Shown piece after piece: positions 1 through 64,000 of a DNA stretch of 64,000 nt. The stretch is from NCBI GenBank assembly GCA_905221605.1, contig CAJNDS010002386.1:388943-452942 (forward strand), read 5' to 3'. Made by a program: the position numbers and the translations under genes. Under the pieces are notes generated by a model that saw nothing but the letters and a program-made list of their open reading frames with translations, did not search any database and was not told where the DNA came from. Origin of the DNA: Symbiodinium natans (lineage: Eukaryota > Sar > Dinophyceae > Suessiales > Symbiodiniaceae). How positions within the stretch are numbered: the stretch's first letter is position 1; every line of letters starts with the position of its first letter.

Positions 1-2
1 AG

Positions 3-404
3 ATTGAAGCCACCGGCGGCGCCTTTGCCGCAATTCTGGCAGACGGTTCCGTGGTGACGTGGGGCGATGCAGATGCCGGTGCAGATTCATCCGCAGTCCA
101 GGCATCACTTCGTGGAGTACGTCATGTCCGGGCTTCACGTTATGCCTTCGCTGCGATTCGATCCGATGGATCCGTCGTGACCTGGGGCAACCCTGAACAC
201 GGAGGCGACAGCAGCAAAGTTCAAGACCAATTGAAAGATGTCTTGCAAATTGAAGCCTCGCAGCGGGCATTTGCTGCTTTACTGGGAGATGGGTCGGTCA
301 TCTCTTGGGGAAATCCAGCATTTGGAGGTGGGGGCATCCCAGTCGACGAGTTTGGAGAAGCACCCCATGGACTTCGAGATACTTGGCAATTACCACTCTC
401 GTAG
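3..404 (+). CDS. RCC1-like repeat protein, 3' end (partial)
   Basis: The frame is open from the window edge at base 3 to a TAG at 402-404, so this is the C-terminal part of a longer gene starting upstream. It contains three consecutive copies of a roughly 50-residue repeat with the pattern AFAAI-x-DGSVVTWG followed by a G-rich/DSS-x-VQ linker. This is the form that RCC1/HERC-type beta-propeller repeats commonly take in dinoflagellate proteins. RCC1-like propellers act in protein or chromatin binding and sit in multidomain E3 ligases and kinases; nothing here says which. The tail after the third repeat (residues from PVDEFG) departs from the repeat pattern and may be a true C-terminus or intron read-through. 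The family call is secure; the function is unassigned. Confidence 0.8.
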   Translation: MEATGGAFAAILADGSVVTWGDADAGADSSAVQASLRGVRHVRASRYAFAAIRSDGSVVTWGNPEHGGDSSKVQDQLKDVLQIEASQRAFAALLGDGSVISWGNPAFGGGGIPVDEFGEAPHGLRDTWQLPLS

Positions 405-1813
405 TGCGCGTGAGCCTGCCACGGAAAAGCAAGGCAAGGCGGATGCTACGCCGGATGTGCCCGCTCTCGCCAGCCTGCATCGTGTCCAGCGGAGCAAGCA
501 CTTGCCGCAGCTGCTTCAACATGCATTGAACGGTGTCAAGAGCACGTCCCGCCCGGCTAGACGTCCATCCCAGGACTTCTTGAAAGACATCGAGTTTGCG
601 GCCTTTGACAAGCCAAGGCATCGACTCGAAGTGGTGTTTCTCAACATGCGCCATGTGAAGTGGAGTACCAGCACAACAGAACAATAGGGGACATGCCGGA
701 CGAAGACAGCCAAGCAGACATAGCTCATGGCGAACATCAGGGATATCAGGGGGCCAGCAAATGGACACAGGGACCAATCTGATTGTCGAATCTACCGAGG
801 TCCCCGCGTGAATGATGGAAAGCGCCGACCTCCGAGGCTTAGAGAGGACCTGGACAACAAGAGGGGCGCCAGGAAATGGACAAGCCGCCCGGCAAGAAGT
901 TCAGAAGAAAGTTCCGAGTGGCTGAGCTGTCTCCTGGGGCCTGCGGATGAGCCGGGCTACAAGGGGAGCTTGGACCCGTCGCATGGACGTCATCGGAGCA
1001 GCAGCAGCAGGAACAGCAGCAGCGCTACTGATGTAGTGTTATTTCAATGCAACGTTGAGGGAGCCTCTGAACCGGAAGACTGGGCGAGCGAACCGGAATG
1101 AGCCGAACATGCCATCAGCGAGAATAAGATGGACATCGACGAGCCGGAGGATGAGTCACAGGTGATCGATGAGAGGGGCAGCCTTTGTCACGAGTGCCAA
1201 CACTTTTGAGGAGGCCGCCGCCCCCTCACGAAGGAGACGCAAGAATGGTCCTCACCACCATGATCAACCCATTGGAGGAGACTGTCGACCCCGCCAATGC
1301 TGCAGACACCGACAAAACGGAGATTCTCCGACTTGAGACGGTCCGAAAACCGAACCCCCTGAGAGGGCCATAGGCCGCGGGCCCCCTGGGGACCCTCTTT
1401 GCTTCGCAGAAGAAGAAGAAGAAGACGACGACAACAACCACAACACCACAACGCCACAACAACCACAAATACAAGAACTACAACAAATACAACAAATCAA
1501 CAAATCCACAAAGAGCCATGTCTGCTTCGCACACATGTCCCGTGCGCCGCGCGCCATTCTCTGCATCTTGCCCACGAGAGATATCGTCGAGAACCCACAG
1601 ATAGCACATCTACGCGAGCTTTGACTTGGAAGACTCGGATGTTCGCAAGCCTGTTGCTATGGCCACAACCTTTGGCTCCCAAGGTAGCAGTGAGTTTTAA
1701 AGCGCCTTGAAGTTCTCGCGGCGTGTATTGAGGCCCTTGCATGCCAGGCCCCAGTATGAGCCAGAACGCTGAGGAGCTCTCTTCGAGTTGGAAGTTGTTT
1801 AGTTTCATGACTC
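405..1813. other. Intergenic stretch without a supported gene
   Basis: Several ORFs of 60-160 codons exist in both strands but none shows a recognisable domain, and they overlap each other. The 727-1101 plus ORF is rich in R, S, E and P and could be an exon, but nothing confirms it. A purine-rich AAG/ACA simple repeat lies at about 1408-1510. Confidence 0.5.
1408..1510. repeat. AAG/ACA/CAA microsatellite-like tract
   Basis: AAG triplets grade into ACG, then ACA/CAA triplets with interruptions. It resembles a short, degenerate version of the long CAA tract near 6.2-6.7 kb. Confidence 0.75.
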
Positions 1814-2179
1814 ATGACTCCTTGGGGCAATGTTCATGAAAGCAAAGAAAGCTGTGAGGAGACCGTGATGGCAAGCGTCGCAAATTTCGAACCCGTTCCA
1901 GCTCCTGGAGAGCAGGCCCCAAGAGTTGCGGTAGAAACAGATCCGAATTTCTGTGCTTTGCTTGCCCATAGAGAAAGCGGTTGCCCCTACGCCAAGGCCG
2001 TGGTGGACATCAACGATGAAAACGAAGGAGAAGGAGAAGGAGAAGGGGGAGAAGAGGACGAGGAAGCGGAGGCTGACAAAGCGCGATGGGAGGCCATGTT
2101 CCACCATGCTGATCCCGGCTCTGATCATGGACCTCTCCATGCCTTCCTTGACTTCCTGGATCCTGGGAACACGCGTTAA
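1814..2179 (+). CDS. Acidic ORF, possible 5' exon of the Patched-like gene
   Basis: The 121-codon frame opens with ATG and carries an acidic stretch (runs of E, G and D around residues 69-88) followed by a predicted helix ending DFLDPGNTR. It lies just 80 bases upstream of the large membrane-protein exon on the same strand. A GT (2175-2176) follows its last codons, and AG dinucleotides precede the next exon (for example 2253-2254 and 2279-2280). It may therefore encode the cytosolic N-terminus of that protein. A separate small gene or a chance ORF cannot be excluded. No domain was recognised. Confidence 0.4.
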   Translation: MTPWGNVHESKESCEETVMASVANFEPVPAPGEQAPRVAVETDPNFCALLAHRESGCPYAKAVVDINDENEGEGEGEGGEEDEEAEADKARWEAMFHHADPGSDHGPLHAFLDFLDPGNTR

Positions 2180-2259
2180 AAGAGCTTTTCTCCGTTTTCG
2201 GATCGCGATGTTTTGGTATTTGCGATAGTTTTGCGATACTAGTAGTTTTCTGAGCCGTT

Positions 2260-5200
2260 GTGCTCTGCTTGGCATCTCAGGATCATGTCAGCGAGAAAAT
2301 ACGCAACGAGATCGAGTCAACTTTCGCTCATATGGGTCTCCTTCTTGCTGATCATGCTTGCAAGTTTTGCTTCGCAGGCATCGCATTCGCACTTCTTTGC
2401 ATGACCGGGCTGCCGTTTGTTACCTTCGAACGGGACATCAATGAGATGGTCCTGGAGCAAAACTCGCAAACGTCAAAGGACTACTTTGAAGGAGAAGACA
2501 TCTTCAAGGCCACCCTGCCGGAGTTGGATCGTCGCCTGACGGTCCTGTACTCGGTGCCAGGTGGCAAGAACCTGTTGGATTCCCCGTACTTTGAACAAGC
2601 GCTAGCAATTCACTACGAAATTCTGACGAACGTGACTTCCGACGTGGACAAAGACGTATATCAGAAGCATTGCAACCGCTTCTTCGACAATCCAAATGAA
2701 AGTTGCATTGTTTTTTGCGCGTTGGATCCTCCTTACCAGGTTGAGCTGCACAAGGGTGGACGAGGCTTCCGCAACTCGACCTATTCAATGATGGGTGCAC
2801 GGGCACGTGTCGAGCAGGGCCTGAATCCAGAGGATGATGATGGGCACTTTGAATATACGGACAGCTTCCTTTGCAGGTACGAGTCGGTCTCAGACGATTG
2901 GAAACTTGGAGCGGTCCATTGGGTAGCCGAGCATCGCAAAACATCCTCACTCGACGTTCGAATCTCCGGGTCAAGTTCGGCGTTCAATTATGAGGAAGCT
3001 CTGCGAGGCACCTTCTCGGAGGCTCATTTGTTTCTGATCGGAGGAGTGCTGGTATGGTTGTTCTGTGGTTTCGCAATGCACTTCATTAACTTCGAGAACC
3101 ACGCGTGGTGCAACGCAACGAACTGGTTCACGGCCACAATGTGCATTGCCAGCGCAGTGCTTGCTATGTTGGCAGCGGTGGGCCTGGGCGGCTTCTTAAC
3201 CGTACAGGGGCTGAGGCTTACAGCTTCATCTCTGTACGTGTCGTTCTTAATCTTGGGCATCGCGGTCGACGACATGATGATCTTGGCCGGACTCTTCTTC
3301 GAAGCTCCAAAAGATCATACCTTGGGTGAGAGGCTTGCAGCCAGCTTCGGCTCAGCTGCAGCTTCTATCACACTGACAAGTGTCACCACGCTGGCTGGCT
3401 TTCTGGCAGGGAGCGCCGTGGACATGATCTGGATCAGTTCCTTCACCCAAGTGGGGGTACTGGCGGTCCTTGCGGACTATATCATCCAGCTCACTTTCTT
3501 CGCAGGAGCGTTTGCCGCCTTTCAGCGAGGCTGTGGCAAACTGGAGACATCCACGCAAGATCGTGGCCATGCCCATTCGGCCTTGGAGAAGTATGCCAGG
3601 TGGTCGGCACACAGCGGGCTATGCAAGGGCATCACATTTCTGCTGTTTGTCGTGCTGCTCTTCGTATCGCTCTATGGAACTCAGAGTTTAGAGGCTTCCT
3701 TTCATGCGAAGGTCCAGATCCCTGATGACTCGCATTATCATACTTTCTTGCAGGATGGAAAGGACTACATGGGAGAGTTTGGACCCAACACGGTGTACTT
3801 GATGATGGAACATCAAGTTCTCCCAAGCCCGGATGTCCTGAGAGCCACAGCAGAATACGCGCAGCGTATCAGAGAGCTGAACGGCCAAAAACCCTACCTG
3901 TCAGCTTCCACAGATTGGACTGTTGCGATGCAGCTTTGGATGGCCATCCAGCCGCTTCCAGAACGCTTGAGAGTTCGCACAAATGCGACAGCCTTCGGTG
4001 TAGCGATTGAGGAGGCCCTTGGTGGCACACTTCGAAATCAGTATGGAGGATTGGCCAGGCAATTTCAAGAAGTTGGCATGGCCTATGCTGCAAGCGGGCT
4101 TGCTGTGCAGGCTGCTCTAGCCGAAATACATGGCATGGCTCAAGATTTACACATGGGCCCACACCAATCGCTTGCAACCACAAAGGCCACACTGCATGCA
4201 GTTCAGCTTGCCCTCAACACAACCCGGCACGCTTATGGCAATTTTACCCAGGAGCTTGGCTTAAGCTTGCAGACGGCGCTTGGTGATGGACTTGCTCACA
4301 TCTATGCTGCAGCGGATGCATACGAGTCTGGACCTGCGAACTTCTCCGCGGCAGAGACTCTTCTGCAACAGGCTGCGGCCGCCTTCGCATCGCCCACTCC
4401 AGTCACCTCGTTGAATTGCACGGCCATCGAACATTTAGAGGAGGCATCAGCTCAACTCCTCCAGTCGGTCTACGCTTTCAACTCCTCCCTGAAAGTGCGG
4501 ATTCTGCGCGCAGCGGCTTCTTTGAAGTTCGCGGCTACCAACTTCCACAACGCTTTGCCAAGTGATGATCGCCTTCTGGTGAAGTACGACATTCAGTTCT
4601 TGCAACGAGAGTTCTTGAGAAGACTTGGCGATCTGATGTCATACATGGCTGATCCGTATGTGGAAGTAGTTCTAGCACAGTGGTGGAACAACACCCTCTT
4701 TCCGATGGAGCTTGTGGGCATCCACGCAAGAAACACAGCATTGACATTGCGAGCAATGCAGCAAACCGCGGGAACTCTAGCTTCCCAACCTTTGGCTCCT
4801 GTTGCTTCCGCTTGCACGGAGCTCCGGAATGCTTTGAGTGCTTCCCTGGATGGCTCCTTTAACTCCGCTGCAACCCGCGCATTTGGGCATCTGGTGGCAT
4901 CCGCGGCCGCTTATGCAGGAGATGAGACCAACTTGGCTCACCTTGAGCAGCACTACGAGTCTGGAGCTTTCGGAGATCCAGGTGCAGATGACAAGTGTTC
5001 CCCACAAGAGGTCACCTTGGAAAGCCTGCGTCGCGGCATGGCTTATGGAGTTGCTCACTACCGTTCTACTGTGGTGTGGAACGCTTTTTCCAACTATTCC
5101 ATGGCAGACGCAAGGAGGTGGTTGACAAACATCATGGGCCGCTCTGTCGACATGAACACACCACAAACAGCCAGCGCCATCAGGAGGTTCGTGGGCCATC

Positions 5201-5441
5201 AGTGGCTTTCTTTAGCAGGCGAACGGGAACAGGTCACGCGGGAGCGAACAGCAGAGCGCAAAGCAGATCAGGCCCGCAGAGCTGTTGCTGCTGCTCGCCG
5301 CATGCGCGTGGCGAGGGAGGCATCTGCAGAAGTGTGGGAAGATGTAGACAACTATGAGGAGAGCTTCGGCACAGAAATGGAGACCGTTGTGTACGACGAA
5401 GATCTGAAGCCAGGCTGGTTGGGCGGAGGGGGCTTGAAGTG
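2260..5441 (+). CDS. Patched/NPC1/RND-type sterol-sensing membrane protein, N-terminal exon
   Basis: An uninterrupted frame of about 1060 codons. A first membrane helix lies near residues 32-52. A large extracytosolic loop with cysteines and N-glycosylation sites follows (about 55-245), then a block of five or six helices (about 250-415) containing GIAVDDMMIL at residues 333-342. That motif matches the GxxxDD signature of transmembrane helix 4 in Patched, Dispatched, NPC1 and bacterial RND/MMPL proteins. Another helix (about 455-475) leads into a second long loop that is alanine-rich and helical. The expected last helices are missing here but occur in the correct order at 28448-30431, so this is the first half of a 12-helix protein. 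The frame stops at TGA 5443-5445, which lies inside a GTGAGC splice-donor-like sequence starting at 5442. Family members move or sense sterols and lipids using ion gradients; the substrate here is unknown. The first codon at 2260 is GTG, so the true start probably lies in an upstream exon. Confidence 0.85.
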
Positions 5442-5445
5442 GTGA

Positions 5446-6115
5446 GCACTTCTCATACTATCATACTATTTACTCATAGCTTGCATGAATGATGCTTGTG
5501 ATTCGAACAGCCTCACTCTTTGAAAGCTCTTTTGGAACCGCACGAGCAGCTCCCATCAAGTGGAATATGTATGCTTTCCATGCCATTATCCGGAATAAGC
5601 TGTTGCATGGACTGGAAACTACAGCTGACTAAACCAGGACAGTCCCGAGTAGATGCGTCTCTTGATTCATTTTAAACACTATGCGACCTGCCTCGGAGGG
5701 GGAGGGTGTGGGGGTGGGGTGAAAAAATTGGAAAAAGGCTGGTTCTGAGGTGTTGCAGGGCTAGGGCTGGGGCTTGTATCAGGGTATGTTCTGGGGATTG
5801 TATCATACCATATTCCGACCCTTATTCACTCCATAATCTCGTCCCCTGCTTCGTTTTCATCATCATCTTCATCTTATCCGTTTTCATTGTTTTGTCACCC
5901 TCTCTCGTTTCGTCCATTACCATTCCATTACCTCATCATCATCATCATCGTCGTCGTCGCCTCTTTCGTTTCTCATCACCATTTTCATTTAAGTAGTTTC
6001 TCACCCTCTTTTTTCATTATCGTAAACCTCCCCCTCCTTCGTTTCATAATTCCTATTGTCGTCTCCTTCGTTTTCTGGGGCGTTGCCACCTCACACGCTT
6101 TTTAAAAGATATTCA
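5446..6115. other. Non-coding, pyrimidine-rich stretch
   Basis: From about 5790 to 6080 the plus strand is strongly T/C-rich with CAT/CGT triplets (5936-5960). No coding signal was seen; small F/S-rich ORFs are composition artefacts. Confidence 0.6.
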
Positions 6116-6218
6116 CAATTATTATTATTTACATTACCTCATTCATTATAATATCTAACGGGCTGTCGCCCACAGCCGGGCACGCCCACCAGCAGCAGGA
6201 CAACGGCAGCAAGCACAG

Positions 6219-6725
<507 letters not shown>

Positions 6726-6801
6726 GGCGCGCGCGCGCGCGCGCGCGCGCGCGCGCGCGCGCGCGGGAACTGGTGCGTTTTCCGCGCGCGCGCGCGCGCG
6801 C
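6726..6801. repeat. Alternating GC dinucleotide tracts
   Basis: A (GC)n tract of about 40 bases at 6726-6765 and another of about 18 at 6783-6800. They are separated by a short unique spacer and directly abut the CAA repeat. Such tracts can adopt Z-DNA. Confidence 0.95.
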
Positions 6802-6867
6802 ATGTCGAGTGCCATGTTATGGAGTTATGCCAGCATCCTTCGAAATCCTGCCGCCCGAAACCCTTTC

Positions 6868-7150
6868 CGGAGCCGCTGATGCTGCTGATGCTCGCCCCCC
6901 GGATCCCCAAAGAGAAACGAAGCCTCGATGATGCGCACCCTGGCCCCCCGCCCGGCCGCGCATCATGAGCATCAGCGGCTCCGGCCTCCAGGCATGCATG
7001 GCTTATAGGGGCATATGCCGGCCTCAAAACGGAAATGTCCGCAACAGCACGAAAACCACGGTATTTACAGCGATTTCTGTGTTTTCCAAGCTCTCAGCCG
7101 CATCCGAAACCCGAGACCCAACCCGCTGATGCTCATGATGCGCGCTCTTG
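6868..7150. repeat. Dispersed GMGCATCAK motif cluster, copy group 1
   Basis: Instances of GCATCATGAGCATCAGCGG or its complement occur at about 6877-6897, 6959-6980 and 7125-7143. Each is two or three near-copies of a 9-base unit GMGCATCAK. The same motif recurs many times between 10260 and 12150. Confidence 0.75.
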
Positions 7151-7470
7151 TGGGGGTCCTTCGGGGTGGCCGATGCCACCCAAAAAACATCAACAACGCG
7201 TATTTGGCCAAAGTTGAAAAAGAGAGCCGATGAGGCCCTCCGGGGTCGTTTTTGGGACCTTTCATGGGGCGCCCAAAAAAATGCGTCCAGGAGCCCAAAT
7301 TCGGTGGGGAATAGCGCGTTTTTCGCGATAAAAAATGTACCTGAAACATGATGCCCTTCGGAAGCCGCATTTGGAGCCGGATGTTGGGGAGCCAACCGGG
7401 TCGGCGGCATATGCCCCCCCCGGGGTAGCTAAAGCTAGGGCTGGCGCCTAACGGCGTCGGACCACGGGCG

Positions 7471-7655
7471 TGCCCGGATTTAAGGGGCTGCGCCCATGGG
7501 CGGGCAGCGCAGGCAGAAGCGCAAGGCGAGCAGATCCGTCACAAGCATTTTGAGGCCCCTAAACTCCCTTAAAATCTCTCAGCGTTGGAGGCTCCTGAAC
7601 TCCCTTAAAGTTTCTAAGCATTTTCAGGCCCCTAAACCCCCTTGAAATCTCTAAG
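7471..7655 (+). repeat. Inverted repeat, left arm
   Basis: About 180 bases containing three internally similar blocks of the form AGGCCCCTAAAC(T/C)CCCTT. The reverse complement, with few differences, is at 11670-11852. The arms enclose about 4 kb that includes a minus-strand LINE remnant. Confidence 0.85.
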
Positions 7656-7659
7656 TGTC

Positions 7660-8640
7660 GGTGTGGGCCCCATGCTGGGGCGTTGCGGGTTGTTGTGCGC
7701 CCAGCATTCTGGGTGCTTCCCGCGGTGGAGCTTCGGGCAGTGCTGGTTGGAGGTCCGTCGCCCCCGGTGGTGTTGGTGGTGCTTTAGGTTTAGCGGCCAC
7801 TGGCTCATACCCTGTGCGGCCCCCCCTGTGTGGTGTTGTGCTGCCGTGAGCTGGCTGACCCCGTGGTGGGGTTGCAGTGCGTGGTGGGGATCTTGGGCGG
7901 CGGCTTGGAGCGTGGCTTCCAGGAGGGCTTGTGCTGCTGCGAGGTGACTCGTCGCCCCCATTCTGGTCGCTGTGAGTGTGGGCTGCTGTGGCGCGCGGCT
8001 CCCCCCGCCCCCTTGGTATAGCTGTTTGCGGCGTTGGGTCGCTTGGTTGTACGTGTCTACTGGTGCTTCTTCACTCGGGTGGTGCGCTTGGGATGGTCGG
8101 GTATCGCCCCCTTCCTGGCTGGCCCCAACGTTCTTGCCCTCCGTCTCGCCTTGCCAATATCACGACCTTGTACTTCTCGGTGTCCTGCTGCGGCGTCTTG
8201 GGTGTTGGGCTGCGGTCCTGGGTCGGCATCTCCTGGTTGGGCCCGGCGTGGTCTGGACCCCCCAGGTTGGTTCGGTGGCTCCGGCGGGTCGGCCCCGGGT
8301 TGCATCTGGCTCCGGACCCATTGCCCCCCCACCAAACAAGGGCCGTCTTGCGTAGCCCCCTCATGTTCACTGCTGAGCGCTGCTGGGTTGTTGCTTCTGC
8401 TTGAGAAACGGCTTTGTGGCTGCATCCTGCCTGCGGGTCTGCTTTGCTTAGGGCGTAGTGACTGGGGACTGCTCACGGCTCTCTCACTCTCACATGTTTG
8501 TGCAACTGTCCGCCCCGGCTCAGGGGTGGCATTGGGCCCCCATCCCCCATCCCCCCCCATCCCCCGGCCTGCCCTTCCCCCACCGCGCGCGATGCATCCA
8601 CACCGCTGGCCCCGCTGCCCCCCGCGACCTCTGCTGCTCT
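7660..8640 (-). other. Low-complexity Q/P/G-rich region, probable LINE tail
   Basis: On the minus strand this reads as proline-, glutamine- and glycine-rich ORFs without domains. It lies downstream of, and on the same strand as, the LINE remnant at 8654-9748. It resembles in composition the Q/P-rich stretch that follows the plus-strand LINE at 13.8-15.4 kb, so it may be the 3' portion of the retroelement. Confidence 0.4.
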
Positions 8641-8653
8641 CCCTTGAACGCGG

Positions 8654-9748
8654 TCATCCGCGCAGTGCCCGCGGGCATGGCTTCCGCTTCTTGGCTGGCT
8701 GCGGTCTGTTGGGCGCTAGGTTTTGGATTGAGGGCTGCCTGCCTGTCGCCCATTTCGGGTCAAACTTTCTGACAAAAGAGTGCTGGAGCGCTTGCCAATG
8801 CGTGCGGTCTTGCGCCGCCTGCACCCAATCATCCCCCGCCACACTCGCTATCTGCCTCTGCGTGTCCATGTGAGGGTTAAAGCGCTTGGGACGCCTCGCC
8901 CCCTGTGGGTGCTGCTGCTGTGCCCGCCACCACTTTTGTCCCCTCCACTCAAGCATGTCTATGGCGGCCCCTTCCTGGCGCGCCACATGTCCATGCAGTT
9001 GCCATCATATACGCTCCAAAGCGTGCGTCGACCACCTCTTCACCCCTTCCCGGTGCATAATCGCCCTTGCTAGCCGCACGGTGCGCTTGTGCCACTCTTC
9101 CCACCGTTCCCCCTTTTTGCGTTTGTGCCCCACCATTGCAGCTGCTGCGTGTTCGCCATTTTGAGCAACGTTTCCTGCGCCGGCCACGCCGAGCAGCCCC
9201 ACACCCTTGCCCCCCATTCCCCTTTCTGCTTGGTCAGTGGCTTTGGCCAGGACCTCCCCTCCCTCCCAGCCCCCGATGATGAGCGCCGGTTGCTTGGGCG
9301 CCCCCACTGCGTCCACTTCTCCAGTTGCGGTGCTTTGCGCCGAACCTCCCCACCCCGACTGCATCCTGAGCTCCATGGCTTCCACGCGCTCCCGCAAGGC
9401 CTTGGTTTCCGTAGCGAATCGCTGCTCCAGCTCCGCTTGCCCCGCCTTGACGGTGCTGAGCTCCTCCGTGTGGCGCGTGTGCTTGTCCGTCAGCGACTCC
9501 AGCATGGCCAGTGTGGTCTTGAGCTGTTTGGTCACTTCCGTTTCAACAATGCCAATCCTCACCGCCACCTCGTTTCCCACCGCCTGCTGTATTTCCTTCT
9601 TCATCCGTTCGTTGTTCTGACTGAGCTCGGCTTTGAACGCCTGCTTGATGTTGTCCAGCGTGACGCCCCCCACCGTCTCCACGACGTGCGCTTCATCATC
9701 TTCTTCCCCGGCTTTGCGTTTGGCGGGCGACCCCCTGCCCCCCCACAT
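8654..9748 (-). pseudogene. Non-LTR retrotransposon remnant with internal deletion
   Basis: On the minus strand, the frame beginning at 9748 encodes an N-terminal coiled coil (residues about 30-125) and an LIIGGWEGGE segment of the kind found in the first ORF region of dinoflagellate LINEs. It then passes directly to a basic segment RWEEWHKRTVRLARA. After a frame change near 9005 it continues as GHVARQEGAAIDMLEWRG and ends with DRTHWQALQHSFVRKFD. That end resembles the extreme C-terminus of the same LINE family, after the reverse transcriptase. Endonuclease and RT domains are absent, so the copy is internally deleted and non-autonomous. The family assignment rests on remembered sequence patterns of dinoflagellate elements. 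Confidence 0.6.
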
Positions 9749-10079
9749 AGTGCGAGGTTTGCCGTCGTCATGTCCCTGCCACTATCACGAACACCGAGCT
9801 CACAAAGTCCCTGGCGGGAGCTGGATCGCCCCCAAGACGTAGGAGTCCGTAGGCTCGCTATGCCTTTCAGGTAGCTGGGCACAATGTCCCCCGCACGCCT
9901 CGCAGCAGCGGTCACGTCCTGCTCCGATCTTGCCGATGTCCCCCTTCAGAACCTCGATGCAGCGCCGTAGGTATCACGGACTGGTAGGGCAGCTCGAATG
10001 GCACACGGGCGAGTCTCTCACTGAGACTCTCACACCCCCCCCTCAGAGGTGGCTCGGCCGACGGGGGTGCCAACTCGCG

Positions 10080-10215
<136 letters not shown>

Positions 10216-10259
10216 CCTCCCTCTCGCTCTTCCCCTTCCCCCGCGCGCGCGCGCGCGCG

Positions 10260-11060
10260 CGCATCCGCATCAGGAGCATCATTGGGGTTGGTTTGGGAGC
10301 CCAAAAGACATTCTAAGCATGCGTTTTGCCTTCGAAAAACCTTCAGAAAACGCTGCAAACACGTGTTTTTGAGCTTGGGAGCCTTTTGGAACCGAGAAAA
10401 AGAGAGCATCATGAGCATCAGCGGCCTCCCCCAGGCCATCCGAAACCTCCTGAAACACGCCGATTATATGTGCTTGAACGCTTGCGTGCCCACCAAACCC
10501 CCAGAAGCAAGACCCCGAACGCCCTTAAGCGCATTCGGGGTCCTGCTGTTCGGGTGTTTTGTAGGCACGAAGCCGTTCGAGCGCGTAAAATGAGCGATTT
10601 TAGGGGTGTTTTTACGTAGACCCACAAAACACTCGGTATTTACGAGGTTTTCTGCTGTTGGAGCACCCCCCCAAACCGAGCATCATGAGCATCAGCTGGG
10701 TCTCTGGGCCGTGGGCCCGGAGGCCCACGAAGCCTCATGCGAAACGATGGCTCAACGAAGCGCCGGACCCCCACGCATCAGCAGCATCAGCAGACCCCCC
10801 CCCCCCGGACGTGGGTTTCGATGATGCACACTTTCGGGGCGGGTCAAGGGCAACAGGGGTGGGGGTCGGAGGCACGCGTGAAAAACCTCAAAAAAACACG
10901 GTATTTACGGCGTTTTTCAGCATTTTTTGTTGCCTTGGGGCCGCGGGCCAGGGCTGCTGATGCTCATGATGCTCGCCTGGTTTTGGGCTTCCGGTACCCC
11001 CCCCAAACCTTGAAAAACGTGGTTTCGGCCTGGCGCGTGCCCCATGTGAAAAGCTAGGGC
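10260..11060. repeat. Dispersed GMGCATCAK and ACGGTATTTACG motif cluster
   Basis: GAGCATCATGAGCATCAGC-type units occur near 10266, 10405, 10677, 10774 and 10966 (complement). A second shared motif, AAAACAC(T)CGGTATTTACG followed by a T-rich run, occurs near 10623 and 10890. Related forms are found near 7054 and 11127. No coding potential was recognised in this stretch. Confidence 0.7.
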
Positions 11061-11335
11061 TAGGGCCGATGATGCACGCCCGTGAGGGTTTAATGGGGTG
11101 CTGCGGGTGTTTTGTGGCCTCGGTTTTTCGTAAAAACCCATGGTTTTTACGAGGTTTTCGTGCTTTTCGCACCACCGCGTGTTGCATCCCCTTGGATGCC
11201 GTTTTGGAGGCCTCCCGAAGGGCCCCGCGCGAATTTGAAGCAATTTTGGGCAGGGTCGGCGGCTCGGGCACTCGCCCCTTAAAGCTAGCGCTTGAGTGCG
11301 ACGCGGGCTCCGCCCTGGACCACGCGCGTCGCGGG

Positions 11336-11671
11336 GGCCGGATTGGGCCGGACGCCAGTGCCGCCGACCCCCGCGCGCCGCCGTTGAACGGTTCTGTTTT
11401 TCGTGGTTTTTTGCGTCGCCACGGAGGCCCCCAGAGGGCGCGCATCATGAGCATCAGCGGGTCCAGCCCGGGACCCCCAGGCGCGCATCAGGAGCATCAG
11501 GCGGCTCCCGGGCGGGACCTGGGGGGCGCATCAGGAGCATGACGCCCCCTTAAAGGCGGGCATAAGCGACGTGTCTATAAGGTCGGGGCTGGAAAAAGGG
11601 AGCTTCGGGGCCTTAGGGGCCTTGTGAAATGCGTAGAAACTTGAAAGGAGTCTAGGAGCCTCAAACGCTTC
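11336..11671 (+). repeat. Direct repeat, module A
   Basis: Shares about 330 bases with module B (11936-12268), from GGGCCGGACGCCAGTGCCGCC through TAGGAGCCTCAAACG, with scattered substitutions and small indels. It contains two or three GMGCATCAK units (11440-11540). Confidence 0.85.
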
Positions 11672-11852
11672 GAGATTTCAAGGGGGTTTAGGGGCCTGAA
11701 AATGCTTACAAACTTTAAGGGAGTTCAGGAGCCTCCAACGCTGAGAGATTTTAAGGGAGTTTAGGGGCCTCAAAATGCTTGTGACGGATCTGCTCGCCTT
11801 GCGCTTCTGCCTGCGCTGCCCGCCCATGGGCGCAGCCCCTTAAAATCGGGCA
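11670..11852 (-). repeat. Inverted repeat, right arm
   Basis: Reverse complement of 7471-7655. It lies exactly between direct modules A and B. Confidence 0.85.
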
Positions 11853-11935
11853 GCGCGAGGTCTTCAAGGACCGAGCATTGGCGGACCGTTTAACCTGGGT
11901 CGTCGCGGGAATAGCCTTGCTAGCTGCGAAGCAGA

Positions 11936-12268
11936 ATGGGGCCGGACGCCAGTGCCGCCGACCCCCGCGTGCCGCCGGTGAACGGTTTTTTTTTCTTTTT
12001 TTCGTGGTTTTTTGCGTCGCCACGGAGGCCCCCAGAGGGCGCGCATCATGAGCATCAGCGGGTCCAGCCCGGGACCCCAGGCGCGCATCAGGAGCAGCAG
12101 GCGGCTCCCGGTACGGGACCCCGGGGGCGCATCAGGCGCATGACGCCCCCCAAAAGGCGGGCATAAGCGACGTGTCTAAGGTCGGGGCTCGGAAAAAGGG
12201 AGCTTCGGGGAATTAGGGGCCTTGTGAAATGCGTAGAAACTTGAAGGGAGTCTAGGAGCCTCAAACGA
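11936..12268 (+). repeat. Direct repeat, module B
   Basis: Second copy of the module at 11336-11671. It ends immediately before the plus-strand LINE coding sequence begins (about 12270), suggesting the module is associated with the element's 5' end. Confidence 0.85.
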
Positions 12269-12269
12269 C

Positions 12270-13790
12270 GCCACCTCACGGATGTGGATGCCAAGCTGAA
12301 GCGGGAGGGGCTGGAAATACACAGCAAAAAGGTGGCCATCATCACCAAAGGTGGGCAAGGAGTGGGTCAAGCCCGGGGGCCCGAGGACCACTTCGCGGTT
12401 TTGGGGTCGCCGGTTGCTTTTCGGGGGCAGGCGCACTTGCTGGGAGGGGAAATGGCGGCCAGGGCGTGCAGGGCTTTCTGGGTAAGGAAGGAAGAGCTCA
12501 AAACACCAACGCCCATTAAGCCCAGACTGGCCCTGCACCTCGCGTATGTCAGGCCGGCGGGTGTCCTCAAAGACGAGGACATGGTGGCGGCCGCGCTCCA
12601 ACAGCACACGGAGGGAGACCCACACACCCAGCTGGCAAACATAGCCAAGCAAATCACACGGCCGGCTCCGGCGCCCGGCGAGCCATGGCAAGAGAGCCCT
12701 GAGCTCAAACAACTCCGAGTGGACGCGCATGCCGCACCAGCAGCGGGGAGGAGGCAAGCGTGGAAGGCGGTGTGGAAGCAACTGCAGGCGGAGCGCAAGG
12801 CATGGCGCAAACGCAAGGTGGAAGCGGCATCCCAAGCCAACTGGGGGGAACTCAGGTCCCTAGCCAACCACCGCAGACGCACGCGCTGGGATGGCAAGCA
12901 GCGCTAAAACACCACTTTGAGGGCATCTTCGCCAAGGCCCCGGCAGCACAGGTGGAGGCGGCAATGGGGGCACTGAGACACAAGTTGAGGGGCATGTGCA
13001 AACACCAGCCCTGGAAACCCTTCACACAAGAAGAGTTGGAGGCCACATCAGAAAAATGGGGGAAGCGCAAAGCCACGGGTATGGATGGGGTGGCGCTGGA
13101 AGCTCTTCGTGAGCTCAAACAGCACCAGAACTGGCGGGGGAAATTGCAGTGGATGCTGGATGACTTGCTCAGGGGGGAGGTGGGGCGTGGGGTCACCGTG
13201 CTCATACCCAAAGTGCGCACACCGCAACGAGACCAATCACACTGTCCACCACCATGCTGAAGTGGATGTCACAGCTGCTCCTCAATAGGGGGGCGCACCA
13301 CCTCACACCACTGACACAATTCCAATGGGCATGGAAAGGGAAGCAAGCGGAGGAGCTGCTGATGCTCATGCGCAAACTCACACGCACCGCCGAGGACTGG
13401 GGCATCCAGTTCTGGATAGTTAAGCTGGACATACGCAGCATTCGACAGTGTGCTGCAGCAGTCTCTGGGGGCCATGGTGGCGTCTTGGGTGGGGGAACAA
13501 GGGAAAATGCCTTGGGAAGCGCACGCGTGGCTCAGCCTGCTCCAGGCACAGCACATTCAGGTGGCGGCGGGGGGGGAGCTGGTGGATGTCAGGCAAACCA
13601 CGGGAGTAAGACAAGGGCACCAGATTCGCCGCTGTTGTTTTCGGCACTCATAGGGCGCATACTCCAGCTATGCCTCCCACCACTTCCCCCCAAAGGGGAA
13701 GCACACCAGCGAGCACCAGAGTGCCCGACAACCGGGGGGGCCTTCATGGATGATACCTACCTTTGGGACACGGACCCCGACAGGTTGCAA
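12270..13790 (+). pseudogene. Non-LTR retrotransposon reverse transcriptase, rearranged and frameshifted
   Basis: The first part (about 12270-12560) reads like the post-catalytic thumb region of a LINE reverse transcriptase (KLKREGLEIHSKKVAII). It runs straight into what looks like a pre-RT region (about 12570-12905, basic and helical). RT follows: KATGMDGVALEAL (about 13070-13110), TVLIPK (13196-13213), VKLDI (13420-13434), then GVRQG and APDSPLLF in shifted frames (about 13600-13650). The catalytic box FMDDTYLW is at 13743-13766, equivalent to Y/F-x-DD. At least three frame changes are needed to follow the RT. The thumb-before-RT order suggests recombination between tandem copies. The element is not functional. 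Confidence 0.75.
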
Positions 13791-15298
13791 GCCGTCCGCC
13801 GTGAGAGAGGCGTCCGACCCAACCGGCGGGGGCACTCACACGCCCGCAACAGTGCAGGCAGCGCAGCCGCAGCAGCACCCACAACACCCAGCAGACCCGA
13901 TCCACCAGGCGACGCAACCACCACCACAGAAGCAAAAGCCGCCGCCGAAGCAACCACCACCAAAGCAGCCGCCACCACGCTCACAACAGCAGCTGCCAGC
14001 GAGCAGCGGAGATGCGCGGCAACAAGCGAGCATCCAACCACAGCCGCCCCTGCCACCACAACCACAACAAGGATCCCCAGCAGCAACCGCGGGGGACAAG
14101 CAGCTGCAGCAGGGGCCAGGCGGAGCATACCAGAACACGGGGGCCAAGCAGGACGGCAGCGGTGGCAGTAGCAGCAGCAGCAGCAGCGGGAGCAGCGGGG
14201 GGGCAGGACACACAAAAGGATGAGGAACCGAGCTGAAAAAGCTTGGCAGCGGAAGGAGGGGGGCCGACGCAGGAGACACACAGCCCACTGACTGGGCAGA
14301 ACTGCTCAAACAGACACCTCAGGCGCCCCAGCACCCAGCAACCAACGCAGGACGGACAAGGAGGGAGCAAGCAGGACACAGCAGCGCAGGCAGCGCACGA
14401 GCAGCGACAGCAGATGAGGGAAGCGACAGCAGAGGAGGATGACAGGCACAACGAAGGAGGGGCCATAGCAGAAGCAGAAGCCCCACATGCCAGCGGAGGA
14501 GTCGTACCAGGCTCCAAACAAGATACAGCAGACAGAGCCAGATACGAGGAGAGGCTCGCAGCCGAAGCAACACAGCGCCCAGGGAGCACCCTGAAGGAAC
14601 TCCGAGCACCCTCACCCCGAGGAGCGCCCGCTCCAAAACCAAGCCGAAAAAGCAGCACAATCACAGAAGACGGCTCCGAGACCCATTGGAGTAGCAGTGA
14701 CCACAGCAGCAGCAGCCAGTCAGGAGGACCTCAAGAGCAGGACGATGTGGGGCTGGGGAGGAAGAGGATTGGAGTAGTATGGACGGACCTCCGATAGTCC
14801 CCATGCTCCCAGAATCGCATCTTGGTGTCAGGGGCCAAGCGATGTGGACCCTACGCATCAGGCCGAGCAACGAAAGAGTTTTTAGGGGGCACAGGGTGGT
14901 CCAGCGCGCGGAGGCCACACCGCAACACACACAACAGGCAGGGAGGGGGTTGCCGTTGCCCACAAAGCTAGAGGGGGAACTACGCAAGCTGCGGGGGCAT
15001 GACACCTGGATACTTGTGGTCACCCACATTGACCATGAAGCGGGGGCAGCAGCAGCAGCAGCCCTAGCAGATGCGGCAGGCAAGCCACAGCAGAGCGCCA
15101 CACCACTCCACATCGGGGACTTTGCCAGGCTCGACCCCGATGTGCCGCCGGTGGGGCGGCGCATACAGCCCTCAGTCGTAACCAGGCTCCCAGCACAGGG
15201 CGAAGACGCAGAACAACAGGAGGGGGGGGGCAGGAGGAGGGGACAAGACCGCGGTCACCACCACCACCTCCGCCGCCATCACCACCACATGAGGAGGA
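13791..15298 (+). other. Q/P/T/S-rich ORF region, probable 3' part of the LINE
   Basis: Open frames of 150-300 codons occur in several phases, dominated by Q, P, A, T and S. From 14779 an ATG-initiated frame has a more ordinary composition (LRKLRGHDTWILVVTHI, about 14980-15030) and runs on into the viral ATPase fragment. No domain was recognised; it is most likely retroelement-derived coding sequence. Confidence 0.4.
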
Positions 15299-15428
15299 GG
15301 TGGACAGGACGGAGCTCATGCAAACCACGCGTGGAGGAACACGGCCAGCACCATCACCACCAACACCACCTCCACCACCGCCGCCAACACCAACACCACC
15401 ACCGCCACCACCACCACCACCACCGCTT
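15255..15428. repeat. CAC/CCG triplet tract at the left viral border
   Basis: His/Pro-coding CAC, CAT and CCG triplets, densest at 15340-15424. The base composition switches abruptly to AT-rich viral sequence at about 15425-15430. Confidence 0.85.
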
Positions 15429-15900
15429 CAAACCTTCTGATTTGCACAATATTTTAGACAAACAAAAGAAAGTAATTGAATACCAAAAGAAAAACAATGA
15501 AAAGAATTTGTTCAGTATATGCGTAGTCATTGATGATCACAGTGACGACCCAAAATTTATACGATATTCAAATATGCTACACGGTTTATTTACAAGGGGA
15601 AGACATCAAGCGGTGTCTTGCCTCCTCTCTTTACAGAAGTATTCCTCAACAGCTCCAATTTGTAGGTTAAATGCCAGTTCTTTATATATTTTCAAACTTA
15701 AAAACATGACCGAAGTCAATAGTTTTATAGATGAGAATAGTGCCCTCGTAGATAAGAAAACATTATACGATATGTATCAACAGGCTGTAAACGATGCTCC
15801 CTATTCATTCTTTTATATAAACTGTAATAGTCAAGACCTTAATAGAACATTTTATATTAGATTTGAAAAAGAGTTTATTATTGATGATGAAGATATTTAA
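15429..15900 (+). pseudogene. PLV packaging ATPase (FtsK/HerA type), C-terminal half
   Basis: This half keeps the Walker B strand SICVVIDD (about 15511-15534), the following LFTRGRHQAVSCLLSLQKY segment, and the NASSLYIFKLKN sensor-like motif. These are arranged as in the DNA-packaging ATPases of Polinton-like viruses, virophages and polintons. The P-loop half is missing: the viral sequence begins in mid-gene right after a CAC repeat, and the frame is accidentally continuous with host low-complexity sequence back to 14779. In an intact virus this enzyme pumps DNA into the capsid. Here it is a 5'-truncated relic, with no further stop before TAA at 15898-15900. Confidence 0.8.
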
Positions 15901-15933
15901 AGAATAAATTAAAATAGATGCTTATAGCCATAA

Positions 15934-16589
15934 ATGGACTATCAGAATGGCAAGATCTACTGTGTAAGAAACTCTATCACTGATGATATATATGTCGGCT
16001 CAAGTTGTCAGCCGTTATACAGGCGGTTAAGTTGGCATAAATCAAGTTTGAATAAGAAAGGAAAACAACACTTACCGCTATACATCAAGATGAAAGAACA
16101 CGGTAAAGAAAATTTTTTATTGAGCTATTGGAAAACTACCCATGTAATACTAAAGAAGAGTTAAGAGCCAAAGAGGGTGAATACATTCGGAAAATATCCA
16201 CACTTAATACATATATCGCAGGTAGAACTCTACAAGAAAGACTACCGCAAAAGTATGAATATAAAAGCAAGATAGAATAAATAATCCCGAAAAATACAAA
16301 GTTATAGATCGTGCAAAGTATGAAAAGCATAAGCAAAATATATTAAAAGAGCGAAAGCATATTATGAGTTAAAAAAGGATGAAATCAACGGAAACAAGAA
16401 AGAACGTATAAACCATTGTATATGTGGTTCTGTTTATCGTATTAATGTGATAAGAGCCAACACGAAAGGACCCAAAAGCACCAAGAATATTTGAAAGACC
16501 AAGCAAACAAAGAACACACCGAAGAATTCTTGAAACACATTCAGCCAGATTATTTATCATATTTTTTAGATTTTATTATTTATCATTAA
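15934..16589 (+). pseudogene. GIY-YIG family endonuclease, frameshifted
   Basis: The start MDYQNGKIYCVRNSITDDIYVGSS shows the GIY/YIG pair as KIYCV and DIYVGS, followed by the helix with YRRLSWHK. The frame breaks in a T6 run near 16116-16121. It resumes as ELLENYPCNTKEELRAKEGEYIRKI, including the conserved EGEYI glutamate. Later frames give CICGSVYRI (part of a zinc-ribbon-like C-terminal module) and a terminal helix ending FLDFIIYH at 16587-16589. At least three frame changes are needed. Such nucleases are common as stand-alone genes in PLVs and other algal viruses, where they may act as homing enzymes. The copy is inactive. Confidence 0.75.
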
Positions 16590-16801
16590 AATAAACTCGG
16601 ATTACAACAATGTAAATGAGTAAAACCAAAGCAGGGGCATTTCTTTTTCTTTTGCAGTGCCTCTACTTTCTTCTCTTCTTGTTCAAGTTTTGCTAATAAA
16701 TCTTTCATCGCTTTTAATAAAATATCAGTTTCAGGTATTTCTTTGCTTTTCTGTTTTATTAATTCCATACATGCGGCATATTCAGTCTGAAAATCTGTCA
16801 T
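16586..16801 (-). CDS. Small coiled-coil protein of the viral element
   Basis: 71 codons on the minus strand, starting at ATG 16799-16801 behind a TATATAA-like stretch. It is mostly a Lys/Glu-rich helix (residues 10-52) followed by a Cys/His-containing end (CPCFGFTHLHCC) that could bind a metal. It converges on the nuclease relic, with a 4-base overlap at the stops. No family was recognised. The frame is intact, in contrast to its neighbours. Confidence 0.5.
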   Translation of the reverse strand: MTDFQTEYAACMELIKQKSKEIPETDILLKAMKDLLAKLEQEEKKVEALQKKKKCPCFGFTHLHCCNPSLF

Positions 16802-16821
16802 TATATATTATTATTTAGATT

Positions 16822-19210
16822 TTAATCTTTACTTTTCGCTTTAGGTTTTGCTTTTGTTTTTGGTGATGTTTCACCCTTCAATTTCTTAACCTCCTTTTCT
16901 AAATCTTCTACTTGCTTTTGTAACTGTTGCACAGCCCCCCACAATACAACTGCTGTTTTATTATACGCTAATAATTTCATGCCATCATCATTATAATATA
17001 TTATGTTGTCCCATTCTCTTGGCATTTTGGCGTCTTTTATATCATCTGCTATAAATCCAATATGGCTTTTTCTGTCTTCATCGTTAACAAAATTATCTGT
17101 TTTAGGTTTAATACATTTGACTGCTTTATAACATTCTTAAATATTTACTTCTTTAACGTTTTCTTTTAATTTTGAGTCTGATGTTTCTGTTAAAGCAACA
17201 CACGTTAAATTTCCTCCAATATCAGCGTTATTAGTTGTAGTAAAGAAACCATAAACATCAACACCTGTGTTTGTGGCGGCTAATCTTGATAAATTAGTAT
17301 TGCTTAATCAAATCAATCCATCATCGTCTGATTATTAATTAACACTCTTTGTTGTCCTGAAACGTCAGTATTTGTAAGTTCCAGTTGCCCAACTAAAGTT
17401 ACTTTTCCGTCTGCTAATTGTATTTCTGGTGTGCTACTTTCTAAACCCATTATTAAATTCATTTCTCCCGCTTGATCTCCATTTCTGATATATAACTTAT
17501 ACTGAGTATCTAATACTTCTCTAAACTCTGATGAATTTTGGAACTTCATTTTTCCCCAAGTTCTTAAATCTGCTTCCGCTGTTAAATTACCAATGCTATT
17601 AAATGTTAAATTATTTGGAACTGCCCAATTTAATGTAATTCCGTTAGTGTCATTCAATTGGACTGCAATAGTGGCAGTTGTTGGATCGGTTGTTCTATTT
17701 GATTGTAATGAAAAGTTAATCTCTTCTGTTGATATTACATTTCATGAATTATTAGCATCGATACGCTGAAATATTCTACCTGAATTATTAACATAAATAT
17801 CTCCGTTAAGTGTTGATGTATTTTGAAACGATGCTGTCCCGCCGAAATTTGCATTTCCACCCGATACATTTAGTTTATTTGCACCTTGGATAACTCCAAT
17901 ACCTAAACTTAAACAATAAACGCCATTACCATTAGCAGTATTCAATAAAAGTAATGAAGAACTGTCGTTGCTTGCGTTATAAGCATTAATATTAAATGAA
18001 TTAAATTTCAAATACCCTTGTGCATTTTTAACTGTCATAACATTAGAAGCGCCCGTTGTATGTTTATAAAATGTTAATCCATTAGTATCATTAATATTAA
18101 AACTTTCACCATCAAAATTTAAATCATTTGTTAAATCTAAATTAACATCCACTTTTAAATTTTGTCTAACAATAGCACTATCAACAACATCTATTGTATA
18201 ACCGCCTGTTAATGTTTCTGCCCCACTATCTACTAATAATGAATGTGATTTAACATATTGATTAGCACTACTATTTAAATGTAAAATCCTACCTGTATCA
18301 CCAACTGAATTCTAACAATCAATATTATCATTATTAAATGTACTATAATTATCAGTATTTCTAACGGTAAATGATAAATTAGCATCTGCTGTATTTTCTA
18401 CAACAAAACCACCTGTTGGTGTTTCTATTTTACCACTCATTTTATACCCTGCATTATTATTTGATAAATCTAATTGTTTAATGGCGTCGTCTGGTGTATT
18501 ATTACAAAATATTTTATCACCTTGTAAAGTTATATAACTCGTCGCGTTTTTAAACTCTGCTAAAACTTTATCACCTCCTCCTGTTTGATTGCTAAAGAAT
18601 AATCCTTCTACTGGTGATATATTTATAGTTGAATTGTTTAATGTTAATCCGCTATGAATAACAGTTGGGGCACTACAATCAATTATAGGATTGGCGCTAA
18701 ATCTATCAGTAAAATCTGATTTTGGAACTCGTAGATCTAATAAATTATCAATTTCTGTATCTGTGTAACCGCCAGATCCAGCCCCCGCTAGTAATGTATC
18801 TACCTCGCCCTTGTTATAATAATTGGTTGCCAGTTGCGTGTTAGTTTGAAAATTAGTTGATAAATTTGTATCAATCTCACTTTTATTATAATAATGAACC
18901 CCTAATTTGGCATTAGTTTGGTAATTAGTTGATAAATTTGTATCTATTTGGGTTGATGTGGAATAATTATTAAGTGTTGAATCAATCTCTGTTTTATTAT
19001 AAGAATTCGTGGCTAGCGCGGCGTTAGTTTGATAATTGTTAGTTAAATCAGTATTCAGAACATCAATAGCGTCAGTGTTTGATTGTATTTCTACTGCGTT
19101 GGTTGTGATGTCTTCACTTGTTGCGTATAGTTGCGATAATTCCGTCCCTTCTAAATGAAACTTATCTGCATTTACGGTTTGCAGCCTGTTAAAGTAACTG
19201 GAACATTCAT
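16822..19210 (-). pseudogene. Long fibre protein with S74-type chaperone C-terminus, decayed
   Basis: Read 5' to 3' on the minus strand, the gene starts at ATG 19208-19210 and shifts frame within the first 12 codons. It then shows a run of fibre repeats with a YNK(T/S/G)E(I/V)D core and about 25-30 residues per unit (19030-18780). A beta-strand-rich region follows with many NDTNGLTFY/NDTNGITLN-like units. The end (17210-16822) resembles a peptidase-S74 intramolecular chaperone: TSDSKLKENV, HIGFIADDIKD and a terminal coiled coil. In-frame stops are TAG at 18312-18314, TGA at 17742-17744 and TAA at 17137-17139, with a further frameshift near 17305. Such trimeric fibres mediate host attachment in viruses and phages. 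This copy is clearly disabled. Confidence 0.75.
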
Positions 19211-19256
19211 TAGTAAATATTATTTAATTAGATAGTAATATTTTCGAATGTTTTAA

Positions 19257-19457
19257 TTAAGTATGAACCATTGGTGTATCTGCCATAATTTCAAGAATAT
19301 TTGAACTGACTAGGCATGTTGTAATTTCTTCAATTGCTTCTTCTGTTCCTGTTAAATTAGCATTAGTTCCACGAATATTTAATGTTAATAATGCACCAAG
19401 TTTAGAATTTACCCCAGTTAAATAATTTTGATCCATCTTTTGGAAATTAATACCCAT
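19257..19457 (-). CDS. Small viral protein of unknown function
   Basis: 66 codons, ATG at 19455-19457, overlapping the last 11 bases of the capsid gene, so translation may be coupled. It has no membrane segment; it is a mixed alpha/beta sequence with TCLVSSNILEIMAD near the end. It could be a short virion or assembly factor encoded between capsid and fibre. Family unknown. Confidence 0.45.
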   Translation of the reverse strand: MGINFQKMDQNYLTGVNSKLGALLTLNIRGTNANLTGTEEAIEEITTCLVSSNILEIMADTPMVHT

Positions 19458-20778
19458 AATAAATTTTTTTTGCTCTGTATTGATTATATTTAATGCTCAT
19501 ACTATCTTGATCGGGATTGAGTAAAGATACAAATCTACGAAGATAATACATATGCTCACTTAATGAAGAAGAGGCAACTTCTGGATATCGTTTATTACAA
19601 AGTAAAACATCAAAAGCTAAATCTAAATTTTTATTAGCGTATCCATAACCAACTTCATTACCAGTTGCCCCCGTTCCATTAGAGAAAACGGTGTAATTAA
19701 TCATCGGATTGTAAAAATAGTTCCATTTTTTGAAAACGTAACGGTCAAATCGTGATTCATTATTCATACTGAATATACCTTCTGTTCTTGGCTTACGATA
19801 AAGTGTAACAAACATGCCATCTAAACGAGTAGCAGATTTAACAACATTAAGATTAATTTCACCTGTTCCATTTGCTATTGTTTGACTTGTCATGTGATAT
19901 GATTTATATAAAATTTTCATTGAACCACCGCTTAATAGTCCCTCCGTGTGTTTTTCTGAAACTTTTGGATCTAAAACAGCGATATCCGCTTTCAGTGCTA
20001 GTGAATTCAATTCCCAATCTACTCCAGTATTACCTTCCGTGAAAAAATAATTTTTGGCATCGGTATTTGTTCCACCTGAAGCAACTGGCACAATAATCGG
20101 ATTAGCATCATTAACAAGGGTTAATTCAATTTCTAAACCAGAAGCATGGCGAAGAGGCAAATAATACCCAGAATTCAAGAAGCCTGAACAACACTGATGC
20201 CCAAGTCGCACCCATGTTTGAGGGTAAATACCTGCCATCGTGTGCCTTGTGAATTTCTGTCGTAAATCACCGAACTTGTTCCAGTTTCCAGCACCTGCCA
20301 CATCTTCTTGTAATCCAGTAGCATATGTATGTGCAAGATCATCATCGTATCTCGGATTCATACCACTTTCAATGTCATCTAAATCACGAGCGTCAGGGGA
20401 TTTGAAGCAATTCCAAATCTCACAGAATCTATTGTAATCTGTTATATCTTCTACAATCTGCCCACCAACCATAACTCGTAGTCGTGAGAAGCATGAATGT
20501 AGTTGTCCAATAAATCTTCAATATCTTGTTGTTCCCGCTTCATTGTTTTTAAGATTAGCAAGAATACGAATACTTGATAAATCTAAATAAGAATTAGTGT
20601 CAGAGGCAGGTAAATGAAATTTAATTTGTCTATTACCCGCCCCTACTGAATAGATATTTGAACCAGATGGGGCGTAGGATACTTGACGTCTATCAATACC
20701 ATATCTGCCGAGGTTCTCAATGCCATATTCAAAACCACCAACAACATTTGGCTCACTTTCAGCAATAATATTTTCCAT
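19447..20778 (-). pseudogene. PLV major capsid protein (double jelly-roll), one internal stop
   Basis: A single frame of about 443 codons from ATG 20776-20778 to 19447, interrupted only by TGA at 20518-20520. The segment LRVMVGGQIVEDITDYNRF and the later HQCCSGFLNSGYYLPL and HASGLEIELTL match the pattern of double jelly-roll major capsid proteins of Polinton-like viruses. In that family a V-x-G-G-x-x-(I/V)-E-(D/E)-I segment precedes a long alpha-helical insertion, and a (L/I)-P-L strand starts the second barrel. The protein would form hexon-like trimers of an icosahedral shell. It sits between the fibre and lipase-like genes on the same strand. Apart from the stop the frame is clean, so the nonsense change appears late. 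Confidence 0.85.
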
Positions 20779-20809
20779 TAGTATATATTATTTATTAGAT
20801 AAAAAATTA

Positions 20810-20938
20810 TTATTTTTTTAATTTGTTTAAACTTTTTAAATTTAAATTAATATCTTTATTATTCTTAATATTTGGTTTATTAATTGTTTCATTGACATTT
20901 ATTTTATTCTCTCCTTCTTCAACAATTTCTCTAATCAT
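20810..20938 (-). CDS. Short Asn/Lys-rich ORF
   Basis: 42 codons between the capsid and lipase-like genes. A second lysine-rich frame lies just upstream (about 20940-21010, minus) and is separated by a one-base shift, so both may be parts of one decayed small gene. No domain was seen. Confidence 0.25.
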   Translation of the reverse strand: MIREIVEEGENKINVNETINKPNIKNNKDINLNLKSLNKLKK

Positions 20939-21044
20939 ATCATAACCTTTTGTTTAATAATTCTTTTTGGCTTTACCTCTTGTTGTTTCTTATTTTGCTT
21001 TGCTATAATTATATTATATAATATATTACATATTTTTTTACTGG

Positions 21045-21728
21045 TTAAGTATTATTAGCAGTATTAAATTCACTTCTACCTTGATCAAAGAAATTAAAAT
21101 AACTGTGTGGGTTTAATGTTCCTTGTGGAACTGTTATACTACCTGTATCCAAAACAGCCACTGGATCTAACGCCGTCCTGAAATTTAACTGATTGTCATC
21201 TCTGGCAGTTGATGAAGGTAAAGATGTAATAGGACTTGAATATGAATTTTCAGCATATTTATCATTAGAATTCTTATTTAAAACTTTAACAACAGCCGAT
21301 CCAAGACTGTGTCCAACCAAACGCGTAACCTCTGGTGAAGTTTGAAGCATTTCGTAAGCATCTTTATATCGTTCGCTTTCTTCAAGTCTGTTAAACGGAA
21401 TATGAAAAATATCACTAAAAATATCGTTTGCTAAATTTTTACCAGAAGTGCCACTTACATATAATGTATTACCAAATTTATATAGTCCTGTTCCAGTTCT
21501 ATAACTTTTATACAAACCTTCAGCGTCACTAATTAAATTAACATTATTGATATTATTATTATCTCTCATATGTTTTTGAATCTTTTGTATTATTCTTTCC
21601 CTATCGCTATTTACTTGTGACGTTGTGGGCGTTTCTGTTCTTTGTGTAGATGGTGGCGGTCTTCTGTTGCCTCTTGCTAAATTTGGGTAACGTTGCCCTC
21701 TTATTAACAGTTCTAAATCTTTCCGCAT
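21045..21728 (-). CDS. Lipase-like alpha/beta hydrolase, putative virion protein
   Basis: 227 codons, intact. The nucleophile elbow VGHSLGSAVV lies around residues 137-146 and fits the class-3 lipase GHSLG pattern. A likely acid is in ALDPVAVLD, and a His follows in NPHSYFNFF. The N-terminal 60 residues are basic and Pro/Thr-rich, unlike the enzyme core. Lipase-like genes occur next to capsid genes in several PLVs and parvovirus-like systems, where they may help membrane passage; here that role is only inferred. The gene is divergent from the penton gene, with a 52-base AT-rich spacer holding promoter-like sequence. Confidence 0.65.
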   Translation of the reverse strand: MRKDLELLIRGQRYPNLARGNRRPPPSTQRTETPTTSQVNSDRERIIQKIQKHMRDNNNINNVNLISDAEGLYKSYRTGTGLYKFGNTLYVSGTSGKNLANDIFSDIFHIPFNRLEESERYKDAYEMLQTSPEVTRLVGHSLGSAVVKVLNKNSNDKYAENSYSSPITSLPSSTARDDNQLNFRTALDPVAVLDTGSITVPQGTLNPHSYFNFFDQGRSEFNTANNT

Positions 21729-21780
21729 ATTATACTACTATTTTATAAAATATTAAAAATCTAATTAAATATATACATTA
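21729..21780. promoter_or_regulatory. Divergent viral promoter region
   Basis: The 52-base gap between the lipase-like (minus) and penton (plus) starts is nearly all A/T. AATATATACATT lies immediately before the plus ATG and a TATA-like run lies on the other side. The same TATATA-to-ATG spacing recurs before other genes of the element (see 22784, 23391, 23755). Confidence 0.5.
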
Positions 21781-22713
21781 ATGAGTAGTAGAGTTTTAAA
21801 ATACAAAAAGGTATTCGTAGATAGTGGCAGAAGACTAACCTCATCTAATTCATCAACTGATTTTGAAATTGGATTACAAGAAAATTTTGAATGTCCCGCT
21901 AATACTCAATGTTATGTAACAGAAATAGCAATACCTAATTCATTTTATACAGTAGAAGAGGGTCATAATGATTTTTTATATATTGAATTAGAAAATGCAG
22001 TTACACCAGTTGATAGTTTTTATGAAAAACGATCACTACAATTAGATCAGGGCATTTATACCCCATTGGGTTTAATTGAGCACATAATAACAAAGGCAAA
22101 TAACTTATATGCTGGAGCTGGTATAACTAATTTATTTACTGGTTCTTATGAAGAGAAACTTAACATTTATAAAATTCAAGCTAAACTTAATTACAAAGCG
22201 AAATTTTTAACTGATGATGACATATATGAAACAACCGATTCTGTATGGAGCATAGTATTTAGAGGGGATAAGAGAATACGTCCCCAATCAATAAATAAAA
22301 TGATAGGTAATTATTCTGCGACTCAAACTGTTATAACAACTAGCAGTTTATGGACGGGCTTCCCTATTGATCTCAACCCGTATAGGATACTATATATATC
22401 TTGCCCTGAATTATCAAATTATAATCAACATATACCAACTGAGTATTCTTCAAGTATAATTAAAAAAGTTTTAGTAAATGCTGGACAAGGCGGTCAGATA
22501 ACGGACGAATACCCTCTGGTTAGTGACTATGTTGATGTAAGCCATAAAAATCTTAAAAGGTTGCATTTCAGAATTGTTGATGATACTACTAAAGTTGTGA
22601 ATTTGCATGGTGTTGCTATTTCCTTCTCATTGATTTTTCAAAAATCAAGCATTGACCAAGATAAAAAACTAAAGCAACAACAATATCTAAAATCATTGAA
22701 CCAACCAATTTAA
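21781..22713 (+). CDS. PLV minor capsid (penton) protein
   Basis: 310 codons, uninterrupted. The start VLKYKKVFVDSGRR and the Ser/Thr-rich SSNSSTDFEI section, and above all the terminal VVNLHGVAISFSLIFQKS, are characteristic of PLV/virophage minor capsid proteins, where an LHG-x-x-(I/V)-SFS-(L/I)-x-F strand ends the single jelly-roll. It would form the pentameric vertices of the capsid whose hexons come from the divergent major capsid gene. The last 20 residues are a Lys/Gln-rich helix. It is the best-preserved large gene of the element. Confidence 0.8.
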   Translation: MSSRVLKYKKVFVDSGRRLTSSNSSTDFEIGLQENFECPANTQCYVTEIAIPNSFYTVEEGHNDFLYIELENAVTPVDSFYEKRSLQLDQGIYTPLGLIEHIITKANNLYAGAGITNLFTGSYEEKLNIYKIQAKLNYKAKFLTDDDIYETTDSVWSIVFRGDKRIRPQSINKMIGNYSATQTVITTSSLWTGFPIDLNPYRILYISCPELSNYNQHIPTEYSSSIIKKVLVNAGQGGQITDEYPLVSDYVDVSHKNLKRLHFRIVDDTTKVVNLHGVAISFSLIFQKSSIDQDKKLKQQQYLKSLNQPI

Positions 22714-22791
22714 AAACTGCCCTAACCAATTATTAATAATATTATTTCTATTTTACATAAAAATAGAAATAATATAAACTATTATATATAA

Positions 22792-23315
22792 ATGTCAGCC
22801 GATGAAGTTAATACAACTATTGAAGCAGATACAGAAGTAAAGAATGAAGAAGCGCCAGAAATAACTGTTGAACAACCAGCTGAAGCAGTTGAAAACAAAG
22901 TAGTGACACCAAAAGCAAAACCAAAGGCAACACCAAAACCGGAACCTAAAGAAGTATCCCCTGGTGATTTCCAAACTAGGGCAGAAAGGATTAAACATAA
23001 AAAAAAGTTAAATGTGAAGGCTGTGATGCTGTTTTGAATCTTAAAACTTACAGATGTACCCACAAATGTAAGGGCAAGTTAGAAGATAAGGAAATTAAAC
23101 CAAAGCCAAAAGCAAAAGTCAAAGCAGTAGCAGTAAAGCCACTGACCAATTCATCGCCAATAAATGATATTACCAATATTGAAGAAAGAATACAACAATA
23201 TCAACATCAACAACCAGTTCAAGCACCGCCAGAACCAAAACCATTTAGCATACAAGATTACTACAAACAATTAAGGCAAGACGCTGTTAATAGAAAAAAA
23301 AGCAGAGGTGGATAA
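22792..23315 (+). pseudogene. Pro/Lys-rich protein with C-x2-C/C-x3-C zinc module, frameshifted
   Basis: The first frame (22792-23037) is acidic, then rich in PKAKPK-type basic repeats. In the A-run at 22999-23006 the reading has to shift one base to continue as KCEGCDAVLNLKTYRCTHKCKG, a compact Cys4 zinc-binding candidate (23008-23070). A second basic tract and a helical end to 23313-23315 follow. The two frames plainly form one gene, broken by a homopolymer length change. It might be a DNA- or virion-associated protein. Programmed frameshifting on the A-run is possible but unsupported. Confidence 0.5.
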
Positions 23316-23398
23316 TCTTACTAAAAATATTTTTAAAGGTTGTCGTGCCAAAAAAAGATTTTAGTAAATAATAATAAAAATATCACTAGTAATATATA

Positions 23399-23734
23399 AT
23401 GATTTCGCCATACAAAAGACCTAAAATGAAAAAGAAAATGAGGGGAGCAATTCATGCAGTATTACCATTAAGTTATACTAGTTCAGGTTATTCACCGTTT
23501 GAATTCCATGATCCAACTTATTTACAGCATTTACGAGAAATGTTAAAATCACAAGAGACTAAAGAATTTACAAGAGCACAACGTGAGGCATTAATAGAAC
23601 AGTCAAAGCGTGATAATTACCGTCAAGAATTGTTAAGGCTTCAAAATGAAATTCCTAGATATTCTACAGGTCACCCAACAAAAGCACATTTAGAACAAAG
23701 AACTAAAGAACTTGAAAATTTAACTAAAATGTAA
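23399..23734 (+). CDS. Basic helical viral protein, unknown
   Basis: 111 codons, intact, behind AATATATA. The N-terminus is strongly basic (RPKMKKKMRG), followed by a short apolar stretch and two Arg/Glu/Gln-rich helices. It lies in the plus-strand run downstream of the penton gene, a region usually holding virion and core proteins. No family was recognised. Confidence 0.5.
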   Translation: MISPYKRPKMKKKMRGAIHAVLPLSYTSSGYSPFEFHDPTYLQHLREMLKSQETKEFTRAQREALIEQSKRDNYRQELLRLQNEIPRYSTGHPTKAHLEQRTKELENLTKM

Positions 23735-23763
23735 AAACTAAATTCTAATTTTAAATATATATT

Positions 23764-24748
23764 ATGATGAAACGATTAAGTCCTAATGCTTATGGATTAC
23801 GAAGGCAATTAGCTTATGAAGAAGTGGCGGGGATGCTTGATAATTCTAAATTATTTACCCCTTTACCAGAATACCCTTATACAGAATATAAAGATAGTTT
23901 TGAAGGTAGTTATTTTGATAATATAACTGAAAGAATAGATTTACTTAAAGACCAACAACAGAGAATTCTTGACAGGCAAATGACTGAAGCAATGTTAAGA
24001 AAAGAAGCAACAAGTAGAGGTGTTGATATTAATGTTTTAAGAGCACAAACAGCACCGACTTATTATGATATTGGAGATCAAGGACGGACTGAAGAAAGCG
24101 AAATGATGAGCGTAATGAGTTTTGGGAGACAAAGGGAAGGCATTGAAGAAAGGATGAGAGATTTTGAAGAACAAGAAGCAAGAGATAGAGAACAATCAAG
24201 GTCAAGCGTATCTAGAATAATTGGTGGAGGTTTGAATACAGCATTTCACGGATTAACAAGGCAATTTCTGGGATCAAGTGGATCAGCACCTGCTACTGGA
24301 TCAAGACTAGAAAGAGAAAGTGGAGTGGCAAGTGAATCAATACCCCCTGTAGAACCAAGATTAGAAGGGCAAAGTGGAGTAGCAAGTGAAACAGTGCAAC
24401 CTTCCCAACAAGAAGTCCAAGCAGTCGGCAGAACGAGAATGACAAGTGATTATTCAGAAAAAGATGCAGATGACTTACCTTTTGCACGAATTTCAGAATT
24501 CTTTAAATCAGTAATAAGAAATAATGAAGTATCTGAAAGGGGCAAAGAAATGTATTCTGAAATAGAAGAAGACAGAAGATTAAGCAGAAAGCCAAATAGT
24601 CAAACATTAGAACTCATAAGAAGTTTATTTAAAAAAATTTCAAGACACTGAAAAGATACCCAAACAAATGAGAAGAAATGTTTCAAGATATACTCAAGAT
24701 CTAATCACTCGTGGAGGTATGCGAAGTTCAGGAAGTAGAAGCACATAA
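23764..24748 (+). pseudogene. Charged viral protein with internal repeat, frameshifted at its end
   Basis: The open part (295 codons to 24651) is rich in Glu and Arg. It contains a tandem repeat, (R)LERESGVASESIPPVEPR then LEGQSGVASETVQPSQQE (24305-24415). It is followed, after a one-base shift in an A7 run near 24630, by DTEKIPKQMRRNVSRYTQDLI ending RSSGSRST at 24746-24748. The Arg/Ser end resembles that of the next gene, suggesting related nucleic-acid-binding tails. Function unknown. Confidence 0.45.
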
Positions 24749-24769
24749 AAATATCTAACATAAAAGAGT

Positions 24770-25479
24770 ATGTTTCACGCTAGATACAAAAAGAAACGGA
24801 TAGTGAAAGATGATGATGATTTATTACTGCCTCATTATTATAATCCTTATCATTCAGGATATTATAGAAGCCCGTTTAAATCTAGCAATTATTATTTTAG
24901 AGATGCTACAACACAAAAAGATTATCAAATACAGAATCACGATATATTTCCACATATGTATGATATTATTGATGCCCATGCCGATTTAATTAAAACTAAT
25001 CGTGAAAATAAAGGCGATGCGATTTTACAAACAATACAATATATGTTTAAGAAGAATCAAACCCCATACAGTTCAATAGCATCATCTAAAAAGAGTAGCA
25101 GTAGCAGTAGTAGCGATGACAGCAAACCTTCACCAAATCAACAATTACTAAATGATTTAGCAACCGTAGCAAGAATAGGAGGTAAAGCATTGTATTACGG
25201 TGGCAAAGGTGTTTATAGAGGAATTAAAGCAGGTGTGGATACTTATAATTGGTTAAACGAAGAAGAAGGTGAAGAAGTAAAACCACCTATGAATGAAGAA
25301 GTATTTAATAGAACTCAACGAATAGTAAGACGAGGGGCAAGTCGTAGCAGATCACCAGAAATTACTAGAAGAGAAAGAAGTAGAATGACGAAGAACCATC
25401 AGGCAGTAATGACGCTATGAGAATAATTAGAAGAGGAGCGCCACGAAGTCGCAGTAATACACCACCTAAAAGAAAGTAA
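24770..25479 (+). pseudogene. Viral protein with Arg/Ser-rich tail repeats, frameshifted
   Basis: The main frame (216 codons) has a Tyr-rich N-terminus (LLPHYYNPYHSGYY), a poly-Ser linker (25093-25120), and a Gly/Tyr segment GKALYYGGKGVYRGIKAG that could be membrane-active. The C-terminus carries RRGASRSRSPE. A one-base shift near 25395 restores EEPSGSNDAMRIIRRGAPRSRS and NTPPKRK, ending at 25479. So the motif RRGA-S/P-RSRS occurs twice. Such SR/basic tails suit DNA condensation or nuclear targeting in a capsid core. No family was recognised. Confidence 0.45.
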
Positions 25480-25513
25480 TCATAATAATATTAAACATCT
25501 AAATAATACTATT

Positions 25514-25611
25514 ATGACTGGAGCAGTTGCTGATGTAAATAAAAATACCCAAATTTGAATGTAAAATTAAGTATTAAAAGAATAGATTTTCATAGATCAC
25601 ATTAAACTGTC
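25514..25611 (+). pseudogene. Fragment of a small viral ORF
   Basis: ATG 25514 gives MTGAVADVNKNTQI and then a stop. The neighbouring frame continues NVKLSIKRIDFHRSH. It may be a short gene split by one frameshift, or chance. Confidence 0.2.
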
Positions 25612-25651
25612 TAAAATAGTATTAAAGAAATATTTTTATATAATATAAATA

Positions 25652-25975
25652 ATGACTGAAACAAATAAAACAGATATTGATGATGAAAATATTACAACAA
25701 GTGAAGAAGAAATAAGAATTAATTTAAGAAAGCAAATAAAAGAATTACGGCAACAATTGAAAGACCATTCAACATATAAGGATAAACTCCCAAAAGATCC
25801 AGAATATTTTAAAAAGTATCAAGCAAAATTATACAAAGAAAATTTATGTGAAAGAGTGCCGTGCGAATTATGCGGAAGATTACAAACATTGAAACATATG
25901 AAACATCATCAGGGGTTGCCAGTTTGTTTAAAAAATAGGAAAGTTCCTAATTTCATGTCTAAAACAATGTTTTAA
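25652..25975 (+). CDS. Small zinc-binding viral protein
   Basis: 107 codons, intact. An acidic N-terminus and a charged helix (residues 20-60) precede CERVPCELCGRLQTLKHMKHH and a later C (LPVC), giving CxxC...HxxxH...C spacing typical of a single zinc finger. TTAAAGAA (25623-25630) and TATAATATAAATA lie just upstream, a pairing shared with other genes of the element. Similar CELCG/H-x3-H fingers occur in viral GIY-YIG proteins and small regulators. A role in transcription or DNA binding is a guess. Confidence 0.5.
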   Translation: MTETNKTDIDDENITTSEEEIRINLRKQIKELRQQLKDHSTYKDKLPKDPEYFKKYQAKLYKENLCERVPCELCGRLQTLKHMKHHQGLPVCLKNRKVPNFMSKTMF

Positions 25976-26025
25976 AAATGTATTAAAGAATTATATTATA
26001 ATATTATATATATATATATATTATA

Positions 26026-26947
26026 CTGTTATCAACTGACTTTGGCGAGACTTTCAACTTTAATTTAAAACCATTCAAACTACAAAACAATATTAAATGT
26101 AAAGATATTATAAGTTTAAGTATCTTTAATACAATTAAATATGATAAAAATTTAAGCAGTGAAAATAAACATAAATTGAAATATTATTATGAAAATTTTA
26201 TTAAAAATAATGGTATTTATGAATATAAATTAGGTAAAGATGAATAATATAATTATGGCAGATTATCAGTAGAAGATAATAATGGATTACAAGATTTAGA
26301 AAGAAAAATAAGAAATTCAATTTTTCGAACTGGTGATAATAAAAGTTTTACTCATACTGATTTAGATATTCAAAATTCAGTTCCTACAATATTATATAAT
26401 TTTCTTTACAACAATAAAGCAGAAGTATTAGATTACGTGGAAAGCAGAATAGCGCGAGCACGACATGAAGCACCATACGAAAGCGATTTAGTAGCAAGTA
26501 GAATATTAAATACAGTTAAACCATATACAACCTTTAAAAAAGTTTTGTAACATATTTAACTGAATATATTCACAAACGAGAAGAAATATTTAATAAAGTT
26601 ATTAGTTATTATAATGTCAATAAAGAACAAGCAAAGAAGTTATTTATTAGTATATTAAACGGTGGAACTTATAACGGATGGTTCAAGCAAGTAAAACAGG
26701 CTGATAATATAAGGGATACTGACATAAAGAGTATTAGAAATTTCTTGTTAGTTTTGAAGATGAACAGAAAATGATTACAGACATTATAGAAGATAATCGG
26801 CATTTACAACATTTAAAAACTGGCATTACATCAGATAAACTAAATCAAATAACAAATTTAGAAACGAAAATTAATGATTTAAAAGAAGAAAATAAGAAAC
26901 GAGGTAGGGGTTTCCTTCCTCCCGACCTTCCTACTATACCTTTTTAA
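26026..26947 (+). pseudogene. Decayed replication protein, possibly TVpol-like
   Basis: No ATG remains at the 5' end, although the frame is open from 26026. After an in-frame TAA at 26245-26247 comes NYGRLSVEDNNGLQDLERKIRN, then HTDLDIQNSVPTILYNFL (about 26352-26405). In a shifted frame there follow VNKEQAKKLFISILNGG (about 26620-26665) and, after a second shift, a helical end to 26947. The GR...LQ...R-IR / D-DIxN-P-IL / K...LNGG order resembles the polymerase-like region of replication proteins in PLVs, virophages and relatives (the TVpol group), with D-x-DI as a possible catalytic strand. The helicase part expected in full-length members is not seen. The relic is non-functional. The family call is tentative. 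Confidence 0.45.
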
Positions 26948-27091
26948 AATTCAGGTAGCCAGTCACCACTCCACCACAGAATTATATAAGGTTATGGTTT
27001 ATAGTTTGTGGTGGCTCAAAAGTCGCCACAAAATATTTAATAATATGTTAAAAAGGTCTTAAAGAAATAATAACATATATTATTAATCAAA

Positions 27092-27433
27092 ATGGAAATT
27101 ATTAATAAATATTATGATGAATTAAATAAACTACTGAGAGGCAACGGCGAGAAATTAGCGGATATATTCGTAAAGAGAGCCCAACACAAACATTTATTAG
27201 AAAAGTATAATAATACATTAAATGAAAATGATAAAATATTTTTTGATAATCATATGACAGAAATTGAAGATGAATTTAATAAAATTAATAATGATATTGA
27301 TAATTTAAAAGATCTTATTAATGATTTAGAAGAATTTTTTAATATTGAACACGATGAAGATAGAATGAAAGCAATATTTCACGGCGATATAAATGATGAA
27401 GAAGAAGAAGATGATGAAGATGGAAGAAAATGA
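27092..27433 (+). CDS. Acidic coiled-coil viral protein
   Basis: 113 codons, intact, behind CTTAAAGAAATAATAACATATATTA. Nearly all helical, rich in Asn, Asp, Glu and Ile, ending in a run of Glu/Asp (DINDEEEEDDEDG). Its stop overlaps the start of the next small ORF. No family was recognised. Confidence 0.5.
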   Translation: MEIINKYYDELNKLLRGNGEKLADIFVKRAQHKHLLEKYNNTLNENDKIFFDNHMTEIEDEFNKINNDIDNLKDLINDLEEFFNIEHDEDRMKAIFHGDINDEEEEDDEDGRK

Positions 27434-27545
27434 TATTAATGGAAATATTAAAAATGAATGGGAACTAAAAATGTCGATGATGAGAGCAGAACACAAAGAA
27501 GAAGAAACAAGAAGCGAAACACCAAGCGAAGAATTAATAATTTAA
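27420..27545 (+). CDS. Short charged ORF overlapping the previous gene
   Basis: 41 codons starting at ATG 27420, overlapping the preceding gene by 14 bases in another frame. It encodes an acidic helix. It could be a genuine overlapping gene or the frameshifted tail of the upstream one. Confidence 0.3.
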   Translation: MEENDINGNIKNEWELKMSMMRAEHKEEETRSETPSEELII

Positions 27546-27626
27546 AATTATAAAATTATTTTTTGGAAAATTCCTTGATATATATATACAGGAAAAATAT
27601 TTTCTCGCCAAAATAATTTTCTTAAG

Positions 27627-27832
27627 TTTATTCAAAAATATTTAGGGCAAAATATTAAAATATTCAGGGCAAAATAGTTTTTTTATTACACTTATTCAAA
27701 AAATAATATTCTCGTGCGAAATTTTTTTTGATACTTATTGAAAAAATATTCAGGGCAAAAATATTAAAATATTCAGGGCAAAATAATTTTATTACACTTA
27801 TTGAAAAAAAATATTTCAGGCGAAATCAAAAA
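27627..27832 (+). repeat. Subterminal repeats at the right viral border
   Basis: The unit TTATT(C/G)AAAAATATT(C/T)AGGGC, followed by AAAATATTAAAATATTCAGGGC, occurs at about 27627 and 27744, and a shorter form at about 27800. A stretch TTTTATTACACTTATT links the copies. Repeats of this kind often lie near the ends of PLV and virophage genomes, and the host-like G-rich tract begins only about 45 bases further on. Confidence 0.7.
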
Positions 27833-27879
27833 TGGAAAAGGTGGAAAACTTTTTCTACTAATTTTTATTGATATATGAA

Positions 27880-28235
27880 CGGGTGATGGGCGGGTGGGCG
27901 TGTTGGGCGGGGGGGGGCGGGGGGCCGGGGCGGGTCCGGGCATGCATTGGAGCCCCTAAAACACTTCATTTCCAAGTAAAAGGTTAGGGGGGAGGTGGGG
28001 GGGCATGCACTGGAGGGGTGAGGGCGGGAAGGTGAAGGGGTGAGGGGGGGCGGGGTGGGTGGGCGGGGGGGAGCAAGGTAAAAGGTTGGGGGAAAAGGTG
28101 AAGGGGCGGAGGGGGTCGGGGGTGGGGCATGCCCTGAACCCAAGGTTGGGGGGTAAGGGGTGAGGGCGGGGGGGGGGGGGGGGGGGGGGGCGGGGGGGGG
28201 CGGCGGGGGGCGGGGGGGTCCGGCATGCACTGCAG
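27880..28235. repeat. G-rich low-complexity tract at the right viral border
   Basis: GGGTG/GGGCG-rich sequence including an uninterrupted run of about 22 G at 28169-28190. Proline-rich minus-strand and glycine-rich plus-strand ORFs here are artefacts. Composition changes abruptly from the AT-rich viral block at about 27875. Confidence 0.9.
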
Positions 28236-28447
28236 GCCCTCCCATTCCAGGCAAAAGAAGGGGGGCCGACTGCCTGTTCTCACAAGGCCTCGGCGGATTT
28301 GCCAAGCTCAATGTTTTAGCCTGCGCCTGTACCTGTGCCCGTCCTGTGCGTGCATGCGTGTGGGTGTATGTCCTATGTTCGTTGTTTGTGTGTGTCTGTG
28401 AGTCCGCGCAACACCCTGGTAGGTCTGCTAAAAGCACAAGAAGTGAG

Positions 28448-30431
28448 GCGCCCGGGGTTCCCACGGAGCGTGAACGCGAACCAATCTTGGCAATTGTTCC
28501 AACAATTTTTGAGCAAGGACTTCCAAACGATGCTACTCGATGATTTGGAAGAAGCAGACCCAAGAGAACAAGGGACTGTGATGCTCAACAGCCAACATGC
28601 CGCGGAGATGAGGAGGATTCAAAGAGCGAGTTCACGCACACAAAGTTTTGGAAACCGCATGTGGAGCTGGTCTGCGGCCACTTGGGAAGCCAAGGAGTCC
28701 TTCCTTTCGGCGTTCAATTTGAATGGCATGTTGCAGGAGAGGCAAGCTGCAAGAGATTCTAGATATGGCGACAGAAGCGAAACCTATCTGGATTCAATAC
28801 ATTCCTATGGAGTGGCCGATGGCAGTTTGCCCGGTGAGTTTCTTGCAGCTGATGTCGAGAGGGTGAGGTCCACGCGCCATCTCGCAATGGAAGCTGGAGT
28901 TTCGCAGGAGGCTTGGCAGAACATGGAGGACCAGGCGAACCAGGCCAACGAAAGCCAACAGAAGGGGCAAGAATCGAAGGACACTAATTCAAACTCAGAT
29001 CAAGACACCTCTTCTGCAGCGACATCTTTGCTGCGTCTTCTTGAAGCTTTTGTCCATGGCAAAAGAAGTACCCCTGCGCCTGATGACATCAGGATTCAGA
29101 TTGCTGAGCTTCACAACGACGACTTAAAGCGGAGTGCCACTCGCCGCGAGGAGCTCGAGGATCTCCGTGACGCCACTCGATTGAACCAAATGGAGGACGA
29201 GCTCGTTTATGATTACTTTGCGCAAACAGGGGCCTGGCTCCAGTCCTTGGGATTGCTCGACAACTTGACATCCATGTCTCCGCTTTATCCAGAGCTATAT
29301 CTGGCATTTCTAGGTCAGGCGAGGAGGCATCTGGACGAACTGGAGCAAGATGTGAGATACAAGTCTGGCACCTTGAACGACATGGATTTCGATGTCTTGG
29401 CCATGGATCTTGAGCGAGTGGCTTCCAACTTGACGCAATCAATTGTGACCCTCTTGTTCAACCAGTCTGCTCTCGACACGTTCGACACCGCCAAGGTCTT
29501 TATGGATGGTGCAGTAGTGAATCAGGCCATGGCTGCTTATGTCAAGCCAGACATTGTTTTGGATCAAGATGGCGGCCGTGATCGGCAGGGCTTGATGCGA
29601 GTTTACTGGACGCGAATCCAGATCCCATTTCGAGCGAAGGCTACTTGGACAGAAGAGGGCTTCGAGGAGGACTACGAGGCAAGCGTGGAGGCTCGCCGCT
29701 TGGCTCATGAATGGGCCTCGGTTGTGAAAGACATGCAAGATCGCCACACCAACTATTGGAAGGATGTCTCCATGGGCGACCCTTGGGAGATTCAGAAGTC
29801 TTTGGTCTCGGGATACATTTTCAGAATCCTGGACTCCAAGCAATCCTTGCTGAACAACACCATGGCGAGCTTGATTTACGTGAACATCCTGGTGGCAGGG
29901 TTCAGCTTCCTGTTCTTGGGCCCACGCCTGGGACTTCTGTTGGCTCCGTGCATCGCTTTGATGACCGTGGTCACCTTCGGCCTTTACGGCCTGCTTGGCT
30001 TCAAGATCAACCCGATCTTGTCCCTGTCCTTGCTCATTGCCTCGGGCACGACCATTGACTTCGTCCTTCACTTCCTCGTGGCGGCTGCAGCCTGCACGCC
30101 CGCCAATCCCAAGATCCACATCTCAGGCTCCCAGCGCTACATTGTCGCAATGAAGAGCGCGGGTGTTGGCATCTTTGCTTCCTACGTTACCACATTAGTG
30201 GGCATCACGCCCATGGCCTTCGCAAAGCTGAGTTCCATCCGCGCGCTCTTCATGTCGTATGTCATCAGCCTGAACGTCGGAGTCTTCTTTGGCCTGGTGT
30301 TCATCCCTCTGGTCTCCATCTACGTCTACGGCGTTGATCTTGCTCCACGAGGTACCAAAAAGAAAACCCAGAAGGCAAAGAGCTTCGAAGTGCAAGCCCC
30401 CGGCGCGCGTTTGGTCCAAAAAAGGGACTGA
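28448..30431 (+). CDS. Patched/NPC1/RND-type membrane protein, C-terminal exon
   Basis: About 660 codons without a stop from the inferred acceptor at 28446-28447. The first two-thirds are a hydrophilic helical loop, continuing the second extracytosolic loop of the upstream exon, with Asn-x-Ser/Thr sites. From about 29868 five helices follow: LIYVNILVAGFSFLFL, LGLLLAPCIALMTVVTFGLYG, ILSLSLLIASGTTIDFVLHF, an SAGVGIFASYVTTLVGITP region, and VISLNVGVFFGLVFIPLVSIYV. GTTIDFVLHF corresponds to the second GxxxD-type helix (TM10) of the RND fold. The tail is Lys-rich. Together with 2260-5441 it completes the canonical two-fold 12-helix architecture, although about 23 kb separates the parts. Confidence 0.85.
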
Positions 30432-30492
30432 GGAGCCGCAAGGCTGAGCCGATGACTAAAAGTAGTGATGGAGCAGGAGCGCTTTTTTTCAG

Positions 30493-30705
30493 TTCCCAAA
30501 GCCGGACGTGTCACCACGCAAAATCTTGCCAACACTGGGTATCCAGTATGGCTATACGACTGATCCACATGAATTGAAAGCATTCCAAGCATCTGCAAGA
30601 CGTGAAGAAAATGTGATGCGCTCAACCCTGCGAGAACCTGCTTCTGCAATGCCTGCCGATCTTGAGGCGCAAGCTTGTGATTTCCTTAGAACTTATGGTT
30701 CGTGA
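30493..30705 (+). CDS. Possible last exon of the Patched-like gene
   Basis: A polypyrimidine tract and AG (GCTTTTTTTCAG ending 30492) precede a frame of 70 codons (FPKPDVSPRKILPTLGIQYG...) that ends TYGS and TGA. It has no membrane helix and would form a cytosolic tail. If it is used, a donor before TGA 30429-30431 must skip that stop; I could not identify one with confidence. Confidence 0.4.
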   Translation, partial: FPKPDVSPRKILPTLGIQYGYTTDPHELKAFQASARREENVMRSTLREPASAMPADLEAQACDFLRTYGS

Positions 30706-32450
30706 TTGAGACTCCTCGGCTTTGAAGGTGCCACGTTTCTGTCTCAGCCACCAACAGACACGACAATATTGACATGTGGTGGTGTCATGTTGCGCATTAC
30801 TTGCTGCACTTTGTCTGCTGTGTTTCTGTCTGAGAGGAGATTGAGAGAATACGTACTACGATTATGATAAATAATGCCGCTGTGCGTTCTGTCTCTTGCC
30901 AAGCGTGTTGACGCCACCTGAAGAAGGGTTCGCATGAACATTCTGAAGTCATTTCAGAGCCATGGCCCAAGCTTGCTCAGGGTAGGCGGCCTGCCCGCGC
31001 TCTGTCGCCATGCCGAATACCTTTGTATGCTCTACTCTTGTGCACATGATCCAAGATGTTCTGTCTCGCCGTATGTGCGTTTGGCATGGGATCCTCCTCC
31101 AGCCAAAGACCCAGCCTCGCGCGGCGGCAAGCTCGCTAAGAACTGATGCCAGCAGAGAGATAGCTTAACCCAAGGGTCAGTCCAGCAATGACAGTGGTGA
31201 ACTTTGCTTCCTTCACAGACTGTTCTTCCTGAAGCTGGTCAACAGCTTGAGTTTGGGGTTCCAACCAACATGTTCAGCCCGTGCTCCCCCAGCCTGTGAG
31301 GACACATCATGCTGGGGAAGCCCATTGACGTTGAACAAATCGTCAGCCGAAACGCCGTAACCGGAAACAAGGGGACACCCGTCGCCCCCGTTGAGAACCA
31401 GATGATCAGAAGCTGCCGACCGTGTTGCTCTTGAAGCAGTTGTGTCTAATCGCGGCCTAAACATGATGGCGGCCTTCCGCTAAGTTGGCACAACAACCTT
31501 TGTGCTAGACAGGTCGCAAAAGGGCCGCCCGTCACCCCCCTTGGGCATGAAGCGGCTTCGGGCACACAGGCGTCAATGGGTCTCAGACGAAGTGGTTGTA
31601 CCACCCGACTCTTGTAAACAGAGGGAGGCAGGGTCTGAGGTCCTGATGTCTCGCTTTTCCTGCCTCCCACGGAAGGTGATCGTGTACGGCGCTTGCTTCT
31701 GCCGCTTCGGTGGTGCTTGACATAAGAGCAAGGTCTGGCATGGTCGGGCAAACCCTGAAACGCTTATTTATGGCAACCATAGCAGACACATAGCCCTCCA
31801 GAGGGACACCCAAAGCGACGCCACAGCGGCCATGGCGACACCCATTTAAGTATCTGACTTCAACACTTCGCCTCTCCGTAGCTTTTTGTTGGTGGCCTTC
31901 GGGCTTTGCACGCAAACCCCTGTAAAGCGATGGCCGAGAGGGGTGCTAAGATAGCCAGATGATCAGAAGCTGCCGACCGAAGCATGTGTTGCTTATGAAG
32001 CAGTTTTCTAGTCGCACTTGAAACATTTTTCAAGACCTCTCACACAATTTCACACAAGAAGCCATCTCAAGCACTTGACTGCGGGCTTGGAAGGTGCCAC
32101 GCCAAGCAGAAACAGGTACGGGGGAAGGCCGCTTATGCCCATAACCAGGCACGCAGGAGTCGATGCGGTCCCGCGACGACAATTACCCCGGACGAAGTGA
32201 TTGCCACAGGTGCCGCAGACGAAGTGGTTGTACCATCCCCAGGGTCTGGGGTCCTGATGTGCCAATATCCGTGCCCGTTTGTTGGTTGGCTTGGCTGGTT
32301 GGTCTTACGTGGCCAGCAGGACCGCCGATGCAGGGAAGTCCATTTTCCTTTCTTCGCCTGTGCATCCTGACGTTGGCCCAGTTGTCTGGCCATGTGAAAC
32401 GCCGCAGTGGCAGCGTTTCGTAGCTATTATGACGGCTTCCAGGGACGTCA

Positions 32451-32704
32451 GGCATTGGCAGCTCCATTTTCCAGCCCCCTAGTCAATGGCCCTAGTCCTA
32501 TTGGGGATATTGTACCTGCCTAAGTTACCCAAGCTCATGGGCAATGATCTGGACAAAGGCGGGGTGTTCCTCAGCAAGGAGACAGGAGGCAACATGTAAC
32601 ATCAACAAAGACCGAATGCCTATCAGGGAAGGCAAGCCCATCCACGAACTGTGTAGCGCAAAGACTACCTCCCAGCACTCCTCGTGGTTGCGCTGTGTCA
32701 GCCG
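32451..32704 (+). repeat. Local duplication, copy 1
   Basis: GGCATTGGCAGCTCCATTTT through GTTGCGCTGTGTCAGCCG, nearly identical to 32903-33139 with small indels (for example GGCGGGGTG present only here). Confidence 0.9.
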
Positions 32705-32902
32705 TGGCTTGACGGCCAGAACGACTTTGCGGCCTTTGCGTGTTCAGGCTGCCTGTGAGAGCCAGCGGGTTGCAGTTGGGCAGCAAAACCATCCAAAACC
32801 CTTGTAAAGCCACTGGGAACACTGAAAAGCGACGCCCCCCATTGCGCGACCTAGGCCCGACATCTAGGGTTTTGACGGTCGCTCATATTATGACAGCTCC
32901 CA

Positions 32903-33139
32903 GGCATTGGCAGCTCCATTTTCCAGCCCCCCAGTCCTATTGGGGATATTATTGTACCTGCCTAAGTTACCCAAGCTCATGGGCAATGATCTGGACAAAG
33001 GTTCCTCAGCAAGGAGACAGGAGGCAACATACAACATCAACAAAGACCGAATGCCTATCAGGGAAGGCAAGCCCATCCACGAACTGTGTAGCGCAAAGAC
33101 TACCTCCCCACGCTCCTTGTGGTTGCGCTGTGTCAGCCG
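32903..33139 (+). repeat. Local duplication, copy 2
   Basis: Second copy of 32451-32704, 450 bases downstream and in the same orientation. Confidence 0.9.
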
Positions 33140-33767
33140 GCTGCCCGCTCCGATCTAGCTTTGCAACAAAGCACATTTACGTTAGGTTGTCTGAAGTGAC
33201 ACGGGAGTTGATGCGCCATCGATGGCAGCAACTACCTCACGACCTCAAAGCAAGGCAGAGAGCGTAAAAGCCCGCCGGTTGTGCCCCAGGTCATGGACAT
33301 CGAAGCAGCCGTTCGCGGCCAACTGGGGCCATGCGCTAAGGCTTGCCGCCCCACGAGAGGCATAACAAAACCCGCGTGCCCTTTAAGGAGTGCACTGAAA
33401 GCTGGGGGAGACTCAACTTAAAAGGGCTTGTGGTAGCATGCCGACAGCACGTGCCCTTCCTATCTGGCTCATTCGCCAATATGTGTCGCCGCAAGTTGCG
33501 TCGCGAGTTGGAGCCTTCGGAGCCCTGAGGCTCTCGGAGGTCTGGGAGGCCGGGCTGAGGCGCAGGTTGGATACTCAGAAGCTAGATTTGAAGGCTGAGG
33601 GTGCGGGTTGCTGAAACATATTCATGGAAGAGGGTCTTGGTAGCACTGATCGCCGCGAATCAAGTCCACCCCCCGTAAACTGCCCGACATCTAGTAAGCA
33701 GTCACAACCCACGTGCATTGCCGGGACTTCCGTTGTCCAAGCACAAGACTTCACATTCCTGACTGTT

Positions 33768-33890
33768 TGCCTCGAACCTGCGTGCACTTGGGGTTTGACA
33801 TTCAGTCTTGTGCCTTTTGCCACATGGAGTGCCTCTGCGTAATGCCCTGTGCCAGGGCGGTGTTGTGCCTTTTCACACATGTTGTGCGTT
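33768..33890 (+). repeat. Dispersed repeat, copy 1
   Basis: The segment from TTGCCTCGAACCTGCGTGCA through TTGTGCCTTTTCA recurs at 38970-39092 with about 10% differences. It lies upstream of the hydrolase array as well as inside it. Confidence 0.8.
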
Positions 33891-36270
33891 AACACGCCTC
33901 CCAAGTACGCGTAGGGTTGGTGTGGCTGCTGCTGCTGCTGCTGAGGCGCATGCCCACCCCTAACTATAATGACAGATTGAACTTCGGTGGCACCCTCACT
34001 ACTTGACCCTAAACCCTACACCCTAAACCCTCCCATGGTGCCATGTGGCCTGCGAAGCCCAGGCGTAGGCCACGACGGACTCGCCGAGATCACATGGGTA
34101 CGCAAGATCCGGCGCCTTAGAGGGTGGATGAGTTCAGGGTTTTGGCTTTAGGGTTTAGGGCTGCCGGGTCGGAACTCCTGTGGAATGGTGGGATGTTCAA
34201 CCACTTCCTAAACCTACATGGGAAGCTCGGCGCTCCCGGCTTGAAAGGTGCCGCACCAAGCAGACCGCCGACCCTGGAACGAACAAAACGGCTGTAGATG
34301 CGTCGGGAACTTGCCTTTCAACCTCATTCACTGCCAGAAGACCTTCACATGTGTGATCTGTGGCTGTCCTGCTTGCTGCTTTTATCCTGCATCACATGTA
34401 GCACAATTGGAGCGGTGCCGTAGCAAGTTGCTCTTGCCTGCCATGTGTTTCTCGAGAAACCTGACAGCTGCTAAAGCGCAAATCGATCCGAAAAGGGACT
34501 TCGCAACAACTGTTGCGCACGCACGCGTTGAAGATCTCATGCCGTCAAGCTGGCTGTCAAACTCATGAGCACAAGAACGACTCGGCCAAGCTGTTCGAGG
34601 TGTTAATCATTCCTCCACTGGCCGGCACCCTGCTGAGTAGCTGAATTGTTGCACGCAGTCATAAGTCATTCTTGTGTGAGTTCAAGTGAGTGACAGCTAA
34701 ATCCCGCACCTCTCCAGGTAGCCTTCCTTGGGGGACATTTGCAAAATACCCCCAGATCGCGTCAGGCCTTCCTCACAAATTGAGTTAATTACCTTGGTGA
34801 CGCAGTGCATTTGGCCTGACATCGGCCGGTAAGGGTTTTATTGTGAAAGCGACACCTAACCCCAAAAAAGCGATACCCTCCATGAATGTCCCAGCCGTGG
34901 CCTCGGTTTTGCCGCGCGGTCCAGTGACGACGAAGCGTCTGAACACTTTGCACACACGAAAAGCAGTTGCATAGCAAACTACGATTCTCATATCACTCCT
35001 TCCTAGAGAATGATTGCGAGAGGGGGAGGGGGCCAAATGATTGCGAAATACCACAATCATTTCCGTCCCCCAGAAATGAGTGCAAGGGGCCACATGGTGT
35101 GCGTTCCAATGGGGGTCATTGACTTAAAATGATTGCACTTCTGTTAAGGGATCCCCAAGAACATGATTGCAACGGGGGAGGGGTAAACATTCTGAGTGAG
35201 ACATGATATTCTCATGCAAGTGCCGGCGATCGACTCTAGACATCCCCCGCTTTTGCTACGCGACATGAGGGGGGGACCTTCCCAAGTGCAACATTGCAGT
35301 CCGCCGTCTGGCAGCGGTGGAGGCAAGCAAACCTGCAATTTCAGAGGAAGCGCACTCGCCGCGAAACAGCAATCTGCTTTCGTGTGTTCTTCCTCCTTGG
35401 CTTCTAGGCCTCATCAGAAATCCTGAGGCCAATGGCGAGCTGGTCCCGTTTCGATCCTCTTCGAGGGCTACAGCTATAGCCTAGCAGCCTGCCACGGCCA
35501 AGGCTGTCCGACAGCAGCCCAGCAAAGAAGACCTCGGGAAACTAGCGGCTGTTTATGAGCGGGGCTCCTGACGCCATCCCACTCCCGAAACCCTCCCAAT
35601 GTCACGTGCCTCGGCAGGCAGGATGCTTTTTGCTGTGGGTTGCCCATCATCTCAAACATCCAAGACCTCCATTAATGCTGACAGCTTGTGGTCTCTTCAA
35701 CGTTGGGCCACAAGCAACCCTGCGCGTAAGAGCACCTTTCCGCCCCACGGTGCATCAGAGCATGCGGTGCATTGTGGTCACCCCAATCTTAGTCTTGCCT
35801 CCGACTGGATACCTGTCATGCTGCCTTCTCGGGTAGGTCGCACACACAAAACTGGAGCTTGGAATACGCAGTGCTTGCCGGACATGCTCCAGAACTACTG
35901 TGTGGGGTATTAGATTCACAGGCTAATGGACGCCATGTCTATCTGCGGGCCCTTTCTCATTCCCCTTCAAACATAACAGCCGATACCTTCCCAGGAGCCA
36001 GGGCCAGGGCATCCCATGCCCCCTCCAGCGTAATGGTGCACACATATTTCAAGGAATAGAAACTTCCAGCTCCCGCAACCGGCTTAGAAGCATGTGCAGC
36101 GCATGCTAAGCAAGTGCCTGCTCCACACTTCTTGCATCTTTTTGTAGGCACACCGTACACCGTCTACAGAGTGTCACAAGCGGCGAGGCGCTTGTGGAGC
36201 AGCTGGGAGGAGCCACGGTGCACCTGCAAATCCGCCAGCAGGACCTGCAGGTCTACCGGTAGATGCAGGC

Positions 36271-37311
36271 ATGGGGAGCCGGCCAGCCCACAGCGTTTCG
36301 GGCCCGTCCCGCATCGGCAGCCTCCTTTTCGGAGCCCACTTATTAAACTTACAGGACTGCCCACTTATTAAACTTACAGGACTGAGCGTTCGGAGAGGTC
36401 GAGGCAAGGCATACGTTTCATTCCTTTCACATTATTCTGAGCGAAGTGAAAGTGCCAGTGTTGATGCCAAGCCGACACAGCCAATCTTCAGCCTCGCTGC
36501 CTCGAGCGGGGCACCAACGCACGAAGCGAATTTCCACACACTGATGCTCCATGGTGGCTTCCGCGTCGCCGGCAATGAGTTCGAAAGTTTTATGGCTCTG
36601 TGCCAGACGGCTGCAAGCAGAATGGCTCCTGTGGAAGAATCGTTGCAGACAGGGAACCCCTGCACTCTGCTGACGCGTGCCGTCCGTCTTTTGGAGCACG
36701 GCCAGGATTTGATCCTCTGCGGCCAGAGTCTGGGAGCCACAGTTGCGTGGACCCTCACTGTGCGGCTGGAGACATGTGGCCTCAACGTCCGGGCCATTGT
36801 CAGCATGGACTGCCGCAACGATAGCATCACCTCACTACATAGGGTCTCTGTTGCCCCACGGAGCCTCTTGCAGTCCATTGCGCCTCAGCATGTGCGACTT
36901 TCCCTCGTGGACGTGGATTTCGTTGCACCGCTGGTGCCACGCGGCCGCTTGCAGGCCCGGTTCCAAAGAAAGGACGCAGTGGCCCCGTGGCAAGCTTCCC
37001 GGCTGTCCCCATGCTGGACGCGGCGGCTTCAGGACACGGACCACTTCGACATTGCAAGCTCCCACTCCTGGGACATTCAACGTTTCATTGAGCAATGCTG
37101 CATCCGCAGGCGCAGGCGTTGCAAGAAGCGGAGGCAGCGTTCGGGGTCTTGGCCCACGTTTGCACTGGCAGTTCCGGGTAGGGGCTGTGTAGTCTCTTGC
37201 TTGCATGAGTGCTCGAAAGACACTGCGCTCAGGAGTAAGTGCCAACATGGCCCAACCATACGTGGTCTGCCAAGTCACGTCTGTCATCCAAAGCCGCGAA
37301 ATGACCCATGA
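36271..37311 (+). CDS. Alpha/beta-hydrolase (thioesterase-like), array copy 1
   Basis: The frame is open for 346 codons; the homology shared with copies 2 and 3 starts around MALCQTAASRMAPVEESL. The nucleophile elbow LILCGQSLGATVAW (36715-36756) fits the GxSxG of thioesterases and other alpha/beta hydrolases. It is followed by a helix and the strand VRAIVSMDCR, and the catalytic His candidate is in LQDTDHFDI (37027-37053). The order and spacing resemble type II or terminal thioesterase domains of polyketide/non-ribosomal peptide synthases. A basic RRRRRCKKRR patch follows the domain. Downstream residues from GSWPTF may be intron or UTR read-through. Substrate unknown. The start is uncertain, because upstream exons in the array are also repeated. 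Confidence 0.6.
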   Translation: MGSRPAHSVSGPSRIGSLLFGAHLLNLQDCPLIKLTGLSVRRGRGKAYVSFLSHYSERSESASVDAKPTQPIFSLAASSGAPTHEANFHTLMLHGGFRVAGNEFESFMALCQTAASRMAPVEESLQTGNPCTLLTRAVRLLEHGQDLILCGQSLGATVAWTLTVRLETCGLNVRAIVSMDCRNDSITSLHRVSVAPRSLLQSIAPQHVRLSLVDVDFVAPLVPRGRLQARFQRKDAVAPWQASRLSPCWTRRLQDTDHFDIASSHSWDIQRFIEQCCIRRRRRCKKRRQRSGSWPTFALAVPGRGCVVSCLHECSKDTALRSKCQHGPTIRGLPSHVCHPKPRNDP

Positions 37312-38969
37312 GCAAAATCAAAGCACTTGATAACACCTGCGAGTCAATCCCTCTTGCAGTCTTCCAGCCTCGCTTCTCAGAGAAGCGCCCGTTCAACTAT
37401 TGCTCAGCTAATCTCAGCTAGGATCACCCTAATGCCTGAGATGGTCTGAGTTAGAACGCTCGAGGCCCTGTTTTTGCCGATTTCTCAAATACTCAACATG
37501 CTGTGTTTGTTCGCCTGCCTTGCGGTGAGCCCTTTGAGTGAGAGCCTTGCCAGCTCTGCTTCTTGTGAAGCAGTCCAATGCAATCACAGCTTTCCAGGAG
37601 TATGCGAAAGAGCCTTGCCGACCTCGCATTTTCTGAATGAACCAGCCAGTCATGAACAGGCACCACAACCACGAGAATGAACCAGCGTTGGATGGAAGTG
37701 CCATCGCAGCATCCTTCCTAACTGCCGACTGCTGCACAGGAGCGCTTCCGAGTGACTTTTCTGCAAGGCCCGGCCATCATCTCAGAAGCCTGGTTCTTGT
37801 TCTGCTCCGGGCGTGGCACCACTTCCCGCTTATGTGGACTCGTCTTCCCAAGTGCGACTCACTTGCGCTTGCTCATTTGGCCTTCGGCCATTCTCACAAG
37901 CCTGCTTGCAACACTTCACCATGCTCGTTCTTGGCGCAAGGTTGTTGGGCTTCCTGCCATGCAACCTCGTGAGGTCTGAGCTTGCATCCTGCGTGCATAC
38001 GCTTGAAGCAGGGCTTCTGGCAGTCACGAAGGGGGGGGGGAGTTGCGTGTGCCCAACGCTATGTTCGAAACTGCTCGGAATGTTGAAAACAATGCGACGG
38101 AGCTGACCAGCTAGTCTTCAGACTAGCTGCGTTGATCGGGTGCACACTGATGGCCGAAGTGCCACATTCAGCTCCGCTTATCGAGCACCCGAGCCACTTC
38201 AAATCTGAGTGGGCACGCTATCTTTAAACGATTGTTGCCAGTTGGCCCATCTCTTCATTCCTGTCGGCCCGCCTTTGTGTGTCACAACGCTGATGCGGCG
38301 AACGGCTAAGAGGCTGAACCTACATGTTTTCGTGGTGAGTGCGCTGTCAGGAAGCCCTCCCAGCAGTCTTCGCTTGAGCCATTTAAATCTTGATGGTACG
38401 GATGCGCTGCCCCATAGTGAGATCCTTGTCAGCTCTGCTTCTTGTGATCTCAACAATGCGATGTGTCTGTTGACACGGCATTCCACTGCGGCTGCTACAC
38501 TTCAAGGCCCCAAGCACACAGTCCAATGCCAACCAGGCAGCTTGAGGTAGAAACACTGGTTGGTCCCTGAACCTCTTTCATTGTGCTAGTTGACCCATGT
38601 CATGCCAAATTAACCCAATTGCAGGAGAGTCAAAGCATGTGAAGTCGTACGGCACTAGAGTCACTAGAACGGTCTTAAAGATTTGTCTGCGACGGCGTGG
38701 TCTGAACGTCAGAAGGTTCCGGAATTTCACCGGCCATTCCGGGGTCGAGGGAGAGCTGCTCGCGCGTATCTACCCAAGACAGCTTCCTCATGTCTGCAAC
38801 TGTTCTCCCGCGTTGTTGCCGGGAAGTGCAAGCCATCGAGCTGAGGGTACCACTTTCCGACACGTTCGCAGCTGGCGACGGTGGACGAGCTCTACGGCCA
38901 GCACGTTCTTGCTCCTGACGGTTAGTGGGTTTAGCCTGAGCCTGCGTTGCTGATTTTTTTCCTCACAGC

Positions 38970-39092
38970 TTGCCTCAAACCTGCGTGCACTTGGGGTTTG
39001 ACACTCTTTGTTGTGCCTTTGCCACATGGGGTGCCTCTGCATAATGCCCTGTGCCAAGGCGGTATTGTGCCTTTTCAACCTCGTTGCGCCTT
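38970..39092 (+). repeat. Dispersed repeat, copy 2
   Basis: Counterpart of 33768-33890, located between hydrolase copies 1 and 2. Confidence 0.8.
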
Positions 39093-39321
39093 AGTACTTC
39101 CAAGTACGCTGTGTTAGCCAGCTGCTCCTTCCGATCTAAGCTAGCTTCGTAGGCTTGAAAAGGTGCACGTCATGATTCAGGGGGGCCTTTCACAACCCTT
39201 TGCGAGAAAAGGAGATCACCAAGGGCCAACGCTCAGTTTGCCTCCAGTCAGGCCCCTCCTGAAGAAGTTGCACCAGAGCATATACCGGGTTCCATGCAAT
39301 AATGATGCTCCATGAAGTTTC

Positions 39322-39900
39322 ATGGCTCTTTGCAAGACGGCAGTGAGCAGAGTGGCTCCCGTGGAAGAGTCGTTGAGGACGGGGAGCCCGTGTGCTCTGC
39401 TTGCATCTGCCATTCGCCTTTTGCAGCATGGCAAGGCCTTGGTCCTGTGCAGCCAGAGTTTCGGAGCCACAGTTGCTCGGTCCCTCGCTCTGAGGCTGGT
39501 GACTTGCGGCCTCGAAGTCCGGGCCATCGTCAGCATGGATTGCCGCCCCGTTAGCATCACCTCGCTGGATGTAGCCTGGTGCATCCCGCGAAGCCTCTTG
39601 CAGGCCCTTGCGGCTCAGCATGTGCGACTTTCTCTCGTGGATGTGGATTTTGTTGCACCACTTGTGCCGCTCGGCCGCTTGCAGGCCCGGTTCCAACGAA
39701 AAGACGCATTGGCCCCATGGCAGGCCTCCCAGTTGTCCCCATGCCGGACACGGCAACTTGCGGACACTGACCACTTCGAGCTTCCAAGCTCCCACGTGTG
39801 GGACATGCACCGTTGCATCCAGCAGTGCTGCAGGCGCATGCGCAGGCGTTGTAAGAAGCGGAGGCCGCGTCCGGGATCATGCCCACTTCACTGGCAGTGA
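39322..39900 (+). pseudogene. Alpha/beta-hydrolase array copy 2, altered catalytic elbow
   Basis: 192 codons, strongly similar to copy 1 from MALCKTAVSRVAPVEESL to the basic RRRCKKRRPRPG tail. The first glycine of the elbow is changed: LVLCSQSFGATVAR replaces CGQSLGATVAW (39439-39480). The LADTDHFEL His segment is kept. The upstream part present in copy 1 (the HTLMLHGGF segment) is mostly lost or diverged. The frame is open, so it may still be expressed, but loss of the GxSxG glycine and the truncated 5' part suggest decay. Confidence 0.55.
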
Positions 39901-40214
39901 GGGGTAGGGGCTGTGTAGTCTCTTGCTTGCATGAGCGTTCGAAGGCCGAAAGAGACGCGGTGAGTCCAAGCCTTTGAACCAATCCCTGGTCAGTCAACGT
40001 CATGTCCGACATCCAGAGCCCCGCATTTTGCCTTTGTTAGTCGATCGTGCCAAAGTCTTCCAGCAAGTCCTTTCGGAGAAGCATCCGTTCAACTACTGCA
40101 CTTCCAGCGCCTGACCGGAGGCGGCCAACAACTGTCTCGTCAGCCAAAGGCCTAAACTGATCTGAGTTGAATCACTCAAGTCTTCATGCTTGCTGCTTTC
40201 TCGCACGCTCAAGA

Positions 40215-40241
40215 GCACACACACACACACACACACACAGC
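40215..40241. repeat. CA dinucleotide repeat
   Basis: About 13 CA units. Confidence 0.95.
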
Positions 40242-40498
40242 GTGCTGTGTCTGTTGGCCTGCCTTGGGGCAAGAGTGAGAGCCTTGCCAGCTCTTGTGAT
40301 CTCAGGGCGATGTGGCTGTCAACATCGCAACTGCTGTTGCTACACTTCACCCCAAGCACGTAGCAATTTCAAGCTGCCACCTTTCACGGGCGCATGTCGT
40401 GCCTAATCAGATCATTGCACGAACCGAGAGTTCGGAGACAAGGCATGCCAAAGAGTCATGCCGACCTCGCCCCTTATGATGCCAATGCGACAGAGAAT

Positions 40499-41004
40499 CA
40501 CAAAGCTAATCTTCAGCCTCTCTGCCTTGTGCGGTCAAAGTCTTGGAGCCGCAGTTTCGTGGACCCTCGCTATGCGGCTGGCGACTTGCGGCATCAAGAT
40601 CCACGCCATCGTCAGCATGGACTGCCGCACCGTCAGTATCACCTCGCTAGATGTGTCCTTTGCTATCCCGCGAAGCCTCCTGCAGGCGCTTGGCACCTCA
40701 GCATGTGCGGCTGGCGCTGGACGTGGATTTCGTTGCACCTCTGGTGCCACGCGGCCGCTTGCGGGCCCGGTTCTTGCAACGAAAGAACGCCTTGGCCCCA
40801 TGGCAAGCCTCCCAGCTGTCCCCGTGCTTGACGCGGCAACTGGCCGACACTGACCACTTCGACCTTCCAAGCTCTCACTCATGGGACGTACATTGTTGCA
40901 TCCAGAAATGCTGCATGCGCAGGCGTTGCAAGAAGCGAAGGCCACGCCCAGGATCGGAGGAAACATTGCCGGCAGTCTGGGGGAGGGAGGGGGGGGTTGC
41001 GTAG
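40499..41004 (+). pseudogene. Alpha/beta-hydrolase array copy 3, frameshifted and truncated
   Basis: Starts abruptly at SLSALCGQSLGAAVSW (GxSxG kept, about 40527-40560) without the preceding strand and helix. It continues to IPRSLLQALG and then needs a one-base shift near 40694 to regain APQHVRLALDVDFVAPLVPRG and LADTDHFDL. It ends in the RRRCKKRRPRPGSEE tail. It is a broken duplicate. Confidence 0.65.
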
Positions 41005-41599
41005 TCTCTTGCGTGCTTCTGAAAAGCAGCCCAATGCAATCACAGCTTGCCAGGAGTTTGCGAAAGAGCCTTGCCGACCTCGCATTTTCTGAATGAAGTG
41101 AAAGATGCAGTCATGAACAGGCGCCACAACCACGAGAGTCACGTGCAGTACGTCCACGAGTCAGGAGTGAGAATCTCAGCCTGCTGTCTGCCACACATTT
41201 CCACGCTCAACATGCTGTTTGATCTTAGCAATGGGATTGGCTGCTATCATGGCATTCACTTCACAGCCCCAAGCGCGCAGACTCGTTAGTCGGGCCCTCT
41301 TCGAGAGCCCTATGCAGTCTCAATATGCCAGAATAACTGTTCTACATCGCCAATTTCTTCAAGAAACTGGCAGGTCCTGTTTCTTGTTCGGCCCCTGTTC
41401 GGCCCGTCTCCACATGCCTGCTTCCGACCCTTTGCCATGTTCGTTCTTAGCATCAGCACAGGTGTCGGTTGTCAAGCCTTGGCTTCGGAGCTTCTCCTAA
41501 AGCGCCGCCTCCTTCGCCCCTCTGGCTTGCAACTTGCAGCAAGCTGCACACTCGCAGTGCGATCGTGAGCCGGTCATCCTGGCAAGCTCGTGAGGCAGG

Positions 41600-41834
41600 A
41601 GCTTGTCAGCTTGCGTGATCGTGCGTCGCTTGCCGCGGGGCCTCCTGCCGTCGTGACACGCGGTGGAGGGGGAGGGGGAGGCGGGGACTTTGCTACTTTC
41701 CTGTAGCCGGAGGTCGCCGCTTTTGAGCAAGAGCCTTGCCAGCTATCTTGTAATCTCAGCAATGCGATGTGGCTGTTATCATGGCATTCCACTGCTGTCG
41801 CTACGTTTCACACCGCCAAGCACGCAGACGAGTC
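41600..41834 (+). repeat. Recent direct duplication, copy 1
   Basis: From AGGAGCTTGTCAGCTTGCGTG through CAAGCACGCAGACGAGTCG, nearly identical to 42509-42748, including a GGAGGGGGAGGGGGAGGCGGGG tract. Confidence 0.9.
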
Positions 41835-42508
41835 GGCCATGTGTGCCTCAGTTGCAGATGTAAACATTGGCTCGTGAACTCCAGCCACGCAGGCTTTCAC
41901 TACGCTAGCTGACCCATGAATGTCATGCCTACTCAATCCAAATCACAAAGACCGATCGTTCGGAGAGGTGGCGTGTCAAGGAGCCATGCCGACCTCGCGC
42001 ATTCCGCATGAAACTGTGAGCGCCACTGTTGATGCCAACACGTCACAGCTAGTCTACAGCCTCGCTGCCGTGGCAGGGCGCATGCTGATGGCCGAAGTGT
42101 GCCACATCCATTTCCGTTTGACGAAGGGGTATTCGTTCGTTGTCATGTGGACTGCGCATTTGTGATTGTCAGCCGGTTTGTCCGTCTGTTTTCTGTTGCT
42201 TGTGCAACCAAGGAAACTGGAGCGATGACACTGATGCGCCGATCGGCCAGTAGGCTGAACCTGTTTTCTTGGTGCTGGCAGGAAGCCCTCGCTGCAAATA
42301 ATCCTTGCGTGTGCCGAAGCCGACTCGTTCCTTGATTGCACGGATGCCGCTCTTAAGGCCCCATGCTTGCGGCAACTCTTGCTGCTTTCTCCCACACTCA
42401 AGAGCACTTGCGGCGAGCCCTTTTGAGCGAGAGCCTTGCCAGCTCTCTTGTAGTCTCAGCAAGGCGATGTGGCTGTTATCATGGCATTCCGCTACCTTTG
42501 CCTCACTT

Positions 42509-42748
42509 AGGAGCTTGTCAGCTTGCGTGATCGTGCGTCGCTTGCCGCGGGGCCTCCTGCCGTCGTGACACGCGGTGGAGGGGGAGGGGGAGGCGGGGAC
42601 TTTGCTACTTTCCTGTAGCCGGGGGTTGCCGCTTTTGAGCAAGAGCCTTGCCAGCTATCTTGTAATCTCAGCAATGCGATGTGGCTGTTATCATGGCATT
42701 CCACTGCTGTCGCTACGTTTCACACCCCCAAGCACGCAGACGAGTCGT
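42509..42748 (+). repeat. Recent direct duplication, copy 2
   Basis: Second copy of 41600-41834; differences are a handful of substitutions (for example GGAGGTCGCC versus GGGGGTTGCC). Confidence 0.9.
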
Positions 42749-42923
42749 GCCCTTTTCGAGAGTTGCCACCTTTCACCGGCCATGTGTGCCTCAGTTGCAG
42801 ATGTAAACATTGGCTCGTGAACTCCAGCCACAGAAGCATGTTCAGGAGCCATGCCGACCATGCGCATTTAGAATGAAAAATGAATCTGAATCACTAGGAC
42901 ACAGCGTTCGGAGAGGTCGAGAC

Positions 42924-43151
42924 CGGAAGCGCTCTAAAGGCCCCATGCTTTGCACCTCAAGAGCATTGTTTTCTTGGCCAGCCTTGCGGCGGAGAGGCGA
43001 GCCCCTTTGAGCGAGAGCCTTGCCAGCTTGTGGCTGTTAACATGGCAACTGCTGTTGCTACGCTTCGCAGCCCCAAGCACGCTGGCTGCTGTAGTCGGGC
43101 CCTTTTCGAGAGCCCAATGCGGCTTCAAGTTGCCACCTTTGACCGGCGATG
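42924..43151 (+). repeat. Direct repeat with 597-base offset, copy 1
   Basis: GGAAGCGCTCTAAAGGCCCC through the TTGCCACCT segment, nearly identical to 43521-43748. Confidence 0.9.
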
Positions 43152-43520
43152 TGCATTTCAGCTGGAAATGTAGACATCGGGCTTCCACGATGCTGGCTGA
43201 CCCATGTCTCAAGGTCGAGGCATGCCAAAGAGCCATGCCGACCTCGTGCACTATGAACCATGTGAAAGCGCGAGTGTCGATGCCAATGCGACAGAGCCAG
43301 GTGCTGATGGCCGAAGTGTGCCACATCCATGTCAGTGTGACGAACACCCACGTTGCCCTCAAATCTGATTGAGCACGTTGTCTTGAAAAACTGGAGTTCA
43401 TTGTCATGCGGACATCGCAGGGACATCGCATTGCCATTGTCACGGTTGGCGCGTCTGTTCCTGTTGCGTGCGCAACCACAGAAACTGCTGGAGAGAAAGC
43501 CTACTTGTTTCTTGATTGCA

Positions 43521-43748
43521 CGGAAGCGCTCTAAAGGCCCCATGCTTTGCACCTCAAGAGCATTGTTTTCTTGGCCTTCCTTGCGGCGGAGATGCGAGCC
43601 CTTTTGAGCGAGAGCCTTGCCAGCTTGTGGCTGTTAACATGGCAACTGCAGTTGCTACGCTTCGCAGCCCCAAGCACGCTGGCTGCTGTAGTCGGGCCCT
43701 TTTCGAGAGCCCAATGCGGCTTCAAGTTGCCACCTCTCACTGGTGATG
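43521..43748 (+). repeat. Direct repeat with 597-base offset, copy 2
   Basis: Second copy of 42924-43151. Confidence 0.9.
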
Positions 43749-44389
43749 CGGAGCCTGTTGACACCCCGGGGAAGCCGGATGCGGAGCTGCAAACACTGGC
43801 TCCTCAACCAAAGCCACAGACGCTGTCATTGCGCTGACGCATCTCATGCCAAACTAAATCCATTGGCAGGACCGAGCGTTCGGAGAGGTCCAGGCAGATC
43901 CAAGAGCCATGCCGACCTCGCACAGTGTGAACGAAGTGAAAACACCGCAGTCGCGCCTGCTTTCATAACCGGGCAGACGATGTTCTCACAGCAGGCATCA
44001 CAAACGTGCTTGAGAACGAAAGGGCGCAGCCCACGCATATCTGCGCCAGAGCCTATCAGCGCCAGATGAAGCATTGTGTGTTCAGCACTTCGTGAGTTCA
44101 TGGCCAGCGAGGACCTGCTTCTGCATGTGTGTCGGCGCTCGACGCACTGATGACCTCCGGACGAGACCACCGCTCTGCTGCTTCATTCATTGGAGGTGCA
44201 AACTCGCCATATACGCTCGAATGGACCAGCCATGACCAGCCTGTGGAACACAGAGATCCATGCGTCGAAAAGACACGAACGTTGCCAGATCTTTGTCAAG
44301 CAAAGTGTCAGCGGCATACAGTTAGGGTTTCGGGCCTAGGGCTGATAGGGTTCAGCAGATCCTGTACTAGCTTTCACAAGTCGCCTTGC

Positions 44390-45460
44390 CTTTATATATC
44401 CTTACCACGATGGCTTCTAGCCAGTTGGGTGGGACCTCTGCAGACATAAGTATTTGGTTATAGTATTCCAATAATGTGCTTACAGTGGAGTGGTCAAGAA
44501 GGAGGAATACGTCTGCAGGTATGTCATCTGGCCCTGGGGCCTTTCCTGGCTTGAGGGTGCTTAAGACCTCTTGGATCTCTTCTAGTGAAAATGGGGTCTC
44601 GTCTTCTGCTGTGGGGAAACATGAGGGGCCTAGAGATTAATGTGTTGGCGTCGGGGTCGGGGATACTTTCCCTAAAGGCTTCATGAGTACGGGGCCAGGG
44701 AACTGGTCTTCCGTGCTGTATGAGGTGTGATCGCTTACCTACAACCCACGTTTCTGTCTTCTTACCGCGTCCCAAACTGTTGACGAACTGCCCGAAGGTC
44801 TTGCAACAGTTGTTGATGGGTCCAGTGTACTCTATCCCGCCTTGCCATTTTCTTTGCTAAGTTTCTGAGTTTTTTGGCCTCCGGTAAAGACTGGGCTGCT
44901 GCGCTGCGTGCTTTTTCTAGGGCTTGCAAAGTTTCGTCTTTGATCCATCGGGTGCGTGGTCGGTGTGTTTGCCTAGGGACATGCTGCCTGAAGCGCCTTT
45001 GTAAGTGAGTCGTGTCCGACACCTTCCGCCGGGGGGGGGGGGGGGGGGGGGGGCACCGTCTTTGGGTGTTGGGCGGTTCCTGGCGGCCCTTGTTGTCAAG
45101 GGAGTCGGCTCTTTCATTGCTCTCGTGGCCCTTGTGCGCCTTTATCCATGAAAGTATCACTCCCGTTGACCCCTGACGGATAAGCTGACGTATGCGGTTA
45201 ATGAGCTGTTTATGCGCTGACGGGCGCCATTTGCCTTGGATAACGTTAAGCGCCCATCTGCTGTCTGAGTGTATTTCGATGCGGGGCAATTCCTGCTCGT
45301 TGGCAAACATTACTGCCTCGGCAATGGCGAGCCTACCGATGCACCTAGAAATGCGGAGTGGTCTGGGGTGACGGGGCCGTCCATTCCCCGTGGAATTTAG
45401 CGCACCAACCCCACCCGGCTGTCGTATGAGCACTACACCGGCCTCTTGACCCGGAACCAT
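44390..45460 (-). pseudogene. Non-LTR retrotransposon: RNase H followed by start of RT, truncated
   Basis: Reading the minus strand from 45460: an RNase H domain with AIAEAVMFAN, EIHSDSRWALNVI (about 45235-45275) and WIKAHKGHESNERAD (45104-45148), giving the E, D and D residues of the active site. A G14-20 run (45030-45052) and a basic linker follow. Then comes a segment typical of the region before RT (LRNLAKKMARRDRVHW). After a frame change there is ETPFSLEEIQEVLSTLKPGKAPGPDDIP (about 44600-44515) and LEYYNQILMSAEVPPNWLEAIVV, the fingers region of a LINE RT. The RT is cut off near 44390 before its catalytic box. RNase H normally follows RT in LINEs, so its position in front is unusual. Confidence 0.75.
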
Positions 45461-45587
45461 CCGTGTAAAAATGTATTACGGCGGAGTGGTCATCCGGGGC
45501 GTCCGGCTGAGAAGCAAAGGGTAGGGGAGGGTGAAGATGTGCTTTGAATGTGTCATTAAAGTGCTCTTTTTGTTCATCCGAGAGTGA

Positions 45588-46440
<853 letters not shown>

Positions 46441-46624
46441 TTATATTCATGCCTCGCGGGCTCGTTATAATATAATGAATAATGCACTCTCTACGTCTTT
46501 TAGTATTAATATAGTGAGCTCGTGAATGGGGGTTTTTGTAATCATAATATAGTGAGCCTGCGAACGAAGGCCCTGATAAATTGGAAGATGTCCGGGCAGG
46601 GGAGCAAGCTTCGAAGGGCTCTAC

Positions 46625-47446
46625 TTGGCAACTTCAATCACCGCTGCAACAGGCGCAAGGGAGCCGTCGTACTTTGACTTGACGCCCAGCAGTGAGCAGG
46701 CACCGACCTTTGGAGACCAGGATACGACTTCTGCTTGGTGGTATCAGAATGGAGACGAGCCTGAGAATTGGGGTTCGTGGGGACAAGGGAGAAGGGAAAG
46801 AGATCCTAGCAATCCTTGGGGCCTCACGATGCCACCACCTGGTCTTGGATCCAGACGACAGACATCTTCGGGAAGGCCAACGAGTCCAGGCGAAACGCCG
46901 GGCACCAAGCGAGTGGCGCCTGAAATTGCAAATGGCAAGTGGAAATGCTGGACGGATCTTCCGAAATACCATCGGGAGCCGGGGGAACCTTGGGAGCTTG
47001 GAATGGCTTTTACAACTTGGAAGCGACAAATCTTGGCAGTTTGCACTACCGTGGCGCCAGAGTTTGAAGCTTTTGTGGAAGGGAGATTTATGTTGGCCCA
47101 GACGAGACATGAGAGCAGAATGTCAGGAACTTCTCCGATTGAGGTTCCTAAGCTTGAAGCCTGCTTTGAGACATATGAAGCTCGTTTTGTGGTCAGCCTG
47201 ATGCGAATCCATCCAGCAGAGGTAAAAGACAGCGCGGTAGAGGATGCAGAGCATAAGATTACTTCGCTGGCTTTGCTTGAGGAGCTGGTCCACTAAGTCC
47301 AACCAGGGGGCCAGGAGGAGATAGCCAGTCTCCTACGATATATGCGAACTCTTGAGCCAGCGTCCTCCGCAAGGGACACGCTGGAGTGTATACGTCGGTG
47401 GAAGCTAGCCAGGTCGCGAGCAGCAGCCTTCAACCTCCCAAGTACT
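46625..47446 (+). pseudogene. Retroelement gag-like fragment with a nonsense codon
   Basis: The 223-codon frame begins with a low-complexity region (WWYQNGDEPENWGSWGQGRR, PPPGLGSRRQ) and then a GEPWELGMAFTTWKRQILAV segment, a helical middle and EHKITSLALLEELVH. Right after TAA at 47294-47296 the same frame continues QPGGQEEIASLLRYMRTLEPA and CIRRWKLARSRA to about 47446. There it is cut off by the subtelomere-like repeat. The W-K-x-x-x region plus the Gln-Pro-Gly-Gly and RRWKLARxRA pattern resembles gag proteins of LTR retrotransposons in dinoflagellates. Only the gag part remains; no protease, integrase or RT follows. Confidence 0.55.
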
Positions 47447-47454
47447 GCCGCGGC

Positions 47455-47740
47455 AAATAGATGTGTTTGCAAAGCGCCCCTTGGAAACAAATTCGTTTTT
47501 TTGTCGTGGTTTTGGGCCCTCTCGGACAGGTCTTGTTTTACAACTACTCGATTTGATTTCGGTTGCTTGAAGCCAAACCTCAAATTTCTAAACCCAATTT
47601 GAATTCCAGGTCCAGCTGGTCCTGGGTCTTTAAACCCGATTTGAACCCCGGGCCCTTAAACCCCAAACCCGGCTCGTTTTAAACAGATTTGTTTTCCAAA
47701 CGCGCTTTCGAAGCATTTTTGTTTGCACTGGATTTCCAAG
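47455..47740 (+). repeat. Telomere-adjacent repeat X, copy 1
   Basis: Contains GATGTGTTTGCAAAGCGCCC, CTTGGAAACAAATTCGTTTTT and, further on, TCCAAACGCGCTTTCGAAGC. Matching copies are at 53297-53556 and, shorter, at 54516-54590. Each copy borders degenerate telomere-like sequence. Confidence 0.85.
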
Positions 47741-47754
47741 CTTGATTTGAAACC

Positions 47755-48412
47755 CTAAAGCCCTTCTAAACCCATTTAAACCAGTCTGAACCCTTGTAAG
47801 CCCTAAAAACCCTTCTAAAACCTTGCAAAGCCCTTCTAAAACCCTTTTAAGCCCTTCTCAACCCTTGTAAGCCCTTCTAAAAACGAAGTAAAACCCTTCT
47901 AAATCCTGCTTAACCCTGTTACATCATCTAAAACCCTTCTCAACCTTCTAGACCCTTATAAGCCCTTAATGCCTTAACACATTTTTAAACCCTCCTAAAA
48001 CCCTTCGAAACTCTTCTAAACCCTTCTGAACCCTTTAAACCCTTTTACCCCGTTTAAACCCTGCTACACTCTTCCAAGCCCTTCTAAATCCTTCCAAGCC
48101 GTAAGCCCTTCTAAATCCTTCTAAGCCCTGCGAAATTCTTGGAAACACTTCGAAGTTCTTCGAAATCCTTCTAAAACCCTTTCAAACGCTTCTAAACCCT
48201 TGTAAGCTTAACAACCATTTTAAAAACTTCTAAAATCCTTCGAAACTTTTCGAAACCCTTCTAACCGTTTTAAGCCCCTTTAAATGAACCCTGAAAAAAC
48301 CTTGTAAACTCTTTTTGGCCCTTCTACTTCCAAATCCTTCAAAATTCCTCAATTTACTTCTAAACCTTCACCCCTCTTCTAAACCAATTGCCCTCTAAAC
48401 GCTTCTAAACCC
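47755..48412 (-). repeat. Degenerate CCCTTCTAAA telomere-like tract
   Basis: Irregular units such as CCCTTCTAAACCCTT, CCCTTGTAAGCCCTT and CCTTCGAAACCCTT run for about 650 bases with no coding frame. They look like diverged CCCTAAA repeats on the strand opposite to the following TTTAGGG array. Confidence 0.75.
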
Positions 48413-48601
48413 TTAGGGTTTAGGGTTTAGGGTTTAGGGTTTAGGGTTTAGGGTTTAGGGTTTAGGGTTTAGGGTTCAGGGTTCAGGGTTCAGGGTTTAG
48501 GGTTTAGGGTTTAGGGTTTAGGGTTTAGGGTTTAGGGTTTAGGGTTTAGGGTTTAGGGTTTAGGGTTTAGGGTTTAGGGTTTAGGGTTTAGGGTTTAGGG
48601 T
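48413..48601 (+). repeat. Interstitial TTTAGGG array 1
   Basis: About 27 units of TTTAGGG, with three TTCAGGG variants in the middle. It is the longest and purest such array in the window. Confidence 0.97.
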
Positions 48602-49628
48602 GTGTCAAAGGGGGACCGGTAAAAGGTTCTGTCGCCGCGTGGGCATGCAAAATTCGACGCGAGTTGTTTCGGCCTCGGAATACGCTTGAGAGCTCTTGAG
48701 AATGGGGCCTTGTATCGGCCGCGTCATTCTCCTTTGCCCACCCGCGCCCATAAAGGGCGGCTCCCACCCGTAACCAGCTCCGCCTTTTAGGGTTTAGTTT
48801 CCTAAACTCTTTTTTAGGAAACTATCTTGTTATGTTTTTTTGGTGGGTATTTGATTAATTGGTTATTGATGACAAACTAAGTAATTCATTCATAAGTAAT
48901 TAGTTCATAATTCATTAATACTTAAAGAATGTAAACAATGATGAATGCAATAATTCATAACATTTGGTTAAGAATTGATTACAAATATTTTTGAACTCAT
49001 TAGTAATTCATATATGATTAATTGATACTGAATGAATCATGAATCAATTAATGAGTAATACGTCGCACACACTACTAAAAGTATCTGGATATGGTGAATC
49101 GACTCAACACGATTGTGGCAAAGCTTAAGCTCTACCGTTTCCGTTTACAGGCGATCGTTCATCCGAATCGCGGCCTTTCGGACACTTCATAGGAATCCGA
49201 GCTTTCGGGGCACGATGGGGCGCCCTATATGATTACACCGAACTTTGTCGATTTTATCAGCGAAGACCCGGATTCCACCAGGCGTCCAAGAATCGTTGAT
49301 TGATGATGGCTTATATAAAATCGACCATTTTCGGCATCCGACGGTACCCCAGCGGACCCCGAAGACTCGGATTCCGAGATGCGTTCAAAATTGATGATCC
49401 CCTCGGATGGCAGCGACACTTATCGATTTCGTTCATTAGAATCGTCGACTATTGAACGCCTCGTGAAATATTGGATCCGTTGTTACTAATAAATAAATAA
49501 TAATAATCAATACGTTAATTAACAAATGCTTTACTTAATACTTCATTAATAATTATTTAATGATTTATTCACAATTCATTTTAATTAAGTAATTTATATG
49601 TATTTATGTAATCAATGAGCGGTGGCAG
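48602..49628. other. Non-coding, partly AT-rich stretch
   Basis: Nothing recognisable: a GC-rich start (48602-48790), then AT-rich sequence with many TAATTCAT/ATTAATTA motifs (48830-49070, 49480-49620). No ORF with a domain. Confidence 0.5.
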
Positions 49629-49957
49629 TACACACTAATAGAGGAAACCGAACGACATCCTTAAACCGCGTGGGACTTCCTGCGTTTCGACAAGGCTGGG
49701 AACCCAGGCCTCCTCCAGGAAACCGGACGACATCCTTAAACTGCGTGGGGCTTCTCAAGAATTCATAGCTACGGTAACAGCCCCGAGTCCTTCATCTGCT
49801 ACCACGCCATGGGAACATGTAAAATTCTCAGGAAACCCCACGCAATTTAAGGATGTCGTCTGGTTTCCTGGGGGAAGCTTGGGTTCCCAGCCTTGTCGAA
49901 ACGCAGGAAGCCCCACGCGGTTTAAGGATGTCGTTCGGTTTCCTCTTTTAGTGTGTA
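49629..49957. mobile_element. Foldback (MITE-like) element
   Basis: Two arms of about 120 bases (49629-49753 and 49838-49957) are inverted complements around an 85-base centre. The ends read TACACACTAA and TTAGTGTGTA. Each arm carries two copies of GACATCCTTAAAC(C/T)GCGTGGG. There is no ORF of its own. The structure suits a non-autonomous foldback transposon. Target-site duplications were not identified. Confidence 0.7.
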
Positions 49958-50261
49958 GCACGTACCCATGAGCACTTACTATGGACCAATTACACCCGAG
50001 CCCCAATTCATGGCTGATTAACATATTTATTTCCAATAATTTCCATTAGTTCAAAAACAGCGATTGTAATTTAAGATCGTTTATAAATTCGATGAGTCTT
50101 GGGGCAATTCTGGGGTACCTTTCAAAATCGACATGGGGCAACTCTTGGTTGCCTTTGGGCGAATTAACAAATGCTTGAAAGGAACTTCAGGATTCGGTGC
50201 TTCAGGAACACGGTTTCGGAATATCATTTAGCGAATATGGTTCAAGAACAGGACTTAGCGT

Positions 50262-52785
50262 GTCATTTCCGTCATATGAATTCTGTACTAAAATATCTTA
50301 CGAATCGATTCCTTTTCGCCACATCCTGTGGTGCCCCCCATGGACGCCTACATCATATTCCTAAATCATATTCGTGTATTCCTAAACCCTATTCGTTTAG
50401 GATTTAGCCGTGAATCGTATTCCTAAATCATATCCCTAAATCGTATTCGCTAAATCATATTCCTAAATCATATACGTATACGGTTTAGGCGCTAAATCAT
50501 AATCCCAAATCATATACGTATATGGTTTAGGCGCTAAATCATATACGTATATGATTTAGGAATATGATTTAGAGCCCCAAAACTGAAAAATGATGGGGTC
50601 ATTTCCGCCATATGAATTCTGTACTAAAATATCTTACGAATCGATTCCTTTTCGCCACATCCTGGGGTGCCCCCCATGGACGCCTAAATCATATTCCTAA
50701 ATCGTACTCGCTAAATCATATTCCTAAATCATATACGTATACGGTTTAGGCGCTAAATCATATACGTATATGATTTAGAAATATGATTTAGGAATATGAT
50801 TTAGAGCCCCAAAACTGAAAAATGAGGGGGTCATTTCCGCCATATGAATTCTGTACTAAAATATCTTATGAATCGACTCCTTTTCGCCACATCCTGTGGG
50901 TGCCCCCCATGGACGCCTAAATCATTTCCTAAATCGTATTCGCTAAATCATATTCCTAAATCATATACGTATACAGTTTAGGCGCTAAATCATATACGTA
51001 TATGATTTATGAATATGATTTAGGAATATGATTTAGAGCCCCAAAACTGAAAAATGATGGGGTCATTTCCGCCATATGAATTCTGTACTAAAATGTCTTA
51101 TGAATCGACTCCTTTCCGCCACATCCTGGGGTGCCCCCCATGAACGCCTAAATCATATTCCTAAATCGTATTCGCTAAATCATATTCCTAAATCATATAT
51201 GTATACGGTTTAGGCGCTAAATCATATACGTATATGATTTAGGAATATGATTTAGGAATATGATTTAGAGCCCCAAAACTGAAAAATGAGGGGGTCATTT
51301 CCGCCATATGAATTCTGTATTAAAATATCTTATGAATCGACTCCTTTCCGCCACATCCTGGGGTGCCCCCCATGAACGCCTAAATCATATTCCTAAATCG
51401 TATTCGCTAAATCATATTCCTAAATCATATACGTATACGGTTTAGGCGCTAAATCATATACGTATATGATTTAGGAATATGATTTAGGAATATGATTTAG
51501 AGCCCCAAAACTGAAAAATGAGGGGGTCATTTCCGCCATATGAATTCTGTACTAAAATATCTTACGAATCGACTCCTTTTCGCCACATCCTGTGGGTGCC
51601 CCCCATGGACGCCTAAATCATTTCCTAAATCGTATTCGCTAAATCATATTCCTGAATCATATACGTATACAGTTTGGGCGCTAAATCATATACGTATATG
51701 ATTTATGAATATGATTCAGGAATATGATTTAGAGCCCCAAAATTGAAAAATGATGGGGTCATTTCCGCCATATGAATCCTGTACTAAAATATCTTATGAA
51801 TCGACTCCTGTTCGCCACATCCTGGGGTGCCCCCCATGGACGCCTAAATCATATTCCTAAATCATATTCGCGTATTCCTAAACCCTATTCGTTGAGGATT
51901 TAGCCGTGAATCGTATTCCTAAATCATATTCCTAAATCGTATTCGCTAAATCATATTCCTAAATCATATACGTACACGGTTTAGGCGCTAAATCACATAC
52001 GTATATGATTTAGGAATATGATTTAGGAATATGATTTAGAGCCCCAAAACTGAAAAATGATGGGGTCGTTTCCGCCATATGAATTCTGTGCTAAAATATC
52101 TTACGAATCGATTCCTTTTCGCCACATCCTGGGGTGCCCCCCATGGACGCCTAAATCATATTCCTAAATCATATTCGCGTATTCCTAAACCCTATTCGTT
52201 GAGGATTTAGGCGTGAATCGTATTCCTAAATCATATTCCTAAATCGTATTCGCTAAATCATATTCCTAAATCATACACGTACACGGTTTAGGCGCTAAAT
52301 CACATACGTATATGATTTAGGAATATGATTTAGGAATATTATTTAAAGCCCCAAAACTGAAAAATGATGGGGTCGTTTCCGCCATATGAATTCTGTACTA
52401 AAATATCTTACGAATCGACTCCTTTTCGCCACATCCTGGGGTGCCCCCCATGGACGCCTAAATCATATTCCTAAATCATATTCGCATATTCCTAAACCCT
52501 ATTCATTTAGGATTTAGCTCTAAATCATATTCCTAAATCATATTCGCATATTCCTAAACCTTATTCATTTAGGATTTAGCTCAAAATCATAGTCATATTC
52601 CTAAATCATATTCCTACATCATATTCGCTAAATCATATTCCTAAATCATATTCGCATATTCCTAAACCCTATTCATGTAGGATTTAGCTCTAAATCATAT
52701 TCCTAAATCATATTCCTAAATCATATTCGCTAAATCATATTCCTAAATCATATACGTATATGGTTTAGGCGCTAAATCATATTCG
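50262..52785 (+). repeat. Satellite of about 232 bp (nine units)
   Basis: The marker ACATCCTG(T/G)GG lies at 50321, 50657, 50889, 51121, 51353, 51585, 51817, 52124 and 52431. Spacing is 336, then five times 232, then 307 twice. The unit consists of CCTAAATCATATT-type short repeats, a palindromic core CTAAATCATATACGTATATG/ATTTAG and a conserved non-repetitive half (CCCCAAAACTGAAAAATGA to CGCCACATCCTG). Longer units carry an extra CCTAAACCCTATTCGTT-type block. No coding frame is conserved. Confidence 0.95.
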
Positions 52786-53012
52786 ACGCAGAAAAATGAG
52801 TCCCGACCACAGGGTTTAGGGATTGATCTTTTAATGGGCCAGTACTGGCCGAGCTGCCCCTCTGCCTAGCGGTGGCACGGCTGAGTCGTTACAGTGCAAC
52901 AGTGTTTTGCCACATGGCAAGTGCTCTGTATGTGCGATGCCCTAAACAGACAGACGTCAGGCGGTTCGGCTGGTGGGGGCGGGGCGAAGCCCCCCCACCA
53001 GCCACGCCTGAG

Positions 53013-53063
53013 TTTAGGGTTTAGGGTTTAGGGTTTAGGGTTTAGGGTTTAAGGTTTAGGGTT
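53013..53063 (+). repeat. Interstitial TTTAGGG array 2
   Basis: Seven units, one TTTAAGG. Followed directly by GTTCGCCAGCGCAGCTGGCG, a hairpin-forming sequence also found after array 3. Confidence 0.95.
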
Positions 53064-53296
53064 CGCCAGCGCAGCTGGCGCCCTGGTCAATTCAGACCCC
53101 CCTCCCCCCAGGAACCAACCCTACACTCTAAGATTTCTAAACCCGATTTGAGTTTTTCCTCTTCCACCTGGTCCCCCGCCAGCCCCAGATTTTCTAAACC
53201 CAATTAGAATTCCGAGTCTAGGAAACCCGCCCAATGGCCAACTTGAATGATTTTGGACCCTTTTTGACCCTTCCAGACCTCCCGGGGCCCACGGCT

Positions 53297-53556
53297 AACA
53301 GATGTGTTTGCAAAGCGCCCCTTGGAAACAAATTCGTTTTTGTCGTGTTTTTGGGCCCTCCCGGACAGGTCTTGTTTTTAACGCTCGATTTTGACTTCGG
53401 GTTGCTTGAAGTCAAACCCCAAATTTCTAAACCCGATTTGAATTCCAGGTCCAGCTGGTCCTGGGTTTTAACCCCAGGCCCCTAAACCCCAAACCCGGCT
53501 CGTTTTAAACAGATTTGCTTTCCAAACGCGCTTTCGAAGCATTTTTGTTTGCATCG
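53297..53556 (+). repeat. Telomere-adjacent repeat X, copy 2
   Basis: Shares GATGTGTTTGCAAAGCGCCC to TCCAAACGCGCTTTCGAAGC with 47455-47740, with small indels. It is followed by degenerate CCCTTCTAAACC sequence to about 53900, as in copy 1. Confidence 0.85.
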
Positions 53557-54264
53557 CCTCCCCGTCTCTGGATTTCCAAGCTTGATTTGAAACCCCAAAG
53601 CCCTTCTAAACCCATTTAAACCAGTCTAAACCCTTTCCAAGCTTTTCTTTCAGCCGTTTAAACCTTTCGAAACTTTCAAAACCATCCTAATCTTTTTAAA
53701 CCCTTCGAAACACTTCTAAAGCTTTTCTAAACCATTTCTTGTAAACCCTTCTACTAAACCCTTCTAACCCCTTCTAAATCCTTCTAAAACCCATGAAACC
53801 CTTCGAAACCCTTGTAGACCCTTGAAACCCTTTTAAATCCTTCCCAAACATTTCTAATCTCTTCGAAACCCTTCCAAAACCGTCCCTTCTAAACCCCATG
53901 GAAATACCCCAAATGGCCATTTTCGTGACCTTTAACCCGTCTGGACCTTCACAAACCCTCAACCTAGTGCTAAAGCATAAGTGTTTTGCCAGTGGTTGTT
54001 GAGGTTTTTCGGCTAGGAGGTTTAAGTAAATTGAAAATATGGACCAACGAGTTTGAGTAAATCGGAGACTTCTTACGAAATTGTTGTTGAAACGTAGTGC
54101 CTTTTGATACTTTTCGGCAAAGAGGTTTGAATATAATGGAATCTGGACCAACATTTTTTTGTGGAGATCGGGGACTTCTTAGCAAATGTAGTTGAACCTC
54201 AACTGCGAAACTTTTGGTTTAACCAATATTCTGCGCTGGCGCATCAGGGCGAAGCCTCTAAAAT
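53557..54264. other. Degenerate telomere-like tract and non-coding sequence
   Basis: 53580-53900 repeats the CCCTTCTAAACC pattern seen at 47.8-48.4 kb. The rest (53900-54260) has no supported gene; a repeated TTTTCGGC(T/A)A(G/A)(G/A)AGGTTT(A/G)A motif occurs near 54007 and 54113. Confidence 0.6.
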
Positions 54265-54313
54265 TTAGGGTTTAGGGTTTAGGGTTTAGGGTTTAGGGTT
54301 TAGGGTTTAGGGT
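54265..54313 (+). repeat. Interstitial TTTAGGG array 3
   Basis: Seven units, again followed by GTTCGCCAGCGCAGCTGGCG. Confidence 0.95.
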
Positions 54314-54515
54314 TCGCCAGCGCAGCTGGCGCCCTAGTCAATTCGCCGCAGGCGTGGGACCCCCCCTCCCCCCAGGAACCATTCCAGGGCCCTAAAATTC
54401 TAAACCCGATTTGAGTTTGTCATCCCCCACTTGGTTTCCCCAGCCACAAATTTTTTTAAACCCGACTTGAATTCCCTTTTTGACCTTTGCAGACCTCTCG
54501 GGACCCGCGGTAAAC

Positions 54516-54590
54516 CGATGTGTTTGCAAAGCGCCCCTTGGAAACACATTTGTTTGTTTCCGTGTTTTTGGCCCTCCCGGACTGGTCTTT
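54516..54590 (+). repeat. Telomere-adjacent repeat X, copy 3 (short)
   Basis: GATGTGTTTGCAAAGCGCCC and CTTGGAAACACATTTGTTTG, a truncated, more diverged copy. Confidence 0.8.
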
Positions 54591-54929
54591 CGGGTTTTGC
54601 AGCTTCCAAAGCCGTTTTAAAACCTTTCAGGTTCTTGTAGAGATGTTTTTTCAGTATGCATTTATCAAGCCATTCTAAATCCTTTTGATTACTTTTTACA
54701 ACTGCTGAAAACCTTTTTACGGACCTTCTAATGAAAATCTTTATAAGAATTGCTTTCTCTGTAAAAAAAACGAACCATGAAACATCTTAGAAAAACCTTC
54801 TCAGTATCTTTCCAGTTCCTGCTAAAAACAATCCAAAAGCTTTCTTTCTAGACCTCGTGAATTCTGTGGCGGGGTCATCGTAGGTGACCTTTGAAAGAAG
54901 CCGAGTAACGTGTTCTGGTCACTCTGGCC

Positions 54930-56384
54930 TTTTGATCGTCTGGTGGAGGGCTTCTTGTGCTGTGAGCCAGCCAGAGTGGTACTCGGGAGTGTGCATGCGT
55001 CATGTTGTTCATTGCTGGTCTGATCTGCCAAGTATCCGGCAACGTTAAGTGCTCGTGGGTTTGCATGCTGCATGTTCTTTCATCATGCAGGGCTTAGAGT
55101 TTGCATTTGCAGGCGCGCAGCTGTTGTTTTTTTGCCGCGCGCTCTCACTCTTCTAGTGGTCGTTTCTTTTGCCCTTTTGGCAAGGCGTTTTTGGCCTTTG
55201 CTTTGGCCCTGCTTGCGGTGTTGTTGTCGGGCAGAGTCGCACGCGGCTTTGCCCCGGCTTTTCCTGCCACTGTCCTTTGCATTGGCGGCACGTGCTCATG
55301 CCGTTTGTGCGGGTGCTGCCGATGGCGTAGTTGAGACAGTATTGCCCGTTTCCTAGAAGATCTGCAGTCGTGGGCAAGGACTTTTTGCAGTTTCGGCAGG
55401 TAAACCAGCCCGCCCTTGTCCATTTGTCTTTCCCGCTCACTTTCAGCTGGCATGTTTGGCAGGCGGTGCAATGCGGCGGCATGGTGAGCATGGTGCTGGA
55501 GAAGTCCTTCACCGGGAAGGTCTCGCAGCAGACGCTGCAGGTCAGGGTTGGCTTGGCCTTCACGCAGGTCAGGCACTGCCGGAGGCGGTCGGCGTCCTCT
55601 TGCGTGGCGCGCAGGATCAGCACGTCCTCGCGGCTGCGGACTCGGCTGGCGACCACGGTGCCGTAGGAGACGTGGGTCCGGCGGTGGATGTTGAAGTCCA
55701 GCAGCACCGTGCTCCTTGCTTTTGCTTCTTCGGGCGTGTCTCTGCTGGTTTTTCTTGGGAGCTTATGTGCTTTTTCGTTCTGGGCGCGACGCACACGTGC
55801 TTAGAACAACGACGGCATCACATGATTGCGGGCGGAGGCGCAACGTCTTGCCTTGGCTGCTGTGGGCTGTGATGGCGAAGGCGGGTACCAGCGGCAGCTG
55901 AGTCCTGGAGACGGCCAACACGGGGTTCTTCCTGCCCTTGTCGACTTTCCAGGTGCGCTTCACCGGCTCGATCGGGTAGAGCCCTTGCTCCGCGGATCCG
56001 GCCAGCGTCCAATCGGCGTCCTTGAACTTCACGTACCTGCGTCTCTTTTCGCGAGACGTCGTCTTGGTTATGTACGCATAGGGTTTTTGTCCTTGTCCGT
56101 CTTTGATATGTTTCTTTGCTTGTGTTGCGGGCATGTGTGTGTGTGTGCGGGCCGAGTCGCACGAGGCGCGGCTGCTTTTCGTTCTACCGGCACGGTGATC
56201 GTGGCCAACAACGACGCCAAGTACCAGCTTGGCGTCGTTGTTGGCCACGATCACCGTGCCGGTCACGAACTTCATGTCCTGCAGCCTGGGGTCGTCGGGC
56301 TCGTCGATGACCCCCTGCCTGGAGGCCCAACCGAATAATGTGTGTCGGTTACTTTGGGCCGGCCTGTTGCCGCTGTGTTCTGGA
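54930..56384 (-). pseudogene. Duplicated 3' part of the Helitron/Pif1-type helicase gene
   Basis: Mirrors 56385-57900. On the minus strand it holds an exon with PVLAVSRTQLPLVPAFAITAHSS (the last helicase motif, about 55900-55960). Next comes DFNIHRRTHVSYGTVVASRVRSREDVLIL (about 55620-55700), then Cys pairs (CLTCVKAKPTLTCSVC, CTACQTC, CRNC, CRQC) and the common 3' flank. Compared with the other copy it lacks about 310 bases (the first Cys cluster) between ILRA and the QCLTC segment. Its 5' side carries a snap-back inverted duplication at 56186-56263. Almost certainly a non-functional partial duplicate. Confidence 0.75.
56186..56263. repeat. Perfect 36-bp inverted repeat with 6-base loop
   Basis: Arm 56186-56221 is the exact reverse complement of arm 56228-56263, with loop TACCAG between. 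The right arm is the helicase exon segment coding TGTVIVANNDAK on the minus strand; the left arm is its inverted copy. Confidence 0.98.
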
Positions 56385-56540
56385 TCCGTCTGGTGGAGGC
56401 TTCTTGTGCTGTGAGCCGGAGTGGTACTCGGGAGTGTGAATGCATCATGTTTTATTGCTGGTCTGAACTGCCAAGTATGCGGCAACGTTAACTGCGCGTG
56501 GTCGCATGCTGCATGTTCTGCATCACTTAGCACTTAGAGT

Positions 56541-59500
56541 TTGCATTTGCAGGCGCGCAGCTGTTGTCTTTTTGCCGCGCGCTCTCACTCTTCTAGTTGT
56601 CGCTTTCTTTGCCCTTTTGGCAAGGCGCTTTTGGCCTTTGCTTTGGCCCTGCTTGCGGTGTTGTTGCGGCAGGTCGGGCAGAGTCGCACGCGGCTTTGCC
56701 CCGGCTCTTCTTGCCATTGTCGCTTGCATTTGACGCAGGTCTGCCACCCTTTCGTCCATTCTTTCCCAGTGCTGCAGTTGAGACAGCTTCGTGTGTCTGT
56801 TTTGTGGGCTGCACTGTTTGGGAGGGATTCTTTACACGACTTGCAAGTAAACCATCCTGTTCTGCTCCGCTTTGCTTTCCCGCTCATTTTCAGCTGGCAG
56901 TCTTTGCAGGCGATGCAATGCGGCGGCATGGTGAGCATGGTGCTGGAGAAGTCCTTCGCCGGGCGGGTCTCGCGGCAGACGCTGCAGGTCAGGGTAGGCT
57001 TGGCCTTGACGCAGGTCAGGCACTGCCGGAGGGAAGGCGTCCTCGATTTTCTCCATGTTGCAGGCCGCGCAGGTGTGCTTCTTCCGTTTGCCGGGCTGGA
57101 AGCTGCGGTCCGCGCGCTTCTTCTTCTCGCACGCCAGGCACGTGGCCGGGCGGTTGGCCCTTGCCTTCTGCCACTGCGCGTCCGCGAAGAGGTTCAGCGG
57201 CTTGGCTCTCCGGCAGGCTTCGCAGGGGGCGCTGGGCCAGGTGGCCTCGCGGAAGGCGTCCAGGTTCAGCTCGCCGCGGAGCCTTTGGAGCAGCTTCGCG
57301 ACGCCCTCGGGCGGGCCGCGCTGGTAGAGCCAGGCCGGGAAGGCGCGCAGGATCAGCACGTCCTCGCGGCTGCGGACGCGGCTGGCGACCACGGTGCCGT
57401 AGGAGACGTGGGTCCGGCGGTGGATGTTGAAGTCCAGCAGCACCGCGCTCCTCGCATTTTGCTTCTTCGGGCGTGTTTCTGCTGTTTTTTTTTTGGGGGG
57501 CTTCAGTATATACATGTTTGTCGTCGCTGGGCGACGCGCGCGTGCTTAGAACAACGACGGCATCACATATGGTTGCGGGCGGAGGCGCAACGTCTTGCCT
57601 TGGCTGCTGTGGGCCGTGATGGCGAAGGCGGGCACCAGGGGCAGCTGCGTTCTGGAGACGGCCAGCACGGGGTTCTTCCTGCCCTTGTCGAGCTTCCACG
57701 TGCGCTTTACCGGCTCGATCGGGTAGAGGCCTTTCTCCGTGGATCCGTCCAGCGTCCAATCGGCATCCTTGAACTTCACGTACCTGCGTCTTTTTTCGCG
57801 AGACGTGGTCTTTTCTGGGTGCGGCTACATGTGTGCAGTGGCTTGTTCTTCCCCTGCTTGCTTGTTTTACGGGCATGTGTGTGTGTGTGCGGGCCGAGTC
57901 GCACGATGCGCGGCTGCTGGTCGTTCTCTGGCTAGTCCCAGGAGTGCACGTGGGCCATGCGGCCCTTGAGGAGCGCCTGCTCGGAGCGGTCCACGTGCTG
58001 CGTGAGCGCCACGGGCATGCCGATGGCCAGGGGCAGCATGCCGCAGAGGCCCTCCGTGTCCATGTCGTGGTACTGGAGCCAGCGGAGCTTGGCGTCCTTG
58101 TCGCAGGCCTGGGTCTGGAGGACCTTGGAGAGCGCCTTGTCCTTGGCCACGGACCAGCGCAGGGGCGTCTCGGCCGCGCGGGCGTAGCCCGCGGCCCGGT
58201 CCTTGTTTATTTGATATTTGGCGTCGTTGTTCGCCACGATCACCGTTCCCGTCACGAACTTCATGTCTTGCAGCCTGGGGTCGTCGGGCCCATCGATGAC
58301 CCGCTGCCTGGAGGCCCGTTCCTCGGAGCTGAGGGTGCAGCCCTCCACGGGCCTGCCGTGCAGATACTTGTGGTTCTTGTCCGACAGGTAGCCCTCTCGC
58401 AGCTCGTCCACCACCTTGGTGTTTTTTTGCTTTTCTTATTCTTGTTTGCTGGTGTCTGCGCGTGCTTGTGCATGAGATCCTGGTCACAATGCTTGAACTT
58501 CGTTTGCGTTTCTGTTTTGAGAGGCGTTCCGATGCGCGTGCTGGCCTCGTTCCACCACTCGTCCTTGCAACGCTCGCGCTCCACCAGCTCGGTGACGCCC
58601 TGGACCGCCCCGTTCCAGAAGAGCTCCTGGCCGTGCTGGATGAGCGGGTCCGGCGGCGGCGCGTGGTCTCCCACGGCCTCAGGCTGGCCGGGATCTCCGC
58701 GATGCCGCCGCCCTCGGGCGGGGGCAGCTGGGCGAAGTCGCCCGTGAAGAGCACGTTGACGCCGCCGAAGGGCCGGGGCCGGTTGGTTTTGGGGTCGATC
58801 TTCCACTCGTCCGCCGCGGGCTTGGCGCTTCGGATCCGCTGGTCCATTTGGGCGAGCAGGCGCGCGCTCACCATGCCGATCTCGTCCACGATCAGCCAGC
58901 GCCAGAAGGCCATCTGCTTCGTGGTGTCGGGGGCCGGGGGCTTGTCGAGGCTGTAGCGGTCCATGCTGATGCCGCAGGCCTTGTGGATGGTGTGGCCCCG
59001 CACGTCCGCGGCGTTCGTGGCCTGGAAGGCGGCCACCTCGAAGTCGATGCCCTGCCTGAAGCCCAGCACTTCCTCGAAGAGCTCGCGGACGAACTTCAGC
59101 GAGTGGGACTTGCCGGTGCCGGGCGAGCCGTGCAGCTGCCACACGAGCGGCTCCGTGCTCTTGAGCGCGGTGTCCTCCAGCCGGTCCTCTTCCGTCAGCA
59201 GGCCGTTTTCGACGATGATCCGCTCGACCACCAGGCCCACGGCTTCGCGCTACTTGGCGTTCATGGGCTCCTCGACGAAGCGGGTCTTGTCGAGCCAGTC
59301 CCGGAGCAATTTGGCCGTGACGACGCGCTGCGGGTTCACCGCCGGTCGGCCTTGCGGGCCGTGGAGCCCGACGAAGTTCTGGGGCTGCGCACGGGCGCTG
59401 CGCGCGCCGGAGGCGCGGGCCGCGGCGAGGAAGCGGGCCGGATTCTGGACGCCCTGGATCCCCTCCATGCGTCGCCGCTGCTCCTGCGCGACGTCTCGCA

Positions 59501-60334
59501 GGTTCCGACTTTCTTCGGCGCCGTCGCGCCAGACGTCCTTGGAGAGGTCGAACATCTGCGCGGTGAGTCGGCGTTGGGTGCTCGTCTCCTCGTCCCTTTG
59601 CCGGTTCTCCTGCTCGTCGTCGCCGGCCTCTGCCTCGTTGCTTCCCTTGATGCGCGTGGCGATGGCCTTTTTCAGATCTTCCGGGTCCAGGCGCTGCAGC
59701 TGGTCCTCCGCGAAGTCGTTGTCGCTGTTGTTTGCCAGGTCGTCTTCCAGCTGGTACTGGCGGGGCCGGCAGTAGACGAAGGCGTAGTTCGTGGCGTAGC
59801 GCCGCACCTCCTCGGTGGGGAAGCCGTGCCGCGCGATCCGCGCACTGAGGGCCTCGCGCCAGCTGCTCATGTGCCGCGGGCGCAGGTCGCCGATGTAAGG
59901 CACCTCGTCTGTGGCGTCCTCGACGTTGCTGGTCCAGGGCCAGAAGAGTAGCAGGAGCTTCTTGGCATTCTCCTCGTCGCTCTTGCTTCCCAGGGCGCCG
60001 AAGATCACGGGCACGTGGGGTCTTTTGCGAGGCGCGACGACCCAGTCGTGCCGGTGCTTCTGCGCCGGGCCTCCCGTGCCGAGCGGCATCCAGTCCTCGC
60101 CGCCGCACTCCTTGATGCTGTAGGCTCGCCGGGATGGAAGTGTTTCTGCGACACTCCTGCCTCGGCTTTGGCCAGGCCGCTCTCTGTGAGCAGGGCGTGG
60201 TAGTCTCCGTCCTCAGCGTTGTCTTGAGCTTCGCGCGTCCAGGGGTGTTTGGCCATCTGACAGTGATAGTGCCGAGCGAACTCGTAGATGGACAGGGCTT
60301 GCGTTTGGGGACATCGGCCTCGGTGCCCGTACAC
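56541..60334 (-). pseudogene. Helitron/Pif1-type helicase gene, truncated at 5' end
   Basis: Multi-exon minus-strand gene. The N-terminal part (60334-59253) starts ALSIYEFARHYHCQMAKHPW and includes PHVPVIFGAL and LLLFWPW, matching the region that precedes the helicase in Helitron-like proteins. An in-frame TAG at 59250-59252 interrupts it. Then come the Pif1 motifs: GSPGTGKS (59106-59129), LIVDEIGM (about 58872-58895) and LFTGDFAQLPPP. A frame break near 58665 is followed by GAVQGVTELVERERCKDEWW. Exons at 58415-57932 (IGMPVALTQHVDRSEQALLKG) and 57779-57546 (AITAHSSQGKT) complete the helicase. The last exon (57500-56541) has DFNIHRRTHVSYGTVVASRVR and a long array of CxxC zinc-ribbon pairs. The 5' end stops at a TTTAGGG array. 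One nonsense codon and one frameshift suggest a pseudogene. Confidence 0.75.
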
Positions 60335-60342
60335 GGTCCAAG

Positions 60343-60470
60343 TTTAGGGTTTAGGGTTTAGGGTTTAGGGTTTAGGGTTTAGGGTTTAGGGTTTAGGGTT
60401 TAGGGTTTAGGGTTTAGGGTTTAGGGTTTAGGGTTTCGGGTTTAGGGTTTAGGGTTTAGGGTTTAGGGTT
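60343..60470 (+). repeat. Interstitial TTTAGGG array 4
   Basis: About 18 units with one TTTCGGG variant. It directly abuts the truncated 5' end of the minus-strand helicase. Confidence 0.97.
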
Positions 60471-60661
60471 CAGCATCTCAAGTTCGAGCATTCACTAGTC
60501 AAGCAGCTTGTCAAGCGTTGGAATAAAACCCACCCACCCAAGAAACCCATAACATTGAGAAAATACAAAGTTCACTCAATACATTCCCAGTAGGCTTAAA
60601 GCCCAAGGTCCAGCGGGCCCAAAACCCGAAATCCAACTCTCAAACTTCCTCACGTGATGGA
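60471..60661. other. Short non-coding spacer
   Basis: Nothing recognised between the telomere-like array and the G-rich tract. Confidence 0.5.
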
Positions 60662-60674
60662 TTGGGGGGTCCAG

Positions 60675-60870
60675 TTGGCCCAAAATCGCGGGGTTGGGGG
60701 TGGGGGGTGTGGGTGGGGGGGGGGTGTGGGGGGGGTGGGGGGGGGTTGGGGGGGGTGGGGGGGGGGTGGGGGGGGTGGGGGGGGTGGGGGGGGTGTGTGG
60801 TTGGGGGGTGGGGGGGTGGGGGGGGTTGTGGGGGGGTGGGGGTGTTGGGGGGGGTGTGGTGGGGGGGTGA
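60675..60870. repeat. G-rich GGGGTG tract
   Basis: About 200 bases of G runs broken by T. The Gly/Trp/Val plus-strand and Pro-rich minus-strand frames over it are artefacts. It is the likely truncation point of the following gene. Confidence 0.95.
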
Positions 60871-60874
60871 GAGG

Positions 60875-63865
60875 CGACAGCTCCGAAGAGGAGGCCGAGT
60901 TCGAGGAGAATGCGCAGGACGGGAGCAGTCGTGGCGCCAAAGCTTCAAGTCCAGCTTCCTCGCCAAAGTCTTCTCGGGAGTGATTGGCTACGGCGCAGAT
61001 TGGAAGCTTGCCCAATTCGTCTACGACCTGTGGCTTTGGAGCAGCCTCGGGGGGGCCAAGCACTGCGCCGGCGCCTCGCTTCGAAGGGCCCTGGCCGGCA
61101 GAAACTTCTCGCCCGTGTATTGGCACAACGCGCATGCGGCGCTGGTGGACCTGGTGAAGCAGATCGGCCTTCCTGCGCTCTTCATCACCGTGTCGCCCTT
61201 CGAGCCGTCTGCCCCGTACCATGTATGGTTGGAAGACGAGCTCAAGAAGATGCTGCGCACCCGAACCAACCTCCCAGCTGCAGAGACCTTCCACCTGGCG
61301 CACCTTCTGACTCAAGTCGCCGAAGGACTCATATGTGGCACCAACAAGCGAAACCTCCAAGCGAAGCATCGGTGCTGGCGAGAGCACGTGCTGGCAGCCG
61401 CCGATGGCGGCCAGACAGAGACGGTGGTCGAGATCTTCGGTCGACTGGAGTTCCAGGATGGTAAACGAAAACGTCATGTAAGGGAACCACAGAACTACCA
61501 TGGATCTGGTCGCGCGCACCTGCACCTTTTAGTTTGGATGAAGAACATGTCGGCCGTGGACTGGTCCAACATCCTGCGAGCCGATCTGGCAGAAGATGAG
61601 CCGGAGATGAGGGACTTGGTCGAGGACTCACAATTGGACTACGACAGCAGCGCCTGGCCTTTGCGAGCAGACCCGACGACCTTCGACAAGGCCAGCAGCC
61701 GCATCTTGCTACACCATCCGCACAACGCCAAGGCGGCACACGTCAGAGCTTTCTTATCCGACGTCATAGCAGCCATGCAGTGCCACATGGATGTGCTGAC
61801 AGGTGATGGGCGTGCTCTGCTGCTCCAGTATGTTGCCAGCTACGCAGCGAAGTTCAGCGACTCCTTCGCCACGACCTGGCTGAACGAAGAAGCGTCGGCG
61901 TACCACTTGGCGCGGAGGATCCTGTCGGAATACCACCCGCTCGAGCCCGAGATGTGGCTGCAGCTGGGCGCGCAGTTCTTCCGGCAGGTCATCGCGACCC
62001 CTGTGATGCGGCGCCTCAGTGTGCGGTGTCCCTGGACCGGCCCGCCCGGCGAGTGGGAGAAGAGGTACATGGAATGCGAGTGGCGCGAAGATGACTGCAC
62101 GTTGCTGGAATACATGCGTCTGTCCAACAAGGACGGGCGTCAGCGATCCAAGTTGCGCGGTGGAGGCCGTCGCCGTGTGGCTGTCGCTGCTCAGCTGCAC
62201 AGCCGACTCAAGGACTCGTTCTACGGGCAATGGCTCCTTCTCAATGTGCCGTTTCGGCAGGTCGATGAGCTCTGGGACAACCGTGTATTGCGTGTGCCGG
62301 AAGGTTACCGCATGCTGGCCTTGTGTCTTCTTCGACGCCCTGGCCTGTGGCGACGACCGCTGGAAGTTCAACGGGAGCTGCAGCTGGAAGGGTATCGGGA
62401 CGCGCACGTCCGCAACATCCTGGCCATGCTGGAGGCACACACGGCCGTCGTTGATGCCTACTTCTCTGGGGCACTCAACGTGGAGGACGACCCGGTGCCC
62501 ATCCCGGGCTTGTTTGCCGCGCCCGAACTGGGGTTTCGCGGGGCGCTGGATCCCGAGCAAGTGACTGTGGTGGACAACGTCAGGGAAATGGTCAAGTGGG
62601 CCGTGCAGAGGCGGTATCCGGACGAGGCCACGGCCGAGGACTTGCGCAACTTCACTGAAACTCACTCGGAGAGCGCGCCTCGCACGGGGCGGCCGCTGTG
62701 CATCCTGGGGCCAGCGGGCAGTGGCAAGTCCACATGCGTGGAGGTCGCCATTCGCCGCGCTGTGGAGGCTGTCGCTCATGTGGGCGTCGCCTGCCCTACT
62801 GGGGTGTTGGCCAGCAGCTATAGGGAGAAGTTCCCGGACCTCGACGTGGACACCCTCCACGGCATGTTCTTGTTACACAAGCCTGAGAACGAAACCTGGG
62901 ATGCCATGACCTTCTTCGACCTGGTCGTCATCGACGAGGTCGGGCAGCTTTCCAAGTCGACGTTCGAGCGCCTGCTGCGCCTCTGGGACAACGCCGAGCG
63001 AAGGCCGGCCCTGGTGCTCGTCGGGGATTTCCACCAGCTGCGGGGCATGGACTCCACACGCGCTTTGGACAGTCTCCGCTGGCGATCGCAGGTCGTGGTG
63101 CGGCATCTGAAGACCATGCGTCGCTGTAAATGCTCGGAGCTGCGCTGGAAACTCGAGCTGCTGCGCACGGCCAAGCCCTCCAGGCAACAGCTGCTGAACT
63201 TGATACGGGGGCATCGCGCAATGCCGGATAGACCCGGAGTGTCGCCAGATCCCACTGTGCTGGACATGCGAGACATGCTTGCGGAAACCCCGAAAAGCAC
63301 CTTTGTGACAATCACCAGGCGCAATGCCGCCCTACTGAACGAGCTGGCCATTGATGCCTTGTTCGGCGAGTCGGAGCCTGTTTGCATTGTGCCTGGGGAT
63401 CCGGAAAGCAACGTCGACAACTACGGTCCCGGGGGAAAATTGATAGATTGCCACCCCGCGCAAATCCCGGTCCACATAGGCATGCGGGTTACCCTCACTC
63501 GGAACGTCAACAAGGAGCTGCACTTCGTGAATGGCATGACTGCCGAGGTGGTGGACGTCCAGCAACACTGCGTGGTGGTGCGCACCCGGGTCGGCAACAT
63601 CGTCACGGTGTTCCCGTACACAGACGACGAGTTCGAGGTGAACGGGGAACAGTGCAGGGTGACCTACCTGCCTCTTCGACTAGGTTACGCCGTCACGTTG
63701 CAGAAGGTGCAAGGCGCCACTCTCGACCACGTGACCATATGGCTGGATGTTGCGAATGTGGAAGCTGCTGGCTACGTAGCACTCTCACGCGTCCAGCGAG
63801 ATGCCGATTGGCGATTCATCGGTCATGTCACTCCTCACCATTTCACACCAGCTAGAGGTGTATAG
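60875..63865 (+). CDS. Helitron-type Rep (HUH Y2) fused to Pif1 helicase, 5'-truncated
   Basis: An uninterrupted frame of about 995 codons downstream of the G-rich tract. A Helitron-like N domain begins with VIGYGADWKLAQFVYDLWLWSS and LPALFITVSPFE. The HUH motif is HLHLLVW (61517-61537) and the two-tyrosine motif is YVASYAAK (61829-61852), with Y-x3-Y-x2-K spacing as in Helitron Rep proteins, which nick and join DNA during rolling-circle transposition. The Pif1/RecD-like helicase follows: GPAGSGKS (62707-62730), VVIDEVGQ (about 62926-62949), LVGDFHQL, HIGMRVTLTRNVN, then GYAVTLQKVQGATLD and AGYVALSRVQRD. The frame extends back to 60662 only through poly-G, so the true N-terminus is missing or in an upstream exon. 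No intron is needed, unlike the minus-strand relative. All key motifs are intact, so the domains may be active or recently active. Helitron ends (5' TC, 3' CTRR) were not located. Confidence 0.8.
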   Translation, partial: RQLRRGGRVRGECAGREQSWRQSFKSSFLAKVFSGVIGYGADWKLAQFVYDLWLWSSLGGAKHCAGASLRRALAGRNFSPVYWHNAHAALVDLVKQIGLPALFITVSPFEPSAPYHVWLEDELKKMLRTRTNLPAAETFHLAHLLTQVAEGLICGTNKRNLQAKHRCWREHVLAAADGGQTETVVEIFGRLEFQDGKRKRHVREPQNYHGSGRAHLHLLVWMKNMSAVDWSNILRADLAEDEPEMRDLVEDSQLDYDSSAWPLRADPTTFDKASSRILLHHPHNAKAAHVRAFLSDVIAAMQCHMDVLTGDGRALLLQYVASYAAKFSDSFATTWLNEEASAYHLARRILSEYHPLEPEMWLQLGAQFFRQVIATPVMRRLSVRCPWTGPPGEWEKRYMECEWREDDCTLLEYMRLSNKDGRQRSKLRGGGRRRVAVAAQLHSRLKDSFYGQWLLLNVPFRQVDELWDNRVLRVPEGYRMLALCLLRRPGLWRRPLEVQRELQLEGYRDAHVRNILAMLEAHTAVVDAYFSGALNVEDDPVPIPGLFAAPELGFRGALDPEQVTVVDNVREMVKWAVQRRYPDEATAEDLRNFTETHSESAPRTGRPLCILGPAGSGKSTCVEVAIRRAVEAVAHVGVACPTGVLASSYREKFPDLDVDTLHGMFLLHKPENETWDAMTFFDLVVIDEVGQLSKSTFERLLRLWDNAERRPALVLVGDFHQLRGMDSTRALDSLRWRSQVVVRHLKTMRRCKCSELRWKLELLRTAKPSRQQLLNLIRGHRAMPDRPGVSPDPTVLDMRDMLAETPKSTFVTITRRNAALLNELAIDALFGESEPVCIVPGDPESNVDNYGPGGKLIDCHPAQIPVHIGMRVTLTRNVNKELHFVNGMTAEVVDVQQHCVVVRTRVGNIVTVFPYTDDEFEVNGEQCRVTYLPLRLGYAVTLQKVQGATLDHVTIWLDVANVEAAGYVALSRVQRDADWRFIGHVTPHHFTPARGV

Positions 63866-64000
63866 AGGCACAATCTCGCGCTGGTTCACTGTGCTTGCCC
63901 ACTACCTTATGTACAGATTTGGTGGCTGCGGCAAGGCTAGAACCGATGGACAGGACATGAGGTGACAGGCGAGCGTTGGAAAACACCATAGCGTCGCTTT
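63866..64000. other. Downstream flank of the Rep-helicase gene
   Basis: No gene or terminator-like hairpin recognised to the end of the window. Confidence 0.5.

Follow-up and report, generated by a model that had tools for sequence, protein, structure and literature searches.

Decoupled capsid and packaging-ATPase genes among sampled copies of an endogenous polinton-like virus in the genome of Symbiodinium natans

Endogenous polinton-like viruses (PLVs) of dinoflagellates have already been published, both as the 'Dino group' (PMC10120064) and as OmPLV (PMC12721341), and the copy from Symbiodinium natans described here is of this kind. With the Dino group, described by Bellas et al. (2023, PMC10120064) as a distant relative of several MCPs, PgVV's among them, it shares endogenous PLV-type capsids and very many copies in dinoflagellates; this likeness is one by published description and not by sequence, and an exchange between ATPase and capsid genes is not described in the parts of that paper drawn upon here. 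OmPLV of Oxyrrhis marina is likewise endogenous and AT-rich, with inverted repeats, an A32 ATPase, a GIY-YIG gene and fragmented dinoflagellate copies, but is described in the relevant sections as having a helicase-PolB fusion and a minor capsid protein that is absent or unrecognisable (PMC12721341). The element studied here possesses, in contrast, a penton and another helicase-type replicase. PgVV (Gezel-14T), again likened by description, differs in being a virus whose replication accompanies that of a haptophyte giant virus; it shares the capsid and a lipase (ORF6), has a TVpol-S3H fusion (PMC4642659), and also shares a phage-like fibre protein (PMC12220804). The EMALE virophages of Cafeteria are endogenous small viruses as well, with recombination and gene replacement; one EMALE type may have swapped its capsid module, and even single proteins of the morphogenesis module differ as to which clades neighbour them (PMC8547959). 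A change of the ATPase beside near-identical capsids, however, is not described in the portions of that report considered here (PMC8547959).

The window, by which we mean the whole stretch of 64,000 nucleotides analysed from contig CAJNDS010002386.1 (positions 388,943 to 452,942), contains an AT-rich block at about 15427-27877 with a GC content of 0.305 as compared with 0.547 outside, and the composition changes sharply at both edges. The block carries a packaging-ATPase fragment, a GIY-YIG gene, an S74-type fibre gene, capsid, penton and lipase-like genes, and replicase remnants. Composition and gene matches confirm the preliminary description of an AT-rich block with a viral gene set within GC-rich DNA; its reading as an endogenous PLV in a dinoflagellate is supported by at least 85 related capsid loci in the genome, many of them deep within long contigs, by fold matches of the penton and the capsid, and by the spliced leader, for which 205 exact matches were found as opposed to 0 for the reversed control. 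These spliced-leader matches support a dinoflagellate as the host. We are confident that the element is an integrated PLV copy that has decayed and is truncated on its left. It looks dead, since its left end is gone within the ATPase, a helicase is missing and several reading frames are broken. Searching the window for Rfam families and tRNA genes gave 0 matches, and no named relative was present among the phage records, viral contigs and PDB sequences scanned.

A complete-looking sister copy of 20.4 kb (C740:3234-23644) carries genes for an ATPase, a GIY-YIG protein, an S74 fibre, a capsid, a lipase-like protein, a penton and a replicase whose helicase part matches PF19263 (4.1e-15) and PF05272 (8.3e-11). 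Its terminal inverted repeats of 1.7 kb are 99.2% identical over 1676 nt; such repeats are also present in C1218 and in C2401 (100% over 855 nt). C740 sits within a 1.58-kb tandem repeat, empty units of which are found in C901, and the insertion is flanked on both sides by GAAA, plus one extra T. A 418-aa ORF of C740, tyrosine recombinase-like by eye and lacking a Pfam match, has no counterpart in the window copy. Sister copies match window positions 16460-26028 piecewise at 74-93% DNA identity.

On the plus strand, the window copy opens with an A32-type packaging ATPase (15427-15900; Pox_A32, 1.2e-5) that is cut at the left edge, so that its C-terminal portion remains. The alignment of this fragment with the C740 ATPase begins at residue 127 of the latter; the fragment is up to 71% identical to the ATPases of other copies, lacks the Walker A region and retains a Walker B-like CVVIDD motif recognized by eye. 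Full-length A32-type ATPases are present in C2401 (Pox_A32, 2.7e-12) and C1218 (1.1e-12); that of C740 yielded no Pfam match. The GIY-YIG endonuclease gene follows on the same strand in several broken frames (15934-16589; PF01541, 5.3e-7 for 15934-16161), and its C-terminal 33 aa are 61% identical to the C740 protein. The minus strand then carries a small ORF from the ORF listing without an assigned role (16586-16801), the fibre gene with an S74-type C-terminus in five open frames (16822-19223), the capsid gene, broken into three open pieces (19257-20787; 94% to P0001), and the gene for a lipase-like alpha/beta hydrolase (21045-21728). The fibre pieces are 77-89% identical to the C740 fibre, an open frame of 814 aa (PF13884, 2.6e-9). 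The lipase-like protein contains S141, D188 and H208; on its own it had no Pfam match, while in an alignment of 13 rows Hydrolase_4 was matched by three (best 2.2e-5), Abhydrolase_1 by two and Lipase_3 by one (0.068), and the motif serine is absent from one row, P0016. The combination of a lipase with an S74 fibre had been proposed to mark an undescribed lineage. We reject this proposal because both genes are already known from PLVs: lipases have been reported, PgVV included (PMC4642659), and S74 genes are described, in the part of the source relevant here, as ubiquitous across PLVs from most eukaryotic groups (PMC12220804).

The remaining genes lie on the plus strand, beginning with the open frame of the penton, or vertex protein (21781-22713). 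It is followed by small ORFs in a broken frame (22792-23315), the second of which is 67% identical over 105 aa to C740 ORF218, and by three conserved ORFs without an assigned role, of 111 aa (23399-23734; 94% to C740 ORF113), 295 aa (23764-24651; 62% to ORF305) and 216 aa (24770-25420; 95% over 207 aa to ORF243). An ORF of 107 aa (25652-25975) has a Cys/His cluster that reads by eye as zinc-finger-like. The replicase relic (26002-26947) comprises an N-terminal TVpol-like part, so named from motifs read by eye, without the helicase, and is 34% identical over 148 aa to the C740 protein (E 3e-14). At the unstranded right terminal inverted repeat (27035-27877, including an ORF at 27092-27433), positions 27035-27433 are 91% identical to both C740 inverted repeats over 404 nt, and 74% identity was found for the outer part. 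The terminus GATATATGA resembles that of C740, GATATATG; the window copy retains its true right terminus, and only the right inverted repeat is present.

The preliminary expectation of jelly-roll similarity held for the penton, the model of which matches viral pentons and indicates a single jelly-roll protein, and for the first part of the capsid model; a capsid match above the Pfam cut-off did not materialize (best PF16903, 0.0034, a family matched by at most two of 13 capsid members), nor did a match to PDB sequences. All 50 of the matches listed in the fold search with the poor capsid model (pLDDT 40.8) are double jelly-roll proteins, and the similarity covers its first part, so that the capsid is probably a double jelly-roll major capsid protein. 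At least 128 penton matches were scored in the genome. Between C740 and C2401 the capsid gene has a dS of 0.19 and a dN of 0.0025 and is under strong purifying selection.

The capsid and the packaging ATPase are commonly regarded as a single module inherited together. Woo et al. 2021 reported capsid and ATPase trees that were largely congruent and concatenated the two genes, with small differences through lateral transfer allowed, as far as the cited part of that study goes (PMC8328091). In the sampled copies, these two genes are decoupled in both directions within one genome. In five sampled pairs, capsid identity is 98-100% and ATPase identity is 45-48%. The reverse holds for C369 and C740, which are 94% identical in the ATPase and 38% identical in the capsid. 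Tree tests reject a common history of the two genes. Capsid and ATPase identities to C740 across 77 loci gave a Spearman coefficient of 0.18 (p 0.11; the input being 85 capsid loci and 82 ATPase matches plus five more, with the remaining ATPase matches excluded), and 66 non-independent pairs of 12 elements gave 0.11 (p 0.36). Ten elements were sampled, C1291, C2056 and C2141 as ATPase outliers and the rest for comparison, and C740, C2401 and C1218 were added for their close capsids; the sample is therefore not random. C2326, with its capsid match in two frames, was dropped from the identity pairs and tree tests, and the window copy and C901 were excluded. Three additional loci (L018, L021, L022) were disregarded because of a wrong reading frame. 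The tree test on the ATPase data used three groups. Two of them also form clades when capsids are used for the tree; the remaining one (C2141, C1635, C2182, C402, C2056) was formed by identity and is no clade there. In the ATPase tree, the long branches of C1218 and C2401 join, and the tool gave a warning. Both genes agree for C402 and C2182 (capsid 92%, ATPase 92%) and for C680 and C1953 (97% and 83%). Several copies appear to have been copied whole and uniformly inherited. Both observations count against general exchange.

The sampled copies behave as mosaics, in which gene blocks are exchanged around a stable capsid-lipase-penton core: judged from their sequences, the capsid genes stay together, and the genes for the ATPase, replication and the fibre differ in a way that suggests swapping. 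That the PLVs of this genome reassort as a population, with an ATPase made swappable by recombination in a conserved leader at the ATPase start, which would exchange ATPase blocks between capsid lineages and would perhaps be driven by the GIY-YIG endonuclease, is a tentative idea that we hold to be rather unlikely. Such co-conversion is known from phage T4 endonucleases; as the driver of ATPase exchange it is a guess. A search with the C740 GIY-YIG protein as query, which distant GIY-YIG proteins may escape, placed such a gene directly after the ATPase in six of 13 other elements (C1218, C2141, C2326, C2401, C369, C740) and found none there in seven; in two of these seven, C1291 and C2056, a weak match lies on the opposite side. 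The presence of a free-standing GIY-YIG gene beside the ATPase varies among copies. As a general rule, joint travel of GIY-YIG and ATPase is unsupported: C369 and C740 are 30% identical in GIY-YIG despite 94% in the ATPase.

An assembly artefact, with repeats collapsed or misjoined, could mimic a mosaic where many similar copies are assembled: C740 and C901 are 99.7% identical over 16.7 kb with the same tandem-repeat flanks and may be one insertion assembled twice, and 1214 N fall within the leftmost 10-kb stretch of C2401. The C2401 ATPase, however, is without a near donor (next best 58% among 142 scored matches), the C740 ATPase occurs in C740 and C901 with the next closest at 93%, and 55 synonymous changes between the capsid genes of C740 and C2401 mark these as separate copies; we therefore regard an artefact as improbable. 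A mavirus-type virophage instead of a PLV is slightly less probable still. The listed fold matches of the capsid model include the capsids of mavirus and Sputnik, and no protease, such as the maturation protease of virophages, was found in the subset of ORFs scanned. Of the pPolB and rve integrase that characterize Maverick/Polinton proper, neither was found in the subset of C740 ORFs scanned, where a helicase-type replicase is present instead. Contamination by free-virus or other-organism DNA joined into the contig, to which the sharp composition edges would correspond, is very improbable in view of the capsid loci deep in long contigs, the position of C740 in a tandem repeat of which empty units exist, and the decay of the window copy.

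For the integrated PLV, the gene set suggests a life cycle in which particles would be built from capsid and penton, the S74 fibre would provide attachment, the hydrolase would assist in membrane crossing, the ATPase would package the DNA, and the tyrosine-recombinase-like enzyme would carry out integration. The window copy has lost its left part and the helicase and kept its right end, and these functions are hardly possible for it. The decoupling of capsid and ATPase is a warning against the concatenation of these genes at this scale, and the copies in this dinoflagellate genome constitute a large natural data set on which virus genes need to fit one another.

The AT-rich block noted in the preliminary description is real: positions 15427-27877 of the window have a GC content of 0.305 versus 0.547 elsewhere, with compositional edges sharp to about 100 bases. 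Within this polinton-like virus (PLV) remnant, an A32-type packaging ATPase fragment, beginning mid-gene without its Walker A part, marks the left edge, preceded by a CAC-rich stretch. To its right, the GIY-YIG gene is broken, the fibre gene is split over five frames, and the gene of the capsid protein, putatively a double jelly-roll, lies in three pieces; next come a lipase-like gene, the penton gene with an open frame, and small ORFs, and the block closes with the relic of a polymerase and a terminal repeat. The left end is lost; the right terminus resembles that of a complete-looking sister element on contig C740 of the same genome. The proposed dinoflagellate host is likewise borne out: in the assembly (759 Mb, 2543 contigs), the dinoflagellate spliced leader occurs 205 times as an exact match, and the reversed control 0 times. 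Elsewhere in the window, a mitochondrial cox1 fragment (45875-46393; COX1 PF00115, 4.1e-23), probably organelle DNA copied into the nucleus, lies within an AT-richer region (45000-55000, about 38-47% GC). By eye, ORFs at 12760-13260 and 44762-45475 resemble retrotransposon pieces for reverse transcriptase and RNase H, and one at 55763-56533 a helicase-like C-terminus; 6001-7000 is A/C-rich on this strand (GC skew -0.415, AT skew 0.581).

Related elements abound in this genome. The penton gave at least 128 scored matches, two loci being counted twice, and the 91 capsid matches merged into at least 85 loci. Judged against a selected list of ATPase matches, 77 of these 85 carry an ATPase within 9 kb, and one is also present at five more of them (C2061, C466, C1535, C225, C1836). 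The C740 element (C740:3234-23644) has inverted repeats of 1676 nt (99.2% identical), is flanked on both sides by GAAA with one extra T at the left, and sits inside a 1.58-kb tandem repeat, empty units of which are visible in C901 (array beside the element, C901:13491-20000). The right ends at C2401 263229 and C1218 27294 both carry a palindrome-like AAAGGTATACCT outside the terminus of C740 and the window copy. Packaging ATPases of one identical score (56% to that of C2401) occur at 17 places, including C1276, C1899, C1967, C2031, C2213 and C2220; going by these scores, they are perhaps another, recently spread PLV family.

Five capsids, including that of C740, form a close set (rounded identity to C740: window 94%, C1218 98%, C901 and C2401 100%), followed by tiers at 47-49% and 37-39%. 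In their best aligned pieces, capsid, lipase and penton of C2401, C1218 and the window are 94-100% identical to C740, while their ATPases reach 44, 44 and 60%. For the helicase-replicase, C1218 shares 95% with C740, but C2401 and the window align in short stretches at 33-35%; for the recombinase-like protein, named by eye, identity to C740 is 100% (C2401) and, across 180 residues, 73% (C1218). DNA identity between C740 and C2401 is 99.06% over 2982 nt, ending at the ATPase leader; it is 67-68% in the matching parts of ATPase and GIY-YIG, and 79% and 95.8% beyond them. The frame preceding the ATPase start is similar among C740, C2401 and C1218, but the coding parts differ; both points also hold for C680 and C1291. 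Compared with C740, the fibre end is 97% identical in C402, whose capsid has 38% identity, but 42% identical in C2401. The ATPases of C740 (8277-9122 of its stretch L023) and C369 have the P-loop ASSQGGKG, where the Ser/Thr that normally follows Lys is missing; the remaining full-length ATPases in the alignment have SSTGGK[TS] or G[PQ]SGSGK[ST].

Among 12 non-randomly chosen elements, capsid and ATPase identities were 99 and 48% for C1291-C680, 98 and 46% for C2141-C1635, 38 and 94% for C740-C369, and 92 and 92% for C402-C2182. In tree tests, ATPase data rejected the capsid clades C740-C2401-C1218 (p 5e-5) and C1291-C680-C1953-C369 (p 9e-55), and capsid data the ATPase clades C740-C369 (p 4e-56) and C1291-C2056-C2141 (p 7e-8). 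Mosaicism is not universal: ten copies (C25, C680, C479, C591, C2202, C113, C393, C1804, C2170, C2505) share one ATPase score and near-equal capsid scores, as if copied whole. It is very improbable that misjoined or collapsed assembly repeats created the mosaic pattern: a misjoined repeat requires a donor, and none was found among the ATPase matches listed, where the next best to C2401 has 58% identity and the C740 ATPase recurs in C901, followed by C369 at 93%.

Of the changes separating the C740 capsid gene from that of C2401, 55 are synonymous and 3 non-synonymous (dS 0.19, dN 0.0025); we read both genes as stemming from working capsid genes, not copied dead DNA. Against C740, the open capsid piece of the window shows 36 synonymous and 16 non-synonymous changes (dS 0.178, dN 0.019), as would be expected if it decayed following insertion; the C1218 frame is open, yet has a dN of 0.013 to C740, and the dN excess of the window capsid is therefore modest.

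Endogenous PLVs of dinoflagellates are already described (PMC10120064, PMC12721341). The suggestion that a lipase combined with an S74 fibre marks an undescribed lineage does not hold, as PMC4642659 (lipases) and PMC12220804 (S74 fibres, GIY-YIG genes) list these as known PLV genes. The window element is a decayed, previously undescribed copy of a published virus kind, ordinary by itself. In the literature, replacement of replication genes is reported for PLVs, and recombination for virophages, where single morphogenesis proteins differ in the clades they neighbour (PMC8547959); capsid and ATPase trees are termed congruent (PMC8328091). Packaging-ATPase exchange beside near-identical capsids was not met in the portions of these articles that were consulted. 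With its many copies, the surrounding genome allows the modularity of small DNA viruses to be tested.
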